From Nitrospira sp. KM1 (GTDB lineage: Bacteria; Nitrospirota; Nitrospiria; Nitrospirales; Nitrospiraceae): a stretch of DNA of 64,000 nt. The notes under the pieces were generated by a model, which saw nothing but the letters and a program-made list of their open reading frames with translations, was not told where the DNA came from and made no database searches. This document shows positions 1 to 64,000 of the stretch, one piece after another. Within the stretch, counting starts at the first letter, position 1, and each line of letters starts with the position of its first letter. Where the stretch lies: positions 1,550,001 through 1,614,000 of the forward strand of contig NZ_AP022671.1 in NCBI RefSeq assembly GCF_011405515.1, in the 5' to 3' direction. The translations under genes and the position numbers were made by a program.

Positions 1-576
1 CGTGGGAATATGACCGGCTCGAGGAATACCCGATATCTCTTTGCCCAAATATTCTTCGAGGCTTCTGGCATCGAGGAGCACTGTCTGAGATCCGGGATCT
101 TTTACGACTTTCCTGAGTTCGTCCTTGGCAATCGCAATTCCAAAATTAACCTTGGCAGTGAATGTTCCGGGATTGGGTTTCACCTGCCCGTGCTCGAACG
201 GGCGACGCTCGTCCACCCACTTGACCCATCCGCCGTCGAGAATCTTCAGATCGGTATGACCCAAATATTCCAGCATCCAGAACATTCGGCCTTCATCCCC
301 CCAGTTGTCGAACGGATTGGAATAGATCACCACCGAGCTGTCATTGTTCAGTCCTAATGCCCTCAACTTCTCCTGCAGCCGTCCAACATCCGGGTCGAGC
401 AGTCCCTTGGCTACGGCGTTGGGATCGCTGTAATCGTGCCAGGTCGTGTGGACGGCACCGGGAATGTGGCCTCCGAATTCATAGGCGGATCTGCCTCGGA
501 CGTCGATCACGACGAGGCCTGGTTTTCCCAGAGATGCCTGCAAGGTTGCGGTGTCGATCAGGAACGGATGCTTCAT
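1..576 (-). CDS. Thiosulfate/3-mercaptopyruvate sulfurtransferase, tandem rhodanese (partial)
   Basis: The reading frame stays open from an ATG at 576 to the window edge, giving the first 192 residues; the C-terminus lies outside. The protein begins MKHPFLIDTATL and its first rhodanese domain carries VVIDVRGRSAYEFGGHIPGA and VIYSNPFDNWGDEGRMFWML, typical of the inactive N-terminal half of two-domain sulfurtransferases. A second domain starts near residue 150 (VLLDARSLEEYLG). In this family the persulfide-forming cysteine lies in the second domain, which is cut off here, so activity cannot be judged. An AAGGT-like ribosome site precedes the ATG. The likely role is moving sulfane sulfur between thiosulfate or mercaptopyruvate and thiol acceptors. 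It is divergent in theme from its neighbours and no operon partner is visible. Confidence 0.85.
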   Translation of the reverse strand, partial: MKHPFLIDTATLQASLGKPGLVVIDVRGRSAYEFGGHIPGAVHTTWHDYSDPNAVAKGLLDPDVGRLQEKLRALGLNNDSSVVIYSNPFDNWGDEGRMFWMLEYLGHTDLKILDGGWVKWVDERRPFEHGQVKPNPGTFTAKVNFGIAIAKDELRKVVKDPGSQTVLLDARSLEEYLGKEISGIPRAGHIPT

Positions 577-773
577 GATATGTACCTTTATCAATGTGTG
601 GTTGATCGAGGCCCTGCTCTATCGGGACAGTTTTACGACCGGCTGTCCCAACCCGATGTGACCGTCGATACGGTGTTTCTTCAGGGGAACCAGTTCGCGG
701 TCCCTCGGACAATAATACAATTCCCCAACAGGTATCTGCCAGAGAGACCGCACGCATGCCAAACCCCAATCAG

Positions 774-1718
774 TCACGCGTCAAGAAGGGCGGTCAGATG
801 CGCGTCCACCGATGCACCCAGCGCGCGTAGATTATATCCACCTTCCAATGACGAAAGAATGCGAGCGCCGCAGTGCCGTTTGGCGATGCTGACCACAATC
901 TGCGTCAATGCGGCATAACCGGATTCGGTCAAAGCCATGGAGGCCAGCGGATCCTCATGATGGGCGTCGAACCCCGCTGAAATGATGACAAACTCCGGTT
1001 TGAATTCATCGGCGACGGGGACCAAGACAGTTTCAAAAATCATACGATACTCATCATCGCCTCCGCCCGACTCCATCGGCACATTCAGCGTGTATCCCTG
1101 TCCTGAGCCGGTGCCTTTCTCGGTCGTTCGCCCTGACCCGGGATAATGAGGAAATTGATGCGTGCTGAAAAAGAATATTGATGGATCATCCTCGAAGCTG
1201 TGTTGTGTCCCGTTCCCATGATGAACATCCCAATCGACGATGAGCACACGTTTGAGGCAATATTTCTTTTGGAGGTAGCGTGCGGCAATGGCGACATTGT
1301 TGAAGAAGCAGAAGCCCATGGCGCGACCGGCTTCCGCATGGTGGCCCGGAGGGCGCACCGCACAAAAGACGTGATCCAATTGCCCATTCATAATGGCATC
1401 AGCCCCTGCCAATACCCCACCCGCAGCCCAGTATGCCGCCTTCAACGATCCCGGGGACATGGATGTGTCAGGATCCAGTGAAATTCGACCGACAGTCGGC
1501 GCATGTCGCGCGAGCGCGGCAACATAGTCCGGACTATGAACGTGCGTGATCCATTCATCTTCAGCCTCACGAGCCTCGATCCGCACAAGACGAGACGCAG
1601 TTCCCGTCTGTTCCAACTGACGCAGAATCGCCCGTAGCCGTTCAGGAGATTCGGGATGACCCGATCCCATGTCGTGTTCTAGATAGGCAGGATGATAGAC
1701 TAACCCCGTACGCCCCAC
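774..1718 (-). CDS. Histone deacetylase / AcuC-AphA family Zn-dependent deacetylase
   Basis: This 314-residue protein covers the full HDAC-like amidohydrolase fold. HPESPERL occurs near the N-terminus, then RPPGHHAEAG, and the metal-binding DWDVHHGNGTQ. SAGFDAHHEDPL and LEGGYN follow near the C-terminus. The Asp/His/Asp zinc ligands and the catalytic His-His pair are all present, so it should be an active deacetylase of acetylated lysines, polyamines or related amides. The frame is open further upstream to 1814, but a GTG at 1718 has a good GGAGAG ribosome site and starts right before the first conserved strand (TGLVYHPAYLEHDMG). The longer version would overlap the divergent TPR gene. The true substrate cannot be told from sequence. 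Confidence 0.9.
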   Translation of the reverse strand: MGRTGLVYHPAYLEHDMGSGHPESPERLRAILRQLEQTGTASRLVRIEAREAEDEWITHVHSPDYVAALARHAPTVGRISLDPDTSMSPGSLKAAYWAAGGVLAGADAIMNGQLDHVFCAVRPPGHHAEAGRAMGFCFFNNVAIAARYLQKKYCLKRVLIVDWDVHHGNGTQHSFEDDPSIFFFSTHQFPHYPGSGRTTEKGTGSGQGYTLNVPMESGGGDDEYRMIFETVLVPVADEFKPEFVIISAGFDAHHEDPLASMALTESGYAALTQIVVSIAKRHCGARILSSLEGGYNLRALGASVDAHLTALLDA

Positions 1719-1842
1719 ACGTCTCTCCGATGAGCATCGCTGCTGCCAGCGCAGCGTATCATGTACGAAACGACATAGACAATTGCCGGACACGCATGTT
1801 ACGGTCTCGTGCAAATCGCATGTATGGCTGCGGAGGATTCTG

Positions 1843-2160
1843 ATGCCAAATGTCCGTATTGAACCACTAAAGAAGGTCCTCGCGTTGGATCCTAAGGATG
1901 ACGTCGCGTGGTTCGGTTTGGGGAAAGCCTACATGGAAGACGGAGATTTTGTAGAGGCGGTGAACGCGTTACGAGAGTGTATTGCCGTCAAACCCACCTA
2001 TTCTGCCGCATACTATGCTCTCGCACAGTCGCTGCACAGGCTCGGGCAGTTCGAAGAATGCGGGAAAGTCACGGCGACCGGTATTGACGTGTCTAAGACA
2101 AACGGTGATGCCATGGTCACAAAAAACCTTGAACACCTGAAAAGCACGCTTCCGTCCTAG
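1843..2160 (+). CDS. Small TPR-repeat protein
   Basis: This 105-residue protein contains about two tetratricopeptide repeats (VAWFGLGKAYMEDGDFVEAV and AAYYALAQSLHRLGQFEECG). It has no signal peptide and so is probably a cytoplasmic scaffold or interaction protein. The frame is open from 1783, but the ATG at 1843 follows a GGAGG ribosome site and begins the recognisable repeat region (MPNVRIEPLKKVLALDP). It is divergent from the deacetylase gene. Partner and function are unknown. Confidence 0.8.
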   Translation: MPNVRIEPLKKVLALDPKDDVAWFGLGKAYMEDGDFVEAVNALRECIAVKPTYSAAYYALAQSLHRLGQFEECGKVTATGIDVSKTNGDAMVTKNLEHLKSTLPS

Positions 2161-2304
2161 CCTCCTGATCGACTTGCCATCTAGAGAATACTCTGCAGCA
2201 CGGCTTGGCGACGTTTCGAGAGAGGAAAGACCGGATCGGGATTGCTGACGAGAAGCCGGTAACGGTTCTACGTCCCACAATGTCCAGGTTCAGTCTCTGT
2301 CCAC

Positions 2305-2634
2305 CTAGACCGGTTCCGCCCCTTCGTCCTCTCCGGAGTCGGTTCCGCCGCTGCTACGAGGAGGCGCATGCACTTCCTGATAGACTTCGTCCAGCCAACG
2401 GCCCGCGAACCCGAGCACTTCTCTCACGAGCGGTTCGGGTTGTCCCGTCCGCCTGATCGTCCATTGGGACACATACTCCAACAATGCATCCCGTTCAAAC
2501 TGACGGCTTGATTGAAGGGCAAGCTCCGTGAGTTCCTGTAGTCCCGTCTTCACGATGGATTCTACCGTCTCACGCCCGTAGGAGGTACTGGCGGTGACAT
2601 ATTGCACCGCTCGGCTCAATTCTTGATCATTCAT
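2305..2634 (-). CDS. Hypothetical protein, helical
   Basis: This 109-residue protein starts MNDQELSRAVQYVTAS with a GGAG ribosome site upstream. It has no signal peptide or membrane segment. Residues 1-85 look helical with alternating charged and hydrophobic positions; the C-terminal 25 residues are acidic and disordered-looking (GGTDSGEDEGAEPV). I do not recognise the family. It is convergent with the TPR gene and divergent from the M3 peptidase gene. The call rests on start context and on a clean, non-shadow reading frame. Confidence 0.6.
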   Translation of the reverse strand: MNDQELSRAVQYVTASTSYGRETVESIVKTGLQELTELALQSSRQFERDALLEYVSQWTIRRTGQPEPLVREVLGFAGRWLDEVYQEVHAPPRSSGGTDSGEDEGAEPV

Positions 2635-2798
2635 TCTATGCTCCGTTCACCGCATCTCGTTGGGGATTGTCACATCCGCAATGAAGCCTGTCAACGCACG
2701 GATTTCTGGAAAGGTCCGAACATTGTATCTCTCACCTTCATGCATGATGATGATATGATCCCGGCGCTGACGATCTTCTCACCGTGAAGGAGATACTT

Positions 2799-4598
2799 AT
2801 GGCAGGCACGCATCATGTCAAACGTCGCACAACTCGCTCAGCCGTTCCGGATCGTTGGAATCTGGCCCATCTCGTCGCCAATCCGGTTCAACAACTCGAA
2901 CAACATCTTGCTGATCTGGAGGGACACATCCAGCAAATTGAAGGAACGAGGCGAACGCTTTCTCCTACGATGTCCAAAGATGCATTTCTCTCTCTTATCA
3001 AGCTGAACGAATCCGTGACGCTGGCGTCGTCGCGATTGAGCGCCTATGCATACCTCCGGTTTTCGGAAAATACCATGGACTCCGCCGCCCGCTCATTCAA
3101 GTCGCGTGTCGAAGAGCGCCTGACTGCCTTGCACAACCGTCTCATATTTTTCGAACTTTGGTGGCAAGGAGTTGATGAGCATAATGCGAACCGATTGATG
3201 ACCGGAACCGGGAGCTTTCGCTACTACCTGGAAACAATTCGGCGATACAAGCCTCATACGTTGTCAGAGTCGGAGGAACAGATCATCAACGTCAAGAACA
3301 TCACCGGCAGAAGCGCAGTCCACACGTTGTATGACGTGGTGACGAATGGGTTCTCCTTCACGCTGAGGGCGGCAGGCAAGAAAAAGACCGTCAACCGCGA
3401 AACGTTGATGACATACGTGCGCGGCTCCGTCGCTTCGGTCCGGCAGACTGCGTATCAAGAATTGTATCGGGTGTTCACCGCGAATCGCGATTTGCTTGGA
3501 GAAATCTACAAGACCCTTGTGACCGATTGGAAGTCAGAACATATCGGCCTTCGGCATTATGCGTCTGCGATTGCCGCTCGAAACCTGGGGAACGACATTC
3601 CCGATTCAGCCGTGGACGTCCTGCTGTCAGTCTGCGCGAACAATGCCGAGATCTTTCAACGATACTTCAAGCTCAAGGCTCGGATCTGCGGCATCAAACC
3701 GATGAACCGGTATCACTTGTACGCCCCGCATAGATCCGAGACCAAAAGCTTCGCCTATACGGATGCGGTGGAAATGGTCCTGGCCGCCTATCGTGATTTC
3801 TCTCCGCAACTGGGAGACCTCGCTGAACGAGTATTTGCGGAACGCCACATCGACGCTCCCACGAGGCCCGGCAAGATCGGCGGCGCCTATTGCTACAGCG
3901 TCGTTCCAGGCCTCACTCCCTACGTCCTGCTGAACTTCACGGGCGATGCTCGTGATATAGCGACTATGGCCCACGAATTGGGTCATGCCGTCCACGGGAT
4001 GCTCGCGGCACACCATTCTGCGTTTACGTTTCATTCGACGCTGCCGCTGGCAGAAACCGCCTCGGTGTTTGGAGAACGCATTCTTTCGGACAGGCTGATG
4101 CAGCAAGAGTCCAACAACAAAGTTCGGCAGGCATTACTCGTGAACCAACTCGACGATATGTATGCCACCATTATGCGGCAGGCATACTTCGTTCGCTTCG
4201 AGCAGCACGCCCACCGCATGATTGCGGACGGCGCAACGGGCGATGAACTCGCGGCATCCTATTTACAGGAATTGCGGCAGCAATTCGGAAAAGCTGTCCC
4301 CGTTCCAGACGAATTTAGATGGGAATGGCTCACCATCCCACACCTGTTCGCAAGCCCCTTCTACTGCTACGCCTATAGCTTCGGCAATCTTCTCGTGCTG
4401 GCGCTGTACCGAAAATATCAGCAAGAAGGGCCGTCTTTCGTCCCCCAATATCTCGAACTCCTCGCCGCCGGTGGCTCGGAGTCACCCCAAAACATTCTAC
4501 AAAAGGTCGGCGTCGACATGGCTTCGGCGGAATTTTGGCAGTCGGGATTCGATACCATTCACGAAATGGTCTCGCAGCTTGAGAAAACGATGTCGTAA
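2799..4598 (+). CDS. pepF: M3 family oligoendopeptidase F
   Basis: This 599-residue cytoplasmic zinc metallopeptidase belongs to the thimet/oligoendopeptidase F clan. The HELGH zinc motif lies near residue 392 (ATMAHELGHAVHG), followed about 25 residues on by a glutamate in AETASVFGE that supplies the third ligand. The N-terminal helical PepF domain (VANPVQQLEQHLADLEGHI) and the C-terminal FASPFYCYAYSFGNLL segment are typical. Length matches the family. The start at 2799 (MAGTHHVKRR) follows an AAGGAG site six bases upstream; a further in-frame start at 2784 would place that site inside the gene. It probably degrades short peptides. Confidence 0.92.
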   Translation: MAGTHHVKRRTTRSAVPDRWNLAHLVANPVQQLEQHLADLEGHIQQIEGTRRTLSPTMSKDAFLSLIKLNESVTLASSRLSAYAYLRFSENTMDSAARSFKSRVEERLTALHNRLIFFELWWQGVDEHNANRLMTGTGSFRYYLETIRRYKPHTLSESEEQIINVKNITGRSAVHTLYDVVTNGFSFTLRAAGKKKTVNRETLMTYVRGSVASVRQTAYQELYRVFTANRDLLGEIYKTLVTDWKSEHIGLRHYASAIAARNLGNDIPDSAVDVLLSVCANNAEIFQRYFKLKARICGIKPMNRYHLYAPHRSETKSFAYTDAVEMVLAAYRDFSPQLGDLAERVFAERHIDAPTRPGKIGGAYCYSVVPGLTPYVLLNFTGDARDIATMAHELGHAVHGMLAAHHSAFTFHSTLPLAETASVFGERILSDRLMQQESNNKVRQALLVNQLDDMYATIMRQAYFVRFEQHAHRMIADGATGDELAASYLQELRQQFGKAVPVPDEFRWEWLTIPHLFASPFYCYAYSFGNLLVLALYRKYQQEGPSFVPQYLELLAAGGSESPQNILQKVGVDMASAEFWQSGFDTIHEMVSQLEKTMS

Positions 4599-4649
4599 CT
4601 CTCAATAATTGCCTCTCCATAGCCGGCAGAAGCAGCATATTTTTGATAC

Positions 4650-4692
4650 TTGACAGAATGCCGGACAGGTGGCATAGTGAGAATGCTTCTCA
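4650..4692 (+). promoter_or_regulatory. Promoter with overlapping Fur-like box ahead of the Bfd-type gene
   Basis: A TTGACA -35 hexamer at 4650-4655 is followed after 17 bases by CATAGT at 4673-4678. Overlapping the -10 and start region is TGAGAATGCTTCTCA at 4678-4692, an inverted repeat in 7-1-7 layout that resembles the Fur consensus half-site TGATAAT. Position and context (an iron-sulfur bacterioferritin-associated ferredoxin gene 30 bases downstream) suggest repression by iron-loaded Fur. This is inference from resemblance. Confidence 0.6.
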
Positions 4693-4720
4693 TAATCGGC
4701 CATAACGAAGAGGCTATGCA

Positions 4721-4927
4721 ATGTACCTCTGTCTCTGCAAAGGAATTACAGATTCGGATGTCCGGGAAGCGGGACGGGCTGGATTGGTGATGCCCTGTCA
4801 GCTTAAGGCGAAGTTCGGATTAAAAGATTCCGGTTGCTGCGGCCGCTGTTCAAAGAATATACGTCAGTTCGTGGAACTCGCGGCCAGCGAACACAGTTTG
4901 CCCGCCTCAGACGCCGTCCGCTCGTAG
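4721..4927 (+). CDS. bfd: Bacterioferritin-associated ferredoxin-like [2Fe-2S] protein
   Basis: This 68-residue protein has the BFD-type cysteine layout: Cys4-x-Cys6 (YLCLCKGITD) and Cys40-x2-Cys43 in GCCGRC. In known Bfd proteins these four cysteines bind a [2Fe-2S] cluster that reduces stored ferric iron in bacterioferritin and releases it. The gene stands alone, behind a strong promoter with a Fur-like box, which fits expression under iron limitation. No bacterioferritin gene is nearby, so the partner is inferred. An alternative is a stand-alone BFD-like domain protein serving another oxidoreductase. Confidence 0.82.
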   Translation: MYLCLCKGITDSDVREAGRAGLVMPCQLKAKFGLKDSGCCGRCSKNIRQFVELAASEHSLPASDAVRS

Positions 4928-5026
4928 TTTTCAAAAATCTCTCATAGCAACACCCCAACGACCTCTGAAGAATCCTGTGGCACTCTAGCTAATGTGTGGA
5001 GTCAATCTGTAAAGTGGTTAAACCCA

Positions 5027-5638
5027 CTATTTGGAAGGAACGCATTTTACCGTTGCGGTTACCTCCGCCACCCGTCTTCCAAGTGCTCTTGCCTCAGCTA
5101 ATTCTTTGGCATCAATACCGGGACTGTCGCCTTCCGTGACAGCCGATGCACCAAATGCTCCGCCTCCGCTGACCACGATCATTTGATTGCCTAGCATCGC
5201 GGCAAGGATGGTCAACATCGTAATTTCCTTCCCGCCGGCCGACTGCCCTCCAGTGGCAAACGCAGCACCGACTTTGTCTTTCATCTTGAAATCAGGGAAC
5301 ACACCGAATTTGAACTGCCAATTGTCAAAGAACGCTTTGACCTCTCCTGACATATTCGACCAGTATACCGGTGAACCGACAACCAGTGCGTCGGACGAAA
5401 ACAAATCATCCGCCGTTACTTGGCCGACCCGCTTGAGAACGGCACGTGCTGTGGGCAGGCTTCGCACACCCTCTGCTACGGCTTCTGCCATGCGTTCCGT
5501 ATGTCCAGAAAGGGAATGATACGCGATCAGAACCGTGAGATACGGGCTCCCTGCCTCGTCGGCTGACGATGAGAACGGGAAGAACATGCATGAGAAGGTA
5601 ACCAGGACCGTGACCAGGATCAGATTCGGATGACGCAT
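5027..5638 (-). CDS. Exported flavodoxin-like / NAD(P)H:quinone oxidoreductase (WrbA-like) protein
   Basis: This 203-residue protein starts MRHPNLILVTVLVTFSCMF, a signal peptide with probable cleavage after SSSADEA. The mature part is a flavodoxin/FMN-reductase fold: LIAYHSLSGHTERMAEAVAEG is the phosphate-binding loop, then VVGSPVYWSNMSGEVKAFFD and AAFATGGQSAGGKE, both typical of WrbA-like proteins. The unusual point is the export signal, because flavodoxin-fold enzymes are normally cytoplasmic. An alternative start at 5656 would add six residues. It likely carries FMN and reduces quinones or acts in periplasmic electron transfer; the donor is unknown. Confidence 0.8.
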   Translation of the reverse strand: MRHPNLILVTVLVTFSCMFFPFSSSADEAGSPYLTVLIAYHSLSGHTERMAEAVAEGVRSLPTARAVLKRVGQVTADDLFSSDALVVGSPVYWSNMSGEVKAFFDNWQFKFGVFPDFKMKDKVGAAFATGGQSAGGKEITMLTILAAMLGNQMIVVSGGGAFGASAVTEGDSPGIDAKELAEARALGRRVAEVTATVKCVPSK

Positions 5639-5680
5639 GGGTGCGACGTTCGGCAAGGGAACTCTACAGCGGGAGAGCAG

Positions 5681-5866
5681 TCAGTGGCGAATCGTTTCCT
5701 CGTCCATATGTTCTTCCACAGACACCTCAGTCAACGTACCCCGATAATCGCAGCGGTGACAGCGGATACGCCATTCTTCTATCCATTTTTCTTGGACATA
5801 GGACTGACGACACTTCGGACATACGAATACGCCCTTCTTATACAGGACTCGGCGCTTTTCCTTCAT
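5681..5866 (-). CDS. Small zinc-ribbon protein
   Basis: This 61-residue basic protein has two CxxC pairs (FVCPKCRQSY and IRCHRCDYRG) forming a rubredoxin-like zinc ribbon. The ATG at 5866 (MKEKRRVLYKKG) has an AAGGAG site about ten bases upstream; a longer frame to 5953 lacks support. Such small ribbons bind nucleic acid or act as protein adaptors. The specific role is unknown. It is divergent from the DUF192 gene. Confidence 0.65.
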   Translation of the reverse strand: MKEKRRVLYKKGVFVCPKCRQSYVQEKWIEEWRIRCHRCDYRGTLTEVSVEEHMDEETIRH

Positions 5867-5973
5867 GACAGTGATACTCCTTCTACATCGAGAATGGCAC
5901 AGGCGATGAGGGGATTTCAAGGCACAGATGGCCGTGTATTGACTGGTTTCCATGCACTCGATAGGATGCCCGC

Positions 5974-6435
5974 GTGAATATCAGTTCATCCTCGAACCTC
6001 TTCTGGTCGCTGTTTCTCATCGCGATATGGTTGCCCGACATGGCGCCGGCCGGGGACACTCTCGTTCAGATTCAGTTACCTGGGGGCAGCGTGATTGAGG
6101 CAGAAATCGCAGATACTCCCAAAAAGCGGGCGGAGGGCCTCATGTATCGGGAACGTCTAGCCAAAGATAGGGGCATGCTATTCACATTCGGCCAAGCACA
6201 GCCGTGGACCTTCTGGATGAAGAACACGAAAATTCCACTCGACATCATTTGGATGAATGATCAGAAGCAGATCATCCACATTGCGCACAACGTGCCTGTC
6301 TGCACGAGGACAGATGATAGCTGCCCCCAGTATCAGCCCAATGATCCGGCCCTGTATGTTTTGGAACTCGGCGGAGGCGAGGCTGACCGTCTCAAACTCG
6401 AACGGGGATCGAGACTAAAGTTTCGAGTTCCGTAG
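5974..6435 (+). CDS. DUF192 family exported protein
   Basis: This 153-residue protein uses a GTG start and has an N-terminal hydrophobic signal (SSNLFWSLFLIAIWLPDMAPA). The rest is a DUF192 domain, shown by EIADTPKKRAEGLMYRERL, GMLFTFGQAQPWTFWMKNTK and IPLDIIWM. DUF192 proteins are small beta-rich periplasmic proteins of uncertain role. The insert VCTRTDDSCPQYQP carries two cysteines that could form a disulfide. The family assignment is firm, the function is not. Confidence 0.85.
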   Translation: MNISSSSNLFWSLFLIAIWLPDMAPAGDTLVQIQLPGGSVIEAEIADTPKKRAEGLMYRERLAKDRGMLFTFGQAQPWTFWMKNTKIPLDIIWMNDQKQIIHIAHNVPVCTRTDDSCPQYQPNDPALYVLELGGGEADRLKLERGSRLKFRVP

Positions 6436-6447
6436 ACCCCGAGGTGT

Positions 6448-8628
6448 TCAGGATTTCTCTTGCCAGGCTCTTACCCGTCTGGCGGTAATGACCCCGTCCA
6501 CTCGTTCAATCGCTTTCATGACCTGATCCAAATGCTGCGTTCCTGAAATTTCCACGATGAAATCGAGAACGGCCTTCCGGTCTTCACGGGTTGCGATTTC
6601 TGCCCGGCTGATGTTGGCATGACACTCCGCAATGGCCGAAGACACGTTGGCCAGCACCCCCGTCTTGTCGACTGCCATGACCGACACTTTCACCGCATGC
6701 GTGCTGGGCGTTGAGGAATCCCACTCCACCTCAACCAATCGCTCACGATCGTAGTCAAGCGCTTCGAGGTTGGGGCATTCAACCGAGTGAATCGTGAGTC
6801 CTCTGCCGCGCGTGATATATCCCAGGATACGGTCCCCTGGAACGGGATTGCAGCACCGAGACAATTGCATGAGCAAATCACGGGCGCCTTTGACCTTGAC
6901 GCCCTTCTCGTCCGTCCTGGACGATCCAGATTTAGCAGCAACAGGTTTTTCTTGAACTGGCGATTCCGTCACTACCGGTGGGGAGACAAGTTTGCCGATG
7001 ACTTGCGAGGTGGGCACATGGCCGAACCCGACTGCCGCAGCCAGATCGTCCGTGGTGTCGAACCCTGACCGCTGAGCCACATCGAGTAGATCTGCAGACT
7101 TCAGCATCTGCGCGGGTGCCATTCCATGCTTCCGGAATTCAGATTCTAGGAGACGGCGGCCGATTTCGATGCTTCGCTTCTGCTCCTCGTCCTTGATCCA
7201 ATGTTTGATCTTCGTTTTCGCCCGGGAGGTTCGAACGAACTTTAACCAGTCCTTGTGGGGCGTTTGGGTCGTCGAGGTAAGAATTTCGACAGTGTCTCCG
7301 CTCGACAATTGATGCTTCAATGGGACGATCTTGCCGTTGACCTTGGCTCCGACACAATGGTCCCCAACCTCGGTATGAATGGCGAATGCAAAATCGACCG
7401 GCGTCGATCCCTTGGGTAACTCCTTGACGATCCCTTTCGGAGTGAAGACATATACGACGTCGTGAAACAGATCCAACCGCACAGAGTCCATGAACTGGCG
7501 ATTGTCGGTGAGGTCCTGCTGCCATTCGACGAATTGATGCAGCCATCCAAACGCCTTGCTGTCACGGTCGGCCACCCGTCCCTGCTCTTTGTATTTCCAA
7601 TGGGCCGCAATGCCGTATTCGGCAACCCGGTGCATCTCATCGGTGCGGATCTGGAATTCGACGTGCTCCCCCTTGGGTCCCACCACCGTTGTATGGAGCG
7701 ACTGATACAGATTGGATTTGGGAATGGCGATGTAGTCCTTAAACCGTCCCGGCACCGGTCGCCACATTGAGTGAATGATGCCAACCATGGCATAGCAGTT
7801 CATTTTCGTGTCGGTCACGATCCTGAGTGCTGTGAGATCGTACACCTCCTCAAAGGAGATGGACTGCTTGTTCATCTTTTGATAAATCCCATACAGGTGT
7901 TTGGGCCTCCCATAGACCTGCCCGGTCAGACCGCTCTCCCGGAGGGCTTGATTGACGAGCTGAATGACCTCCTGAATGTATTGCTGCCGGTCCTCATCAC
8001 GCTTTGCCACCCGCACACGAATCATCTCGTAGACGTCCGGCTTGAGATGCTTCAGGCAAAGATCCTCGAGTTCGTTCTTGATCCATCCTATTCCCAGTCG
8101 ATTGGCAAGCGGCGCATAAATCTCCAAGGTCTCTTGGGCGATCGCCTGCCGTTTGGGCGCGCTCAAATGCTCAAGTGTCCGCATGTTATGAAGTCGATCA
8201 GCGAGCTTGATGAGGACAACGCGAATGTCGTCCGCCATCGATAACACCATCTTCCTGAAATTTTCCGCCTGCTTTTCTTCATAGCTTCTAAACGTAATCT
8301 TCCCGATTTTGGTGACCCCGTCGACGAGGTGGACCACATCTTTTCCGAATTCTTTTTCCAACTCCTCTGGAGTGGCGACCGTGTCCTCCAATGTGTCGTG
8401 GAGGAGACCGGCCACAATGGCCGTGACATCAGTTTTGAGAGAGGTCAAGACGCCGGCCACCGCAATCGGGTGCTGAAGGTACGGTTCCCCGGATCGACGC
8501 ACTTGTCCCTCGTGCGCCTTTGCGGAAAATTCATAGGCCTTCCGAACTGCGCCAAGATCCGCGTCTGATTGATAACTTTTGACTCGATCCAATAATTGAT
8601 CGAGGCCGGTTACCGTTTCATGCATCAT
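6448..8628 (-). CDS. relA: Bifunctional (p)ppGpp synthetase/hydrolase (Rel/SpoT homolog)
   Basis: This 726-residue long RSH protein controls the stringent response by making and breaking (p)ppGpp. The N-terminal HD hydrolase carries HDTLEDT, and the synthetase domain has RFKDYIAIPKSNLYQSLH. The RFKD form is the one seen in bifunctional enzymes. TGS (VYVFTPKGIVKELPKGSTPV), zinc-finger (SRCCNPVPGDRILGY) and ACT (DKTGVLANVSSAIAECHANI) regions follow in the usual order. All catalytic motifs are intact. It overlaps the end of recJ: the ATGs at 8628 and 8625 lie inside the last recJ codons, so translation is probably coupled. A GTG at 8646 is possible but has no ribosome site. Confidence 0.95.
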   Translation of the reverse strand: MMHETVTGLDQLLDRVKSYQSDADLGAVRKAYEFSAKAHEGQVRRSGEPYLQHPIAVAGVLTSLKTDVTAIVAGLLHDTLEDTVATPEELEKEFGKDVVHLVDGVTKIGKITFRSYEEKQAENFRKMVLSMADDIRVVLIKLADRLHNMRTLEHLSAPKRQAIAQETLEIYAPLANRLGIGWIKNELEDLCLKHLKPDVYEMIRVRVAKRDEDRQQYIQEVIQLVNQALRESGLTGQVYGRPKHLYGIYQKMNKQSISFEEVYDLTALRIVTDTKMNCYAMVGIIHSMWRPVPGRFKDYIAIPKSNLYQSLHTTVVGPKGEHVEFQIRTDEMHRVAEYGIAAHWKYKEQGRVADRDSKAFGWLHQFVEWQQDLTDNRQFMDSVRLDLFHDVVYVFTPKGIVKELPKGSTPVDFAFAIHTEVGDHCVGAKVNGKIVPLKHQLSSGDTVEILTSTTQTPHKDWLKFVRTSRAKTKIKHWIKDEEQKRSIEIGRRLLESEFRKHGMAPAQMLKSADLLDVAQRSGFDTTDDLAAAVGFGHVPTSQVIGKLVSPPVVTESPVQEKPVAAKSGSSRTDEKGVKVKGARDLLMQLSRCCNPVPGDRILGYITRGRGLTIHSVECPNLEALDYDRERLVEVEWDSSTPSTHAVKVSVMAVDKTGVLANVSSAIAECHANISRAEIATREDRKAVLDFIVEISGTQHLDQVMKAIERVDGVITARRVRAWQEKS

Positions 8629-10333
8629 AGTGTGACTCGTCCGCACTGGGCCGTAGGTCTCGAAGACGCAGCTGAATTCTATCGTATCCGTTCCAATGGT
8701 TCAGTTCAGGGATAAACGCCAAGTCGACCGGGACACGGGATGCGATCCCCCGATCCATCAGCGACTTCATGCCGAACCCAATGGTATCGAACGGAACGGA
8801 GCCCTGTTGCCTTACAGTCAGTTTCAAATGCTTGTCCCCGACCGTTCGAGCGTCCATGACCTCCAGTCTTTTCACTGCAAAAGTCGGCTCCGGATTACCT
8901 GCACCGAACGGGTGCAACGCGCCGATCTCTTTAATCAATTTAGTCGTCACATCGGATAACCGTAGCTCCGCATCGATGTGCAGGGTCGGCACCGATCTGC
9001 CGTTGATTGCCCATGTTCGCGCCACATCTTCGAATCGCGCACGAAACTGGTCGAGCCGAAACTCCTGAATGGTGACACCCGCTGCACTTGGGTGCCCGCC
9101 GAATGCGTCCAGAAGGTCTCTGCATGCCGCGAGCCCTTGGTAGAGATCAAAATTTCCTGTCGTGCGGGCGGATCCCTTGCCAACTCCTGTTTCATCAATG
9201 GCAATGGCAATCGCCGGACAATGGAATCGATCAACCAAGCGGGCGGCGATGATACCCACCACCCCGACGTGCCAACGTCTGGATGCCAGAACCAGGGCGG
9301 AAGGGGCCTCCTGTTGCGTCGCCAGTTCGACCGCTTCTGCCATCATGCCCGCCTCGATTTTCTGCCGCTCCCGGTTCAATCGTTCCAGCCGCTCCGCAAG
9401 TTCCTGCGCCTCCGCTGCCGACTCCGTCGTCAACAGCTGTATCCCCAACATCGCATGATCCAAGCGGCCTGCGGCGTTCAATCGAGGAGCAAGCTTGAAT
9501 GCGATCGTCTCGGCTGTGCAGTCGCGCACCACCCCTGCCACCTGCTTGAGTGCGCGAATGCCGCATCGGGCCCCTCGCGAGAGTTGCGCCAGCCCATCGC
9601 GGACATACCCGCGATTTTCGTCATGCAGCGGCACGACATCCGCAATCGTTGCCAGCGCGACCAGATCCAACAGGGACTCAAGGGGAATTCCCGCTTCCCC
9701 GTACCGCATGACATAGGCTTGCGCAACTTTATAGGCCAATCCCGCAGAGCAGAGACCTTTGAACGGGTACTGCGCATCGGACCGATGCGGATTCATGATC
9801 GCTACTGCGGAGGGCATCATGTCTTCCGTCTGATGATGATCGGTCACGATCACGTCCATTCCAAGACTGGCCGCTCGCGCGATTTCACGATGCGAAGTCG
9901 TTCCGCAATCGGATGTCACAAGAAGCGTAACGCCCCCGGCATGCAATTGTTCGATGGCATGCACATTGAGCCCATAGCCTTCCCGCTGCCGATGCGGGAC
10001 ATACGCCCGCACCTGCGCGCCAAGCGAGCGAAAGAATGAGAGGTAGAGGCTCGTAGCGGACATACCGTCGACATCGTAATCTCCATAGAAACAAATGGAT
10101 TCGTACGACCGCACCGCTTGATGGAGCCTTTCAATGGCCCTTCCCATGTCGGGGATCAGAAATGGATCGTGCGACAGGCAGTGCGACATCCACGAAGAGG
10201 CCTGGGCCAACGTGGTGACTCCACGCGCCACTAATAACGATGCCGTGACGGTCGAAATCGACAGTCCTTGAGCAAGGTTGGCGCGATGGGTGAGATCAAT
10301 ATCACGGAAGACCCAGAGCCTAGATTTCATCAT
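8618..10333 (-). CDS. recJ: Single-stranded-DNA-specific exonuclease RecJ
   Basis: This 571-residue 5'-3' single-strand exonuclease acts in recombination and mismatch or base-excision repair. DHH-superfamily motifs are present in order: YGDYDVDGMSATS, VTSDCGTT, VTDHHQTED, LVALATIADVVPL and, in the DHHA1 part, FGGHPSAAGVTI. Length is normal for RecJ. The gene is the first of a two-gene unit with relA, reading from a promoter at 10388-10416. Coupling of a repair nuclease with stringent-response control is common in several phyla and no function beyond that is implied. Confidence 0.95.
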   Translation of the reverse strand: MMKSRLWVFRDIDLTHRANLAQGLSISTVTASLLVARGVTTLAQASSWMSHCLSHDPFLIPDMGRAIERLHQAVRSYESICFYGDYDVDGMSATSLYLSFFRSLGAQVRAYVPHRQREGYGLNVHAIEQLHAGGVTLLVTSDCGTTSHREIARAASLGMDVIVTDHHQTEDMMPSAVAIMNPHRSDAQYPFKGLCSAGLAYKVAQAYVMRYGEAGIPLESLLDLVALATIADVVPLHDENRGYVRDGLAQLSRGARCGIRALKQVAGVVRDCTAETIAFKLAPRLNAAGRLDHAMLGIQLLTTESAAEAQELAERLERLNRERQKIEAGMMAEAVELATQQEAPSALVLASRRWHVGVVGIIAARLVDRFHCPAIAIAIDETGVGKGSARTTGNFDLYQGLAACRDLLDAFGGHPSAAGVTIQEFRLDQFRARFEDVARTWAINGRSVPTLHIDAELRLSDVTTKLIKEIGALHPFGAGNPEPTFAVKRLEVMDARTVGDKHLKLTVRQQGSVPFDTIGFGMKSLMDRGIASRVPVDLAFIPELNHWNGYDRIQLRLRDLRPSADESHYDA

Positions 10334-10387
10334 ACCCCGGAATCGAGTCTGAGCCTATGTGTGATGTAACTGACTGAGATTAAAGGG

Positions 10388-10416
10388 ATAGTATAAGGGA
10401 TACATCCCTTTGTCAA
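10388..10416 (-). promoter_or_regulatory. recJ-relA promoter with palindromic spacer
   Basis: On the minus strand TTGACA (10411-10416) and TACTAT (10388-10393) are separated by exactly 17 bases. Fourteen of these form the perfect inverted repeat AAGGGAT-GT-ATCCCTT (10395-10410). A further ATCCCTTT-type half-site lies just downstream at about 10382-10389. The placement between -35 and -10 is that of an operator for a repressor or a MerR-style activator. The binding protein is unknown. Confidence 0.65.
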
Positions 10417-10499
10417 ACTCGGTTCATCAAGTCGGCTGGAAACAGTGAACGAGTGCGGTGCGAGTCAGCGGGCGGGCAGGTGAGGAGAACGACACGCGG

Positions 10500-10697
10500 T
10501 CATTCTCCTCCCTTTTGAACATAGTTCTTTACAAATTCTTCGGCATTCTGCTCCAGAACGTCGTCAATTTCGTCGACGAGCTTATCGATATCTTCTTTTA
10601 GTTTCTTTCCGGTCTCGACCACTTTGGGGTTGGCCTTGACCTCGTCCTTCCCTTGCGGCTCTCGTCTGGGTTCTTGCTTGCGCTCCTGTTTTTCCAT
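10500..10697 (-). CDS. pup: Prokaryotic ubiquitin-like protein Pup
   Basis: This 65-residue protein has a charged, disordered N-terminal half and a C-terminal half, LVDEIDDVLEQNAEEF, closely resembling mycobacterial Pup. It ends YVQKGGE, the signature terminus. Pup is ligated through its C-terminal glutamate to lysines of proteins bound for the bacterial proteasome. Here the last residue is already Glu, so the deamidation step done by Dop on GGQ-ending Pup is not needed for ligation. A strong GGGAGGTG ribosome site precedes the ATG. No proteasome subunit, pafA, dop or mpa gene lies in the window, so those parts must be elsewhere. Confidence 0.9.
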   Translation of the reverse strand: MEKQERKQEPRREPQGKDEVKANPKVVETGKKLKEDIDKLVDEIDDVLEQNAEEFVKNYVQKGGE

Positions 10698-10762
10698 TCG
10701 AGCACCTCCCGTACAACTGGGACACTCTCGTGGGTTGGCCGGCAGCGTGATACCGTCGATTC

Positions 10763-10792
10763 ACCTTACTCCAGGGTTGTGAAAGCCGTCAA
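10763..10792 (-). promoter_or_regulatory. Possible promoter of pup
   Basis: Minus-strand TTGACG (10787-10792) and TAAGGT (10763-10768) with an 18-base spacer lie about 70 bases upstream of pup. The -35 is good and the -10 poor, so this is a weak candidate. Confidence 0.35.
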
Positions 10793-10823
10793 GTTGAGCG
10801 ACGATTTGCATTCTGCGCGGCGA

Positions 10824-12878
10824 CTACACAATCAGCGACACAATCAACAACGCCACGATATTGATGACTTTGATCATGGGATTGACGGCCGGCCCCGCAG
10901 TATCCTTATACGGATCTCCAACCGTGTCTCCTGTCACTGCCGCCTTATGCGTATCGGTTCCCTTCTTTCCCTGCTCTTCGATATATTTCTTGGCGTTATC
11001 CCAGGCCCCCCCGCCGCTGGTCATCGAAATGGCCACGAACAAGCCCGTGACGATACTGCCCACCAGCATTCCGCCGAGTGCCTGAGGGCCGAGGATTATC
11101 CCGACTATGATTGGCGAGATGACCGGGATCAGACCTGGGATCATCATTTTTTGAATGGCCGCCTGCGTCACGATGTCGACGCAGGTGCCGTATTCAGGTT
11201 TGCCAGTCCCCTCCATGATGCCTTTGATCGTACGGAACTGCCTGCGGACCTCCTCCACGATCAGACCGCCGGCTTCACCCACCGCTTTGAGGCACAGCGC
11301 GCCGAAGAGAAATGGGAGCATGCCGCCCAGAAACAATCCGACGAGGACTTTGGGATCAGACAAATCGAATGCCGCCAGCGCAGGGTTATGCGCGGCCACT
11401 TCACGTGAATACTCGGCAAACAGGACAACCGCCGCAAGGCCGGCCGATCCGATCGCATAGCCCTTGGTCACCGCCTTCGTCGTGTTCCCGACAGCATCTA
11501 GCGGATCGGTAATGTCTCGGACTTCTTTCCCCAAATGAGACATCTCGGCAATCCCCCCGGCGTTGTCGGTGATCGGACCGAACGCGTCGATCGCCACGAC
11601 GATTCCAGCCATCGACAACATCGACACAGCCGCCACGGCCACTCCGTATAACCCTCCCGAAGCCGCCCCACCGCAAATCCAGAAGCTCCCGAGGATGGCC
11701 GCCGCAATCACCAATACCGGTGCAGCCGTTGATTGCATGCCCACGGCCAGACCCGCAATCACATTCGTCGCATGCCCTGTTTCACTGGCCTTTGCGATGT
11801 CCTTGACCGGAGCGAAACTCTTGGACGTGTAGTAATCGGTGATGAACACGAGCGCCAGGGTCACGATGAGTCCGATGAGCGCCGCGACGTAGTAACTCAT
11901 CCCATTGACACCTCCGACGCCGTCCATAATTTGTGAGGTAATCGGATAAAAGGCCACGGCAGCGATGCCACCTGCGACGAATAGGCCCTTGTACAAGGCC
12001 GGCATAATTTCCCCGCCAGGACTGACTTTCACAAACAGGATTCCGATGATGGTGGCAAAAATCGTGACGCCACCGAGGGCCAGGGGATAAAGAATTGGCG
12101 CGCTTTGCCCCTTGAACATGGTATAGGCCAGCACCATGGCCGCCACCGTCGTCACCGCATACGTTTCGAACAGATCAGCGGCCATCCCGGCACAATCGCC
12201 GACGTTGTCACCAACGTTGTCCGCAATGACGGCCGGATTGCGAGGATCGTCCTCAGGAATTCCGGCTTCGACTTTGCCGACGAGGTCGGCCCCGACGTCC
12301 GCCGCCTTCGTATAGATTCCCCCGCCGACTCGTGCAAATACGGAGATGAGACTGCCTCCGAATCCAAGGCTCAACAATGCGTGGATGGCTTTCTCCTGTC
12401 CTGAGATGGACTGCGCGATCGTGTAGAACCCCGTAATGGCCAATAATCCCAGGCCGATCAGAAGCAGGCCGGTGACGGCGCCACCACGAAAAGCCACGGT
12501 CAAGGCGGCATTCATTCCACCATGCGCCGCTTGAGCCGTACGCACGTTGGCCCTGACCGCGATGATCATTCCCACGTAGCCGGCCAGAGCCGACGCACTG
12601 GCTCCGACAAGAAACCCGACCGCGGTAATCATGCCGAATTTTTCCGATACCGCCCCGGCCCCTGCGAGCGCCACGAAAAGAACCGCCGCCACCACGCCGA
12701 CCGTCTTGTATTGCCGGTTCATGTATGCTCCGGCACCTTCTTGAATCGCCTTGGCAATCTCCTGCATCTTCGCGTTGCCGGCGTCCAATTTGAACACCCA
12801 CATGGCGAGATAAAGTCCATAGACAATGCCGGCTATCGCCGCAATCAATGCAAATGTCACAATCGCTGAGTCGCTCAC
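10824..12878 (-). CDS. hppA: Membrane-bound H+-translocating pyrophosphatase (K+-independent type)
   Basis: This 684-residue protein has about sixteen membrane segments and hydrolyses pyrophosphate to pump ions out of the cytoplasm. Substrate loops are intact: [19 protein letters not shown], and near the end [16 protein letters not shown]. The subtype-deciding segment reads [20 protein letters not shown]. Lysine rather than alanine after GNTT is the mark of potassium-independent proton pumps in this family. Start [14 protein letters not shown] is preceded by a GAGGAGG-type site. It probably recovers energy from biosynthetic pyrophosphate or, run backwards, makes it from proton motive force. 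Confidence 0.95.
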
Positions 12879-13270
12879 GGCATATCCTCCTCGTGATTAG
12901 TCGAACCGTCTTATGTCACACGCTTTTCTGTGGCTTCAACCCATCCAAAGTACATGAGTGAGAGGGGGAAACCGTAGGGCGTGCGGTGGCGGCGCGGAGC
13001 TAACTGCCTGAAAATCCGGGCTATTCTATAGGGATGCCGGTGAAGGATCAAGGGGGAAACGCCTGCTGGGCCGTCCAGGTTGCGGCTGGATCCGGGTTTG
13101 TATTCTGTATAGAGATACTTTTGGAATCCCATGAAGACCTGGCCCGGTGTCCTCCAGTAGGCCGAGATCCAGCACAGCGCCGTCGATCACGCCGTGATAT
13201 CTGAGCTTTAACAGAGGCGGTCAGGTGAATGAGATTACCTCGTCCCCGGATGAATGCAGCGTATGCCATT
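12879..13270. other. Non-coding gap of 392 bases upstream of hppA
   Basis: No convincing gene is seen. The part next to hppA holds its GAGGAGG ribosome site and a weak minus-strand promoter candidate (TTGAAG, 18 bases, CATAAG, near 12914-12943). A 73-codon open frame at 12911-13132 has no ribosome site and no family features. The remainder runs to the stop of the next minus-strand gene and holds nothing I can identify. Confidence 0.5.
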
Positions 13271-14173
13271 TCAGCGTCCGCTCTTCTGGACGTCGAAGGC
13301 GAACCGCAGCTGGACCGCCCAATACTCCTGAATGAGTGTATGGCGGTCGAGGGGGCGATCCTGCTCCCGGTAGAAGCTGAGTTCCAAATCTCGCCAGCGC
13401 ATGGCGATGCCAAGTATCCAGTCCAGCTCGGTCGGGCTGACGACGTTCGAGGCGTCCCGGTCAGTAAACATGTTGGCATCGCCGAACAGCACGAACTTTT
13501 GCTTGTAGAGATCCAGGTCGAAGTGGGCGACGTAGCGGAAAAGCGCCCGTCCGGTATTGTCCGGTCTCGCAAAGTACGTCTGATTGTAATAAAGCCAACC
13601 GGCTCCGGCGTACGCCGTAAGATTGTTGTGAGGAAACATCTTCCGCCACCACGCCCAGTCCTCGATGGTTCGGATGCGATAGTTCACCAATCCGTCGGCA
13701 TACGCCTGGATGAGTCCGCTTTTGTCGAGCGGTGCGTCCCGTTCATACTGCACCCGCCAACTCCAATGATCGATGGTTCCTGTCAGACCATAGGTCTGAT
13801 CCCATTCAGTCAAGATGATCCAGCCCTTGTCCCGATCGGAGAAAAAGTTCTGATCGGAATAGAAGGTCACATACTTCTTGTAGAGATCTGTTTCCGCATG
13901 AAGCATATAGCGCATTCCCACTCGGCCCGTATTGTCTGGCCGCGCGGCAAACGACGGATTGGAAATGAATGCGCCGGTGAGAAAATAGCCGCCGATCAAT
14001 GATTCATCAATGGCATTTTCCGTACGCTCATCGCTCGTCTTCTCGAATTCCGGCAGCGGCCTGCCGTACTTCTCAAGCGCGAAGGCCTCACGGTCATGTC
14101 CCCACACCCCCAATAGGACGAAGGCAAGGCAGATGAGGTGAGCCAAATTGACATGCGTCGCTGCACGATTCAT
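13271..14173 (-). CDS. Exported beta-rich protein with two internal repeats
   Basis: This 300-residue protein has a signal peptide (MNRAATHVNLAHLICLAFVL, cleavage probably after EAFA). The mature part contains a duplication: residues 77-165 and 202-293 both begin ARPDNTGR. Both continue with a RY-x2-H, D-LYK, F-x5-F-DRD and P-LD order of conserved residues, and both end in aromatic-rich strands. Alternating aromatic and polar residues suggest a small outer-membrane barrel or beta sandwich. I do not recognise the family. An in-frame start at 14248 would overlap the preceding lipoprotein gene and lacks a clear ribosome site, and the start chosen here also has a weak one. Confidence 0.7.
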   Translation of the reverse strand: MNRAATHVNLAHLICLAFVLLGVWGHDREAFALEKYGRPLPEFEKTSDERTENAIDESLIGGYFLTGAFISNPSFAARPDNTGRVGMRYMLHAETDLYKKYVTFYSDQNFFSDRDKGWIILTEWDQTYGLTGTIDHWSWRVQYERDAPLDKSGLIQAYADGLVNYRIRTIEDWAWWRKMFPHNNLTAYAGAGWLYYNQTYFARPDNTGRALFRYVAHFDLDLYKQKFVLFGDANMFTDRDASNVVSPTELDWILGIAMRWRDLELSFYREQDRPLDRHTLIQEYWAVQLRFAFDVQKSGR

Positions 14174-14204
14174 AGAGGAGGGCACGACACTGCAAGGTGA
14201 GCAG

Positions 14205-14621
14205 CTACGGACCCAAACAGCGAGCGAAGATCTCTTCGCAATGGTCATCGTCCTGGTATGAGCTGGGCTCGCTCGTATACGTCACATTGCTGACACGATC
14301 GTCATCAAAGGCGATTATCGCACGACAGCCGTGGTGCACTTTCGCAAAGCTGCTCTTCGACCCAGCGAACGATTCTTCCAATTGCGACGCTTCCTTGTAA
14401 TAGACCAGCCGCGGTCGTCCCTCGTTCATATCGATACCGGCAGGACTTCCTGCGCAGGCCACCAGTTCCTTTTTGGTCTTTCCGACCAACGCGCGTTGCG
14501 CCGGATATCCATCTGAACCGGCAGAACCGGGCGATGCGCCCGTCGCACAGCCTGAGAGCACAACCAAGCCGCCATGCATGACGAGTATCCATGCTGGGAC
14601 GGCCTTCTTTAACTGATTCAT
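14205..14621 (-). CDS. Hypothetical lipoprotein
   Basis: This 138-residue protein has a lipoprotein signal peptide with lipobox LSGC near residue 24, so it should be acylated and anchored in a membrane. The mature part (VGKTKKELVACAGSPAGIDM, then DDRVSNVTYTSEPSS) looks like the small periplasmic fold seen in SmpA/OmlA-type lipoproteins. Cysteines in VACAG, HHGCRA and HCEEIFARCLG could form disulfides. It lies 31 bases upstream of the repeat-containing exported protein and is probably cotranscribed. The SmpA-like assignment is tentative. Confidence 0.7.
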   Translation of the reverse strand: MNQLKKAVPAWILVMHGGLVVLSGCATGASPGSAGSDGYPAQRALVGKTKKELVACAGSPAGIDMNEGRPRLVYYKEASQLEESFAGSKSSFAKVHHGCRAIIAFDDDRVSNVTYTSEPSSYQDDDHCEEIFARCLGP

Positions 14622-14723
14622 GGAGCCGGAGATTACTCCAGACCAGGCGGAAAGGAAAGTGTCACACAGGAGCGTTTGCGGGGGTTGGACTATTTTGCTA
14701 TAGTCCGCGCCGGTGCTCTAACG

Positions 14724-14978
14724 ATGGGACTCGAACCGAACTATATCATCGTGGATGGCCAGACCTTTAGCAAGGCAAAGTTGGCGCTGGACAACCATGT
14801 CTATAAGAACTGTCACATCGACGACTGCGATCTGTATTACAGCGGGGGGCAATACGAACTCCTCGATACCCATGTGACAAATTCCCGCCTGATTCTGAAC
14901 CATCCGGCCAAAGGTATGTATGCGGCCTTGCAGATTTTCAAGATGAAGTCGCCCAGCTCCAGAATCATTTCCGAATAA
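14724..14978 (+). CDS. Hypothetical protein
   Basis: This 84-residue protein starts MGLEPNYIIVDGQTFSKAKL. It has paired acidic-aromatic strands (NCHIDDCDLYYSGGQYELLD, then THVTNSRLILNH), suggesting a short pentapeptide-like or beta-helical fragment. There is no signal peptide. The frame is open from a TTG at 14676, but the ATG at 14724 fits the conserved-looking part better; neither start has a strong ribosome site. It is divergent from the lipoprotein gene and convergent with the amine oxidase. Function is unknown. Confidence 0.55.
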   Translation: MGLEPNYIIVDGQTFSKAKLALDNHVYKNCHIDDCDLYYSGGQYELLDTHVTNSRLILNHPAKGMYAALQIFKMKSPSSRIISE

Positions 14979-14982
14979 TCCG

Positions 14983-16332
14983 CTATTGCCCGCGGTATGA
15001 CACGCGGGACATCAATTGTTTGACCTCTGCCGCCGCACGAAATCCTGTTTCCACCGCACCATTCATGTACCCCTGCCAGCGCGTGCTGATGTGTTCCCCC
15101 GCGAACAGGATACGTCGATGCCGCCGGCCCAGTTGTTCGCGCAGGGTCGGATCGAACTCCGGCGTAAAGACGGCATACCCGCCGCAGGCCCATGGATCGT
15201 TCTCCCAGGTGATCACCCGGCTTCTCATCAATTGCGCATCGGCCGGGTGCAGCCACTCTAGCCTGGCTCTTATGCCCTGAGTCCGGCGATGGGACAGGAT
15301 ACGGCGGAGCGTGCCGCTTCCCCGGCCCCCCGCCATGAGGGTCAGAATCCCTGGCTGACCGGCCGATCCTTCATTTGCGTCCCAGATCGCACCGACCGGA
15401 CTGTCCGTGCCATACGCGCGCCCTCGCGCGTTGCTGTTCCAGAACCGGCGGTCGAATTGGAGCAGCGCTTTGGTCACTCGCCCGTACTTCAGGCTGGCGA
15501 TCGCTTTCGCCTGTTCTCTAGGCAACGCGGGCCGGATGCGGATCGCTCGCAGCGTGCTGGCGGGAAGAGCCAGCACCAAATAATCGCCTCTGGCGACAGA
15601 GCGGCGCCCTGTGTGATCCTGGATAGACACCCGAACGGATGCGCGATCTTGTTCGACCGCGACGACCTCGGAATCGAGATGCACCGCTTCGCCCAATTCC
15701 CCGGCCATCTTGTGCGGCAGCCGGTCATTCCCTCCCTCTATCCGGAACATCGCTTGTCGACCGGGAGAATCGCTTGCGAGTTGATCAATCAGCATGAGGA
15801 GAGACAACTCTTCGGGATCTGCGAGAAAGAATCCTCTGAGGCTACGGACGATCGCCCGGAGCGTCTTATCAGCCCGAATGTTGTTCAACCATTGTGCGAC
15901 AGAGCATGCGGCAATGTCCCTGACAGCCACACAGTTCCAGCGGTACTGCGCTGCCTCGTACTCTCTCACGAGTGGCGCCGCGGCTTCGGCAATCGCTTTC
16001 CACGCCCCGTCACCAGATAGAACCCTTGCCGTGCCGCCTGATCTCTCGAAGAGAGCAAAAGAGAATCCCCGACGCACGACTGGAGAGAGCGTCAGACCGA
16101 ACTCTTTCACCAATTGACGTATCTCTGTATGGGCATCATCGATAAACTCGGCTCCGGCCTCTGCATATTGACCGCTCGCAAACGTGTCTCGAACCGTCCA
16201 CACCCGCCCACCCACGCGCCCTCGCGCGTCAAAAACTGTCACCCTGAGACCGGACTTGGAGAGACGCACGGCAGCGGACAGCCCGGCCAAGCCGGCACCC
16301 ACGACAATGACAGAGACTGGTCGCATGCTCAT
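14983..16332 (-). CDS. FAD-dependent amine oxidase
   Basis: This 449-residue flavoprotein has the dinucleotide-binding motif VIVVGAGLAGLSAAVRLSKS and the following glutamate-equivalent region VFDARGRVGGRVWT, both typical of the monoamine-oxidase family. The C-terminal FAD-contact motif LFAGEHISTRWQGYMNGA is also intact. There is no signal peptide. It should oxidise an amine or a related substrate with oxygen or another acceptor. Substrate cannot be told, and neighbours give no hint. A second ATG at 16326 may be the true start. Confidence 0.88.
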   Translation of the reverse strand: MSMRPVSVIVVGAGLAGLSAAVRLSKSGLRVTVFDARGRVGGRVWTVRDTFASGQYAEAGAEFIDDAHTEIRQLVKEFGLTLSPVVRRGFSFALFERSGGTARVLSGDGAWKAIAEAAAPLVREYEAAQYRWNCVAVRDIAACSVAQWLNNIRADKTLRAIVRSLRGFFLADPEELSLLMLIDQLASDSPGRQAMFRIEGGNDRLPHKMAGELGEAVHLDSEVVAVEQDRASVRVSIQDHTGRRSVARGDYLVLALPASTLRAIRIRPALPREQAKAIASLKYGRVTKALLQFDRRFWNSNARGRAYGTDSPVGAIWDANEGSAGQPGILTLMAGGRGSGTLRRILSHRRTQGIRARLEWLHPADAQLMRSRVITWENDPWACGGYAVFTPEFDPTLREQLGRRHRRILFAGEHISTRWQGYMNGAVETGFRAAAEVKQLMSRVSYRGQ

Positions 16333-16427
16333 ATGCCCAGCCTACACGCACCTACCTCGCTAGGCTACTTGGCAGGTGGAGGAAGGGAGATGAACCCAAT
16401 GATAATTGAGACTCAGAAGAGAAGACG

Positions 16428-17684
16428 TTACTTAGAAATGGGAATATTTTCGGTTCGTTTGACGATTTCAATGGGTTGGAAGACGGGATCTTGAGCTCCT
16501 TTTGAAGATTCTGCTTCAATCCGCTGCAGAAAGGCGGGGGGACCGGTCACGGGAGCATAGCTCAGCGTCACGTCAACATCGAACGTCTTCGTATCTTTCG
16601 GAGTCGGAAAGGAGAATGTTTCGATGCGCAATTCCTCGGGCCTCAAGACAGTGTCCTCGAGCACCTTGACCGCTTCGAAATCGAATGGCGTGTTCTGCCC
16701 CTTGGCATCCTGATACGTCCGCCCATATACCCGCTTGTCAGAAAATACAGTTTTCAAGTTCTTGCCCTTGATATCGACATCGAGAATCACGCTAGCCCAA
16801 GCCGGATGAGTGGTCGGCAGATTGTGCGGCACGAGACTCTGGACCTTGACCGTCACCGTGGATTTGTCACCGTCGATGCTCGTCTTGACATCGAGCTTGG
16901 CGGCTTCCTGGCGAAGCTTCCCGATACGGCCAGGAAAGGTATGGTTGGCCACGGTGCGTTTCTTCTCCCCGTTGGCACTCTCGCCTGTTTGTTCGGGCAT
17001 GTGGCAGGACTGGCATTCTTTTCCCGCTTTGACGGCCTGACTCTGATCCCAGTTCCCGAGCAGATCATTCGCCTTGCCCAGATTCGCGGCGGAAGGCACC
17101 GATTGATGGCAGTTCAGACATAGATCGGATTTATGAAATAAACCGAGTTCCATAGACTGATGGGCCAGGTTTTGAGCGAAATCTTTGTACGGACCGTAGA
17201 GAATCTTGCTTCCCGGTGAGTCGTACTTGGGCTCAGGCGGCTGTTTCGTTCGATCGACTTGTTTGATCAAATGGCATTGCGCGCATGCCACCCCGTCCAT
17301 CTGGGGATCACCGGACTTTGCCTGATCGATGAATACTTGCACCTGTTCGGAAAATTCCCGCACATGCGGGGCGTGGCAACGGAAACACAAGGCCTTGTCC
17401 TTCCCTGCAGCGGAAGCCAGAAAGGCGTCGAGCGATGCCCGGAAAGCCGGAGAATGTATCGACTTTGACAGCGGAGACGTTTCCCACTCCTCGAAGACGC
17501 GTTCGTGGCAACGCTTGCATTTGCTGGAATTGGGAAACGCTTTCTCCATCGTGACCGGAGATTTACCGTCTTGCGCGAACCCTACGACATCCGCGAGATG
17601 GAACACGACCCAGGCGGTCAGAACCAAACCGGCCATGACGGCTGCGTAGACACCCCTGGAGTGGTGGCGACTGATGGGCATCAT
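16428..17684 (-). CDS. Pentaheme c-type cytochrome (c554-like family), paralog 1
   Basis: This 418-residue protein has an N-terminal membrane anchor or signal (GVYAAVMAGLVLTAWVVFHL) and five CxxCH heme sites: CKRCH, CFRCH, CAQCH, CLNCH and CQSCH, in the order typical of the cytochrome c554-like family. After the last heme comes a beta-rich C-terminal region of about 170 residues with no heme motif. It is the last gene of the nine-gene minus-strand operon and lies 10 bases downstream of a paralog with the same five-heme layout. It likely carries electrons between periplasmic partners. The donor and acceptor are unknown. Confidence 0.85.
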   Translation of the reverse strand: MMPISRHHSRGVYAAVMAGLVLTAWVVFHLADVVGFAQDGKSPVTMEKAFPNSSKCKRCHERVFEEWETSPLSKSIHSPAFRASLDAFLASAAGKDKALCFRCHAPHVREFSEQVQVFIDQAKSGDPQMDGVACAQCHLIKQVDRTKQPPEPKYDSPGSKILYGPYKDFAQNLAHQSMELGLFHKSDLCLNCHQSVPSAANLGKANDLLGNWDQSQAVKAGKECQSCHMPEQTGESANGEKKRTVANHTFPGRIGKLRQEAAKLDVKTSIDGDKSTVTVKVQSLVPHNLPTTHPAWASVILDVDIKGKNLKTVFSDKRVYGRTYQDAKGQNTPFDFEAVKVLEDTVLRPEELRIETFSFPTPKDTKTFDVDVTLSYAPVTGPPAFLQRIEAESSKGAQDPVFQPIEIVKRTENIPISK

Positions 17685-17694
17685 TGTGCTTGAA

Positions 17695-18993
17695 TCAAAT
17701 ATTCTTGGCGCGGTATGTCAGCATCCGCGGCTGCGTGTATTCGTCCAATATCGTGCGTGCGCTCTCTCGTTCACGGTCATTCCCCAACGTCGCGAGGTAT
17801 TTATCTTTTAATGCCGGTTCGGGCGCTGGAATCAAGGTATAACTCAACACCGCCTCAACCAATGCTGGCGTACTCCCGGCCGGCATCGAAAATGAGAACG
17901 GGACCTTTCGAGTGTTTCCACCCTTGATGAACGGATCAGGAATCGGGCCGCGCAAAATCTTCTCGAATGGCAAGCCGAAATGCTTTGTCTCCGTGGCCAG
18001 CACCTTTCCGTTCCCATCCTTGACGGTTATCGCAAGGAAGAATTGTTTCAGCACCGGATCTCCGTCCGGAAAACTATGTGGAAGACTGCCGATCTTTACC
18101 AATGCGGTTCCTTCAAGTCCATTTCCGGATTTCGCCGTCTCGATATCGATGCGGGGCATCCATTCGGCCTGAAGATTCCGATTCTTCAATAACGTGCCTG
18201 GAATGACCACGCCTCGAAACCAATGGCGCCCGATCGAACGGGTCATGGCGCCGCGTTTCGAGGTGGAACTTCCCGTCGAGGGTTCCATATGACAATCCTG
18301 ACAGATCGTTCCTTGTAAGATTTCCCCCGGTAACTCCTTCTGTGTGACATCCTTTACTTTGTCAAAATGACAGGAGGCGCAATAGTTGGCTCCTCGAAAC
18401 AACGAGGACTGCGCGGCCGGATGGACAAGATTCTCTTCGGGATCGGCATATGGTCCCTGCATGGTCTTTCCAGGCTCGATCTTGAATGTCGGTGGAGGCG
18501 CACCGGCGCTCTCGACGGATTTAATGAGGTGGCAAGAGGCGCACCCGATGCCTTCGACCTGCGGCTTACCCGCAAGAATCTGCCCGGTGATCTTTTCAGC
18601 GTACTGTGGAAATACGGTGGTGGACGGGACGTGGCAGGAAAGGCAGCGTTGTTGTTCGTCAGCTGTGGGAGCGGTCTGCATCCATACGCCGAGCACCGTT
18701 TTAAAAACTGGAGATTCGAGGGACGTACCGTGAAGCAGCGCCGCATCGACGCGCCCGAAGGTTTTTAAATCGGGCGTTTGCTCCCGAGCTCCTTTCCATT
18801 CTTCGTAGTGGCGGTCGTGGCATTGCTTGCAGTCTTCCGATCGAATGAACACCTTCTCAATGTCGTCCACCCAGGCAGGCGGGGATGACTCCTCGGCTTT
18901 CTGCGCGGTAGCCTGATCGTGATACATCACGTGGCCCACCACCGCCGCCGCCACGAGCAGCCCGACGAACATCCACCGGTGTATCTGACGCAT
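17695..18993 (-). CDS. Pentaheme c-type cytochrome (c554-like family), paralog 2
   Basis: This 432-residue protein starts with a signal or anchor (MFVGLLVAAAVVGHVMYHDQ) and has five heme sites: CKQCH, CLSCH, CASCH, CASCH and CQDCH. Spacing and flanking residues (CKQCHDRHYEEW, CASCHLIKSV, CQDCHMEP) match those of the downstream gene, so the two are tandem duplicates. Both keep a long beta-rich tail. Both are translated from the same operon as an NxrC-like heme-b protein and a PDZ protein, pointing to a multi-component periplasmic electron pathway. Confidence 0.85.
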   Translation of the reverse strand: MRQIHRWMFVGLLVAAAVVGHVMYHDQATAQKAEESSPPAWVDDIEKVFIRSEDCKQCHDRHYEEWKGAREQTPDLKTFGRVDAALLHGTSLESPVFKTVLGVWMQTAPTADEQQRCLSCHVPSTTVFPQYAEKITGQILAGKPQVEGIGCASCHLIKSVESAGAPPPTFKIEPGKTMQGPYADPEENLVHPAAQSSLFRGANYCASCHFDKVKDVTQKELPGEILQGTICQDCHMEPSTGSSTSKRGAMTRSIGRHWFRGVVIPGTLLKNRNLQAEWMPRIDIETAKSGNGLEGTALVKIGSLPHSFPDGDPVLKQFFLAITVKDGNGKVLATETKHFGLPFEKILRGPIPDPFIKGGNTRKVPFSFSMPAGSTPALVEAVLSYTLIPAPEPALKDKYLATLGNDRERESARTILDEYTQPRMLTYRAKNI

Positions 18994-19005
18994 GAGCTGA
19001 AGTCC

Positions 19006-19470
19006 CTAGTCCCGCTTGCATCCGACAAAATGAAAATTCACGCCCCATCCCACTGGATCGCCGGGATCTGCCGGTTCGTAAGTCCCGACCGTGAAATTGC
19101 ATTCTCTCATGGCCTTCTTGATTGCACGACCGAAATCCACCATGGTTCTGATTTCGGTCTTGTCGACTTCTTTAATCACCGATCGGACTTTGATTCCTGC
19201 ATAATCGGCACGGGAGTTTCCGATTACTTCGAAGACGGCGACACCTTGCGGCCGCTGCAGCTTGAGCTCCTTTTGAATTTCTTCATCGACGTCCCCTACC
19301 ACCACGCCGAATTCCTCTCCCAATTGCGCGGCCTCATCGAGCGTCATCGGGGTGTCGTCCTGTGCATAGATGGCAACGAAATACCCCTGGATCGCGGCAC
19401 TGGTCGCTAAAACCATCAGCCATAGAAAAAAGGCCCTTCGAATCTGAAGGGCCTTGTCGAAGATATTCAT
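19006..19470 (-). CDS. Membrane-anchored PDZ-domain protein
   Basis: This 154-residue protein has a basic N-terminus (KALQIRR) followed by a hydrophobic segment (AFFLWLMVLATSAAIQGYFV) and a PDZ domain (QRPQGVAVFEVIGNSRADYA, then GIKVRSVIKEVDKTEIRTM). It is probably periplasmic and acts as an adaptor for the two pentaheme cytochromes encoded 12 bases downstream. The start is unsure: the ATG at 19470 has no ribosome site, and a terminator-like hairpin (19430-19455) lies inside its first codons. An ATG at 19416 (MVLATSAAIQG) is the alternative. Cysteines at NFTV-preceding and C-terminal positions could pair. Confidence 0.7.
   Translation of the reverse strand: MNIFDKALQIRRAFFLWLMVLATSAAIQGYFVAIYAQDDTPMTLDEAAQLGEEFGVVVGDVDEEIQKELKLQRPQGVAVFEVIGNSRADYAGIKVRSVIKEVDKTEIRTMVDFGRAIKKAMRECNFTVGTYEPADPGDPVGWGVNFHFVGCKRD
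19430..19455 (-). terminator. Terminator-like hairpin inside the 5' coding region of the PDZ gene
   Basis: Read on the minus strand, a 10-base perfect stem (AAGGCCCTTC pairing GAAGGGCCTT) with a six-base loop is followed at once by TTTTTTCTATG. This has the form of an intrinsic terminator. It lies 46 bases after the NxrC-like gene and within the first 15 codons of the PDZ frame. It may partly end transcription from upstream, or act as an attenuator for the cytochrome genes. Confidence 0.55.
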
Positions 19471-19524
19471 GTGCGTCGTCTGCGCATATTCCGATGGTGG
19501 TCTATCATGATCCCCGTTCGATGG

Positions 19525-20358
19525 TCACAGTTTTTTGGCGACCGGATCGATCGACAACTGAAACCATGGCGCCACGGCTTTCTGCCCGTTTCGTTCCTTG
19601 TTTTCGCCGTTCCAGACTGCAAAGGAAATCGTCTGCACTCTTCCCGGAATCAGCTTTGCCTCATTCTCCTGCTCCTCACCGACCAGGGGACGTCGCATGA
19701 CCACGCGCCACACCCCATCCTTCCAGGTCGCTTTGCCTTGTACACGCCCCTGTTTCTCCTTCGTGGTCAAGGTGCTGAATCCACCTCCAATCAAGTCCTC
19801 CACGGAAGAAATGCGTCGAGGGATTACTTCGAAGGTCCGGACGCCCTCCCGTTGCTTCTCGGAACTTCGGGCCGCGCGGCGATCGATGTCGCTTTGCCAG
19901 TCGGCTTTCCAGTGCCAGATATTGATGTAATGATCCAGCTGTCCCATGCAGAAAAACGCGGGAGCGTCGCCAAGCGGAAGCCCGATTGCAACTCCATCCC
20001 TAAACGTACCAGGCGTCAGCCGATCGTTTTTCGTGTTGTCCTGCCACTCGAGCAAAAAGGCGATATCGGTTCCGTCGTGGAGCGCACGCACGGTCAACGC
20101 ACGGGCCGTCGGTTCCGGCCATACAGGCCGGGTAATGATCTGTCCGCTCAGAGGAAGAGTCATTGGAGTCACTTTGATCCATGCGGCGTCATCCGGAGCC
20201 GACGGCAGGGAACCGTCCACAAGCTGGGCCCGGATAATCATGCCCTCGGAACTGACCAGAGGAATACCGAGCCCACCAAGGATTCCTGCGGTGACCAAGA
20301 TAAGGGAGAACAGAACGAGAAGCGGACGGGACGCAGTCTTCGTCGTCTTGCTCGCCAT
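19525..20358 (-). CDS. NxrC-like heme-b (ethylbenzene dehydrogenase gamma-related) protein
   Basis: This 277-residue exported protein has a signal segment (RPLLVLFSLILVTAGILGGL) and a domain shared with the NxrC gene at 26049. Both have LPLSGQ(I/L)IT-P near the start, a CMGQ motif followed by NIW-W--(D/E)WQ, then SSVEDL---GFSTLTT, and near the end W-VV--R. In ethylbenzene dehydrogenase a Met and a Lys bind the heme b. Here the Met of CMGQ is kept, but the C-terminal position that reads VVVKR in NxrC reads VVMRR. The ATG at 20358 has an AAAGGA site. The frame runs open further upstream but that part does not resemble the family. Confidence 0.75.
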   Translation of the reverse strand: MASKTTKTASRPLLVLFSLILVTAGILGGLGIPLVSSEGMIIRAQLVDGSLPSAPDDAAWIKVTPMTLPLSGQIITRPVWPEPTARALTVRALHDGTDIAFLLEWQDNTKNDRLTPGTFRDGVAIGLPLGDAPAFFCMGQLDHYINIWHWKADWQSDIDRRAARSSEKQREGVRTFEVIPRRISSVEDLIGGGFSTLTTKEKQGRVQGKATWKDGVWRVVMRRPLVGEEQENEAKLIPGRVQTISFAVWNGENKERNGQKAVAPWFQLSIDPVAKKL

Positions 20359-20443
20359 ACTGAATCCTTTGCCGACCGACGCGACCGGAACGAATGTCAC
20401 AATACCATACACCCGCATCGGCCGATTGGACGGAACGAGGCGG

Positions 20444-21724
20444 TCATGAAAGCTTGACCCGCCGAATTTTATTCTCGCCGCGTTCGCAGATGTACAAATG
20501 GCCTTGCGAGTCCAAAGCCAATCCGACTGGCGAATTGACCACGGCATCCACGGCCAGGAGTCCGTCTCCATGCTTGAGAGAACCCGCAGACTCCTTGGCG
20601 ACGAATCGGGCTGCACCGCACCCGCCCATATTCTTGTCTTCGTAGCCGCTGTCACCGTTGCCGGCAACCGTACTGATCAGGCCGGTCATGGCGTCCACTT
20701 TTCGTACACGGTGATTCATTGTATCGGAGATATACAAATTATCCTGCGCGTCGAACACAACAGCTTCGGGGGCATGCAGCATGACGCGCGTGGCAAGCTT
20801 GTCGTCGCCGTCATACCCGTACCGACACACCCCTGCAACGGTAGAAATGATGCCGGTGGCGCGGTCGACTCTTCGTACGCGATTGCTACCCTTGTCGACC
20901 ATGGTGACATTGCCCTTTCCGTCCACGGCAATCCCCACCACATCGTACAATCGAGCTTCAAGGGCCGGTTTTCCGTCATCAAGATACATCGAAAGATCCA
21001 TGCCGTCCGAACACACGGGCATCAGCCACCCGTGATCGTCACTGAAATCGATTCCGATCGCGTCCCCGGACAGGACCACCAGATTTCTGGCGACCAACGG
21101 CTGTTCGCGGGCATCGTCCTCGGCTGTCCAATGCCCTGCGATGGTGGTCACTTGACCCGTGCGCGGGTCGAAGCGACGAATTCGGTGAGCCTGCGTGTCT
21201 GCAATGTACATGACATCTTCGCTGTCGAAGGCCATGGCCGCCGGCCACGTCAGATTGACCTCAAGCGCCGGCCCGTCGCCGTTGAATCCATGTTGGCCGG
21301 TCCCCACCACCGTCGTGATAATCCCGGTTTGATGATCGATTTTTCGGATCCGGTTGCTGCCTGAATCGCAGATGTAAAGATCGTTGCGCGAATCGAATGC
21401 GACATCAAGCGGAAGGTAGAGACCCGCCTCCCCACACGGACCTTCGTCGCCGCTGTAGCATGTCTCACCAATGCCGGCAAAGTTATGGAGGGTTCCTTCC
21501 ACAAGACTGACGCGCCGGATGCGGTCTGACCCGGATTCGGCAAAATAGAGCCAGCGCTCGTGATTGTCGAGGGCAGCGTGGTGCGGAAGAGGAATGCCGG
21601 CCTTGACCGCCCGTTTGCCGTCACCGGTGCTGCGCGCTTTGCCGTTGCCGGCAAACGTCTCAATATAACCGCTCGCGAGTTGTACGTCCGTTTCCATATT
21701 ATGAAGATCGAGTCGGTTCGTCAC
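20444..21724 (-). CDS. NHL-repeat beta-propeller protein
   Basis: This 426-residue protein consists of NHL repeats. Blades such as [39 protein letters not shown] and [20 protein letters not shown] recur about six times. There is no obvious signal peptide. The GTG start at 21724 overlaps the TGA of tatA in a GTGA arrangement, which suggests coupled translation; an ATG at 21697 is an alternative. Six-bladed NHL propellers bind protein or ligand. In this operon it may bring together redox or export components. The exact role is unknown. Confidence 0.8.
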
Positions 21725-21993
21725 GCGTGCGGAACCGGTTGAGCCGCCGGCTGTTCCACCACCGAAGCCGACTGGGACGGCGTGCCGGGAATGGCCTGTG
21801 GCGGCGCTGAGGCCTGCTGTTGAGCGGCCTGCGCTTCCGCCTCGATGGCATCGGCTTCATGCACGGACTTTTTAAAACCCTTGATCGCCTTCCCAAGTCC
21901 TTCTCCAAGCTGCGGAAGTTTTCCGGCGCCGAAGATGACCAGCACGATAAAGAGGATGAGGATCAACTCTGTAAAACCAAGACTCCCAAACAT
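21721..21993 (-). CDS. tatA: Twin-arginine translocase subunit TatA
   Basis: This 90-residue protein starts [20 protein letters not shown], then the conserved [20 protein letters not shown] hinge and amphipathic helix, followed by a Pro/Ala-rich tail. TatA forms the pore of the Tat pathway, which exports folded, cofactor-bearing proteins. A GGAGGAAC site precedes the ATG. No tatB or tatC is nearby. Its place between a TPR protein and an NHL protein in a heme-protein operon suggests a dedicated extra TatA copy. Confidence 0.92.
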
Positions 21994-22017
21994 GGCGTGT
22001 TCCTCCGTGTGGGTAAA

Positions 22018-22824
22018 TCAGGATCCGATGTGATCTTTGTTCCGCTTGGCAAACCGCTCCTTGAGACGTTGACGCGCCTGCTCAGCCTGTTCGAACATCT
22101 TACATTTGTCGTATACGCTGATCAGGTTGTAATACGCCAACGGTTCGTCGGGATTCTGCTCGACGGCATCTTCCATCACTTTGATCGCCAGATCCGTTTT
22201 CTTATGATTGAGCGCAAGTTCCATGAGCTTGAAGCTTGCCTCGAGATGCTTGGAGTCCAACTCCAGCGTCCGGAGGTAGCATTGAATCGCCACGTCGATA
22301 GTGTTGTAATCCGACACTTGCGGGTTATCGAGTTCGACGTAGACGCCTGCCAAATTGTACCACGCGATCGGGTCTTCCGGGGTGATCTCCACGAGCCGTT
22401 CGTAGTATCCCTTGGCTTCCATGAATTGTTTCTTTTCGGCGTACAGGCGACCGAGATTGAAGAGCGCCAGCACGTCGTACTGGAAGACATCCAAGGCATG
22501 CCTGAATTCCGCCTCGGCTTCGTCCGCCATATTCTTCGTGGCATAGATCGTTCCGAGATTGGAATAGTACATCGCAAGCGAGCGGTTCATTTCCGAGCGC
22601 AACCCTTCCGCCATTTCGATGGATTTCTTCACCTCGACCAATGCGTCGTCCAACCGACCTTTGCTGAAGTACAGCTCTCCGAGCCGACATCGGGCCTGAA
22701 AATCATCAGGCTCGGTCGACAGCAGCTTTTCGATCTCCGCGATCTCTTCATCCGGTGCCAACGGTTGGTCACCCGGATCTACTGCGGCATGGGTCGGTTC
22801 TGAAGGAACAGACGATTCATTCAT
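22018..22824 (-). CDS. TPR-repeat protein
   Basis: This 268-residue protein has about five tetratricopeptide repeats (ARCRLGELYFSKGRLDDALV, YYSNLGTIYATKNMADEAEA, ALFNLGRLYAEKKQFMEAKG, AWYNLAGVYVEL). There is no signal peptide or membrane segment, so it probably acts in the cytoplasm as a scaffold. The start at 22824 (MNESSVPSEP) follows AAAGGTG; a longer frame to 22842 is less likely. It sits 24 bases before tatA in the same operon and may help assemble or escort exported redox proteins. Confidence 0.8.
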   Translation of the reverse strand: MNESSVPSEPTHAAVDPGDQPLAPDEEIAEIEKLLSTEPDDFQARCRLGELYFSKGRLDDALVEVKKSIEMAEGLRSEMNRSLAMYYSNLGTIYATKNMADEAEAEFRHALDVFQYDVLALFNLGRLYAEKKQFMEAKGYYERLVEITPEDPIAWYNLAGVYVELDNPQVSDYNTIDVAIQCYLRTLELDSKHLEASFKLMELALNHKKTDLAIKVMEDAVEQNPDEPLAYYNLISVYDKCKMFEQAEQARQRLKERFAKRNKDHIGS

Positions 22825-22856
22825 GACAAAACACCTTTGCAAGAAAGTGGTACGCG

Positions 22857-23978
22857 TTATACATGTCCCCCAACCAATGATTCGGGTGTCCCTACGACCG
22901 GAGTCTGCCTCGCGGAAACAGAATTGAGGACATGCCGACGATAGCGATCCATGGTCAGCAACATGACCCCTAACACAACCATGAGCGTCAGATTGGAGTA
23001 CAGCAGGGCATATCCCGCAATGAACATCAGCCCCAGACCGTACCCTGCCAGTCGCCCCATCGTGAGCAGTTTAATGACCGTGTATGACCAACAGATCAGT
23101 CCCGCCATATAGAGCGCAAACGGAAGATAGAATGTGTAGCCCATTCCAAATTGAAAGATCCATCCGATGCCGTCCGCTCCCTTCCGGATATTGGTGGCCA
23201 ATGCAGGATCATAGCGATTCAGCAAGAAATCCAGGAAGAACAGGGCGGAAAAAATCACTCCGGCGGAACCCCAAAACCAAATGGCCCGTGTGCGTTGTCG
23301 CTGATTTCTTGAACGGAATGAGACGCCGCGTCCGTAGGCCCAAAAAACCAGGATGCTCGCCAACACCATCAGCGCTTCTCCGCCTCGATGCGCCTCGTAG
23401 ACCAGAGGTGGCGCGGCAACGCTTCCCGAAAAACTGTAAAAGGTCGAGACGATCTGATAATACAGCCATCCGGAAATCCCCAGCAGATATGTCACTCCCA
23501 ACAGCCGCTGAGCCCGATCATGATGCATCGACAGATATTCGCTCATTAATAACACGACCGAGCACAGTGCCACGGTGTTGTAGATCGCGGAGCCCAGCAT
23601 GGTCGGCGGCACGAAGAGAAATCCGATCGTCAGCAGCAATAGCAGCGAAATGCAGGGAATGATCAATCGGTTGAGTCCGGTCCACCCGCGGCTACCGAGC
23701 CTGTTGATCATCCCGACGCCCAGACCTAGAAAAAGAAGAATGGCGACCGCATTCAGCAGCCATTGTCCAATTTCTGTCAACGCCGTAAAGGTCGGAATGA
23801 TCCATTGGTGGTCGGCCGCCAGCTTGCTCAGGTGCATGCCAAGACGGGACACCAATCGATAGAGAATCAGCTCCAAAAAGGCGACCAAGAGGACGAGCTT
23901 GATCGTATATTGGAACAACAGCGGTTGATCGCTCAGCTTGCCGGTCAACCGATCCGCTGTCGCAACCAGTGTGGACAC
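22857..23978 (-). CDS. Polytopic membrane protein, unknown
   Basis: This 373-residue protein has about nine or ten hydrophobic segments, for example YTIKLVLLVAFLELILYRLV, WLLNAVAILLFLGLGVGMIN and LIIPCISLLLLLTIGFLFVP. Conserved-looking polar residues within membranes (EYLSMHHDR, YEAHRGGEALMVLA) could bind heme or quinone, but no known signature is visible. The GTG start at 23978 has a strong GGAGG site. It is the only large membrane protein in the nine-gene operon and would be the natural membrane anchor or quinone site. I do not recognise the family. Confidence 0.75.
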   Translation of the reverse strand: MSTLVATADRLTGKLSDQPLLFQYTIKLVLLVAFLELILYRLVSRLGMHLSKLAADHQWIIPTFTALTEIGQWLLNAVAILLFLGLGVGMINRLGSRGWTGLNRLIIPCISLLLLLTIGFLFVPPTMLGSAIYNTVALCSVVLLMSEYLSMHHDRAQRLLGVTYLLGISGWLYYQIVSTFYSFSGSVAAPPLVYEAHRGGEALMVLASILVFWAYGRGVSFRSRNQRQRTRAIWFWGSAGVIFSALFFLDFLLNRYDPALATNIRKGADGIGWIFQFGMGYTFYLPFALYMAGLICWSYTVIKLLTMGRLAGYGLGLMFIAGYALLYSNLTLMVVLGVMLLTMDRYRRHVLNSVSARQTPVVGTPESLVGGHV

Positions 23979-24043
23979 GTTGTATCCTCCGTATGACTCC
24001 GGCGTCCGCGGCGCGATGCCTTAGTGCTCGACGATGGTCATGT

Positions 24044-25825
24044 TCAGGTGCGGGCAGCCGGCAAGACGCGGCCCTCTTCCGCCTTCGCCCGTGCGATGTA
24101 GAGCAACCCATCCGCCATCGAGTAATTGAACGGAAGTTCGCACACCACACCGCTGACCTTTTCATAGACGTGCTGATACAGGCGTTCCGCCTGATCCGGC
24201 GTCATGCCGTCCTGAACCTCATAAAAAAATCCCAGACTCAGGTCCTCGGCCGACGGCCGCATGATTCGACGGATTCCATAGCCGCCGGGATCGCTCATGA
24301 TCGGAGCTTCTTTTTCCAGATCAAACAAACACGGCTGACAGGAGAACCCATAGGATTCGTGCAGCTTCTTGTTGTCGACAATGAAATTCATCGTCTCCAG
24401 CGCTTCTTCCTCTTTTTCGGTGGGGAAGCCGACGATGATGTAGCAATGGACGGCGATTCCGAGGTCGATGCAGTCATTCGTGATTCGCCGTACCCATTCC
24501 TGCTGAATACCCTTCTTCATGAAATCCATGATGCGCTGATTGAAGGATTCGAGACCGAAAACGATCTTGAGACACCCGGCGTCCCGCATTGAGGCCAAGA
24601 GTTCCCGGCTCAGATGCTTTTCAAAACGCATCTCGCAGGTCCACTTGATGTCGAGATGTCGGTCGACCATCTGCTGACAGAGTCGCTTGGTTGGCGACAA
24701 CGCGAAACATTCGTCGGTGAAGAAAAAGCTTCGGACTCCGTACCGCTGCTTCAGCCACTCCAATTCTTCGATGGTACGGCCCGGATCCTTTTGCCTGAAG
24801 TTCTGGTGATCGAGTGTAAGGGCGCAAAACGCGCAATCTTTGTAGTAGCAGCCCCGAGAGAACTGGACCGGAAGAACGGGCTCGGGCGAGAGATACCGAC
24901 CTAGAGGAAATCCGTCATAGTTGGGTGCGGGCAGCTGGTTGATATTTTCCGAATAGAACGGCTGATTGACGTGAATTTTCCCGTTTTGGCGATAAATCAG
25001 GTTTGGAACCTTACTGAAGTCTTTCTTTCCGGCCATCTGGTTGACCAGTTCGAGCAGAGCGGTTTCTCCTTCAAAGACCACGATATCGTCTGTCAAATCG
25101 AACAAGCTCGGACAACGTCGGATGTTATCAACCAATCGCGTGAAGATACTTCCGCCGATCGTCAGATGGATATCGGGAGCCGTTTCTTTGATCAGCCGGC
25201 ACAGAGTCAGTCCGGGTATGATCTGAGACGTGGCGGTAATGGAAACGCCGATCAGCTCAGGATGATCCTGAAGGATCGATCCAAGAAACCGTTCGCGAAA
25301 CAATTTGATATAGGGATTCTGCTGTTCGTCGCGAATGACCTTCATGAGGTCTTTGGACGAATAGATAGAATACGTGCTGAATTGGTTGTCGACGACGGTT
25401 AGCCGGGTCGGAAAATAAATCGTGGAAATGACTTCCAGCCATTTATCGATCAGAAACAAACTTTCGCGGTACGCCTCCATGTCGTAGAAGCCCTCACCCC
25501 GAAGTGTTTCCTTGGCCGGCTCGATACGATCGATCAGATATGGAAACCGATCCAGAGATTCGCCAACACGTGCCAAGTGTTCAGCGCTGCCCGGACCGGT
25601 TTCACCTGCCCGGCTGCGTTCGAGGCGTCTCTGTGCGTCGACCAACTCCTGGAAGAGATCAACCCCATATGACTTGGTGACGACATGGTCCAAGAGTTCG
25701 ATGCCCAGGTCACGCTGAGCCACATCGGTCACACCCCCCCGAGCAAGAAACCCTGTTAGTGAGGGCAGACTGAGATAGGGTTGAGAAGGGTGCCACGTCG
25801 GAGGAAACAGGAGAGACACTTTCAT
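24044..25825 (-). CDS. B12-binding-domain radical SAM protein
   Basis: This 593-residue enzyme has an N-terminal cobalamin-binding-like region (MKVSLLFPPTWHPSQPYLSL through GVSITATSQIIPGLTLCRLI), then a radical SAM core. The cluster motif is SRGCYYKDCAFC, a C-x4-C-x2-C spacing found in part of the B12-radical SAM group in place of CxxxCxxC. FFFTDECFALSP and IVFGLESFNQRIMDFMKKG follow as usual for the barrel. Such enzymes methylate or rearrange unactivated carbon, in lipids, cofactors or peptides. It is the first gene of the nine-gene operon, so its product may be a modified cofactor or peptide needed by the system. Confidence 0.85.
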   Translation of the reverse strand: MKVSLLFPPTWHPSQPYLSLPSLTGFLARGGVTDVAQRDLGIELLDHVVTKSYGVDLFQELVDAQRRLERSRAGETGPGSAEHLARVGESLDRFPYLIDRIEPAKETLRGEGFYDMEAYRESLFLIDKWLEVISTIYFPTRLTVVDNQFSTYSIYSSKDLMKVIRDEQQNPYIKLFRERFLGSILQDHPELIGVSITATSQIIPGLTLCRLIKETAPDIHLTIGGSIFTRLVDNIRRCPSLFDLTDDIVVFEGETALLELVNQMAGKKDFSKVPNLIYRQNGKIHVNQPFYSENINQLPAPNYDGFPLGRYLSPEPVLPVQFSRGCYYKDCAFCALTLDHQNFRQKDPGRTIEELEWLKQRYGVRSFFFTDECFALSPTKRLCQQMVDRHLDIKWTCEMRFEKHLSRELLASMRDAGCLKIVFGLESFNQRIMDFMKKGIQQEWVRRITNDCIDLGIAVHCYIIVGFPTEKEEEALETMNFIVDNKKLHESYGFSCQPCLFDLEKEAPIMSDPGGYGIRRIMRPSAEDLSLGFFYEVQDGMTPDQAERLYQHVYEKVSGVVCELPFNYSMADGLLYIARAKAEEGRVLPAART

Positions 25826-25884
25826 ACGGCAACTCTACCGAGTGAATTGAAAAATAAGATGAATTCTCGTAAGATATATCTAGT

Positions 25885-25914
25885 TTTATACACTCCTAAA
25901 CGCCACAATTGCAA
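25885..25914 (-). promoter_or_regulatory. Promoter of the nine-gene redox operon
   Basis: Minus-strand TTGCAA (25909-25914), an 18-base spacer and TATAAA (25885-25890) lie about 60 bases upstream of the radical SAM gene. The -10 matches consensus at five of six positions. The same TTGCAA-N18-TATAAT form occurs at 30126-30155 ahead of the HExxH gene. Confidence 0.65.
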
Positions 25915-25966
25915 CCCTAGATGCCTCTCAGAAGTTCGTTTCGGATCTTTTCAATCCAAAAAAGAA

Positions 25967-25993
25967 AAGCCCCAGTTCGATGAACTGGGGCTT
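25967..25993 (-). terminator. Rho-independent terminator of nxrC
   Basis: A 12-base perfect stem (AAGCCCCAGTTC with GAACTGGGGCTT) around a three-base loop is followed, reading leftwards, by TTTTCTTTTTTGG. It ends the nxrC transcript 56 bases past the stop codon. Confidence 0.9.
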
Positions 25994-26048
25994 CACTTTT
26001 GGTAGCCTTCAAACCTTTGGGGGTCGAAAGCAATTCTTCCAGGTTAGC

Positions 26049-27002
26049 TCACGGAAGCTTGAGCGTAAACCAGGTTGAAAGCGCCTTCATGCCGTTACGT
26101 TCGATATTGTTGCCGTCCCACACCGCAAATGCGATGGGCACAGACGCGCCACCTTTGAACTGGGTATCATTCGCATCGCCCGTCTCAAGAGACCGCTTGA
26201 CAACAACGCGCCAGGTTGGCCCTGAGAACCCACCACCTTTGACTGACCCTGCCGGTTCCCATACACCGTTTCCGATCACATCCTGATGGGCCTGAGTCGT
26301 CAAGGTGCTGAACCCGTTGGCATTGAGGTCCTCGACCGAACTCACGCGGAGAGTCGGATCAGACATAATGTTGCCGGACCAGATACCGGGGTTGAAGGGG
26401 CCAAGGCTGCGACCAATTCGATCCGGATAGGTTACACCGCCAGCTGGCTCTTCAAAATAATAGTCCCAGAAAATTCCGGGATATTGATCGTCCACGTCCC
26501 AAATTCCTGCGCTATCCTTACCGAGATCCTTCTGCCACTCTGCGTTCCACCGCCAAATATTGGTGGTTCCACCTGACTGACCCATGCATTGAAATGGGGG
26601 GGCTCCCGACGTATTGACTGGGAACATGACGGCTACCTGATCGCGAAAATCTTGAGGACCGATCGTCGTGTCGTTCTTGGTCTGATCGTTCCATTCCACG
26701 CGCAAGCCGAGTTCCTTGCCATTGGTCATGGCCTTCACAAACACCGACTTGACTGAAATGTTCGGGTGCATCGGCGTAGTGATCAACTGACCACTCAGCG
26801 GCACGATAACGCCAGGCACACTCTCCCAGATGGGATTTGCCCCATCCATTGGAATAGAACCCTTGACGGCCTTGGCCGGAATCGTCACCGGCTGGCTGAC
26901 AGCCAACGGTACCTGCCCGATTGTTAGCATGATGCCAACGATCAGGGCAGAGAGAAGAATGCCAAACACCACATGCTTATTGTGTGTCTGCACTACTCTC
27001 AT
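26049..27002 (-). CDS. nxrC: NxrC, nitrite oxidoreductase gamma-subunit candidate (heme b)
   Basis: This 317-residue exported protein has a signal segment (HVVFGILLSALIVGIMLTIG) and the domain of heme-b gamma subunits related to ethylbenzene dehydrogenase. IVPLSGQLITTPMHP, CMGQSGGTTNIWRWNAEWQ, SSVEDLNANGFSTLTTQ and WRVVVKRSLETGD are its main blocks. In the family a Met and a Lys bind the heme; the Met of CMGQ and the Lys of VVVKR are candidates. It would pass electrons from the catalytic nitrite-oxidising dimer to cytochrome c. A GAGGAGGGC ribosome site is present and a TorD-like chaperone gene lies 99 bases upstream. The nxrA and nxrB genes are not in this window. Confidence 0.78.
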   Translation of the reverse strand: MRVVQTHNKHVVFGILLSALIVGIMLTIGQVPLAVSQPVTIPAKAVKGSIPMDGANPIWESVPGVIVPLSGQLITTPMHPNISVKSVFVKAMTNGKELGLRVEWNDQTKNDTTIGPQDFRDQVAVMFPVNTSGAPPFQCMGQSGGTTNIWRWNAEWQKDLGKDSAGIWDVDDQYPGIFWDYYFEEPAGGVTYPDRIGRSLGPFNPGIWSGNIMSDPTLRVSSVEDLNANGFSTLTTQAHQDVIGNGVWEPAGSVKGGGFSGPTWRVVVKRSLETGDANDTQFKGGASVPIAFAVWDGNNIERNGMKALSTWFTLKLP

Positions 27003-27101
27003 GGACTATGCCCTCCTCTCAATTAAGTTATTAAAAAACAATGTGACCCAAAATGACTGCTGAAAACATGAAAGCGAACAGCCCGGATAAATTCGGGTTT
27101 G

Positions 27102-28067
27102 TTAGGCCGTCCCGACCGGCCCTCCATCCTCCTTGTCTTTATCCTTCTGATCCATAAAATTCTGCGCACCGGTTTCATTGAGCAGCAGGCTGAGCTCATT
27201 CCCCTGATCCTGCGCTCCGCATTCATATGTCTGGCCTTCCGGAGCATTGAATGTGGCCGGTCGATAATCTGACTCCGAGTAGGGCTGTGGGGTGACGTTC
27301 AGGAAGGCGGCTTCAAAATCCATTAGTTCAGCTGTCATATCTGCCACAAGCTTAAAGAGGCCGGAATCGGCTTTCTTCACCAGCATGCGACAGAACAACG
27401 GCACCCAACGTCCGATATGATTTTTTACAAATTTCTTTTGCGCCTCGACGACGATCTGCGTCTTGTCCGCTCCATCATGGCAACGGGAATAGGATTCTTT
27501 GTAAGCGAGAAAATGCATGAATTCGAACTCGACGCTTAGATGATCGAGTCGCTCATGAATATCCTTTGACAATTCGACGCCGAACGCCTTGTAAAAACCG
27601 GCAATATCGCCCATGACATGCGATTGGGCAAACACGTGATCGTTGCCGAATAGCGTTTCGTACGGGGGACAGTCAAGGGTAATGACGTTGCTGAATACTC
27701 GGCGATGCTCGGCTTGAAGATCAGTCAGTTGCCAATTAACACATTCAGAAGCCACTAGCTTCTCAATCTGATCGAACAATTTCCGCATCGCGGTAAGCTT
27801 CTGCTTCGCCCGTTCTCCACCGGCTCCATCAAGAACCTTTTCTAAACCCTCAACGGCGGCCCGCCCATCCTCTACGAATTCTCCGCATTGAATATAATCG
27901 AGAAATTCGTCGTCCTCAGGATAAAGGAGGCTCCATGACACGAGCAGGTAGAGCTTGCTACGATTGAGAGCACGTTCAACCGCTGGAGAGTCTTTGATCG
28001 CTGTCGGCGTGGGGATGACTGCAGTGGCACTATTGGAAGTGTTTTGCACCGGCTGTTTACTCGTCAT
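27102..28067 (-). CDS. TorD/NarJ-like molybdoenzyme chaperone
   Basis: This 321-residue cytoplasmic protein is mainly helical and matches the TorD/DmsD chaperone layout: SKLYLLVSWSLLYPEDDEFL near the N-terminus, then LQAEHRRVFSNVITLDCPPY (position of the conserved Y/F-x2-LF region), and YETLFGNDHVFAQSHVMGDI. These proteins bind a molybdoenzyme subunit or its signal peptide until the cofactor is in. Paired with nxrC it probably serves assembly of nitrite oxidoreductase. It is transcribed from a near-consensus promoter at 28153-28181. Confidence 0.8.
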   Translation of the reverse strand: MTSKQPVQNTSNSATAVIPTPTAIKDSPAVERALNRSKLYLLVSWSLLYPEDDEFLDYIQCGEFVEDGRAAVEGLEKVLDGAGGERAKQKLTAMRKLFDQIEKLVASECVNWQLTDLQAEHRRVFSNVITLDCPPYETLFGNDHVFAQSHVMGDIAGFYKAFGVELSKDIHERLDHLSVEFEFMHFLAYKESYSRCHDGADKTQIVVEAQKKFVKNHIGRWVPLFCRMLVKKADSGLFKLVADMTAELMDFEAAFLNVTPQPYSESDYRPATFNAPEGQTYECGAQDQGNELSLLLNETGAQNFMDQKDKDKEDGGPVGTA

Positions 28068-28152
28068 AATGAGAATCAGCTCCTCGGTTTAACCTGTTGC
28101 CGCGAATGATTTCTCCGGCATGTGCGGTCAAACCTCTGGCACAAGCTGGAGT

Positions 28153-28181
28153 ATGATAGGTAATGGTTAATGGGATGTCAA
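28153..28181 (-). promoter_or_regulatory. Promoter of the TorD-like/nxrC unit
   Basis: Minus-strand TTGACA (28176-28181), a 17-base spacer and TATCAT (28153-28158) form a near-consensus sigma-70 promoter about 85 bases before the chaperone start. A strong constitutive-looking promoter fits a high-level NXR component. Confidence 0.75.
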
Positions 28182-28297
28182 GCATGTTCTCGGGTTGCAG
28201 AAAATATCGCATTAACTAAAGGTATTTCCAATTTATTTTCATCTCGCCACCTGCTTTTTGAATGCTCATTCAGGATTTGGATCACCTCCATTTGACC

Positions 28298-28888
28298 TCA
28301 TCGACCGGTCAATGATCTTTCCGGAGTCACTCGGATAGCAATATGATCATTCACCGTCTTGCAGATTTGCTCGCAGATACCACACCCAACGCACTGATCT
28401 TGATCAACAATCATCCGTTGTGTATCGAAATCCATGGACAATGCATCCGTCGGACACTTGGATGCGCACGCATGGCAGCCTTGCCCCGCTGTGCAGAGCC
28501 TGAAATTCACGACGGCCATTCCCATTCTGACAGCCTCGCGGCTCACGGGAAGGAGAGCATCCGTGGCGCAGGCTGTAATGCAGGGAAAATCGTCACAGAG
28601 ATAGCAGGGTATTTCATCCGGGAAGATGACGGGAGTCGCATTCTCGTGATGAAGGACGAGTGATCCGTATGGACAGGCCTTGACGCAATCACTGCATGCC
28701 GTGCACCGTTCGAGGAACAGCATTTCCTCAACCGCTCCCGGGGGACGGAGCCAATCCTTCCGAATCGCTGGAACGGGCTTCTCTGGAACGGCTTCCGAAT
28801 GTTTGGAATATTCCCGAGCAGCTTTCGCAACGGACAGCACAGAGTCTTTGAGAAAATCTCTTCGCCCGTATTTCGGATCAGTGGTCAT
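28298..28888 (-). CDS. Tat-type 4Fe-4S ferredoxin (NapG/NapF-like)
   Basis: This 196-residue protein starts MTTDPKYGRRDFLKDSVLSV, with an RR-x-FLK twin-arginine-like export signal. Cysteine clusters CTACSDCVKACPYG, CYLCDDFPCITAC, CTAGQGCHACASKCP and CVGCGICEQICK would bind up to four [4Fe-4S] clusters. The layout resembles NapG, which passes electrons in periplasmic nitrate reductase systems. It lies between the TorD-like and HExxH genes and could be an electron carrier linked to nitrite oxidation or reverse electron flow. The frame is open to 28948, but the Tat-like motif supports 28888. Confidence 0.8.
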   Translation of the reverse strand: MTTDPKYGRRDFLKDSVLSVAKAAREYSKHSEAVPEKPVPAIRKDWLRPPGAVEEMLFLERCTACSDCVKACPYGSLVLHHENATPVIFPDEIPCYLCDDFPCITACATDALLPVSREAVRMGMAVVNFRLCTAGQGCHACASKCPTDALSMDFDTQRMIVDQDQCVGCGICEQICKTVNDHIAIRVTPERSLTGR

Positions 28889-29000
28889 GCGAAAGGTTGA
28901 TGAACAGGACGCTTGCACAAAACGACCGGCGTCGTGGGCCATCCACATCGAAACAGGACATGGTCAGCAGAAAAATCCATAAGTCCACAGGGCGACAATA

Positions 29001-29999
29001 TCACATGACCCCATCGGCACGGAGCTTGTAGACCTCAACACAGCGATCACAGGCGCCGAATTCGACATCCCACCCGGGATGATTTTCCCGGATGAAGTCC
29101 AGCACATATGTTTCCATTCTCGTTCCGAGATCCTCAACCCATGAGTAGGTGGGGAAACGGCAGAGCGGGCACGGAAATCCGGGCATAAGCATGACCTTAT
29201 TTTCCGTCTCTGGAACCTCGCCGCCTTCAACGTCGACGGCCCGATCCATGACCCGCAACGTATCCGTCGCCATCTCGATCAATTCAGAGTGGGTGAAAAA
29301 GCCCGTTTGCCATAATCCTTCGAACACAGATTTCAGCTGAGGAGCCGGAATTTTTCGGTACCACGACCGGAATTCCTTAAAGCGATCCTCCTTAGTCAGC
29401 ATCGGCTCCTTGCCTGCTTGCATCAGACGGCTGTCGACACTAAGACTCCAGAGAATGCGATACCGTTGAAGAATGAGGGTTTCTTCACCCGGATTTTGTC
29501 CGACTTTCGTGTCGGGATCGTACGCAAAGTGCGGCCCCAGCATATCGGAAATGTGCATCAATTCATGTCGACAATAGCGGGTCAGTGCCGGATCGTAAAA
29601 CCGGCGCGGAATAAGCTTGATGCCGACTCCCTTGAGACCTTTCTCTTCAAACTCTTTCGCCAGTTCGTGCTCCACCGATCCCCACTTACGGAGAATATCG
29701 ACGCCTTCCTGATCCTCTTTCAGCACGCCTTTCACCAATACGATGCCGACACGGTCCTTGAGATCGGGATATTCATTGAAGGCATCCCGTATGATTTCCG
29801 AAAATCCCCAGGTCCCGAAGAGATACTGATAGAGTCGTTTGAACTCACCCTCACGATCATCAAGGGTGAATTTCTCATAAATGGGATCGGCGAGTTCGTG
29901 AAACTCTTTATAGTAGGTGGGATCGCCTTCCCGTTCGGTTTTCTCGACGAAAGAGTCAATGACTTCTTGTAGCAATGCCGGCTGAAATCGTAGTTCCAT
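29001..29999 (-). CDS. Unknown protein with HExxH motif and zinc-ribbon tail
   Basis: This 332-residue soluble protein has no signal peptide. Residues 145-149 read HELMH, a zinc-metallopeptidase-type HExxH, inside RYCRHELMHISDMLGPH. A C-terminal region has CPLC (277-280) and CDRC (317-320), likely a zinc or iron site. The N-terminal 140 residues are helical and charged. I do not recognise the family. It is the first gene after a TTGCAA-N18-TATAAT promoter and heads the minus-strand run ferredoxin, TorD-like chaperone, nxrC. It may act in maturation or turnover of the NXR system, but this rests on position only. Confidence 0.7.
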   Translation of the reverse strand: MELRFQPALLQEVIDSFVEKTEREGDPTYYKEFHELADPIYEKFTLDDREGEFKRLYQYLFGTWGFSEIIRDAFNEYPDLKDRVGIVLVKGVLKEDQEGVDILRKWGSVEHELAKEFEEKGLKGVGIKLIPRRFYDPALTRYCRHELMHISDMLGPHFAYDPDTKVGQNPGEETLILQRYRILWSLSVDSRLMQAGKEPMLTKEDRFKEFRSWYRKIPAPQLKSVFEGLWQTGFFTHSELIEMATDTLRVMDRAVDVEGGEVPETENKVMLMPGFPCPLCRFPTYSWVEDLGTRMETYVLDFIRENHPGWDVEFGACDRCVEVYKLRADGVM

Positions 30000-30125
30000 A
30001 TTTTAGATCCCCTGCCTCCGCAATCACGGGCTGGAGCGGACATCCTCACCCGAATGATTCGGCAAATCCGCGCTGACTGCGGCTTGACTTGATGACTGCG
30101 CTTCTCTTACGATCCTTGAAGCCAA

Positions 30126-30155
30126 ATTATACCGGTCGCAAACAGCCATTTGCAA
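30126..30155 (-). promoter_or_regulatory. Promoter of the HExxH protein gene
   Basis: Minus-strand TATAAT (30126-30131, perfect match) with TTGCAA at 30150-30155 and an 18-base spacer. It has the same unusual -35 and spacer as the promoter at 25885-25914. Confidence 0.65.
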
Positions 30156-30216
30156 TGAAGCGTGTTGCTTGCACCATACCGAGTAACGACTTATCACCTC
30201 AAAATAGGTAACTGTA

Positions 30217-31314
30217 ATGACCGATCAGACAGCTCCCGCACCCTCGATGCCGGTTGCATCGTTGTCTCTCAATCATCCCGCAGAGCCTCAGGTAGACTTT
30301 CTGGAATATTGGAAAGCCGGGGCTCGGGAACTCAGAACGTTTCGGGGTCATTCGCACGGAGTGTGGTCTGTGGCCTTTGCTCCAGATGGGTCGACCCTCG
30401 CCAGTGGCGGCGTTGACCGGCTCGTCAGGATTTGGGACATTGAGACTGGACGCCTCCTTCGATCCCTTCGGGGCCATACCAATGACATTCGGTCGATCGT
30501 GTACACTCCGGATGGCCAGACGCTCGCCAGCGGAAGCGAGGACCGGACAATTAGACTTTGGAACCCGAAAACCGGCGAGCCGACCAAACTGTTGTTCAGT
30601 CGGTACGACCATAACGTGTGTAGCCTGTCGCTGTCTCCGGACGGGCTCATGCTCGCGCGCGGCAGTCACAATAAGGACATCAAAATCTGGGAAGTGACGA
30701 CGGGAACGGAACTGATGACGCTGCTGGGTAAGGACCAGTTCGATCACCACTGGTCCGTATGCGTCGCATTTTCACCCGACGGCATCCATCTCGCCAGCGG
30801 GACGGATATCGGTAAAATCAAGGTCTGGGAGGTCCTTCCAAGCGGCGAGGAAAAAGTTCTCCACAACGCCCACTGGAAAGAGGACGAGGAAGATTCCACT
30901 GAGAGCCGAGGCTACTTCATTGAAGATGACGGCGGCTTTCAGAAGCCGATGGACTACTGGATTGGCGCCCTGGCCTTCACTCCAGATGGTAAATACCTGC
31001 TCACTGGAAGCCGCGACCAGACGATCAAGATGTTCGAAATGCCCCAAGGGGTCGAACATCGCACCCTACGAGGGCACGGCGGCTGGATTCGCACCATGGT
31101 CGTTACGCCAGACGGAAAGGTCCTCATCAGCGGCGGCGATGACAACACGATCCGTTTTTGGGAACTGGCCACCGGTCGCGTGTTCCGGACGATCAAGGAT
31201 CACGCAGGGAGCATTCGCAGCGTAACGCTCTCTCGTGATGGCCTCAGGCTTGCCAGTGCATCGTGGGACCGAACGGTCAAGCTCTGGGGCGGGGGACCTG
31301 AACCGACTGACTAA
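30217..31314 (+). CDS. WD40-repeat beta-propeller protein
   Basis: This 365-residue protein consists of seven WD40 repeats (for example GHSHGVWSVAFAPDGSTLAS, GHTNDIRSIVYTPDGQTLAS, GHGGWIRTMVVTPDGKVLIS), enough for one closed seven-bladed propeller. There is no signal peptide. A charged insert of about 35 residues (KEDEEDSTESRGYFIEDDGG) lies between blades four and five. It is probably a cytoplasmic scaffold. It is divergent from the HExxH gene and convergent with the response regulator gene, ending one base before it. Partner is unknown. Confidence 0.85.
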   Translation: MTDQTAPAPSMPVASLSLNHPAEPQVDFLEYWKAGARELRTFRGHSHGVWSVAFAPDGSTLASGGVDRLVRIWDIETGRLLRSLRGHTNDIRSIVYTPDGQTLASGSEDRTIRLWNPKTGEPTKLLFSRYDHNVCSLSLSPDGLMLARGSHNKDIKIWEVTTGTELMTLLGKDQFDHHWSVCVAFSPDGIHLASGTDIGKIKVWEVLPSGEEKVLHNAHWKEDEEDSTESRGYFIEDDGGFQKPMDYWIGALAFTPDGKYLLTGSRDQTIKMFEMPQGVEHRTLRGHGGWIRTMVVTPDGKVLISGGDDNTIRFWELATGRVFRTIKDHAGSIRSVTLSRDGLRLASASWDRTVKLWGGGPEPTD

Positions 31315-32757
31315 TCAACCCTTCAGGTCCTGATCTTCGTCCGAGAACGAAATACCATATCGTTTGCACTTCTCCGATAGCGCCTTGTGCGACAGCTTCA
31401 GGATTTTTGAGGCAGCCGCCCTGTTGCCTCCCGCCTGCTCCACCACCGACGCAATGTAGCGCTTTTCAAACTCCTCGCGGGCGTCGGCCAGCGAGTTCAT
31501 CGACCGGTCCGTCGATGCTACGCTTGAGAGCCCTTCTTTGCAAAACTCACAGGCCTCGTTTGGCGTGCCGCCGGCAAATGGACAGGATTGGTGCCCACAA
31601 AGGTCAAATGGCTGAATGGTTTCACCATCACCCACCATCGCGACGCTGCGTTCGACCATACGCTCCAATTCGCGGATATTACCAGGAAACGAATACCGGG
31701 TGAGCAGATCCTTTGCACCAAGAGAAAACCCTTCAATCACCTTACCCGCCTTCACAGCGTTCAGCTTCAGCAGGTGATCCGCAATGACCATGATGTCCTC
31801 CGCCCGTTTGCGCAGCGGAGGCAGCATCAGCGACACACCGTTCAAGAGGAACAATAGATCCGCGTTGAACCGTTCCTCCGCAACCTCGTGCTGCAAATCT
31901 CTCTGCGTCGCGCAGACAAGACGCACGTCAGTCTCAAGGATCTGCTTCCCCCCAAGACGCTCAAATTTGCCGCTCTGTAGGACACGGAGCAGTTTCGCTT
32001 GAATGCCAGGACTCGATGCGGCGATTTCGTCGAGAAAAAGCGTCCCACGATTGGCCAGTTCCAATCGACCACGCCGCAGACGCATGGCATCAGGAAATGC
32101 CCCCTTTTCATAGCCGAAGAGCTCGGCATCAAGCCGCTTCTCACTCAACGAGGCACAACTCACCTTTACCATCGGGTACTGTCTTCGCGGACTGTTCTGA
32201 TGGATGGCATTGGCTACAGCATCCTTTCCCGTACCGCTTTCACCTGTGATCAGAACCGGCGAATCCGCTTCCGCGATGGTCTTGACCTTGTCCAGAACGC
32301 CCTGCATCCGGCTACCGACGCCGAGCATCCCACCGAAGGTAAACGTATCGTCCGGCTTCTCCTGAAAGTCCCGATCTTCGCACCGAAGCCGAATGACACG
32401 GCCGACCCGTTCGACGATCAAGAGCAGTTCTTCCATCTGAAACGGTTTCGTGATGTAGTCGAACGCCCCCAATTTCATCGCCCCAACGGCAGTCTCGACC
32501 GAACCGTGAGCGGTGATGACGACGACCTCCACATGTGGAGACTGTTCCTTCGCGGCTTTCATCACGGTAAGGCCGTCGGCACCTGGCAGCCGCAGATCCG
32601 TGATGACCAAATCAAACGTCTTCTGCTTTACAACCTCGATGCCTTCAGTTCCGGACGCGGCCGCGCGGACGTCGTGCCCGACGGCTTCCAACGCGTCGAC
32701 CATGGACATCCTCATCAAGGGCTCGTCATCGACGAGTAGAATCTTCATTCCCTTCAT
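31315..32757 (-). CDS. NtrC-family response regulator with degenerate sigma-54 AAA+ domain
   Basis: This 480-residue protein has a receiver domain (phospho-acceptor Asp about residue 54, VITDLRLPG), an AAA+ domain and a Fis-type helix-turn-helix (NRAAASKILKLSHKALSEK). Walker A (GESGTGKD, about 172-179) and Walker B (GTLFLDE, about 238-244) are intact. The sigma-54 contact loop GAFTGA reads GAFPDA (about 219-224), and the segment holding two arginine fingers in PspF reads FNADLLFLL, lacking both arginines. A Cys cluster (387, 392, 403, 406) lies between AAA+ and HTH. It starts in an ATGA overlap with the kinase stop. It is probably a DNA-binding regulator that does not use sigma-54. Confidence 0.85.
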   Translation of the reverse strand: MKGMKILLVDDEPLMRMSMVDALEAVGHDVRAAASGTEGIEVVKQKTFDLVITDLRLPGADGLTVMKAAKEQSPHVEVVVITAHGSVETAVGAMKLGAFDYITKPFQMEELLLIVERVGRVIRLRCEDRDFQEKPDDTFTFGGMLGVGSRMQGVLDKVKTIAEADSPVLITGESGTGKDAVANAIHQNSPRRQYPMVKVSCASLSEKRLDAELFGYEKGAFPDAMRLRRGRLELANRGTLFLDEIAASSPGIQAKLLRVLQSGKFERLGGKQILETDVRLVCATQRDLQHEVAEERFNADLLFLLNGVSLMLPPLRKRAEDIMVIADHLLKLNAVKAGKVIEGFSLGAKDLLTRYSFPGNIRELERMVERSVAMVGDGETIQPFDLCGHQSCPFAGGTPNEACEFCKEGLSSVASTDRSMNSLADAREEFEKRYIASVVEQAGGNRAAASKILKLSHKALSEKCKRYGISFSDEDQDLKG

Positions 32758-35700
32758 GAAAGGCGCTCCGCCAACGAACGTTCTCTCGACACCGGCAGAC
32801 AAAGCGTAAATGTCGTGCCTCTCCCGAGTTCACTGGCCACCAAAATTTTACCACCATGCCGCTCCACGATGCCGAGACTGACTGATAGGCCGAGCCCGGT
32901 CCCTTCTCCTTCACCCTTGGTCGTAAAGAACGGATCAAAAATTCTGGGAAGCACGGCCGGCGCGATGCCAGAACCGGTATCGGTGACTTCGATACGGCAC
33001 ACGCCCTCCTCAACAGCGGTTCGGATGGTCAGCGTTCCACCCGTCTTCATCGCCTGTACGGCGTTCAAGATGAGATTCATGAGCACCTGCTCGATCATAT
33101 GGCGGTCGACCAGCAAGCTCGGCAACGCGTGACCGGGGACCGTCACCAGGCCGATCCGGTTCGGAGCAAACAAGTGGGTGGTCAGCACCAGCACTCGGTC
33201 AATCACTTCATTGATGTCCGTCAAATTGAACTCCGGTTCATGCTGTTGAGAGAAATCGAGCAGTTGACGGACGATTTTTTGCACGCGACGGACTCCGTCC
33301 TCCATCGAGGTCCAATACTCTTCCTGCCGAGTGGCAGAGAGCGTTCCTTTCCTCAGGTTGTAGAGACAATTCAAGATGCCGGCCAGGGGATTGTTGATCT
33401 CATGAGCCACGCCGGCGGCGAGCTTACCCACGGACGCTAGTTTCTCCGAGCTGCGAATTTGCTGTTCGAGATTCTTGGTCTCCGTCATGTCACGGGCGAT
33501 GCCGAGCACCCCCAGAATTTCGCCGTCCATGCCCTGTAGCGGAGAGACGCTGACCATCACCGTGCGCGTGTCGCCCGTGCGGGTCACCACTTCGACCTCA
33601 TACACCTGTTTGGCACCGATATCCAATGTGTTTTTCAACCGCCTGCCCCGGTGACGCCGTGAGAGCAGCGAGAGATAGGGTCGTCCCAGTAGATCGTCTT
33701 TTCGATAGCCCCAGGTTTCCACTTTGCTGTTCACATAGGTGAACCGCTGGTCTATATCCAGCGTGTAAATGACATCGTTGGCATTTTCGAGGAGATTTTC
33801 AAGGTACTGCTTTGTTTCCTCGATTTCCCGGGTCCGCTCCTTCACCTTGACCTCGAGTTGTTCTCGATAGGCGTGCAACTGCCGCTCCCATTTTTTCCGA
33901 TCCGTGATATCGCGCAGTTGAACCATCACGAGCAGCTGGGTGGTTCCACCGACTCGGATGAGATCCATTTCAACCGGCGTCTCCTGCCCCTTGGCATTGA
34001 ACACGGTGATTTCCTGCGTCGGAACCTGGCGCTGACCGGTGCGGATATCGTCCAGCCACGCGTGCAGGGCATGGCGATGGGTCGCCACCACGACATCGAA
34101 GAGGCTCTGTCCGACGACGCTCGTTTCCGCATACCCCAGCGCCTGCTCCTCCCGCTTGTTCACCGCAACAATTTGACCCTGCGGATCCACCATGAACACG
34201 GAATCCGCCACCAGGTCGAATAGCGCCTTGTAGCGTGCCTGTGAGGCAACCAGTTGCTGTGTCCGCTCGGAGACGGCTTCTTCGAGCTTCGACGTATATT
34301 GCTGCACTTCCTGCTCGAGCCGGTGACGCTCGGTGACATCGCGAACGAATGCGCGTGTGTGGACCAACCCTCCGCGTTCCTGATCGAATAGAGCGGTGGC
34401 GTGAATTTCGACATCGATCGATCGCCCGTCCTTGGCCAGAAAGACCGTTTCAGTGGTGTTCTGTCCCTGCGCCACCAGCCGTTCAAGATATTTCAGCACA
34501 CGTGATACCTGGCCCCGGGGTACCAGTTCCCAAAGCTTCATCTTCAGCATGTCATCGAGCTGATACCCCAGCTTGTCGAGACCCGTTTTATTGACATGGA
34601 CAAACCGCCCGCTACGGTCGAGCTGATAGATCATCTCGGGGGAATGTTCGATCAGATCCCGGTACTTCTCTTCGAGCCGTCGTACTTCCACCATCCGCTG
34701 TTCGAGTTGTGAAAAAGATCTCTGGAGATTCGCCGCCATCTCATTGAAGGCGTCCGCCAATCCTTCGATCTCATCCCCCGTTTTCAATTCGAACCGCCGG
34801 TCCAGACGACCGCTGCCGATTTCCTGTACACCATCATGCAACAGCCTGATTGGACGGGCGATCCTCCTGGCAACAATCAACCCCGTGCTCCACAACACCG
34901 CGAGAACGGCCAGGCCGTACAGGAGCACCTTCGCCACGAGTTCAGCCAGGGGAGCGAACGTCTCATGAGGATCCTGTCTGACGACGGTGATCCAATGTTT
35001 TCCTCCGATACTCCCAGGGGCCAGCCGCTCTGTGAATCGGACTGGCGCGAAGCCGATGAGGGCGTCCTTGCTCCCATGCGAATCGTCATCCGTCACAGCC
35101 CAGCCGGACTTCAATGCAGCGAGTGTCTCGATCAACGGCGGCTTGACCGAGTGCTCTTCTGGCGCCAGGATGGGGCAGATCACCGGCGTGCCATCCGAAG
35201 TGAACAGCATGGCGTGTCCGGTGGAGCCGATCGCCACTTCGGCGATTGAATGGAAAAGAGTGTCACGACGCAGCAGAATGGCTACCGCACCGATGACGGC
35301 ATTGGGGGTATCTCCGACGATCGGAGCCGCCACCACCACGACATGCGTGCCAAAAGACGGATCAAAAGAAATATCGCTCACATAGGGTTGATGCGTCCCC
35401 CCCCTCACCACCGCTTGCCACCAAGAGCTTTTCCCATAAAAATATTCCACCTGCGGAATGGAACTGACGACCAATGCGCCTTGATTGTCGGTAATCAGAA
35501 TCCCGACGTAGTCCGATTTCCTGATGTCATGCCACCGGATCAAATAATTCGTTACGATCCGGTTGATGAACAGAGGGAATTCGCTTCGTTTGTCACGCTG
35601 TTTCCACCGTTGCTGCCAATCCTTGATGGTATCCTGAATGCTCCGAGGGTCTTTGCCCTCATAAGCCCGGTTGGCTTCCGTCACGGCGGTGCGTAGAAAC

Positions 35701-35933
35701 GGGGTCGTGGCGAGTTGCTGCGCCTCGTTCATTCCCCGGGTAATATGCATTTCAATGCGGCGTGCCGCCTCGACAGCCACTTCCTTGAAATTCGTTCCGG
35801 TGGTTTCCCGCAGAGCGCGTCGTTCTTCGACGTATGTGAGGGCTAAAAGAAGTGTTAATGGGAGGAGGCCGACCATCACGATCGCCGTGATGATCTTACG
35901 CTGGAGACTGTGGGAACGGCTCCAGAATGTCAT
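32754..35933 (-). CDS. Membrane sensor histidine kinase (dCache-HAMP-3xPAS-HisKA-HATPase)
   Basis: This 1059-residue protein has a first membrane helix (IITAIVMVGLLPLTLLLALT), a periplasmic double-Cache-type sensor of about 280 residues, and a second helix (VAKVLLYGLAVLAVLWSTGL). A HAMP linker (RRIARPIRLLHDGVQEIG) comes next, then three PAS domains. The kinase core follows: H-box GVAHEINNPLAG, N-box NLILNAVQAMK, G1 DTGSGIAP and G2 GTGLGLSVS. All catalytic residues look intact. It is coupled by an ATGA overlap to the regulator gene. The periplasmic sensor suggests a small-molecule ligand or redox signal outside the membrane; the ligand is unknown. Confidence 0.92.
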   Translation of the reverse strand: MTFWSRSHSLQRKIITAIVMVGLLPLTLLLALTYVEERRALRETTGTNFKEVAVEAARRIEMHITRGMNEAQQLATTPFLRTAVTEANRAYEGKDPRSIQDTIKDWQQRWKQRDKRSEFPLFINRIVTNYLIRWHDIRKSDYVGILITDNQGALVVSSIPQVEYFYGKSSWWQAVVRGGTHQPYVSDISFDPSFGTHVVVVAAPIVGDTPNAVIGAVAILLRRDTLFHSIAEVAIGSTGHAMLFTSDGTPVICPILAPEEHSVKPPLIETLAALKSGWAVTDDDSHGSKDALIGFAPVRFTERLAPGSIGGKHWITVVRQDPHETFAPLAELVAKVLLYGLAVLAVLWSTGLIVARRIARPIRLLHDGVQEIGSGRLDRRFELKTGDEIEGLADAFNEMAANLQRSFSQLEQRMVEVRRLEEKYRDLIEHSPEMIYQLDRSGRFVHVNKTGLDKLGYQLDDMLKMKLWELVPRGQVSRVLKYLERLVAQGQNTTETVFLAKDGRSIDVEIHATALFDQERGGLVHTRAFVRDVTERHRLEQEVQQYTSKLEEAVSERTQQLVASQARYKALFDLVADSVFMVDPQGQIVAVNKREEQALGYAETSVVGQSLFDVVVATHRHALHAWLDDIRTGQRQVPTQEITVFNAKGQETPVEMDLIRVGGTTQLLVMVQLRDITDRKKWERQLHAYREQLEVKVKERTREIEETKQYLENLLENANDVIYTLDIDQRFTYVNSKVETWGYRKDDLLGRPYLSLLSRRHRGRRLKNTLDIGAKQVYEVEVVTRTGDTRTVMVSVSPLQGMDGEILGVLGIARDMTETKNLEQQIRSSEKLASVGKLAAGVAHEINNPLAGILNCLYNLRKGTLSATRQEEYWTSMEDGVRRVQKIVRQLLDFSQQHEPEFNLTDINEVIDRVLVLTTHLFAPNRIGLVTVPGHALPSLLVDRHMIEQVLMNLILNAVQAMKTGGTLTIRTAVEEGVCRIEVTDTGSGIAPAVLPRIFDPFFTTKGEGEGTGLGLSVSLGIVERHGGKILVASELGRGTTFTLCLPVSRERSLAERLS

Positions 35934-35996
35934 GAACGCGCCCTACGGGAGATCGTGCGCCAATCCCCTCTCAAGCTCGGAACAATGCCCGTGCCG

Positions 35997-36914
35997 CTAG
36001 TTCCGTTTCAGCAACCGCCCCCGGCCACCGGCCCATATCAATAATAATGGACTCGCGACAAAAATGGACGAATAGGTCCCGACAATCACTCCCCATAAAA
36101 GAGCCAGTGAAAAATCGTGAAGCACTTCACCACCCGCCGCGGCCAGAGGAACGAGGACGATCACGACGGTCAGACTGGTGACGATCGTCCGACTCAATAC
36201 CTGATTGATGGCGGTGTTGATCATCGCCTCCTCAGTTTCCCTGCGTCTGGTCCGCAGATTTTCCCGTATACGATCGAACACCACGACCGTGTCGGTCAGT
36301 GAGTACCCTGCCAACGTCAACAACGCGGTGATGACCAGCAAGGTGATTTCCTTGTCTAAGAGATAAAAGGCTCCGAGCACCGCCAAGACGTCGTGAAAGG
36401 TCGCCAGCGCCGCAGCAATTCCGAACCTGAATTCAAAGCGCGCGGCAATATAGAGAATGATCCCCCCGAACGACACCAGGATCGCGATCAACGCATCGCT
36501 CTGCAGTTTTCTGCCGATCGTGGGACCGATTTCGGTGCTCGATTCGATGACGAACCGATTGCCGGGAAATTCCTGATTAAAAATCGAGACGACCTTTTCC
36601 GCCGTTTTTTCTTCGATCGTCGTCGACGCCTTCACCCGGATCAACAGCTTGTTGTCTTGACCGAACTCCTGCAACTCGGCGTCTGTCACCCCATGGTGTT
36701 CCAAGGCTTTGCGCGCATCATCAATCTTGATCGGCTGTTCAAATTTCAGCTGCACGGCGGTTCCGCCGGCAAAGTCGATCCCGAGATTGGCGGCTCCTCT
36801 GGCTATCTGCACCAAGGCAACAAGGCCCAACAGGGCCATCACACCGGAAAAGAGGAAGGCGTACGCGCGCTTCCCCATGAAGTCGAAATTCGTCTTTCCC
36901 AAGATCTCTAACAT
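35997..36914 (-). CDS. secF: Protein translocase subunit SecF
   Basis: This 305-residue membrane protein has six helices. Family motifs include GIDFAGGTAVQLKFEQPIKI in the first periplasmic region, SLTDTVVVFDRIREN and the C-terminal FSLALLWGVIVGTYSSIFVA. SecF works with SecD to use proton motive force in pulling exported proteins across the inner membrane. A GGAGGAGTG site precedes the start. It follows secD by 72 bases, in the order yajC-secD-secF. Confidence 0.95.
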   Translation of the reverse strand: MLEILGKTNFDFMGKRAYAFLFSGVMALLGLVALVQIARGAANLGIDFAGGTAVQLKFEQPIKIDDARKALEHHGVTDAELQEFGQDNKLLIRVKASTTIEEKTAEKVVSIFNQEFPGNRFVIESSTEIGPTIGRKLQSDALIAILVSFGGIILYIAARFEFRFGIAAALATFHDVLAVLGAFYLLDKEITLLVITALLTLAGYSLTDTVVVFDRIRENLRTRRRETEEAMINTAINQVLSRTIVTSLTVVIVLVPLAAAGGEVLHDFSLALLWGVIVGTYSSIFVASPLLLIWAGGRGRLLKRN

Positions 36915-36986
36915 GAATGCACTCCTCCGCTGACAACCGGGATGCGTTGGATCGAACGCGTCTCCTGTCGCGATTACCAGACTTAC

Positions 36987-38630
36987 TCAGATACTCAGCC
37001 GCTCCACTTTATGACGCTGATTGATGATGTCAAAAATCACTTTGGTTCCCACAAGCGCTGTGAACAGATTAATGGCAATACCGAGGCACAGTGTGACGGC
37101 AAAGCCTTTGATCGGGCCGGTCCCGAAGAGAAACAAGGCTACCCCGGTGATCAATGTCGTGACGTGCGAATCGATGATGGTCAAGAGCGCCTTGTCATAT
37201 CCAGCATCGATCGCCATTCGCACCGCTTTGCCCGACCGCAGCTCCTCCCGGATCCGTTCAAAGATCAGCACGTTCGAATCCACGCCCATGCCAATCGTGA
37301 GGACAATGCCCGCAATGCCAGGCAACGTGAGCGTAGCAGTCAATGCCGACAACGCGCCCATCAGGCAGATCAAATTCAGCACCAAGGCAAAATCGGCCAC
37401 GACACCGGACAGGCGATAGTAGACAACCATGAAGATCACCACCATGGCGCCGGCGACGAGTGTCGCTTTGATTCCCTTGTCGATGGAATCCTGCCCCAAG
37501 GAGGGACCGACCGTCAGATCCTGAATAATCCGTAATGGCGCAGGCAAGGCGCCAGCCCTTAGCACGATCGCCAGATCGTTCGCCTCCTGCGTGGTGAAGG
37601 TCCCGGTAATTTGTGCGCGTCCACCGGTGATCCGCTCCTGGATGACCGGAGCCGAATAAATTGTGTTGTCGAGCACGACCGCCATCCGCTTCTTCACATG
37701 TTCTGCAGTAATGCGTTCGAACTCTCGGCCTCCGTTGGCATCGAAGGTAATGGAGACGTAGGGGTCGTTGAATTGACCGATGGAGACCCGGGCATCGCTC
37801 AGCACATCACCCGTGAGCATCACCCGCTTCTTCACGAGAAATGGAATCCGATACTCCCGTCCCGTATCCTTCTCAACGGCCCGCTCGAACAGAATTTGGT
37901 CGCCTTCGGGCAACTTGCCTTCCATCTGTTTCAGAACTTCGGCCTCGCGGTCCTTGGGCACTCTCGCTGGAAGATCCAGCCTGACCTGGCTGTCCTCGTC
38001 CAGCATCTTGAACTCGAGCAGCGCCGTTTCCTTGATCAGATCCTTGGCGCGTTTCGGCTCTTTCACCCCTGGCAATTGCACGACGATCTGCTTCAACCCT
38101 TGTCGCTGGACCACCGGCTCCGCCACACCAAACTGGTCGATGCGATTCCGAATCGTCTCGAGCGCCTGGTTGACGGCTGAATCCTTGATCCGCTTCACCT
38201 CCGTATCCCGGAGCTCCCAGACGAGCTGATTCGCGGATGCCGAAGACTCCTTCTCCACATAGTTGGGATACTCGTCGAGCAGTTTTTGAATCTGACTCTT
38301 CAGTTCGGCGTTTTGAAATTGAATGGTCATCTGTTCCCGCCCCGTACGCTTGACGGATTCAACGGGCAGTTTCTTGTCGACCAGCAGGTCCTGCAACGAA
38401 TTTACCGTTCGATCGATCGCGATTTCCACGGCGCGGTCTTCATCGACTTCCATCACCAGGTGAATCCCGCCCTGGAGATCGAGTCCCAACGTGATGCCTT
38501 TATTCGGCAGCATCGACTTTGCCCAACCCGGTAAGGCTTGATACAGCGGCTGATACGACGGCAGAAAAAATACGATCGACAATGCCAGCACCGCCACCAA
38601 CAATGTCAGGCGCCCACCTACCTTTTTCAT
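36987..38630 (-). CDS. secD: Protein translocase subunit SecD
   Basis: This 547-residue protein has an N-terminal helix, GLDLQGGIHLVMEVDEDRAV, a large periplasmic P1 domain, and five C-terminal helices with GMGVDSNVLIFERIREELRS and GPIKGFAVTLCLGIAINLFT. Length and motifs are normal for SecD. It partners SecF and YajC, both adjacent. High secretion demand of the many exported cytochromes nearby fits, although this cluster is housekeeping. Confidence 0.96.
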   Translation of the reverse strand: MKKVGGRLTLLVAVLALSIVFFLPSYQPLYQALPGWAKSMLPNKGITLGLDLQGGIHLVMEVDEDRAVEIAIDRTVNSLQDLLVDKKLPVESVKRTGREQMTIQFQNAELKSQIQKLLDEYPNYVEKESSASANQLVWELRDTEVKRIKDSAVNQALETIRNRIDQFGVAEPVVQRQGLKQIVVQLPGVKEPKRAKDLIKETALLEFKMLDEDSQVRLDLPARVPKDREAEVLKQMEGKLPEGDQILFERAVEKDTGREYRIPFLVKKRVMLTGDVLSDARVSIGQFNDPYVSITFDANGGREFERITAEHVKKRMAVVLDNTIYSAPVIQERITGGRAQITGTFTTQEANDLAIVLRAGALPAPLRIIQDLTVGPSLGQDSIDKGIKATLVAGAMVVIFMVVYYRLSGVVADFALVLNLICLMGALSALTATLTLPGIAGIVLTIGMGVDSNVLIFERIREELRSGKAVRMAIDAGYDKALLTIIDSHVTTLITGVALFLFGTGPIKGFAVTLCLGIAINLFTALVGTKVIFDIINQRHKVERLSI

Positions 38631-38660
38631 ATGTCTTCAGACCCCTTCATCGCTCCCGCC

Positions 38661-38993
38661 CTATGTATCCTTGTCATCCTCATCGCCGCGCAAGCGTGAG
38701 ATAAACTCCCGCTGCATCTTGATCTTCGTGTTATCGGCGATTTGAAGCGTCACGGTCTCTTTTCCCAGGTTCGTGACGGTGCCCCAAATCCCTGAAGCCG
38801 TGATGACCTTGTCCCCCTTTTTCAACGATTCCAGCATCGCTTTCTGCTGCTTCTGTTTCTTCTGCTGGGGTAGGATCAGCAGGAAGTAGAAGATGACGAA
38901 GATCAGCACGAACGGCACAAGTGACAGGATCGTGCTCGAACCCGCGCCTCCACCATTCGTCCCCTGCGCCCACGCAACTGATTGCATTACCAT
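38661..38993 (-). CDS. yajC: Preprotein translocase accessory subunit YajC
   Basis: This 110-residue protein has one membrane helix (FVLIFVIFYFLLILPQQKKQ) followed by a small cytoplasmic beta domain (SLKKGDKVITASGIWGTVTN) as in all YajC proteins. It binds SecDF. An AAAGGGC site precedes the start. It lies 15 bases after tgt, giving the order tgt-yajC-secD-secF common in bacteria. Confidence 0.95.
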   Translation of the reverse strand: MVMQSVAWAQGTNGGGAGSSTILSLVPFVLIFVIFYFLLILPQQKKQKQQKAMLESLKKGDKVITASGIWGTVTNLGKETVTLQIADNTKIKMQREFISRLRGDEDDKDT

Positions 38994-39008
38994 GGAACAG
39001 CCCTTTCG

Positions 39009-41959
<2,951 letters not shown>

Positions 41960-42058
41960 AAATATCCCCTAAGTCCTTAGTGCTGAAGGAAAATTAGCTC
42001 GCCACTCTAACACACGGGTTGTGGAGAGACAAGGCGGCAGCCATTGAATTTCGAGGGT

Positions 42059-43042
42059 TTATACCAGTGCCAAGCAAACCTCGGAGAGTTGCTCATGGGA
42101 TCCTGGGAAACACTCCTTCCCTGCGCAGGGCACTGTGAAGTTCGATGAAGTGCATCGGCAGGCGGCACCACCAGTCACAATAGAGACGTGAGAGCCACGC
42201 GGAGCCCAGCGAGAAGGGTCGGTTGGACCGAACAGGACGACGGTCGGCACGTGCATCAAGGCTGACAAATGCGAAACCCCGGAGTCGTGGCCGATGAATA
42301 CGTTTGCGTAGGTCAGCGTCCCCGCAACAGTTAGAAAGTCTGCGCCCCGAATCACCAACGGTGGGACCGGCATGCGTTGCAACACATTTTCAACCTGCTC
42401 GCCATCCGCCGGGCCCTCAAGAATAAGCAGTACGAAGCCTTGAGACTTGAGCCGCTCCATCAGTTGCGCGAGAACCTGTGAATCGATGCATTTGTGTCGG
42501 CTGCCGCTTCCTGGATGGACCAAGGCAATCCGTTGTTCGACGCCGAGGCCTAGAAGCGTAAGCCACTTCTGCCCTTGCGCCTTCAGATGACGGGGTATCT
42601 GAATCCGCACGCCGGACGGTGAAGGATGAGACACCCTTTGCACCGTTTCCAAATAACGATCGGCTTGATGTCTTGCGTTCAGGTCTGGGGAAAATGGCGA
42701 TTGGACTCGTGTTTCTCGTGCTCCGGCACGCCTCAGAGCCGCAGTAACAGACCCTTCGCCGTCTTTCATCCAGCCTACGGCAAGATCACAATACTTCAAC
42801 CACGCTGCGAGTCGGGTGTGGGCAGGAATAGATCCGCCGAACAATCCCAGGCACGCGGAATCCTCAATTGAAATCCATTCGTGGATGACTTCACATTCAC
42901 GTAGCAATTCACCCACGTCAGGCCTGCCGCAGAGCATGAACCGGTGTCGCGGAAACCTTGAACGGAGTGCACAAATCGCCTCGACGGCCAATAAGGTATC
43001 GCCGATGGCTCCGGGATGAATAACGCAGATCGTACGGCACAT
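42059..43042 (-). CDS. Glycosyltransferase family 9 (heptosyltransferase-like)
   Basis: This 327-residue protein is a GT-B glycosyltransferase of the ADP-heptose:LPS heptosyltransferase family. It starts MCRTICVIHPGAIGDTLLAV and has ALVHPGSGSRHKCIDSQVLA, then FIGHDSGVSHLSALMHVPTV and VVLFGPTDPSRWAPRG at the nucleotide-sugar site. Its likely role is adding a sugar to the lipopolysaccharide core at the cytoplasmic face. The ATG at 43042 follows GGGAG and lies 7 bases past mobA; the frame upstream has no family features. The sugar donor is inferred. Confidence 0.82.
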   Translation of the reverse strand: MCRTICVIHPGAIGDTLLAVEAICALRSRFPRHRFMLCGRPDVGELLRECEVIHEWISIEDSACLGLFGGSIPAHTRLAAWLKYCDLAVGWMKDGEGSVTAALRRAGARETRVQSPFSPDLNARHQADRYLETVQRVSHPSPSGVRIQIPRHLKAQGQKWLTLLGLGVEQRIALVHPGSGSRHKCIDSQVLAQLMERLKSQGFVLLILEGPADGEQVENVLQRMPVPPLVIRGADFLTVAGTLTYANVFIGHDSGVSHLSALMHVPTVVLFGPTDPSRWAPRGSHVSIVTGGAACRCTSSNFTVPCAGKECFPGSHEQLSEVCLALV

Positions 43043-43049
43043 GCGCCAA

Positions 43050-43682
43050 TCACTCCCTGGCGGGACCCCGGCTGGGTTCGATCGTCCTGGCGGACTGCAA
43101 GTCCATGGGCGTATTGACGTTAAGAAACGAGCGCCTGGCATCGTCCATATTGGAGAACTCCTTTGCAGCAATGATACGAACGCGCAGCGAGGAGTCTGAT
43201 ATCAGTCGGTGAATTTTTAAATCCCGTGCCTGCATCATTTTATTCATGGCGGGTAGACACTTTCCACCATACAGCGCGTGCATGGGCTGCAACTCATCGA
43301 AGATTCGAGGCATGACGATATCCATTCCAAATCTTGATTCGACGACATATCGTATTGCGTCAGGATCGAGAAATGGCATATCACATGCCGTCACAAATAC
43401 ATGGGGCGTGGATGCCAGGGACAGGCCGGTAAAGATACCCCCAAGACTTCCGCAGTCCGAAATGAGATCACGGAGAACGAGAACGTCAGCCGGGACAGAA
43501 ACGGTATCCTGAGCCACCACGACACATACTTTCTCGAAGACGGTTTGAAGGACGGTAAGACTGCGTTCAAACAGGGACTTATCTCCGACTGTCACAAAAC
43601 GTTTATCTTCGCCCATGCGCCTGCTCTTTCCTCCTGCGAGCAGGACGCCCGTGACATCATTTATCATCGGCCGTGGAGTCAT
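43050..43682 (-). CDS. mobA: Molybdenum cofactor guanylyltransferase
   Basis: This 210-residue nucleotidyltransferase has the GTP-binding signature VLLAGGKSRRMGEDKRFVTV, then GGIFTGLSLASTPHVFVTAC and DMPFLDPDAI. MobA joins GMP to molybdopterin to make the bis-MGD cofactor needed by nitrite oxidoreductase and other DMSO-reductase enzymes. No ribosome site is seen before the ATG at 43682, which lies 4 bases after the U-tract of a terminator; an ATG at 43667 is the alternative. Its position next to redox genes fits cofactor supply for NXR. Confidence 0.88.
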   Translation of the reverse strand: MTPRPMINDVTGVLLAGGKSRRMGEDKRFVTVGDKSLFERSLTVLQTVFEKVCVVVAQDTVSVPADVLVLRDLISDCGSLGGIFTGLSLASTPHVFVTACDMPFLDPDAIRYVVESRFGMDIVMPRIFDELQPMHALYGGKCLPAMNKMMQARDLKIHRLISDSSLRVRIIAAKEFSNMDDARRSFLNVNTPMDLQSARTIEPSRGPARE

Positions 43683-43685
43683 CAG

Positions 43686-43725
43686 TTAGAAAAAACAAAG
43701 AGGGGGTGAGTTGCCCCACCCCCTC
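43686..43725 (-). terminator. Rho-independent terminator of the bd-like oxidase/cytochrome operon
   Basis: A nine-base stem (GAGGGGGTG, 43700-43708, with CACCCCCTC, 43717-43725) around an eight-base loop is followed leftwards by TTTGTTTTTTCTA. It lies just past the NxrC-like fusion gene and directly before the mobA start. Confidence 0.88.
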
Positions 43726-43758
43726 TCTCTCGGTGCAAAACCTGTCTACCCGTACAAA

Positions 43759-45531
43759 CTAAAGAGTTTTCCCCTTCTTCTTGTTCGCACGGCGCGTCAT
43801 CACCCACCCTTCCAGCAACACGACACCGAACGCGATCACCACTGGATAGATATAGGTTTCTCTGGGAATCGGCGGGTTCAGGAACGTGTAATAGAAAGCC
43901 GACACCGCCATCTTGCGGCCGGCATCCCCGTTATGTCCATCCCAGGCAAAAAACACGGTCGGAATATATTGGCCGACCTCGAAGAAGGTATCCTCGTCGT
44001 AGTCTTGATCCTTCTTATTCCCTAACGGACGTTGGATCATCACATACCAGCGGCCATTCTTCCATTCAGACTTCAGGACCTTGAGATTCTCTTCATAGGT
44101 ATCTCGCTCCTCAAAGTCCTTGTCCCAACCAGTTCCCTTGAACGCGCGAATGGATCCGTCAGCTTCCCATTTCACGATATCAACGGGAAACTGATCGTTA
44201 GTCCCAAAGAGATATCTGGGCTTAATCGGAGCAGGGAGATCCTTCCACTTCACCGGTGTTTCTATGGCAATTGCGTCGTTGTACACGGCGTAATTGTTCT
44301 GGTTCGATGCAATCGAACCCTCTTCACCGGTTTTCGGAGCCTGCTCTTTGACATCGATATTGACCGCAGTCGGGGCCCAAGGCAATTTGCCCTCTGCCAC
44401 GCTCTTGGTTCGATCGTCCCACTCAAGAAGGTAAACGACAGATTTGTCGTTGTAGAGAGACCTGACCCAAATATCATCGATCCGGTTGACAAAGTTGCGC
44501 GGCTTATGGGTGATTTGACCTCCCATCGCCACATAGCGTTTCGGGGCCTTCTGCCAAGCTTCGTTTTCGATATCGGCAGGGATCTCACCTTCTACGGGAT
44601 CAGACGGCACCACAAAGTTAATCTTCGGCTTGTCCGTCAACGGATCGATAGGAAGCGGATTGCCCTCAGGATCACGCTCACACAGCGAATTGACAAAGTT
44701 GGCAATGTCCCACCGCTCGTCGACCGTAGTATTGTCGGCAAACGACGGCATCGGGGTTCCGTTTACCCCAGTCGAAAATGTACGAAAGATATTCTTGACG
44801 TTGTACGGATCTTGTCGGCTTCCTCTGAAATTCCAGCACTTATGCCAATTGGCCGGCTGAATGGAAAAACCCCAGTCATCCTTCAGGTTGAAAGCATTTC
44901 CATCGCCCCGACCTTCAGTTCCATGACACTCGATACATTTCTTTTCGACAATTAACTCTGAACCGCGCTTCTTGCTTTCCTCGTTGGACGCTTTCGGCTT
45001 GAGATCGCCAAGCTGGAGGACAGTCTGTGTTTCTGACTGTTTATCCGTAAACTTTCTGTCCTTCACGAGTTGTGTCGTCACAAATGCCAATACTTGAAGC
45101 CGCTGTTCGTCCGTCAAAATGCCTTCCCAGGACGGCATGGCTGATCCCGGCAAACCATGTGTAACGGTCTCAAAGAGATCGTTCTGCCCTGCAGTAGGTT
45201 TTTTCGCATCGAAGAGCGGCAGTTCACCGCTGGCCGTATGCCGGATCTTGAATGTTCCCTGGTTGAAGTTGCGGGGCCGTGGCCAAAGACGATCGGCACC
45301 AGGGCCATCTCCGGCGCCATCGACTCCATGACACCAGACACATTTCGTAAAATACACGCGCTTTCCCGCCTCAATCATCTCCGCTGCAGGCTCAGGTGCC
45401 AGATCTCCCTTCTTGAATCCCTCAGGGAGACCATCCGCAAAAACGGAGTTCCCCACGCTACCCGAGAGCAGGATGGCTCCGAAGGCGCTTGCGGAAATCA
45501 CTCCTGCCTTCCGACTTAAACTGTTTCTCAT
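43759..45531 (-). CDS. Diheme cytochrome c fused to NxrC-like heme-b domain
   Basis: This 590-residue exported protein has a signal peptide (ISASAFGAILLSGSVGNSVF). It has two cytochrome c domains: CVWCH at 64-68, with Met candidate GSAMPSW, and CIECH at 199-203, with GTPMPSF. A C-terminal region of about 280 residues is related to the NxrC heme-b domain (RYVAMGGQITHKPRNFVNRI, YLFGTNDQFPVDIVKWEADG, WYVMIQRPLG, TVFFAWDGHNGDAGRKMAVS). A C-terminal helix (YPVVIAFGVVLLEGWVMTRR) anchors it. The position of the heme lysine in NxrC reads Gln here. It is the last gene of the bd-like oxidase operon and likely delivers electrons to the oxidase. Confidence 0.8.
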   Translation of the reverse strand: MRNSLSRKAGVISASAFGAILLSGSVGNSVFADGLPEGFKKGDLAPEPAAEMIEAGKRVYFTKCVWCHGVDGAGDGPGADRLWPRPRNFNQGTFKIRHTASGELPLFDAKKPTAGQNDLFETVTHGLPGSAMPSWEGILTDEQRLQVLAFVTTQLVKDRKFTDKQSETQTVLQLGDLKPKASNEESKKRGSELIVEKKCIECHGTEGRGDGNAFNLKDDWGFSIQPANWHKCWNFRGSRQDPYNVKNIFRTFSTGVNGTPMPSFADNTTVDERWDIANFVNSLCERDPEGNPLPIDPLTDKPKINFVVPSDPVEGEIPADIENEAWQKAPKRYVAMGGQITHKPRNFVNRIDDIWVRSLYNDKSVVYLLEWDDRTKSVAEGKLPWAPTAVNIDVKEQAPKTGEEGSIASNQNNYAVYNDAIAIETPVKWKDLPAPIKPRYLFGTNDQFPVDIVKWEADGSIRAFKGTGWDKDFEERDTYEENLKVLKSEWKNGRWYVMIQRPLGNKKDQDYDEDTFFEVGQYIPTVFFAWDGHNGDAGRKMAVSAFYYTFLNPPIPRETYIYPVVIAFGVVLLEGWVMTRRANKKKGKTL

Positions 45532-45579
45532 ATTTACCCTCATCTCATACATCAAGAGTTAGCAACGTATCTTAGGCAA

Positions 45580-46617
45580 TTAATCCCATGTGCGGGGGTA
45601 ATAGCCAGTATGCCAATATTCAAACAAAATGACCTTCCAGATCTCATCGACCGTCAGGTGTTGCTCCCACGGAGGCATAACGGACGCCCATGGGAAGCCC
45701 TCATTGGGCAAACCGATCCCACCTTTTGCCACGCGCCAGAAGATGAATGTTTCTTGAAGCTGGGCGATGGTTCCCGGATCGGTAAAATTGGCTGGAATAG
45801 GATTGAATGCAAAAGCATGCAGACCGCGACCGTTGAGATTGTCGCCGTGACAGAAGTGACAATTCTGGAAGAAAATTTCTCCACCTTCCCGGACATACTT
45901 CAGATAGCCTTGTGCATTCTGGTCCCAAGGATTGGCATTGGGCTTCATCAAGCGTCCCATGCCCTGCTCAACAATGTTGGCATTCGTATATTCCTGATCG
46001 TACTTACCCTCTGGATTAACCCGATAGGGATTCTGTGAAGTCTGAAGGGTGTACGTTTTACCATGCACCTTGGTACTGGCAGGTGGGGCAGGATGCACCG
46101 TTCGCAACTCGATCGGCTCTTCGGATTTCGGCTTCATCGCGTTGTACGAAAACCCTCCAATAAGAATGGGCAGAAGGACAAGATAGGCATAGCGCAGGAG
46201 CTTATTCGTACCACTTTGCGCATCGAGCACGTTCATAATCGGCTGCTTGAACTTCCTCCAATCATCCTCGTTAGCCGACATCCACATGAAGACGGCCACC
46301 AGCGAAACCGTTCCATACATGGCGCGGACGCTGAAGGGAATAGGAGGGTACACGCGGAACTTCAAATAGAGCAGGATGAAGGCCCAAAAGGCGATTGCCT
46401 GCCAAAATCGAGGAATGGGCATACCCATGGCGCTCATCATATAACTCAGCCCCGCAAAACCGGCGACGAATACGGCCAGTTCCGAGAGCATCTGCATCGG
46501 CATGTAGCCTTCGACCAAGCGCACGGTATTGGATGGGACGATATCAAAGATCATCCCGACCAGCAGTAGGAGCCCAATGACTCCTATCAGCGCGCCAACT
46601 GACATCAATGCTTTCAT
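45580..46617 (-). CDS. Membrane protein with C-terminal monoheme cytochrome c domain
   Basis: This 345-residue protein has about five membrane helices in residues 1-160 (ALMSVGALIGVIGLLLLVGM, LSELAVFVAGFAGLSYMMSA, LRYAYLVLLPILIGGFSYNA). A periplasmic domain follows with one heme site CHFCH at 253-257 and a Met candidate in ASVMPPWEQHLTVDEIWK. The layout is that of a membrane-bound electron carrier for the adjacent bd-like oxidase. The family has no firm name. It lies 48 bases before the diheme fusion gene. Confidence 0.8.
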   Translation of the reverse strand: MKALMSVGALIGVIGLLLLVGMIFDIVPSNTVRLVEGYMPMQMLSELAVFVAGFAGLSYMMSAMGMPIPRFWQAIAFWAFILLYLKFRVYPPIPFSVRAMYGTVSLVAVFMWMSANEDDWRKFKQPIMNVLDAQSGTNKLLRYAYLVLLPILIGGFSYNAMKPKSEEPIELRTVHPAPPASTKVHGKTYTLQTSQNPYRVNPEGKYDQEYTNANIVEQGMGRLMKPNANPWDQNAQGYLKYVREGGEIFFQNCHFCHGDNLNGRGLHAFAFNPIPANFTDPGTIAQLQETFIFWRVAKGGIGLPNEGFPWASVMPPWEQHLTVDEIWKVILFEYWHTGYYPRTWD

Positions 46618-46655
46618 GGCTAAACTCCCTTTTGTCTACAGATAGACGACAAAGA

Positions 46656-47966
46656 TTACGAAATCTTCGGTGGCGGAGATCCCGCCTTCACCTGTGACAG
46701 ATAGTCAACAATTTTCTTCAAAGCGCCAGCGCTCAACTTTTGTCCAAACACCTTTGGCATCGTGTTGTCCGGGAATGGCTTCACGACGTAGGCGCTGGGA
46801 TCAATGACTGATTCCATAATGTATTCCGGCGTGCTCTTGGCTGTTCCCTTATACTCTTTGTCTTTGATGCGAAGCGGAGCGTTGGTCCCCTCCTCCAGTT
46901 TCGGACCGATGGTTCCGGTAGCACCTGGAATACCTGGAATGGTATGGCATGAGACACACTGTGCCTTGGCAAAAATCTGGTCGACAGGCTCAGAGCCATC
47001 GGCCATCAATGCGCTTGCGGCAGCCGGCTTGTCATCTGACATTTTAGGACGGTCAGCCTCTGGAATAAATTTTTCGTATGACTTTGTGATGTCTTCGAAA
47101 GACGGAGCATCCCGTCCCTCACGTACATATAGCCAGGTATCCACCGCAGCTAGTTCTGGAAGAGAGAGCGATATCGGTGGTTTGTGGATCTTAGGCATAG
47201 GGCTTTCCTTGTCATTGGTGCCCTTCACGCCGTACCCTGCAACGACATAGCAGCTTGGACAGGCATGTGACTCGGCGATATATTCCTGTCCGTTCTCAGC
47301 TGTGCCTGCACCAGGAAACGATTCCTTTTCTGCATAATCCCGCTTCGATGCATTTCCTTTCGAATACTTCGGATCTTCTAGACGTTCTTTACCAGCACGC
47401 TCAGGAAGCCCGAGCAGGTTTGGAGCACGCTCGCCCAACATACCAGCATGGAATGCGTGACAGAGCGGGCACTGGCCCTTTCCAATGGCTCCCTGCACCT
47501 TGTTCTGTCCTATGCCGCCAAAGATGATTTTTTCTCCCTCGTCTGCAAGCTGCTGAGCGCTCATCGAACTGAAATCAAGTTTTTCTTCTTTTGGAGGGAA
47601 ACCACCTTCGACTTGTGGAAGCCAATTACCGTATCCAGATAAGAAAGCGGCCACGAAAAACATGAAGCCGCCGATCTTGAGCAGTGCACTGAGGTTCGTA
47701 AAGTACAATGCCATCATGAAGGTGGTTGCCGTGATCATAACGAGCGAGACAGGCAACAACCGATTCTCTCCATAAAAATTATTGGCATAGTTCGCAATGG
47801 CAATAAACATTAGGAACGCTGCAACAATTCCGATCAAGGTCTTGAAGGTCGCCCGCTTCTTAGCGACCGGGTCACTAATGGATACCTGAAAGTAGATAAG
47901 TAAGCCCACCAGAATGGCTATGGCCATCCAGCCCATCGATAGGGCTTCGCTGATCAAATTACCCAC
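46656..47966 (-). CDS. Membrane-anchored cytochrome c with two heme sites and a CPSCY motif
   Basis: This 436-residue protein has four N-terminal membrane helices (MGWMAIAILVGLLIYFQVSI, FKTLIGIVAAFLMFIAIANY, VSLVMITATTFMMALYFTNL) and a periplasmic part. Heme sites are CPLCH (166-170) and CVSCH (337-341). A third motif, CPSCY (236-240), has Tyr in place of His and so should not bind heme in the usual way. Met candidates are ESPMPKIHKPPIS and NTMPKVFGQKL. The GTG start at 47966 has a strong AGGAGG site. It is part of the bd-like oxidase operon. Confidence 0.82.
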   Translation of the reverse strand: MGNLISEALSMGWMAIAILVGLLIYFQVSISDPVAKKRATFKTLIGIVAAFLMFIAIANYANNFYGENRLLPVSLVMITATTFMMALYFTNLSALLKIGGFMFFVAAFLSGYGNWLPQVEGGFPPKEEKLDFSSMSAQQLADEGEKIIFGGIGQNKVQGAIGKGQCPLCHAFHAGMLGERAPNLLGLPERAGKERLEDPKYSKGNASKRDYAEKESFPGAGTAENGQEYIAESHACPSCYVVAGYGVKGTNDKESPMPKIHKPPISLSLPELAAVDTWLYVREGRDAPSFEDITKSYEKFIPEADRPKMSDDKPAAASALMADGSEPVDQIFAKAQCVSCHTIPGIPGATGTIGPKLEEGTNAPLRIKDKEYKGTAKSTPEYIMESVIDPSAYVVKPFPDNTMPKVFGQKLSAGALKKIVDYLSQVKAGSPPPKIS

Positions 47967-47991
47967 GGTTTAACCTCCTGCGACTATGCCC

Positions 47992-48019
47992 GCAGGGAGG
48001 CGTTGTCTTGCCTCCCTGC
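47992..48019 (-). other. Stem-loop between bd-like subunit and cytochrome gene
   Basis: A perfect ten-base stem (GCAGGGAGGC with GCCTCCCTGC) around an eight-base loop lies between the stop of the bd-like gene and the next ribosome site. No U-tract follows, so it is not a standard terminator. It may stabilise the upstream message or tune expression of the downstream cytochromes. Confidence 0.6.
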
Positions 48020-48043
48020 AGTAAGCCTTGGCTCTGAAGATGG

Positions 48044-49957
48044 TTAGTGGCTGCCTGCCGGCTGCGGCGCGCTGCCCGGAACTCCTGCTTTCGCTTCAAC
48101 TGGAACCTTCTTCACCGCCAGGCTGCCGAGCCAGAAGACGAAGAGGATGCTGATCCAAAAGAATAAAACATTGAATGAAATCATGTTGGCCGCAAAGCCA
48201 ACGGTATGGGTGTAGGCCCACGGCGAGTTGTCTCGCATGATCTCATTCACATGCCAGAAGAGACGGACAGATGAGCGGATATATCCCATCAATCCCATCA
48301 TCCAGGTGAACGCGGTGGCCAACATGATCAGAGCGTATTGCGAGCGGGCGGATATCTTGCCCCACTCGATCGGACCCATCTGCTTTGCTCCCTTCATCAT
48401 CACGCTATTCAGCGCAAACATGAAGAAAAGACAAGACAGGGTCGTCGCCACCTGAGGAACGGATAGTCCGACACGCACGTTGGCCGGGATGTAATAGCCG
48501 TAGACGGCGAGCCAGATAATGTTGATGTACGCAAAGAAGAAAAAGCAGCCCATGAAGATATTGCCAAACTTAGCCCACGATACGGTTGAAACTTTATTGC
48601 CTCGCATGTACCAGACGAAGCTCAAAACCGTAGTCGTAATAATCACGTTGATGCCGCCGTTTTTAGCGGACATGACACCGTAGTTACCGAGAACTGGGTG
48701 CTGCTGGCCACCCATGGCTTTCAACTCGGCAGGACTCATCACCATTGTGTGCGGGGTAATGAAGACCAGAAATCCGCACGTCAACAAGAACACCAAATAC
48801 TTGATGTACCGCTGATATTTCTCGGCACCTCGCATCCGGCCCATCGCTTGCCAGAGGTAGTAATTGGTGCTGAGGAACAGAATCCCGATCATGGTCGCCT
48901 GAATGATGAAGAGCCATGCCAGAAGTCCACCCATCAGCGTGATACCCATCTGCTGACGATACGCATACACTTCTCGCATCAGCCAATATCCGGCAAACGG
49001 CAATGGAATCAAGAACGCCACGCCGAGGGCCATCGCGATGTAACCCATCCAATCGTAATGTGCACGATCCTCTTCGGTCTTTGCAGCGAGAAATTTATAG
49101 GCTGCATATGCGGCAACGACGCCGCCGCCGAATGCCATATTCCCGAGAATTCTATGAACGTTGAGTGGATTCCAGAGCGCGGTGTGGATGACGTGCCAGA
49201 TGTTACCGAGATAACGTCCCTGCTCATCAACACCTGCGGGAGACATCATGAACCCAATCCAGGAATTCGCGAGGAACATGAGCAGGGTTCCGATGACGTT
49301 CAGGATGACCGACATGCTCAAGTGAATCCACTTGAGGAATCCCTCCTTCATCTTGTCCCAGCCGTAGTAGTAGATGTACAGCGTTCCGCTCTCGGCCACG
49401 AACATCAACGCATAGATGTGCATGACCGGCCGAAAGATGCTGGACAGGTAACCGAAGAAAGCCGGATAAAGAGTCAGGAAGGTAAATATGAGGATTCCAC
49501 CCAGAATCGCGGTAAGCGAGTATGCTGTCAGACTGATCTTGATAAAGTCATAGGCTAATTGATCATATCGCTTGGCCAGCGCCTTGTCCTTCGTGACCAC
49601 GCCCATGAACTCGATGACCATACAGAAAATCGGCACGGCGAGCACGAAGCTGCCGTAGTAGAGATGCTGCTGATTGGCAAACCAAAGAAGGACGCGGCTT
49701 TCAAAATTGTACCGAGGATAGTCCTTAGGGCCATCGGTCGTCTTCGGGGCTGGCGCACCAGCAACAATACCTTCCGTCTTGTAATAGACGTCCCGCCCTT
49801 TCTCAACCTTGTCTCCTTCCTTCTTCGCCGCGTCAGCAGAAGCTTCCTCACCGGCAGCCAGTGAAGGAAGCGACATGACCACGGGAAGCATGAGAAGGCT
49901 GATCATCGCGCACAGCGCCATGACCGAGAACACCTTCTTGCCTGTTACAGGACCCAT
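48044..49957 (-). CDS. Cytochrome bd-like oxidase subunit (CydA-related), copy 1
   Basis: This 637-residue protein has a signal or first helix, then about fourteen membrane segments. Residues after LLWFANQQHLYYGSFVLAVP resemble the start of CydA, with the His in the place of the CydA b595 ligand. MFVAESGTLYIYYYGWD, FLANSWIGFMMSPAGVDEQG and ALWNPLNVHR follow the CydA helix order. A conserved block KAMGGQQHPVLGNYGVMSAK is absent from ordinary CydA. Similar long proteins in Nitrospira have been proposed as the terminal oxidase. The start at 49957 has a strong AAGGAGGT site; two tiny membrane proteins lie just upstream. Confidence 0.8.
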   Translation of the reverse strand: MGPVTGKKVFSVMALCAMISLLMLPVVMSLPSLAAGEEASADAAKKEGDKVEKGRDVYYKTEGIVAGAPAPKTTDGPKDYPRYNFESRVLLWFANQQHLYYGSFVLAVPIFCMVIEFMGVVTKDKALAKRYDQLAYDFIKISLTAYSLTAILGGILIFTFLTLYPAFFGYLSSIFRPVMHIYALMFVAESGTLYIYYYGWDKMKEGFLKWIHLSMSVILNVIGTLLMFLANSWIGFMMSPAGVDEQGRYLGNIWHVIHTALWNPLNVHRILGNMAFGGGVVAAYAAYKFLAAKTEEDRAHYDWMGYIAMALGVAFLIPLPFAGYWLMREVYAYRQQMGITLMGGLLAWLFIIQATMIGILFLSTNYYLWQAMGRMRGAEKYQRYIKYLVFLLTCGFLVFITPHTMVMSPAELKAMGGQQHPVLGNYGVMSAKNGGINVIITTTVLSFVWYMRGNKVSTVSWAKFGNIFMGCFFFFAYINIIWLAVYGYYIPANVRVGLSVPQVATTLSCLFFMFALNSVMMKGAKQMGPIEWGKISARSQYALIMLATAFTWMMGLMGYIRSSVRLFWHVNEIMRDNSPWAYTHTVGFAANMISFNVLFFWISILFVFWLGSLAVKKVPVEAKAGVPGSAPQPAGSH

Positions 49958-50023
49958 GGGATACCTCCTTGATGCATTTCGAAAATTCGTAAAGATCGCT
50001 TCATTCCAACCGGGACAGCCCAA

Positions 50024-50146
50024 CTACTGGCGGAACAGATACCAATAGTCCAAGCCCTGCATGTCCATCAGGAAATGATCGACCATCGTAAAATAAGCTA
50101 CACAAATCACCGTCGAAATCACGATGTACACAATCGTCTGACCCAT
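50024..50146 (-). CDS. Tiny single-span membrane protein (40 aa), likely oxidase small subunit
   Basis: ATG at 50146 with a strong GAGGAGG site; the product MGQTIVYIVISTVICVAYFT is one membrane helix, followed by a short aromatic tail ending DYWYLFRQ. It is 66 bases upstream of the bd-like gene and surely in the same transcript. By analogy with CydX, which stabilises cytochrome bd, it is a candidate small subunit. No sequence likeness to CydX is claimed. Confidence 0.7.
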   Translation of the reverse strand: MGQTIVYIVISTVICVAYFTMVDHFLMDMQGLDYWYLFRQ

Positions 50147-50203
50147 TATCAAATCCTCCTCAACTCGCAGCAAAAAGTGTCAGCACTGCGCATGTGGCCC
50201 TTG

Positions 50204-50329
50204 TCAGCAGGGGCACTGAACGCCGGCGAACCAATAAAAGAACCACAATCCAACCGCACAGGTAATGTAGAAAATCATTTTTCCGATTTTTATTTTGAGG
50301 GGACTATCTGCCGTCGCCGTTGCCATCAT
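50204..50329 (-). CDS. Tiny single-span membrane protein (41 aa) with CPC tail
   Basis: Tandem ATGs at 50329 and 50326 follow an AAGGAGAC site. The product has a short basic N-terminus (MMATATADSPLKIKIGK), one helix (MIFYITCAVGLWFFYWFAGV) and ends QCPC. It is the first gene of the bd-like oxidase operon, 57 bases before the 40-residue protein. The CPC end could bind a metal or form a disulfide. Confidence 0.68.
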   Translation of the reverse strand: MMATATADSPLKIKIGKMIFYITCAVGLWFFYWFAGVQCPC

Positions 50330-50391
50330 GTCTCCTTTTTTCCGATGAAGATGAAAAATGCCTTATTTACATTGATTTGGCGGCCGTTTTC

Positions 50392-50420
50392 TTGACACAC
50401 ATAGTTTCGTGTGTTATTCA
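50392..50420 (+). promoter_or_regulatory. Promoter-like site with ACACAC-N8-GTGTGT palindrome
   Basis: TTGACA at 50392-50397, 17 bases, then TATTCA (poor -10) at 50415-50420. The perfect inverted repeat ACACAC (50395-50400) and GTGTGT (50409-50414) fills the spacer. It lies between the minus-strand bd-like operon and the plus-strand 34-residue gene, so it could serve as a shared operator. Confidence 0.45.
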
Positions 50421-50456
50421 CAAATTGTCGTTGCGCGCGAAAAAACAGGGAAAATC

Positions 50457-50561
50457 ATGACAAAAAACTCAAAAGTGTTCGACATTATAGTTTTGGCAGG
50501 TATGGTTGTCAATATCATTTTGGCCGTGTTTTTGATCCTCTACTACTTTGATTTCTTGTAG
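50457..50561 (+). CDS. Tiny single-span membrane protein (34 aa), plus strand
   Basis: ATG at 50457 preceded by CAGGGA. The product begins MTKNSKVFDIIVLAGMV, continues as one hydrophobic helix, and ends YYFDFL. It lies behind the promoter-like palindrome, is divergent from the bd-like operon, and stops 2 bases before the end of the convergent SUMF1-like gene. Too short for confident calling, but start context and helix support it. Confidence 0.5.
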   Translation: MTKNSKVFDIIVLAGMVVNIILAVFLILYYFDFL

Positions 50562-50563
50562 TT

Positions 50564-51460
50564 TTAGGTCTTTTCTCTCCTCTGTAAATTTCCATCGTTC
50601 GCACCAGATAGGGCACATCGAAAACCGATCGTCTCATCTCGGAAATCCTGCATCATTTTGCTCCGGCTGGTAATTCGCACATCCATACCGGCGGTCGTGT
50701 AGGCTCCTCCCCGTAGGACTCGATATGTCCCATATTCAGGACTCGACGGGTTACGTTCGGATGCGTCTTTGTAATAAGACTCTTGGTACCAATCGGCGAC
50801 CCATTCCATGACATTTCCGGCTCCGTCCATCACCCCGTATGGGCTTTTGTCAGACCCGAACGTCCCGACTGGAGCCGAAACGTCATAACCATCCTGCACC
50901 CTGGCCCAATTGGCTCCATTCTGCAATTCATGATTTCCCCAGGGCCACAGGCGACCATCCACCCCCCGCATCGCTTTTTCCCATTCTGCTTCGGTAGGCA
51001 GTCGTTTCCCCTTCCACTGACAATACTCCGATGCATCATCCCATGAAACGTAGACCGCTGGCTGGTTCGTCCCACGCATTCGGCCGATGCTCTTCGCGTA
51101 ACGCGAGGGTGGGCCGGCCTTTCGATGACCGGTTGCAGTCACGAATTGCTGGTATTGATAATTCGTCACCTCATATCGATCGATGGAAAATGTGTCGAGA
51201 TATATGGTGCGCTGAGGCTGCTCATCAAATCCTCCGTTGGTTGTGCCGCGAACAAACGGTCCAGCCGGTACTGTGATCATCTCTTCAGTGATAGGATTTT
51301 CCTCCTGCGGAGGGTCTAGAGTTACGTGAGGAGATTCAGCATTTTCAGCAGATTCTTCAAACGGGGTGAAGGTCGTCCCGCGAAGTATCCCCATAATAGG
51401 AAGGGCCGCGAATATCAGGACGACAAGAAGAAACGCAACTTTGAATTTGGTTTCAAGCAT
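50564..51460 (-). CDS. Membrane-anchored SUMF1/FGE-fold protein, paralog 1
   Basis: This 298-residue protein has one N-terminal helix (VAFLLVVLIFAALPIMGILR) and a formylglycine-generating-enzyme-like domain: MITVPAGPFVRGTTNGGFDE, IDRYEVTNYQYQQFV, GKRLPTEAEWEKAMRG, NVMEWVADWY, VLRGGAYTTA and IGFRCA. The paired active-site cysteines of true FGE are not visible, so sulfatase activation is unlikely; many family members are structural or have other roles. It is the last gene of the second bd-like operon. The ATG at 51460 lies 17 bases after its paralog. Confidence 0.82.
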   Translation of the reverse strand: MLETKFKVAFLLVVLIFAALPIMGILRGTTFTPFEESAENAESPHVTLDPPQEENPITEEMITVPAGPFVRGTTNGGFDEQPQRTIYLDTFSIDRYEVTNYQYQQFVTATGHRKAGPPSRYAKSIGRMRGTNQPAVYVSWDDASEYCQWKGKRLPTEAEWEKAMRGVDGRLWPWGNHELQNGANWARVQDGYDVSAPVGTFGSDKSPYGVMDGAGNVMEWVADWYQESYYKDASERNPSSPEYGTYRVLRGGAYTTAGMDVRITSRSKMMQDFRDETIGFRCALSGANDGNLQRREKT

Positions 51461-51477
51461 GTCGTGACACTGTATAG

Positions 51478-52395
51478 TTATGAGGCTGGGCCGCTTTCCC
51501 CAGAGTCCCCATCGCTCGCACATCGAATGCCTATCGTAATATCCGTGCGCCAATGCTTGGCGGCAAATCGCTTGGACAGTCTCGCATTGTGTTCTGTCTC
51601 CCGCCAAGACCCGCCACGAACGACTCGGAGATCCCCAGTATCCGGACCTTTTGGATCACGAAAGGGCGCTTTCTTATAATAGTTCTCATCGTAGGTGTCG
51701 TTAACCCATTCAGCCACATTCCCAGTCATGTCAAATAACCCATATGGGCTACGGCCTGCGTCGAATGAGCCGGGCGGCGCAAGATATTTGTAACCATCCT
51801 CGCTGCCGTCAACGTTTGCCGCCTTAGAAATGAATTTGTCTCCCCACGGATATTTTCTCCGTCCCTCACCACGTCCGGCTTTTTCCCATTCCGCCTCGCT
51901 CGGAAGCCGCTTGCCCGCCCACCGGCAATACGCAAATGCGTCATCCCAGGAGATGCTCATTGCGGCAAATTCGGGTTTCAGCAATTTTGACTGATCATCT
52001 TCGAAGACCTCAATTCTGGGCATGGGACGCTTCGTCATCTTGGCGAACCGTTCATATTCCTCCTGGGTCACTTCTTTTCGATCCATGTAGAATCCTTTTA
52101 CGAATACCTGATGCTCTGGCGATTCGTCAGGATCGCCATCCTGACTGCCCATCGTAAAGGGACCTTCCGGAATCTGCACCATCTCCCGGCCTTCATCCCC
52201 CATTCTTGTCTTGTACATGGAATAATCATGCGTCGAGGTCATACTCTCGACCGGCCGGCTTTCAGTTTTGACCGAAAGCGCCAGCTGCTTCATCTGTTTT
52301 GCCTTATACGACTCATAGACCAGCATCGCGATCATGAGCACAAATGAGGCGAAGACGAAAATTATCGAACCCACAAGCACGCCTTTGTTTTCCAT
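51478..52395 (-). CDS. Membrane-anchored SUMF1/FGE-fold protein, paralog 2
   Basis: This 305-residue protein has an N-terminal helix (VGSIIFVFASFVLMIAMLVY) and the same fold as the next gene: MVQIPEGPFTMGSQDGDPDE, MDRKEVTQEEYERFA, GKRLPSEAEWEKAGRG, NVAEWVNDTY, VVRGGSWRET and IGIRCA. FGE catalytic cysteines are again not seen. The pair arose by tandem duplication. Both should face the periplasm and may support assembly or stability of the bd-like complex encoded upstream. Confidence 0.84.
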   Translation of the reverse strand: MENKGVLVGSIIFVFASFVLMIAMLVYESYKAKQMKQLALSVKTESRPVESMTSTHDYSMYKTRMGDEGREMVQIPEGPFTMGSQDGDPDESPEHQVFVKGFYMDRKEVTQEEYERFAKMTKRPMPRIEVFEDDQSKLLKPEFAAMSISWDDAFAYCRWAGKRLPSEAEWEKAGRGEGRRKYPWGDKFISKAANVDGSEDGYKYLAPPGSFDAGRSPYGLFDMTGNVAEWVNDTYDENYYKKAPFRDPKGPDTGDLRVVRGGSWRETEHNARLSKRFAAKHWRTDITIGIRCASDGDSGESGPAS

Positions 52396-52425
52396 ATTCG
52401 CTTACACTCTCCCTTAGTCGTACGA

Positions 52426-52779
52426 CTAGCTCAAGGGATCCAGGGGATTCACCGTAACCCTCTTCGCCGCCCGCATGTCGAGCAACATCGAGATTTGTAC
52501 GCCCAGAAATCCTCCCATGGCCGCCCCTGCGCCGGCACCGACCCAGATTCGTTCGCTTCCGGCGACAGCCCATGCCAGGAGTCCACCGAGCAGGGTCCCG
52601 ACAAGAATGCTGATCAAGAATCGCCGTCCGCCGAGAAAGCCGATTATGCCGCCCAGCGCGAGGCCGACACAAATTGCGACGGGCATGAGACCGCCGCCCA
52701 TGATGACCCCGATCAAGGAGCCTACGGTTCCCATGACCGCGAGTCCGAAGATAATATCGAATATCCTTCGAGGAGGCAT
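52426..52779 (-). CDS. Glycine-rich small membrane protein
   Basis: This 117-residue protein has about four helices rich in Gly and Ala (IIFGLAVMGTVGSLIGVIMG, AICVGLALGGIIGFLGGRRF, SILVGTLLGGLLAWAVAGSE, GAGAGAAMGGFLGVQISMLL). The GxxxG content suggests tight helix packing. No family is recognised. It lies between the DUF3047 and SUMF1-like genes within one operon. Confidence 0.72.
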   Translation of the reverse strand: MPPRRIFDIIFGLAVMGTVGSLIGVIMGGGLMPVAICVGLALGGIIGFLGGRRFLISILVGTLLGGLLAWAVAGSERIWVGAGAGAAMGGFLGVQISMLLDMRAAKRVTVNPLDPLS

Positions 52780-52818
52780 TGAACGTGCCTACATACCTTG
52801 CAGAAACATGTCGTCGGG

Positions 52819-53487
52819 TTAGTTCGCCGCGCTGACAACCAGAGGCCCGAAGTCAATTTCGACGCCCGGACCCGCAATGATCGAGATGCCCCACGCTTTA
52901 GCAGCGGGGTCGTGCTGGTGAATCCGTTTGAAATCCTCGTAGACGTTGACCCGCTCTTCAAACCATTCCCCGACAGCTTTGGTTCCGCTTTGGACGACGA
53001 TTTCGGATCCGCTGAACATGCCTCCCTCCGTCAGCGTTCCTTCCGGCTTTGTCGCGCTCCATACATATTTCGTGAACACAGGAATAAACAGGAGGTCGGT
53101 GTCGAGGGAGGCGTAAATCGCGGCAAGCGGTTCCGCGCCGGTCGCCGCCTTCTGAAGTCTCCACCGCCAGGTCAAGACCGGGTACGCCTTGGGATCCCAA
53201 TCGATTTTTTTCTTCTTGATGCGTTGACCCGCATCCTTGGCCGACAAAAAATTGGCCCCGCCCTCCGTCTGGACTTTATAGGCATCCCGGCCCTTTGAGT
53301 GGCTACGTTGGCTTTCATGATCCCAGTTCGAAGGGAAGCCATCGGTTTCTTTCGCCTGAAAATCTTCCAGCACGAGCGTCGGCGTCGAGAGGGCGGCCCA
53401 TGCACCGAACACTCCTGCCAGAGCCGCTACTCCCAGACCGAACACTCCTGCAATGATACGTGTACGAGTCATCATCTGTCCGGTCAT
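52819..53487 (-). CDS. DUF3047 family exported protein
   Basis: This 222-residue protein has a signal segment (IIAGVFGLGVAALAGVFGAW) and a beta-sandwich-like DUF3047 domain: FQAKETDGFPSNWDHES, YPVLTWRWRLQKAATGAEPL, DTDLLFIPVFTKYVWSATKP and WFEERVNVYEDFKRIHQHDP. DUF3047 proteins often sit beside respiratory genes, but their role is unknown. The start may be at 53475 (MMTRTRIIAG). It lies 13 bases after the bd-like gene in the same operon. Confidence 0.78.
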   Translation of the reverse strand: MTGQMMTRTRIIAGVFGLGVAALAGVFGAWAALSTPTLVLEDFQAKETDGFPSNWDHESQRSHSKGRDAYKVQTEGGANFLSAKDAGQRIKKKKIDWDPKAYPVLTWRWRLQKAATGAEPLAAIYASLDTDLLFIPVFTKYVWSATKPEGTLTEGGMFSGSEIVVQSGTKAVGEWFEERVNVYEDFKRIHQHDPAAKAWGISIIAGPGVEIDFGPLVVSAAN

Positions 53488-53500
53488 CCTTTCGTCTTTG

Positions 53501-55372
53501 TCAGGCTTCCTGAGTCGGAACAGGGGTCAATGCCCGGCTGCGTTCTTCGATAAATTCTTCGCCAATCTCCGGCTGCTGCCCTCGCTGGCACATCCAGAAC
53601 ACGACAAACACCGAACCCCAGAACACGACCATGTTGAGCGTCACCATCTTTGCGGCAAACGCCAGATCAGGGGTAAAGGCCCATGGGGAAACGTCGGCCA
53701 TTACCTCATGAACGTGCCATGCGAGCCGTCCCGATGATCGGATATATCCCATCAGCCCCATCACCCACGTAAATGCTCCTGCGAGCCCGAAGAGCACGAC
53801 CATGCCGCGCACAGAAATCTTCCCCCATTGCACCGGGCCGTGAACAATGGATCCCTTGAGCATCGCGCGATTGATGAGGACGCTGCAGATGATAACCGTG
53901 AGCGTGGTGAATGCTTGCGGCGAGGAAAGACCGACCCGCAGATTCGCCGGCAGATAGAAACCATAGACGGACAACCACATCACGTTCAACAGGCCGACTG
54001 AAAAGAGCGTTCCAATGACGATATTTCCCGTTCGAACCCATGGAATCGTCATCGTCCGATTGGCACGTCGGTAATAGAGAAAACTCAACGTCGTAATCAA
54101 AATCATGATATTGATGGCGCCGTTCTTCGCTGACATGACACCATAATTACCCACCACCGGATGCTGTGCTCCCCCCATCGCCTTGACTTCGCTCCCCGAC
54201 ATGATGACCGTATGGGGCGTTAACCAAATAAAGAGGGCCAACGTCAGTGCGCCGAGCAAGAATTGATAATAGGGTTGATACCGCTCTCCGCCTTTAATGC
54301 GGGCCATGCTCTGCCAGATGTAATAGTTCACACCCAAGAGCAGCGCTCCGATCAAGAGGGCCTGCACAACAAAGAGCCACGTGAGCAGTCCGCCCATCAT
54401 CGTCATACCCAAGCTCTGACGATAAGCATAGACCGATCGCATGAGCCAGTATCCGGCAATCGGCATCGGTAACAATGCACAGACTGTCACAAACAAAAAG
54501 ATGTATCCCACCCAGTCGAAGTACGCCCGTTCACCTTCTGTCTTACTGGTGAAGAACCGGTAACAGGCATACGCCAATACCACCGCCCCACCCGACATGA
54601 TGTCCGCGAGGAAGCGGTGAACGTTCAGCGGATTCCAGAGCGCCGAATGGAGTAGGTGCCAGCCATTTCCCAAGAACCTCCCCTGCGCATCGACACCGGC
54701 GGGAGCCATCATGAATGCCGCCCAGGAATTCGCCAGCAAGAGAAGCGCAGTGCCGAAGATATTGGTAAGAATTCCAATCGCCGCATGGATCCATTTCAAA
54801 CCTGGCTCCGCCATGCGGTTCCAACTGTAATAGTAGAGGATGAGGAGAAATGCTTCCCCGTTGAATACGATTGCATAGGCCGGCATGAACGCTTTGAATG
54901 TTGCGCCCATATACGTCATGAAACTGGGATACAGCCAGATGAACATACAGAGCATCAGACTTCCCACCACCGCCGTCACCGACAGCGCAAGCAGCGCCAC
55001 CTTTGCCAAGTCTCTGGCAAGCCCATCGTACCGAAGCGACAAAGCCGGCTTCTTCGTCATGAGTCCCAAAAATTCCAACAGCGCGCAAAACAGCGGCAAC
55101 GCTAGCACAAATCCGGCAAAATACGTGTGCTGTTGCGTCACGAACCACACGAGGAGACGACTATCGAACAAACTGACACGCGGGTAGACGGTGTCCGAAG
55201 GTGAAGGGGCAGCCGGTCCTTGAGGAGAGCCTGGGGTTTTGAAATAGACATCGGTAGCGGGCTCAGCCGACACGACAGTTCCCACTCCAATACTTGCCGT
55301 GCCAATACTTATTACAACCGCACAGGCGAGCAGAAACTTCCTCACCCTCGTCCACGAACCAATTGGCGACAT
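53501..55372 (-). CDS. Cytochrome bd-like oxidase subunit (CydA-related), copy 2
   Basis: This 623-residue paralog of the protein at 48044-49957 has a signal helix (FLLACAVVISIGTASIGVGT) and about fourteen membrane segments. The CydA-like start LLVWFVTQQHTYFAGFVLAL, FNGEAFLLILYYYSWNRMAE, LLANSWAAFMMAPAGVDAQG, LWNPLNVHR and the block KAMGGAQHPVVGNYGVMSAK all match copy 1. The two copies are in different operons with different partners: this one has no adjacent cytochrome c gene. The ATG at 55372 lies 4 bases past the upstream gene. Confidence 0.82.
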   Translation of the reverse strand: MSPIGSWTRVRKFLLACAVVISIGTASIGVGTVVSAEPATDVYFKTPGSPQGPAAPSPSDTVYPRVSLFDSRLLVWFVTQQHTYFAGFVLALPLFCALLEFLGLMTKKPALSLRYDGLARDLAKVALLALSVTAVVGSLMLCMFIWLYPSFMTYMGATFKAFMPAYAIVFNGEAFLLILYYYSWNRMAEPGLKWIHAAIGILTNIFGTALLLLANSWAAFMMAPAGVDAQGRFLGNGWHLLHSALWNPLNVHRFLADIMSGGAVVLAYACYRFFTSKTEGERAYFDWVGYIFLFVTVCALLPMPIAGYWLMRSVYAYRQSLGMTMMGGLLTWLFVVQALLIGALLLGVNYYIWQSMARIKGGERYQPYYQFLLGALTLALFIWLTPHTVIMSGSEVKAMGGAQHPVVGNYGVMSAKNGAINIMILITTLSFLYYRRANRTMTIPWVRTGNIVIGTLFSVGLLNVMWLSVYGFYLPANLRVGLSSPQAFTTLTVIICSVLINRAMLKGSIVHGPVQWGKISVRGMVVLFGLAGAFTWVMGLMGYIRSSGRLAWHVHEVMADVSPWAFTPDLAFAAKMVTLNMVVFWGSVFVVFWMCQRGQQPEIGEEFIEERSRALTPVPTQEA

Positions 55373-55376
55373 AGAC

Positions 55377-56429
55377 TCAACCCTTCGATGCCGGAGCAAC
55401 GACCGTCGTGCCGGCGTTTGCAGTTTTCCCAAGAATGCCCATGACGAAAGGACACCGGAGCAATGCTTCCGGTACGCTCCGCCCTTGTTCTTCTTCCACC
55501 TGACGCCGAAACCCCAGATAATATCCGTATAGAGCCATCAAGGCTCCGACCAAACCTCCGTTGAGTGTTGCGTACGAGGTCGACACACCCGGCTGTCTGA
55601 ATAGAAATATCACCGTACCGGCTGTGACGATATAGTACGTCGATGCAAACGCAAGCCCGGGCCACCACCAATACTTCAGCAGTTCCTGCGGTTTGGTCTC
55701 AAACAGGCTTCGGATCCATGGCCGCTGGGGTCGACGCCCGCCGAAAAACGCGCACAACGCCACGGCCCCGCATAAGACTGTCACCGCAGCCAATTGCATC
55801 AGCACCGCCGCGCGATCGCCGTCTAGGAAATACCCCGAGACTGCCCCCGCGGCTCCGACGATGATGCCGGCACTCACCCACCGCCGCAATTCGGATGCTT
55901 GATTTCCCAACAGATTTCGTAAGGCCATGCCGTCGGGGAAGGTAGGAAATGGCCTTCCCAGCAGACCGATTCTTCTGACGTGACCGATTTCGAACGCGTC
56001 GCGCGCTACGGCGGTACAGGAAATGATGATCGCCATCATGGCGGGACCGTCCGGATGCTGCAGGTAGTCGTACCCCACGAGCCAGAGCAAGCCCAACACG
56101 AGCAGCGACAACTGGACGCCATAGACAAACCCGATCCAGCCCGCGATCCATGTCAACAACCTGTTTCCGTCTTCCCGCAATAGCTCGGGCCAAGACGTCC
56201 CCCGGCCGACCCGATACGCCGCCAATGCCGTCACACATGCGACCAAGCCACTCACTGCGAGCAATACGGCAGGCTCGTCAAGTGCCACGATGTGCTTGGC
56301 TGCGCGGTAGATTCCGAAGGCCACAAGTCCCGGGACGAACATCACCAGCCGCTTCCGTCTACGAACGGACTCTTCCGTGACGGCGAGACTGAGACTCGGG
56401 AGCACTCGCAGGGCCATCCGATGCAGCAT
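55377..56429 (-). CDS. Polytopic membrane protein, unknown
   Basis: This 350-residue protein has about nine hydrophobic segments (LVMFVPGLVAFGIYRAAKHI, WIGFVYGVQLSLLVLGLLWL, FASTYYIVTAGTVIFLFRQP). It ends with a cytoplasmic tail that includes PEALLRCPFVMGILGKT. No family is recognised. It lies between the PCP_red and bd-like genes and is the best candidate for a partner membrane subunit of the second oxidase, comparable in place though not in sequence to CydB. The ATG at 56429 is chosen; a second is at 56417. Confidence 0.72.
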   Translation of the reverse strand: MLHRMALRVLPSLSLAVTEESVRRRKRLVMFVPGLVAFGIYRAAKHIVALDEPAVLLAVSGLVACVTALAAYRVGRGTSWPELLREDGNRLLTWIAGWIGFVYGVQLSLLVLGLLWLVGYDYLQHPDGPAMMAIIISCTAVARDAFEIGHVRRIGLLGRPFPTFPDGMALRNLLGNQASELRRWVSAGIIVGAAGAVSGYFLDGDRAAVLMQLAAVTVLCGAVALCAFFGGRRPQRPWIRSLFETKPQELLKYWWWPGLAFASTYYIVTAGTVIFLFRQPGVSTSYATLNGGLVGALMALYGYYLGFRRQVEEEQGRSVPEALLRCPFVMGILGKTANAGTTVVAPASKG

Positions 56430-56446
56430 CAATCTTCCTATGCGGT

Positions 56447-56938
56447 CTATTTCTTCGCCGCGCCCATGCCGAAGTAACGCGCTTTCACTTCTTCCATCAA
56501 TGATGCGGTAATTCGAGCATGTCCCCGCTCGGCAGCTGTACGCTCCAACTCGATCTTCGCCATTGCGCGCACTGGCGCCGGCACATTCTCCAATCTGTGC
56601 TCGGCTTCGGAATCCCATTCGATTCGGGCGCCGCTGCGTGGTCGAAATAAGGCATCGTAGCTGACCACGCGCTCGTCTCTGGACCGTACATCTTGTTCGA
56701 CCTCTTCTCGAAACAGCGAGGCGACATATGGTGGCAGCCGGTCGAGCCGGTGTAAGGCTTCATCGGTCCACATCAACCGATCGACCAAGCGATCGGTCTG
56801 ACTCGGGGTCCTGTCAATGCCAACGCGCAATCCACAGCCGCGACACTCGCTTCGGATAAACCATTGCACAGAGCCTTCGTAGGTCCGCTCTTCAATCCCC
56901 TCGGTATGCATCCATCTCCCGCAACCGCACGTCAGCAT
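56447..56938 (-). CDS. PCP_red-domain protein with N-terminal cysteine pairs
   Basis: This 163-residue soluble protein begins MLTCGCGRWMHTEGIEER and has a second Cys pair in SECRGCGLRVG, a likely zinc or iron ribbon. Residues 95-155 resemble the small C-terminal domain found in light-independent protochlorophyllide reductase (WDSEAEHRLENVPAPVRAMA, then HARITASLMEEVKARYFGM). The organism shows no sign of chlorophyll synthesis here, so the domain serves another use, perhaps Fe-S or tetrapyrrole handling for the oxidase. A longer frame overlaps the upstream gene and is rejected. Confidence 0.72.
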   Translation of the reverse strand: MLTCGCGRWMHTEGIEERTYEGSVQWFIRSECRGCGLRVGIDRTPSQTDRLVDRLMWTDEALHRLDRLPPYVASLFREEVEQDVRSRDERVVSYDALFRPRSGARIEWDSEAEHRLENVPAPVRAMAKIELERTAAERGHARITASLMEEVKARYFGMGAAKK

Positions 56939-56982
56939 GACAAGAGAGCTCTGTGAAGTTGGACCATCATGGTCATCTGCGA

Positions 56983-57696
56983 TCAACCGATTTTCCCAGG
57001 GTAGAGGATGTAGAGCATCGTATAGGTAAAGCTGCCCGTCACAAAGAGCACGCAGTAGATGATCATCGTAAATGTTCCCAGCGCACGGTGGCGTCGCGCC
57101 CCGTTTGGCCAAATGCGCTGGATCGCCATCTCTACGGCAAACACCATCGCAACCAGCACAAGCAGCCCGAGGTAGACTTCCATTTTCCGCATGGAAAATC
57201 CCGACGCCGACACTCGCGAGAAAAACAGTGCCAGAACCGCAATGGCGACACACGTAAAGATAAGACTGACCTTCTTCCAGGACGTCTGCAAGCGCGACTC
57301 CCTCAAGGATCGCACGCCGTCGATGAACTGCTGCGAACGGAATCCCAGAACGATCATATATACCGCCATGACCAGTCCGATGATGACCAAGATGATATGG
57401 AACGTCAGCACAGGGATGAACACATAATCGTAGAGTGCCTGCGAGCCGCCGAATCCTTCTTTGCCTTCGACCGCCAGAACGCCGAGCTGTCGAAACAGGT
57501 AGTATGCGACGAAGAAGGCCAGCATGGAGACCATCCCTCCGAACATCAACCAATGATGGGCATCAGCTTGACGTTTGCGGGCTTGTACCCAGCCGATGAC
57601 GAACAATCCGGTGAACAGCGTGGCCATAAGTTGGCTCAGATCTGCTCCGATGGTGGCATGAGTGCCGAGAAATCCTGGATCGCGTAACCATTCCAT
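56983..57696 (-). CDS. DUF420-like membrane protein
   Basis: This 237-residue protein has about six or seven membrane helices (LSQLMATLFTGLFVIGWVQA, DAHHWLMFGGMVSMLAFFVA, IPVLTFHIILVIIGLVMAVY, RALGTFTMIIYCVLFVTGSF). His residues occur near helix ends (DAHHW, TFHII, RRHRA), a pattern seen in DUF420 proteins that accompany heme-copper oxidase genes. It probably takes part in assembly or heme handling of the second bd-like oxidase. The family call is moderate. Confidence 0.65.
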   Translation of the reverse strand: MEWLRDPGFLGTHATIGADLSQLMATLFTGLFVIGWVQARKRQADAHHWLMFGGMVSMLAFFVAYYLFRQLGVLAVEGKEGFGGSQALYDYVFIPVLTFHIILVIIGLVMAVYMIVLGFRSQQFIDGVRSLRESRLQTSWKKVSLIFTCVAIAVLALFFSRVSASGFSMRKMEVYLGLLVLVAMVFAVEMAIQRIWPNGARRHRALGTFTMIIYCVLFVTGSFTYTMLYILYPGKIG

Positions 57697-57702
57697 TAAT
57701 CG

Positions 57703-58695
57703 TTATCCGTTCAGTTTGAGGCCTTGAACTACGGCGGTACGTTCGACTTCTTCGACGGATGCAAATCCTGCGGCCTGCATCCACTGCATCGCGTCGGACG
57801 TCTGGTAACATGCGCCCCGCTGTGTATTGATCAGAATATGCACCGCAAATGCTGTCGTCCAAGCCGGACCAGTACTCGATTCATCGAGAAATCGGTCCTT
57901 GATGAGCAGACGCCCGTTCGGCAACAGATGGTCGTACACCTTCTTGACAAGTGCCGCATTCGTCGCAAAATCTTGATAATGAAGGATATCCGACATCAAC
58001 GCGAGATCATATGGCCCGCCCAGCCGATCATGGTTGAAATTTCCTGCCAGCAACGAAATACGGGAATCGAGTCCCGCTTCCTTGACAGTCTTTTCAGTCA
58101 ACCGCAAAGTCGGCGCGAGATCGAATACGGTCGCCGTGATTGTTGGGTAGACCTGACAAAAGGCGATGGCATTGGTTCCGGCTCCTCCCCCCAAATCCAG
58201 CATGCGCAGAGCGCCTTTGAGTTGGAGTCGCCGTGCAAAATCTGGCCCGCTCTGTTGACCAATGCGGTGAAGAACGGCCAGCACATTGCCGCCCAGTTCG
58301 GGATCGGTTTCAAAGACATGCCGGTCCACCGATCGTTCGCCGGATCGGATGGTCTCCGCGAGCTTCCCCCAATTATTCCATTCAGCATCATGAAGTTGCA
58401 GCAGATGTCCTATAAATTGAGGGGACTGTCGAACGAGGTGTTTCTCGGCCGTTGAGGAATTTTCGTATGCCTCTCCTGTTTTAGTCAGTAACCTCATCGC
58501 GACCAGCGCATTGAGTAAGAGACGAAGGGCCTGCTCATCGGCCGTGATTCGAGTCGCGATCTCCGCTGATAGTCGCGGTTTTCCCGCCAGCGAGGAAAAG
58601 ACGTCGAGTTGAACTGCGGTCAGAAGGATTTTGGTCTCCCAGTAGTAACCAAGCTGGAAGATTTCTGCGAGCGAAAGTTCTCGTGCCACACCCAA
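57703..58695 (-). CDS. O-methyltransferase (acetylserotonin-OMT-like, dimerisation plus SAM domain)
   Basis: This 330-residue protein has an N-terminal winged-helix dimerisation domain (ILLTAVQLDVFSSLAGKPRL, LRLLLNALVAMRLLTKTGEA) and a C-terminal SAM domain (LRMLDLGGGAGTNAIAF, YDLALMSDILHYQDF, GRLLIKDRFLDE). The family includes small-molecule O-methyltransferases and enzymes of quinone or tetrapyrrole methylation. It is the first gene of the second bd-like operon and lies 6 bases before the DUF420-like gene. A role in a quinone or heme variant for that oxidase is possible but not shown. Confidence 0.82.
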   Translation of the reverse strand: MGVARELSLAEIFQLGYYWETKILLTAVQLDVFSSLAGKPRLSAEIATRITADEQALRLLLNALVAMRLLTKTGEAYENSSTAEKHLVRQSPQFIGHLLQLHDAEWNNWGKLAETIRSGERSVDRHVFETDPELGGNVLAVLHRIGQQSGPDFARRLQLKGALRMLDLGGGAGTNAIAFCQVYPTITATVFDLAPTLRLTEKTVKEAGLDSRISLLAGNFNHDRLGGPYDLALMSDILHYQDFATNAALVKKVYDHLLPNGRLLIKDRFLDESSTGPAWTTAFAVHILINTQRGACYQTSDAMQWMQAAGFASVEEVERTAVVQGLKLNG

Positions 58696-58727
58696 CCCTT
58701 CACTGTAGATAGTTGGTGGAAATTCAA

Positions 58728-58757
58728 ATCTTACCGAGGTTGGAAAGAGAAAGGCAA
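58728..58757 (-). promoter_or_regulatory. Candidate promoter of the second bd-like operon
   Basis: Minus-strand TTGCCT (58752-58757), 18 bases, TAAGAT (58728-58733), each matching consensus at four positions, about 35 bases upstream of the methyltransferase start. Confidence 0.4.
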
Positions 58758-58787
58758 GGATGCGCGACGCGCGCAGTACGAAACAGA

Positions 58788-58814
58788 ACGGGCAGCGGAC
58801 GTTCCGCTGCCCGT
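58788..58814 (-). terminator. Rho-independent terminator of the CxxHxxM protein gene
   Basis: A perfect 12-base stem (ACGGGCAGCGGA with TCCGCTGCCCGT) around a three-base loop lies 30 bases past the stop of the gene at 58844, followed leftwards by CTGTTTCGT. The U-tract is short. Confidence 0.75.
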
Positions 58815-58843
58815 TGACACACCTCAGGAAGTGACGGGGATGC

Positions 58844-59638
58844 TTACTTGATTTCGGCCTTTAGATTGGCCGTGGCGCCATCTGCCACTTCTACTTCAAA
58901 CTCGACCTTCTTGCCCTTCGCAGCGAACGGATGCCAGGCTACCACCTTGTGCTTTCCGGGCGGCACATCCTTGATCTCGAAGGAACCGTCTTCCTTGACC
59001 ACTGCAAAGTGCGGATTCGAGACCGGAAGGAAGAAGGACTGCATGAACTCGTGCTGATCGCACTGCAAACGGTAGTAGCCGTCCTTCTCGGCTCCGCCAC
59101 GGAACGTCACGGGCTTGTCCAGCTTGTCTCCCTTTTTGGCCAAACCGATGTTGAAGCCCGTTGCGGACGTTGATCCCTTCACCGTAAAGCTGTGCGGATT
59201 GTGCAAGACGCCTTGGACGGACTTGGGATCGTCGGGATCCGCATCCAAATTTTCGACGTGGAAATTCTTGGTGTTGACCACGACGCCGGCGAACGGCAGG
59301 AACTCGCAGAACTCCGCGGTGACATCGGTTCCCTTGTATCCGTCGACGAATGCCTTGTCTTCAATGTCAACGACCGCAACGACGGCGTTCTTCAATCCGC
59401 CATCCTTGCCGACTTCGATGGTCTTGAGGAACCGCTTGTCTCCGTCGACCAACTCCTTGTGAGGATTCTTCGGACAGAATTTTGGATTTGGAAACTTGGC
59501 AAACGAAAATTCCTTCTGCTCGCTCTTCCCGCCATACGTCACTTTCCCTGAAATGGTGCCTCCGGCAAACACCGTGAGAGGTGCCGCAACGAATGCGACA
59601 GCTGCCACTCCTAATACGACTGGTAACGCACTCTTCAT
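58844..59638 (-). CDS. Exported CxxHxxM (cupredoxin-like) protein, paralog 1
   Basis: This 264-residue protein has a clear signal peptide (MKSALPVVLGVAAVAFVAAP, cleavage near VFAGG). A beta-rich N-terminal half starts GTISGKVTYGGKSE. The metal-like motif QCDQHEFMQSF (C-x2-H-x2-M) is followed by SNPHFAVVKEDGSFEIKDVP, a carboxypeptidase-regulatory-like strand set ending VVAWHP. The motif is typical of periplasmic copper-type carriers in MauL-like proteins. It has its own promoter and terminator, which suggests strong independent expression. Confidence 0.8.
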   Translation of the reverse strand: MKSALPVVLGVAAVAFVAAPLTVFAGGTISGKVTYGGKSEQKEFSFAKFPNPKFCPKNPHKELVDGDKRFLKTIEVGKDGGLKNAVVAVVDIEDKAFVDGYKGTDVTAEFCEFLPFAGVVVNTKNFHVENLDADPDDPKSVQGVLHNPHSFTVKGSTSATGFNIGLAKKGDKLDKPVTFRGGAEKDGYYRLQCDQHEFMQSFFLPVSNPHFAVVKEDGSFEIKDVPPGKHKVVAWHPFAAKGKKVEFEVEVADGATANLKAEIK

Positions 59639-59786
59639 TGTACTGCCTCCTTGTGATTAACAGACCACCATGATGGCTCGCATATTCCCATTCATCAACC
59701 GGCATGTGAGAGGAAAGAAGGGGATAGAATCCCTGTAGTATTCCATCGACGACATGCTTAACGAGGCCGGTGTGGGACCGAGCATA

Positions 59787-59814
59787 TATATAGAATCTTA
59801 TCGTACTCTGTCAA
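59787..59814 (-). promoter_or_regulatory. Promoter of the gene at 58844
   Basis: Minus-strand TTGACA (59809-59814) with TATATA at 59787-59792 (16 bases) inside an AT-rich TATATATA run, so an 18-base spacing is also possible. The leader is about 140 bases long; I see no known riboswitch in it. Confidence 0.7.
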
Positions 59815-59845
59815 TGTTAAAAAAGTGCAGCCACCTCTAGAATAA

Positions 59846-61216
59846 TTATTTGGATCCGGTCATGGTGTGGTGAAGGAATGCGCCAGCCGCCGTCGCACTC
59901 ACTGCCTCGTTTGAATCGTGAAGCGCGTCCTTAAGTAGCGGAAGAATATCGCGATTCCCGACGTGGCCCATCGATCGAAGCGCAACAATTTTCGGTCCTG
60001 GAAGAGGATCGGAGGCGAGATTAGCCAACACCCCGACCGCCCCGCCTGCATTTTCTCCATTGGCTTTTCCCAGTGCAAAGGCAGCGGATGACCGGGCCGC
60101 CGGATCATTAGCTTGGGCTAAATCCCGAACAGAATGAGCGACCGAACCATACGGCTGGCCGAGTTGCAAGAGCGCAGCGACCGCCGCCGCCCTGACACTG
60201 AACGCCTTATCGGAAAGCGACCCTGATATCGCGGCGACCGATTCTTTGTCCCCAAGATCGGCGAGCGCGGCAGCTGCTGATTCTCTGACGGCTGGGATAG
60301 GATCTTTCAGCAAATGCTCGATAGCCTTTCGATGTTCACTCCGACGTAGGTGTCCGAGTCCTCTGGCTGCCGCGGCACGGACGGATGGTTGTTTGTACGT
60401 GAGGAGTTCCGCCATCATGGAAGTCCCGCGCTGATCTCGAAGATCCGCAATCGTGCGGATCGCCTCAGCCTGATCCTCGGGATTCGGCGCCCCCATCGCG
60501 TTGCGGAGCGGCTCCCACGCGTTGGGGCGGCCGAGCCTCATCAGAGCTCCATACGCCGCGATGCGCACCGTGGCGAGTTCGTCCTTCGTCGCCGCTTCGA
60601 TGAGCGGAATGACGGATTGATCGCCGGACTTTCCCAGAACTTTCACCACACGAGCCTTCACCAATCCCGCCTGATCGTCAACGGCAGTTCGGAGTCTCTT
60701 TGAGCGGAGACCGGCCTCCAAACGACCGAGACCTTCCACGGCCAGAACCCGAACCGGCCCGGAACCATCGCTCAGGCCGTCTTCGAAATACGGAACCATC
60801 TTGTCCGAATTGATTTCCTTGAGGGCAGTATACGCGGCTCCGCGCATTTGATCCCGCATGTCCTTCGTCAAGACGAGGATGAGACTCAGAGCGATTTCGT
60901 TCAGAAGAGGCTGCTCTTCACGCCTCTGAGACATTTCAAGCTTGTCATACTCTTCCAACGCTTCTTTGGGCTTCCCAGTTTTCACCAGAAGACGGACCTT
61001 CAAACGTTGGGCCTCCGGCATCATCGCGCGGCTGGATTCCAACTTGGAAAGCTCTTCCAGAGCATGTTGATACTCTTGCTTCTCGTACAACCCCTGAATG
61101 TCTTTCAAAATCTTGGGCTGATCCGCGGCGATCACGGGTAACGAAAGCACCATTGCTATACAGGAGCACCCCGCAACCAGGCCGATAGCAGGGATATATC
61201 GTCTCAGTCTGAGCAT
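59846..61216 (-). CDS. Exported HEAT-repeat protein
   Basis: This 456-residue protein has a signal segment (IPAIGLVAGCSCIAMVLSLP) and a short TPR-like stretch (GLYEKQEYQHALEELSKLES). At least eight HEAT repeats follow (for example SVRAAAARGLGHLRRSEHRK, AVRESAAAALADLGDKESVA, SVRAAAVAALLQLGQPYGSV). It should form a curved binding surface in the periplasm. The ATG at 61216 has an AAAGGA site, 13 bases past the upstream gene; a frame from 61291 overlaps that gene. It may bring together the copper-type proteins of this unit. Confidence 0.8.
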   Translation of the reverse strand: MLRLRRYIPAIGLVAGCSCIAMVLSLPVIAADQPKILKDIQGLYEKQEYQHALEELSKLESSRAMMPEAQRLKVRLLVKTGKPKEALEEYDKLEMSQRREEQPLLNEIALSLILVLTKDMRDQMRGAAYTALKEINSDKMVPYFEDGLSDGSGPVRVLAVEGLGRLEAGLRSKRLRTAVDDQAGLVKARVVKVLGKSGDQSVIPLIEAATKDELATVRIAAYGALMRLGRPNAWEPLRNAMGAPNPEDQAEAIRTIADLRDQRGTSMMAELLTYKQPSVRAAAARGLGHLRRSEHRKAIEHLLKDPIPAVRESAAAALADLGDKESVAAISGSLSDKAFSVRAAAVAALLQLGQPYGSVAHSVRDLAQANDPAARSSAAFALGKANGENAGGAVGVLANLASDPLPGPKIVALRSMGHVGNRDILPLLKDALHDSNEAVSATAAGAFLHHTMTGSK

Positions 61217-61229
61217 GGCGGAAATCCTT

Positions 61230-61880
61230 TTAGCTCGCATGCTGTACCGGGGCCGTGAGCGTTCGCTTCCGGTATCCGGGAGGCTCATCAAAATAATATG
61301 ATGGTTGCGGGGAGAATTTGATGCGCTCGTACTCGAAAGACCACGCTCGGCTCTGACTGACCAGCTTCAACACCGTGCCTGTTTCCCGATCCACCCATTC
61401 ATAGTACCGATCGATCCGGCCGCGATGGTCGGTTTCCACGTCAAAAAGCTGGGCGCTTCGACCGGCGGAGCTTCCTTCCCCAATGAGTGACCGCTGTCGC
61501 TCACCAGGCAACGACGCGCGAATTGGAAGAAGATCATCGGGGTCCAACGGAGTAATGAGAAGTTCTTTTTGTTGCGCCAGAAGATACCATGCCTCGCCAC
61601 GATCGAGACGAATGATTTCGATCGCTGCATAGCCGTGGGCGGTTCTGATCGCATACTTATACTCCAGCCGCAATTGCTCCGGCTTGACGAAGATCTGCGC
61701 AACGTACTTCCTTCCATTCACGTGTTTGACGATGGTGCCGGAAAATTGCAGGGCGTCGGCCGCCGGCTCATTTGCGGAAACCGCGCCCGATGCCCATCCA
61801 CACCAGAGAATGAAGCAGAGACAGGATATCCACCAACCGCCGCTCCACTGGAAACGAGAATGGAGATTCAGACTAGTCAT
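61230..61880 (-). CDS. Exported outer-membrane lipoprotein-sorting-like (LolA-fold) protein
   Basis: This 216-residue protein has a signal segment (WWISCLCFILWCGWASGAVS) and a LolA/LppX-type beta domain: ADALQFSGTIVKHVNGRKYV, EQLRLEYKYAIRTAHGYAAI and YEWVDRETGTVLKLVSQSRA. Such folds bind lipid or lipoprotein. It lacks a clear ribosome site; GTG at 61925 is the longer alternative. It is cotranscribed with the HEAT protein and follows two copper-type genes. Confidence 0.7.
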   Translation of the reverse strand: MTSLNLHSRFQWSGGWWISCLCFILWCGWASGAVSANEPAADALQFSGTIVKHVNGRKYVAQIFVKPEQLRLEYKYAIRTAHGYAAIEIIRLDRGEAWYLLAQQKELLITPLDPDDLLPIRASLPGERQRSLIGEGSSAGRSAQLFDVETDHRGRIDRYYEWVDRETGTVLKLVSQSRAWSFEYERIKFSPQPSYYFDEPPGYRKRTLTAPVQHAS

Positions 61881-61943
61881 GAGTTCATGATCAGATAAGG
61901 CCGTTTCGGGGAGAGAGGAAGGCACCCGATGGTCATCGTCCAG

Positions 61944-62861
61944 CTATCGCTGGCGTTCGACGAAAGGATCAATCTCGACGGAATACCCCAGCGTATCCGG
62001 TCCAAAACGGGGATTTTCCACGACCCGATAAGCCGACCTGTGGCCTTTGGGCGCCGGGAGACTGATTCGCTCGGTAAGCTTTCCGTTATCTTTGACCGTC
62101 ACTATTTTCGTGACGCCCGGGCCGGTCTGCGGATGCCAGACGACTAGTTGATACGTGCCGGCAGGAATCCGGTCTATCATGAAATGCCCGTTTCCATCGG
62201 TCAACGCATAGTAAGGATTGTTGACCGCCATCGCCCAACTTTCCATGTAGGCATGGAAACCGCATTGCATGTAGAAAGTTCGCCGGCCCTTGTTCAAGTA
62301 GATCGGCCCGACAAGGGATTTCCCGGGAGCATGGTTGTGAATGGCATGGAGATCGCCTCGATTGTGCTGTTGGTTCATGACAAGTGGGGTGTTGAAGAGG
62401 ACGCGCGCCCCCGCCTCGGGTGAAGTTTCATAACCCTGGATGTCATGCATGACGGGGTCCATGTTAATGACCTCCACGGCATGCCCGTTTCGCACGACCG
62501 TCATGAAGGGTTGGAACATGCAATCGCGGGCCTCGATCAAGGGAACCGAGACTTCAAAAGGCTTACCAGCCTCTACTCCCTCCAACAAGACAATCGCATC
62601 CTTAAGGCCGGCTTGCGGGCCAACCACGAAATCATGAAGGAGCCGCCATCCTTGTCCGTTGGAAATTCGTCCACAGTAGGCCGGATCAGGAAAGGTGATG
62701 AGGTTGAAGCCCTTTGGTTCCGGGACCATGCCTTCCAGCGAAACCGTGCCTTCAAGCCTCCCCCCTGCTGGCACATCGATGACATCGTAGGACCAGACGA
62801 GATTGACCCAGCTTCCGTGACACAACCCTACCAATAGGACGGCCAGAATAGACAAACGCAT
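61944..62861 (-). CDS. Exported CxxHxxM (cupredoxin-like) protein, paralog 2
   Basis: This 305-residue protein has a signal peptide (MRLSILAVLLVGLCHGSWVN). It shares with the next gene the blocks GFNLITFPDPAYCGRIS, DPVMHDIQGYETS, MQCGFHAYMESWAMAVNNPY and TYQLVVWHP. The C-x2-H-x2-M motif plus extra His and Met residues (MNQQHNRGDLHAIHNH) suggests copper binding. It lies 21 bases after its paralog. It likely carries copper or electrons in the periplasm. Confidence 0.82.
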   Translation of the reverse strand: MRLSILAVLLVGLCHGSWVNLVWSYDVIDVPAGGRLEGTVSLEGMVPEPKGFNLITFPDPAYCGRISNGQGWRLLHDFVVGPQAGLKDAIVLLEGVEAGKPFEVSVPLIEARDCMFQPFMTVVRNGHAVEVINMDPVMHDIQGYETSPEAGARVLFNTPLVMNQQHNRGDLHAIHNHAPGKSLVGPIYLNKGRRTFYMQCGFHAYMESWAMAVNNPYYALTDGNGHFMIDRIPAGTYQLVVWHPQTGPGVTKIVTVKDNGKLTERISLPAPKGHRSAYRVVENPRFGPDTLGYSVEIDPFVERQR

Positions 62862-62882
62862 AAAAAATCACCCGTCAACGGA

Positions 62883-63797
62883 TTATGGTTGTTGGAGTTC
62901 CAGGGTCGGTCTGATGTCGACGGTCTTGCCGAGCGACTCCAGTCCGTAATGCGGGTTCTCTTCGATCTCGTGAGCGCTCCGACGCCCTTTCGGCGACTCG
63001 AAGAGGAAATCAGCCCGGACGGAACCTTTCGCACCCACGGTTATCTTCTTCTCGATGGTGGTGCCGACACCGGGGTGCCAAGCTACCAGGGTATACTCTC
63101 CCGGCGGAACGTCGGTAAGCGAGAAACTCCCGTCGGGACCGGTCAACTGGTAATAGGGATTCTCAACAGCCAACCCCCAACTTTCCATGTACGCATGGAA
63201 TCCGCACTGCATGACAAAAAACTTCCGTCCCTTCGTCATATGGATGACTTCCTTGACCGGCTGACCGGCCAGATGCTCGTGACTGTCGGCACCAACATTC
63301 CTCTTGTGATGGGGATTCATGGGCAGAGGCGTGTTAAACAGCACCCGTGGTCCCAGATTTGATGTTTCATACGCCTGGATATCGTGCATGACCGGATCCA
63401 TATTCATGATCACGACTTCTTCGCGGTCACGAACTATGGTCACAAAAGGCAGAAATCGACAGTCCCGCGCCTCAATGGTTTGAGGAGCGAATTGAAAAGG
63501 CTTTCCTGATTTGACATCCGCCAGCCAGACGACCGTATCTTTTAATCCGCCTCCCCCTGCCACTTCGAATTCCTTCAGGATGCGCCAGCCGGTGCCAGTG
63601 GAGATCCGGCCGCAATACACTGGATCGGGAAACGTGATCAGATTGAATCCTTTGGGAATCGGCTTGCCGTCGGTGATCGACACCTTTCCGGTGATAGTTC
63701 CCCCGTCCCCGACCGGCATCTCCTCATAGGCAGACGCCAATGCGCCGGTACCGAAGACGATCAAACACCACGTAAGTACGACCAATGCGCTTCTCAT
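62883..63797 (-). CDS. Exported CxxHxxM (cupredoxin-like) protein, paralog 3
   Basis: This 304-residue protein has a signal peptide (MRSALVVLTWCLIVFGTGAL). It matches paralog 2 closely: GFNLITFPDPVYCGRIS, DPVMHDIQAYETS, MQCGFHAYMESWGLAVENPY and YTLVAWHP. His-rich MNPHHKRNVGADSHEH precedes the motif. A strong AAGGAGG site marks the ATG at 63797; the longer frame runs into the terminator upstream. It is first of the run paralog 3, paralog 2, LolA-like, HEAT. Confidence 0.84.
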   Translation of the reverse strand: MRSALVVLTWCLIVFGTGALASAYEEMPVGDGGTITGKVSITDGKPIPKGFNLITFPDPVYCGRISTGTGWRILKEFEVAGGGGLKDTVVWLADVKSGKPFQFAPQTIEARDCRFLPFVTIVRDREEVVIMNMDPVMHDIQAYETSNLGPRVLFNTPLPMNPHHKRNVGADSHEHLAGQPVKEVIHMTKGRKFFVMQCGFHAYMESWGLAVENPYYQLTGPDGSFSLTDVPPGEYTLVAWHPGVGTTIEKKITVGAKGSVRADFLFESPKGRRSAHEIEENPHYGLESLGKTVDIRPTLELQQP

Positions 63798-63877
63798 TCC
63801 ATCCTCCTTACAACACGTACGATAAATATCCGAATAAAGACTATTTCGCCATGGTACCAAAAGCTTCCTCAAAGCAA

Positions 63878-63905
63878 AAGGGGGAAGCCTGACGGCTTCC
63901 CCCTT
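63878..63905 (-). terminator. Rho-independent terminator of the gene at the right edge
   Basis: A perfect 12-base stem (AAGGGGGAAGCC with GGCTTCCCCCTT) around a four-base loop is followed leftwards by TTTTGCTTTG. It ends the partial gene whose stop is at 63947. Confidence 0.85.
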
Positions 63906-63946
63906 CCTGCTATCCACGACTCCGCATCCGCGGAGTTTGTCAGAAA

Positions 63947-64000
63947 CTATTTTGCAGCAACTGGGATAACGTGCGCTGCTTCTTCCAACGACGCGCTCTT
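63947..64000 (-). CDS. C-terminus of an unidentified protein (partial)
   Basis: The minus strand is open from the window edge to a TAG at 63947-63949, giving 17 residues, KSASLEEAAHVIPVAAK. A terminator follows 42 bases later, which supports a real gene end. Too little is visible to name it. Confidence 0.5.
   Translation of the reverse strand, partial: KSASLEEAAHVIPVAAK

Follow-up and report, generated by a model that had tools for sequence, protein, structure and literature searches.

A nine-gene operon beside an NXR gamma subunit gene in Nitrospira sp. KM1: a candidate accessory unit for NXR biogenesis, export and electron handover

In a window of 64,000 nucleotides from Nitrospira sp. KM1 (the whole stretch of DNA analysed here) we describe a nine-gene operon that is strongly linked to nitrite oxidoreductase (NXR), and our preferred reading, at a rough probability of 0.55, is that it is an accessory operon of the Nitrospirales NXR, involved in biogenesis or export of the enzyme and in electron handover. 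NXR, a periplasmic molybdoenzyme of very high abundance, is the source of most natural nitrate, and we know of no account of its assembly and export in Nitrospira. A unit conserved intact throughout the order offers concrete candidates for NXR maturation, export, membrane docking and electron handover. We report as observations its gene content, conservation, own promoter and restriction to the NXR lineage, together with the heme ligands and the Tat motif of NxrA.

The nine open reading frames (ORFs), all on the minus strand at 16428-25914 in the ORF list of the window, and their predicted domains agree with the initial annotation (Table 1). The Pfam domains in the block are Radical_SAM (2e-18), EB_dh, the heme-b gamma domain (2.7e-29), TatA_B_E (1.3e-16), NHL, TPR, and Cytochrome_C554. 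For the NxrC-like gene, the longest ORF (TTG start, 380 aa) is too long, and the ATG start yields a protein of 277 aa.

Table 1. Features of the nine-gene operon and its upstream neighbourhood, in window coordinates.
Feature	Position	Strand	Evidence
Radical SAM enzyme, probably B12-binding, CX4CX2C motif	24044..25825	-	ORF, domain and family profiles, motif count
Polytopic membrane protein, 373 aa, without known family	22857..23978	-	ORF, profiles, structure model
TPR protein, probably cytoplasmic	22018..22842	-	Domain profile, hydropathy scan
TatA paralogue	21721..21993	-	Domain and family profiles
NHL beta-propeller, without hydrophobic N-terminus	20444..21724	-	Domain profile, hydropathy scan
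Second soluble NxrC-like heme-b gamma protein (NxrC2; nxrC_1 of N. moscoviensis)	19525..20358	-	EB_dh, ligands, mass
Small exported PDZ-like protein	19006..19470	-	PDZ_6 below cut-off, family profiles, hydropathy
Pentaheme cytochrome c A	17695..18993	-	Cytochrome_C554, five CXXCH
Pentaheme cytochrome c B	16428..17684	-	Cytochrome_C554, five CXXCH
Promoter of the nine-gene operon, TTGCAA-N18-TATAAA	25885..25914	-	Conserved form in aligned intervals
Terminator hairpin between upstream gamma gene and operon, 13 pairs and T tract	25966..25994	-	Terminator scan
Main NXR gamma subunit gene (nxrC_2 of N. moscoviensis), upstream unit	26049..27002	-	Profile, alignment, mass 34.2 kDa
TorD-type chaperone, upstream unit	27102..28067	-	Profiles
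NapG-like 4Fe-4S ferredoxin, upstream unit	28298..28948	-	Profile, below curated cut-off
Protein with four invariant cysteines (CPLC...CDRC), without family, upstream unit	29001..29999	-	Profiles, alignment
Sigma-54 response regulator and histidine kinase	31315-35933		ORFs, profiles

That the genes belong together, as the initial annotation had proposed, is borne out across Nitrospirales. We looked for separation of the genes in related genomes, and the result favours the operon: all nine match in order in each of the 55 near loci long enough to be tested, and likewise in 12/12 distant loci from divergent genera of three families, some of which are cut by the end of a contig or region. The near loci are the best 80 of 198 relatives ranked by similarity of the radical SAM enzyme, hence this set favours near relatives; 55 of the 80 were testable, the requirement being a minimum of 9.5 kb following the radical SAM gene or of 5 kb preceding it. 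The distant loci were picked for containing the membrane protein. The synteny test asks for ordered matches, not for intact reading frames; the sequence sets for individual proteins were length-filtered and comprise 60 to 92 sequences.

The usual four upstream genes are in place at 49/55 loci. Among the six deviating ones, three (L018, L020, L030) have neither torD nor the main gamma gene in the flank, one (L065) has the gamma gene only, and two (L022, L025) have approximately 5.5-6 kb between the gamma gene and the radical SAM gene. In G208, a closed genome, 2.7 million bases separate the four-cysteine gene from the radical SAM gene. Thus, the upstream block is separable, and the nine genes form the firm unit. 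All thirteen genes are found in order at the near locus L023 (NZ_CP011801.1), as in the N. moscoviensis cluster. The separability from the TorD/gamma block, with 6/55 loci departing from the usual upstream arrangement, speaks for a reading, in our view very unlikely, in which the block is co-inherited with NXR and works in some other trait that nitrite oxidizers have, for instance a function in cofactors, lipids or nitrosative stress.

The nine-gene block looks like a transcription unit of its own. The promoter-like site at 25914-25885 coincides exactly with the upper boundary that the initial annotation had set for the block. The form TTGN3-N18-TATAA is found in 68/71 aligned intervals from three families, the spacer always being 18 bases, and the remaining three intervals have variants of the TATA box; the 71 comprise the window and the loci where both genes were present, with an interval of 100-500, or 100-700 at distant loci. 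In a generic scan of 14900-30300, promoters numbered 13 against 10.0 (sd 3.4) in shuffled sequences and terminators 17 against 14.9 (sd 3.8), no excess in either case, and the operon promoter is absent from the listing of the scan. Hence, the evidence for the promoter is its conservation rather than a match to the consensus, and the claim of one good promoter stands on the conserved form, the generic scan being silent. A GC-rich hairpin with a T tract, similar to the terminator upstream of the operon in the window, is visible by eye in a 27-row alignment. The four-cysteine gene has a similar promoter-like site, TTGCAA-N18-TATAAT, at 30155-30126, and torD has one of its own at 28181-28153. Within the block, a terminator-like hairpin is found near the start of the PDZ gene in 34/69 near loci (at the distant loci, 5/12 pass a looser test and 7/12 have none), and hence the last three genes may be partly uncoupled from the rest.

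The description of the block as a self-contained module with no catalytic subunit is wrong or overstated, as directly upstream of it come the genes for the main NXR gamma subunit, a TorD-type chaperone and a NapG-like ferredoxin, and the genes for NXR alpha and beta are found elsewhere in the same genome. There, nxrA is present at approximately 2445 kb, 2318 kb, and 1124 kb, the last being an ORF fused with nxrB, and as a fragment near 1870 kb. Thus, the block is part of an NXR locus. The company of nxrC with TorD and a NapG-like ferredoxin has been remarked upon in PMC8115096. Genes with the EB_dh domain occur at four places in the genome only: two here, one at 43759-45555 in the window, and one at 3216 kb. 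The two at this locus are the only soluble NxrC-type genes of the genome; the other two match, by context, the membrane-anchored alternative gamma type named in PMC6606698.

The distribution of the genes follows the NXR lineage. Among 295 Nitrospirota genomes (98 in the order Nitrospirales and 197 others), the membrane protein is present in 97/98 genomes of the order vs 1/197 others, the radical SAM enzyme in 96/98 vs 0/197 (E<=1e-130), and the four-cysteine protein in 96/98 vs 1/197, the outsider being the same genome (G034) as for the membrane protein. Matches to nxrA are found in 81/98 genomes of the order and in 12/197 others at just 39-42% identity, and to nxrB in 70/98 and in 11 others, ten of them at 49-54% and G034 at 71%; the E-value limits for the nxrA, radical SAM and nxrB searches were chosen to exclude paralogues. 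None of the 12 outsiders with NxrA-like proteins of 39-42% identity has the membrane protein or the four-cysteine protein. In 17/98 genomes of the order no nxrA match was found, though the membrane protein was present, which counts against a strict link between the operon and NXR; most of these genomes are drafts, and multicopy nxr genes are reported to assemble badly (PMC12342949). One of them (G110), however, is a single contig; it has an nxrB match.

In G034, which lies outside the order, contig C41 carries the C-terminal part of nxrB (70-71% identity), torD (35%), nxrC (45% to nxrC1) and the beginning of the four-cysteine gene, and contig C53 carries the remainder of that gene, the ferredoxin gene and a relative of the membrane protein (24-25% identity, E 8.5e-11). 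The ends of the two contigs repeat the same short stretch, and the gene order differs from that in Nitrospirales. No nxrA was found in this 77% complete genome. The draft assembly has 2% contamination, so that one of the contigs may be foreign. Against a role in a trait other than NXR speak the nxrB-torD-nxrC pieces that accompany a relative of the membrane protein in G034, the near-complete co-occurrence of the block with the NXR lineage in the 98 genomes, and the position of NxrC2 inside the block.

NxrC2 passes the Pfam cut-off for EB_dh. Its Met138 (60/60 sequences) and Lys260 (59/60, with one gap) align with Met155 and Lys305, which ligate heme b in Kuenenia NXR-C (PMC8387239), and the protein thus keeps the heme-b ligands. 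Its N. moscoviensis counterpart has a mass of 30.8 kDa, exactly the published value. In that organism the expression is 354 RPKM for nxrC_1 and 20,365 for nxrC_2, with a genome median of 97.6 (PMC6606698); the two RPKM mappings given there differ in stringency. Expression of nxrC_1, one gene of the nine, is thus far below NXR stoichiometry, as would be expected of helper proteins, and favours a helper role over that of a stoichiometric subunit. A side pathway would fit the low expression equally well, which is a point against the accessory reading.

Each of the two cytochromes has five CXXCH motifs and, like NxrC2, a hydrophobic N-terminus fit for export in the hydropathy scan. In pentaheme A, five histidines outside the CXXCH motifs are invariant in 79/79 sequences, and hence all five hemes may be bis-His. 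Bis-His hemes are typical of electron transfer. In pentaheme B, three such histidines are present in 77/77 sequences, one in 75/77, and two (positions 77 and 107) in 70/77; the protein is a weak match both for 5ze8, a pentaheme c552, and for MccSep, a selenoprotein. The idea that one of the nine might be related to NXR-T was dropped, as NXR-T is a monoheme cytochrome and there is none among the nine. The resemblance of the pentahemes and NxrC2 to electron carriers rather than to assembly factors does not sit well with an accessory role.

These proteins bear on both rivals of the accessory reading. If the block served another trait, pentaheme B would be akin to cytochromes with a possibly catalytic heme, in line with its weak likeness to 5ze8 and MccSep and with its less fixed spare histidines. 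A possible but clearly less probable reading than ours is that the operon forms a second electron outlet, where NxrC2 takes the place of the main gamma subunit in a minor share of the NXR and passes electrons to the pentahemes and the membrane protein, e.g. for reverse electron transport, the cytoplasmic genes merely maturing the outlet. The heme-b ligands kept in NxrC2, the invariant spare histidines of pentaheme A with its possibly all bis-His hemes, the export-type N-termini of NxrC2 and both cytochromes and the nxrC_1 expression, which is low but above the median (PMC6606698), are all consistent with such an outlet. At the same time, a higher level of outlet proteins would be expected, the radical SAM enzyme, TatA, TPR and NHL proteins are left unexplained, and the membrane protein, with its single conserved histidine, is not a bis-His cytochrome b.

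The membrane protein matches no Pfam or NCBIfam family, and further hits were weak and at chance level. Its structure was modelled with 27 sequences (mean pLDDT 66) and then with 51 sequences (75.5), and the second model contains 10-11 long helices. Only one histidine (H49) is conserved among 89 sequences, and thus the protein is not a bis-His cytochrome b; a cytochrome b or NarI-type anchor was rejected, given that these sequences have no conserved pair of histidines. Comparison of the model with PDB gave no Foldseek hit at E<=0.001. The best structural match, VIA (Z 8.8, rmsd 5.1, 190 aligned), falls in the range of unrelated helical proteins. As the comparison recovered only common helical arrangements, we claim no fold for this protein.

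The initial annotation had credited the operon with its own export pore and with periplasmic scaffold proteins, and neither claim fares well. The locus encodes a TatA paralogue alone rather than tatA, tatB and tatC together, and both tatC genes of the genome lie outside the window, at 612 kb and 1633 kb; hence, there is no complete export pore here. The Tat motif SRRQFLK is present at the start of 3/3 nxrA genes. This Tat signal on NxrA suits the extra TatA of the operon; equally, and against the accessory reading, TatA could serve any Tat substrate. In a crude hydropathy scan, neither the TPR nor the NHL protein had a hydrophobic stretch at its N-terminus, and therefore they are probably cytoplasmic, which makes the periplasmic assignment doubtful for both. 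The small protein matches PDZ_6 weakly, below the Pfam cut-off.

The radical SAM enzyme is the most interesting member of the operon; the initial annotation had suggested that it may modify a cofactor or a peptide. The usual radical SAM motif is CX3CX2C, and here CX4CX2C is found in 92/92 sequences and also in two paralogues at 886-890 kb. The enzyme probably binds B12: its B12-binding domain scores 1.1e-6 and 28.9 bits vs a Pfam cut-off of 32.1, and its closest family relatives are B12 enzymes, with scores below cut-off. The best family scores are to B12-binding radical SAM C-methyltransferases (TIGR03975, TIGR04014), from which it differs in staying below the curated cut-offs and in the CX4CX2C motif. 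The strongest of these scores, 1.7e-45 to TIGR03975 (RiPP maturation), corresponds to 155.6 bits, where the curated cut-off is 281.85 bits. The score to the methylase of methyl-coenzyme M reductase is 2.7e-16. The enzyme is below every NCBIfam family cut-off, and its hits include lipid and cofactor enzymes, as a block serving another trait could have. It is unlikely, but conceivable, that the enzyme post-translationally modifies a subunit of the Nitrospirales NXR or one of the heme partners of NXR, e.g. by C-methylation. If it did, a B12-dependent maturase would be required for nitrite oxidation in these bacteria, much as methyl-coenzyme M reductase is methylated, and an unlooked-for NXR modification could be tested by mass spectrometry.

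For the accessory reading, we infer what each protein does, what the radical SAM enzyme acts on, and the topology, as follows. NxrA would fold with its cofactors in the cytoplasm, helped by TorD and the NapG-like ferredoxin, and would leave the cytoplasm together with NxrB through the Tat system, whose capacity for the very abundant NXR would be raised by the extra TatA. The radical SAM enzyme might mature a protein or cofactor related to NXR, the TPR and NHL proteins serving as putative cytoplasmic scaffolds, and the ten-helix membrane protein could dock or assemble the exported NXR at the membrane. In the periplasm, NxrC2, the PDZ protein and the two pentahemes would form a low-abundance complex for assembly or electron handover. 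Our literature search found no functional studies on any of the nine proteins, and no account joining radical SAM, TatA and nxrC to the Nitrospira NXR or radical SAM to the anammox NXR.

The initial annotation knew of no named system with this gene set. The cluster indeed has no name; however, it was reported in 2025 as NITMOv2_3614-3631, conserved in and diagnostic of nitrite-oxidizing Nitrospirales, with NxrC, TorD, proteins of unknown function, two pentahemes and a two-component system (PMC12342949). The block and its upstream genes map onto this cluster, sharing with it two NxrC, TorD, the two pentaheme cytochromes and the two-component system; by mass (30.8 and 34.2 kDa), nxrC_1 is NITMOv2_3617 and nxrC_2 is NITMOv2_3624, and TorD is 3625. 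The words radical SAM do not occur in the main text of PMC12342949, and its account of the cluster contains no split into transcription units, heme ligands or outgroup cluster. Thus, the cluster was already known, and the mechanism and most of the points made here go beyond that published text: the separable transcription unit, the heme-b ligands of NxrC2, the spare histidines of pentaheme A, the Tat signal of NxrA together with the extra TatA, and the outgroup relative of the membrane protein with nxrB, torD and nxrC.

In Kuenenia, the 15-gene NXR cluster (PMC8387239; PDB 7b04) holds the alpha, beta and gamma genes together; both NxrC proteins described here are related to its NXR-C and have the same heme-b ligands, whereas its NXR-T, a four-helix monoheme cytochrome c, is unlike anything in the block. 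The NXR loci of anammox bacteria and Nitrospina are described as containing TorD, NxrC, an alternative NxrC and a bd-like oxidase, and the genes listed as common to Nitrospina and Kuenenia include none of the nine by name except gamma-type proteins (PMC3578206). Hence, as far as these descriptions go, NXR as such does not require the operon, a point against the accessory reading. With the periplasmic type II DMSO reductases (ethylbenzene dehydrogenase etc.) the locus shares the EB_dh gamma domain and the TorD-type chaperone family. We know of no accessory operon of a type II DMSO reductase with a radical SAM enzyme, TatA and pentahemes, and the composition of the operon is that of an unusual variant of a molybdoenzyme accessory locus.

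One of the three nxrA copies in the KM1 genome is fused in frame with nxrB, and in the resulting ORF the NxrA part lacks approximately its last 48 residues, while the NxrB part lacks its first few. The short nxrA fragment is probably a gene remnant.

Outside Nitrospirales, NXR-type genes were observed in a draft Nitrospirota genome, G034, whose contigs C53 and C41 (L126 and L145) encode an NXR-type nxrB (71%) together with torD, nxrC, the four-cysteine gene and ferredoxin; a relative of the operon membrane protein is present there as well.

A terminator-like hairpin at the start of the PDZ gene was found in 34 of 69 loci from near relatives. The operon radical SAM protein and its two tandem paralogues share a CX4CX2C motif, the usual form being CX3CX2C.

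Features and their coordinates (G000:C1, the contig of the window; L141, L142 and L144, regions cut from genome contigs)
Feature	Coordinates	Remarks
nxrA-nxrB in-frame fusion	G000:C1:1123725-1128308 = L141:5725-10308	single ORF, 1527 aa
nxrA fragment	G000:C1 near 1870.7 kb = L142:9618-10118	166 aa, Tat motif present
Terminator-like hairpin	window 19430-19455	within first codons of PDZ gene
Operon radical SAM gene	window 24044-25825	
Tandem radical SAM paralogues	L144:8844-10808 and L144:10950-12851	
Regulatory genes	window 31315-35933	adjoin the cluster
Cytochrome genes	window 43759-50023	

The regulatory genes encode a response regulator of the sigma-54 type and a histidine kinase of the PAS/Cache type. 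The cytochrome genes include a diheme cytochrome c with an EB_dh domain (alternative NxrC), whose neighbours are c-type cytochromes together with a protein resembling cytochrome bd; in PMC6606698, the alternative NxrC and the bd-like protein are treated as alt_nxrC_2 and a bd-like oxidase.

What the first reader, a model, noticed from the sequence alone, without database searches (positions are those of the whole stretch)
50024..50329. Two unannotated 40-residue membrane proteins at the head of the oxidase operon
Seen: two tiny frames, each with a strong ribosome site and one membrane helix, directly upstream of bd-like copy 1; one ends CPC, the other in aromatic residues. Known: CydX-type small proteins are needed for stable cytochrome bd. 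Inference: they are small subunits that gene callers would often miss. Copy 2 has no such frames next to it.
Basis: partly seen in the sequence, partly recalled or inferred. Interest (0 to 1): 0.6.

Follow-up and report, generated by a model that had tools for sequence, protein, structure and literature searches.

The report
Three tiny membrane proteins beside bd-like oxidase
Next to a key respiratory gene cluster of the nitrite-oxidising bacterium Nitrospira lie three genes for membrane proteins of only 34-40 residues, conserved across the order and beyond; they are most likely overlooked small subunits of that respiratory complex, but no experiment has yet tested this.

Summary
Each occurs in 131 of 147 Nitrospirales genomes, in tandem directly before the bd-like gene. 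Both show selection on protein: third-position changes dominate, ORFs are 80-82% identical where the gaps between them are 46-51%, and ribosome sites are conserved. Neither matches Pfam, NCBIfam or PDB. In deeper Nitrospirota families D, A and B stand in one row before the oxidase gene. On the oxidase tree the bearers form one clade; two duplicated copies lack adjacent micro-genes. Anammox, Nitrospinota and NC10 relatives lack them. In most Nitrospirales a perfect sigma-70 promoter for the oxidase operon lies antisense inside ORF-D, constrained even at synonymous sites. Best reading: accessory single-helix subunits (N-in, C-out) of a bd-like/cytochrome c/NxrC-like membrane complex, CydX-like in kind but not CydX members. 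The subunit role is inferred, not shown. The partner has a CydA fold but lacks the GRQPW signature of canonical cytochrome bd.

The parts
50204..50326 (-). ORF-A, 40 aa, one helix, ends CPC (alternative ATG at 50329)
   Evidence: 131 of 147 genomes; coding-type substitutions; ribosome site
50024..50146 (-). ORF-B, 40 aa, one helix, ends QGLDYWYLFRQ
   Evidence: 131 of 147 genomes; coding-type substitutions; ribosome site
50457..50561 (+). ORF-D, 34 aa, one helix; third conserved micro-gene, divergent here, collinear with A and B in deeper families
   Evidence: pN/pS 0.18
50484..50512 (-). Perfect sigma-70 promoter TTGACA-17-TATAAT of the A-B-oxidase operon, antisense inside ORF-D
   Evidence: 12 of 12 match; conserved in 89 of 102 distinct sequences, synonymous positions constrained; not tested experimentally
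50392..50420 (+). Likely ORF-D promoter: TTGACA at 50392-50397, spacer 17, weak TATTCA
   Evidence: TTGACA about 65 bases upstream of D in most loci (89 of 105 have one within 110 bases); weaker evidence
48044..49960 (-). bd-like oxidase copy 1 (OX1), 638 aa, CydA fold
   Evidence: PF01654; structure model Z 30-34 against cytochrome bd chains
46656..47966 (-). Membrane cytochrome c 1 of the same cluster
   Evidence: PF00034; constant synteny
45580..46617 (-). Membrane cytochrome c 2 of the same cluster
   Evidence: PF13442; constant synteny
43759..45540 (-). NxrC-like protein (cytochrome c domains plus ethylbenzene dehydrogenase domain), corresponds to alt_NxrC_2; exact start uncertain
   Evidence: PF09459, PF00034; cluster described in PMC6606698
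50564..52395 (-). Two FGE-sulfatase-domain genes that stand upstream throughout the order
   Evidence: PF03781; constant synteny

Best explanation
A, B and D are real, translated, single-helix membrane proteins. They are accessory subunits of the membrane complex built on bd-like copy 1, two membrane cytochromes c and an NxrC-like protein. Each probably spans the membrane once with its N-terminus in the cytoplasm, packs against the CydA-like oxidase core (as CydX, CydS and CydH do on CydA), and presents a conserved C-terminal tail to the periplasm, where the cytochrome c domains lie; there they would stabilise cofactor sites or the docking of the cytochromes. Shown here: conservation, coding selection, synteny, single origin with one oxidase clade. 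Inferred: topology (positive-inside), membership of the complex, stabilising role. In most Nitrospirales A and B are probably transcribed with the oxidase from a strong promoter inside ORF-D, while D is read from the opposite strand.
For: A and B each in 131 of 147 genomes, always next to the oxidase in the loci read. Coding-type substitution patterns for A and B and D. Class-level relatives keep two tiny one-helix frames in the same place despite strong sequence divergence. Deeper families f14 and f19 have D-A-B-oxidase in one row on one strand. Bearers form one oxidase clade, 100/99 support, 3 label changes = one gain, two losses. D found almost only in genomes that hold this oxidase. The oxidase has the CydA fold, and one-helix subunits are known on CydA (PMC8951039). 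The cluster is among the 40 most transcribed gene sets in N. moscoviensis (PMC6606698).
Against: No direct evidence of translation or of physical association. The closest paralog (about 79% identical, beside nxrA) and copy 2 have no adjacent micro-genes, and homologous clusters in anammox, Nitrospinota and NC10 lack them, so such cores can exist without them. ORF-A also has orphan relatives away from any oxidase in four genomes. D is on the opposite strand in Nitrospiria, so it is not strictly co-transcribed there. Homology of A and B to the deepest families rests on position and short motifs.
Confidence: 0.68

Rival explanations
1. A, B and D are assembly or cofactor-insertion factors that act on the nascent oxidase or cytochromes and are not retained in the finished complex. 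ORF-A, with CPC or His at its periplasmic end, could hand over a metal or heme.
For: Cys or His at the C-terminus of most A proteins; orphan A relatives away from oxidases; one copy of B and D against several oxidase paralogs.
Against: No similarity to known assembly factors; the helix cores and the B tail are conserved as one expects of packed interfaces; stable one-helix subunits are the commoner case on CydA folds.
Confidence: 0.2
2. The micro-proteins are membrane regulators rather than subunits. ORF-D in particular could be a small hydrophobic toxin-like or signalling peptide controlled by the overlapping antisense transcript of the operon (type I toxin-antitoxin-like layout).
For: D is short, hydrophobic and lies over the antisense operon promoter; predicted 5' overlap of the two transcripts.
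Against: In families f14 and f19 D is collinear with A, B and the oxidase; D is single-copy and nearly invariant through the order, unlike mobile type I toxins; the antisense promoter is missing in family f4 and outside the order while D is kept.
Confidence: 0.08
3. The frames are not translated; conservation reflects regulatory DNA or RNA.
For: The region holds a conserved promoter.
Against: Strong codon periodicity, conserved protein under divergent DNA, conserved starts and ribosome sites for A and B, poorly conserved gaps.
Confidence: 0.02

Closest known systems
CydX / CydS / AppX (one-helix subunit of cytochrome bd)
   Same: 30-40 residues, one helix, N-in/C-out (inferred here), own gene with the oxidase gene, partner with CydA fold; bearers group in the CydA tree; orphan copies exist (PMC4325964, PMC8951039)
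   Different: No Pfam match, no tryptophan at the start of the helix, encoded upstream and not after cydB, no CydB in the cluster, three proteins instead of one or two, bd-like partner without the GRQPW signature
CydY/CydH and CydZ (DUF2474)
   Same: Further one-helix proteins of bd oxidases; CydH is encoded away from the oxidase operon
   Different: No sequence match; no tryptophan at the helix start; different place and partner
bd-like_3 / alt_NxrC_2 cluster of Nitrospira moscoviensis (PMC6606698)
   Same: Same gene cluster: bd-like protein, two membrane cytochromes c, alt_NxrC_2, second bd-like copy close by
   Different: The passages read do not mention the micro-genes
Overlapping divergent promoters with antisense transcripts (excludon-like layout; from general knowledge)
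   Same: Two divergent genes whose 5' ends are predicted to overlap
   Different: Here the promoter of one unit lies within a 34-codon conserved gene; no transcript evidence

Membership tests
CydX (bd oxidase small subunit) | Match to the family profile | tested here: not met
   No Pfam family for A or B at E up to 1; no informative NCBIfam match for A, B or D
CydX (bd oxidase small subunit) | Conserved tryptophan at the N-terminal start of the helix (PMC4325964) | tested here: not met
   Alignments A2, A3, A4: no such Trp; the Trp residues of A lie in the second half of the helix
CydX (bd oxidase small subunit) | Encoded downstream of cydB in a cydAB operon | tested here: not met
   Encoded upstream of the bd-like gene; the cluster holds cytochromes c and an NxrC-like gene and no cydB
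CydX (bd oxidase small subunit) | One membrane helix, N-in/C-out | tested here: inconclusive
   One hydrophobic stretch each; basic residues before the helix suggest N-in; topology not measured
CydX (bd oxidase small subunit) | Present in the complex and required for its stability or activity | not testable with these tools
   Needs biochemistry
Canonical cytochrome bd subunit I (CydA), for the partner | CydA fold | tested here: met
   Model pLDDT 79; Z 30-34, about 350 residues, against ten CydA-type chains
Canonical cytochrome bd subunit I (CydA), for the partner | His ligands equivalent to E. coli H19 and H186 | tested here: met
   H99 and H269 are invariant in 38 homologs and align with the His of canonical CydA
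Canonical cytochrome bd subunit I (CydA), for the partner | GWxxxExGRQPW signature of quinol oxidases | tested here: not met
   GR.PW in 0 of 38 homologs, present in the canonical CydA of the same genome
Canonical cytochrome bd subunit I (CydA), for the partner | Met ligand equivalent to E. coli M393 | tested here: inconclusive
   Not aligned to Met, but the alignment is weak there
Protein-coding gene (A, B, D) | Selection on codon positions, conserved start and ribosome site | tested here: met
   (ribosome site tested for A and B; D's is weak)

The most novel reading that the evidence does not exclude
ORF-A carries a periplasmic metal or heme ligand site at its very C-terminus (CPC in Nitrospirales, HH or a terminal His in relatives), so that a 40-residue subunit completes a cofactor site of an unconventional bd-like complex that lacks the canonical signature, while the oxidase operon is driven by a promoter hidden in the antisense strand of a sister micro-gene.
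Probability: 0.15. Interest if true: 0.72.

Novelty: new variant of a known kind. Interest (0 to 1): 0.5.

Why it matters
The bd-like complexes of Nitrospira are thought central to nitrite oxidation, yet their subunit make-up and role (oxygen reduction, reverse electron flow or NXR docking) are unknown. Three conserved micro-subunits would have to be included in any expression or structure attempt, give specific handles (tags, antibodies, mass-spectrometry peptides) for isolating the complex, and extend the CydX principle to the unconventional bd-like branch. The promoter inside ORF-D is a clean case of DNA under protein and regulatory constraint at once.

Tried and rejected
CydX membership: no Pfam match, no tryptophan, wrong place. 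PDB sequence search for A and B: nothing up to E 5. Micro-proteins as fused parts of anammox/Nitrospinota oxidases: those carry an insertion of roughly 60-75 residues near OX1 residue 470, but its sequence does not resemble A, B or D by eye. Real losses as evidence: G116 and G068 lack A, B, D and oxidase copy 1 alike, but the surroundings suggest contig breaks or a missing locus (copy 2 is missing too in G068), so they are not counted. Metal ligand on ORF-A as a firm claim: rejected because three class-level A proteins have neither Cys nor His at the end. ORF-D conservation caused only by the embedded promoter: rejected, D stays conserved as protein in families without that promoter. B in L144: not found in the annotated gap, left open. 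Structure model of the small proteins linked to the oxidase: not run, as no coordinates are returned to judge contacts. Murali et al. on the bd superfamily is not held.

Full report
Observation. The minus strand below 50329 holds two short frames ahead of bd-like copy 1 (start 49960): A at 50204-50326 and B at 50024-50146. A has two ATGs; relatives keep only the second. Both have good ribosome sites, and over 95 loci 83 A and 93 B starts have one, against 15% of random ATGs. Copy 2 starts at 55372, five bases from the end of the gene before it, so it has no such frames.

Conservation. A and B were each found in 131 of 147 relatives, most at E below 1e-10. In the loci read the order is constant: two FGE-like genes, A, B, oxidase, two cytochromes c, NxrC-like. 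In the six closest genomes the ORFs are 82% and 80% identical while the gaps A-B and B-oxidase are 46% and 51%. Mismatches by codon position are 0.127/0.054/0.361 for A and 0.18/0.045/0.375 for B, against 0.52/0.51/0.54 in the A-B gap. Over 95 loci median pN/pS is 0.31 and 0.43, with near-saturated synonymous sites. These are plain counts, not corrected for relatedness. Sixteen genomes lack each; not all were inspected, and in those that were the locus itself is missing or cut.

A third micro-gene. The plus strand holds ORF-D, 50457-50561, between A and the 3' end of the FGE-like gene. It is 34 aa and nearly invariant through the order, with pN/pS 0.18 over 90 distinct sequences. A profile finds it in 119 of 295 Nitrospirota genomes, nearly all at 1e-10 or better; apart from a few marginal hits these are genomes that also hold the oxidase of this group.

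Depth. Class-level relatives, whose oxidase is 58-67% identical, keep two tiny one-helix frames at the same place with very different sequence (in L144 only A was found, in L146 only B because the contig ends). In families f14 and f19 (oxidase about 51-53%) all three, D, A, B, stand in a row on the oxidase strand; f20 shows A and B. Homology of D is supported by a direct match of window D (E<1e-3 in a small set of loci) to two of these. For A and B it rests on order, size and short motifs (B: D..LM..QGL; A: a glycine, then an aromatic cluster, then Cys or His at the end). Profiles built with these sequences match them by construction.

Limits of distribution. In anammox, Nitrospinota, NC10 and other Nitrospirota families the oxidase, mostly with its cytochromes, is present at 37-50% identity without micro-genes in front. 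B and D profiles find nothing convincing in those genomes, and A only marginal hits of 0.01 or worse. A tree of 62 oxidases puts the bearers in one well-supported clade (100/99), with 3 label changes, readable as one gain and two losses. The losses are the copy-2 clade and the paralog beside nxrA (nxrA neighbour). Genomes checked hold one copy of B and D although they hold several paralogs, so sharing in trans is possible.

Partner. The oxidase model (pLDDT 79) has the CydA fold: Z 30-34 over about 350 residues against cytochrome bd chains, then 20-23 against alternative complex III. It keeps two histidines matching CydA heme ligands but not the GRQPW signature. So 'bd-like' is right and 'cytochrome bd' is not. 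In N. moscoviensis this cluster (bd-like_3, two cytochromes c, alt_NxrC_2, with bd-like_4 close by) is among the 40 most transcribed genes and has been proposed to act in reverse electron flow or NXR anchoring (PMC6606698). That this window's cluster is the same one rests on gene content and order. The passages read there, and in PMC12342949, PMC9040806 and PMC8115632, do not mention the micro-genes; supplementary tables could not be read.

Regulation. A perfect sigma-70 consensus, TTGACA-17-TATAAT, lies at 50512-50484 on the minus strand, inside ORF-D. Both hexamers are conserved at 5/6 or better in 89 of 102 distinct sequences. Third codon positions within them (for example the rare ATA) are held at 0.87-0.94, while most other third positions lie lower, down to 0.36. 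Family f4 and the outgroups lack it while keeping D protein. Most D genes have their own TTGACA, typically about 65 bases upstream (89 of 105 loci have one within 110 bases). The two transcripts would then overlap at their 5' ends by about 50 bases; this is a prediction only.

Mechanism. Small hydrophobic subunits such as CydX and CydH pack on CydA and are needed for assembly or shape gas access (PMC8951039; PMC4325964). The same role is the simplest reading here: three N-in/C-out helices on a CydA-like core, with conserved tails (CPC or His; QGLDYWYLFR) on the periplasmic side facing the cytochrome c domains. Coding, conservation and linkage are shown. Membership of the complex, topology and stabilisation are inferred. 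Most A proteins aligned end in Cys or His (29 of the 31, but three known exceptions overall); a ligand role is open.

Verdict. A sound observation, one step incomplete (three genes, not two), with a plausible, untested interpretation: new small-subunit families of a known kind on an unconventional bd-like complex.

Noticed in passing
L061:2455-2604, L062:2204-2425, L063:4732-4944, L064:4138-4335: Orphan relatives of ORF-A, 49-73 aa with a longer N-terminus and the core WFFYWLNGIQCPC, away from any oxidase cluster in four genomes (G009, G016, G018, G017).
   Followed up: partly
L157:4203-6122 (own genome C1, about 2322200-2324120): A bd-like paralog about 79% identical to copy 1 stands directly upstream of an nxrA-like gene, with its own FGE-domain gene in front and no micro-genes.
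   Followed up: partly
L158 and L159, upstream of the nxrA-linked paralog: Different small hydrophobic frames (62 aa, and 46 aa if read from an internal Met) precede this paralog in two genomes; they do not resemble A, B or D and may be another small-protein family.
   Followed up: no
L248, L249, L251, L254, L247: Anammox, Nitrospinota and Poribacteria orthologs of the bd-like protein carry an insertion of roughly 60-75 residues near OX1 residue 470 that looks like extra membrane helices.
   Followed up: partly
window 50564-52395 and the same place in most loci: One or two FGE-sulfatase-domain genes always precede the cluster in Nitrospiria; their role with a respiratory complex is unexplained.
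   Followed up: no
L073, L074, L108-L115: In several genera ORF-B is longer, with an added N-terminal helix and a basic loop, consistent with its C-terminus being periplasmic.
   Followed up: partly
window 50392-50420: The likely ORF-D promoter overlaps a palindrome (about TTGACACN..NCGTGTGTT) conserved among close relatives, possibly a regulator site.
   Followed up: no
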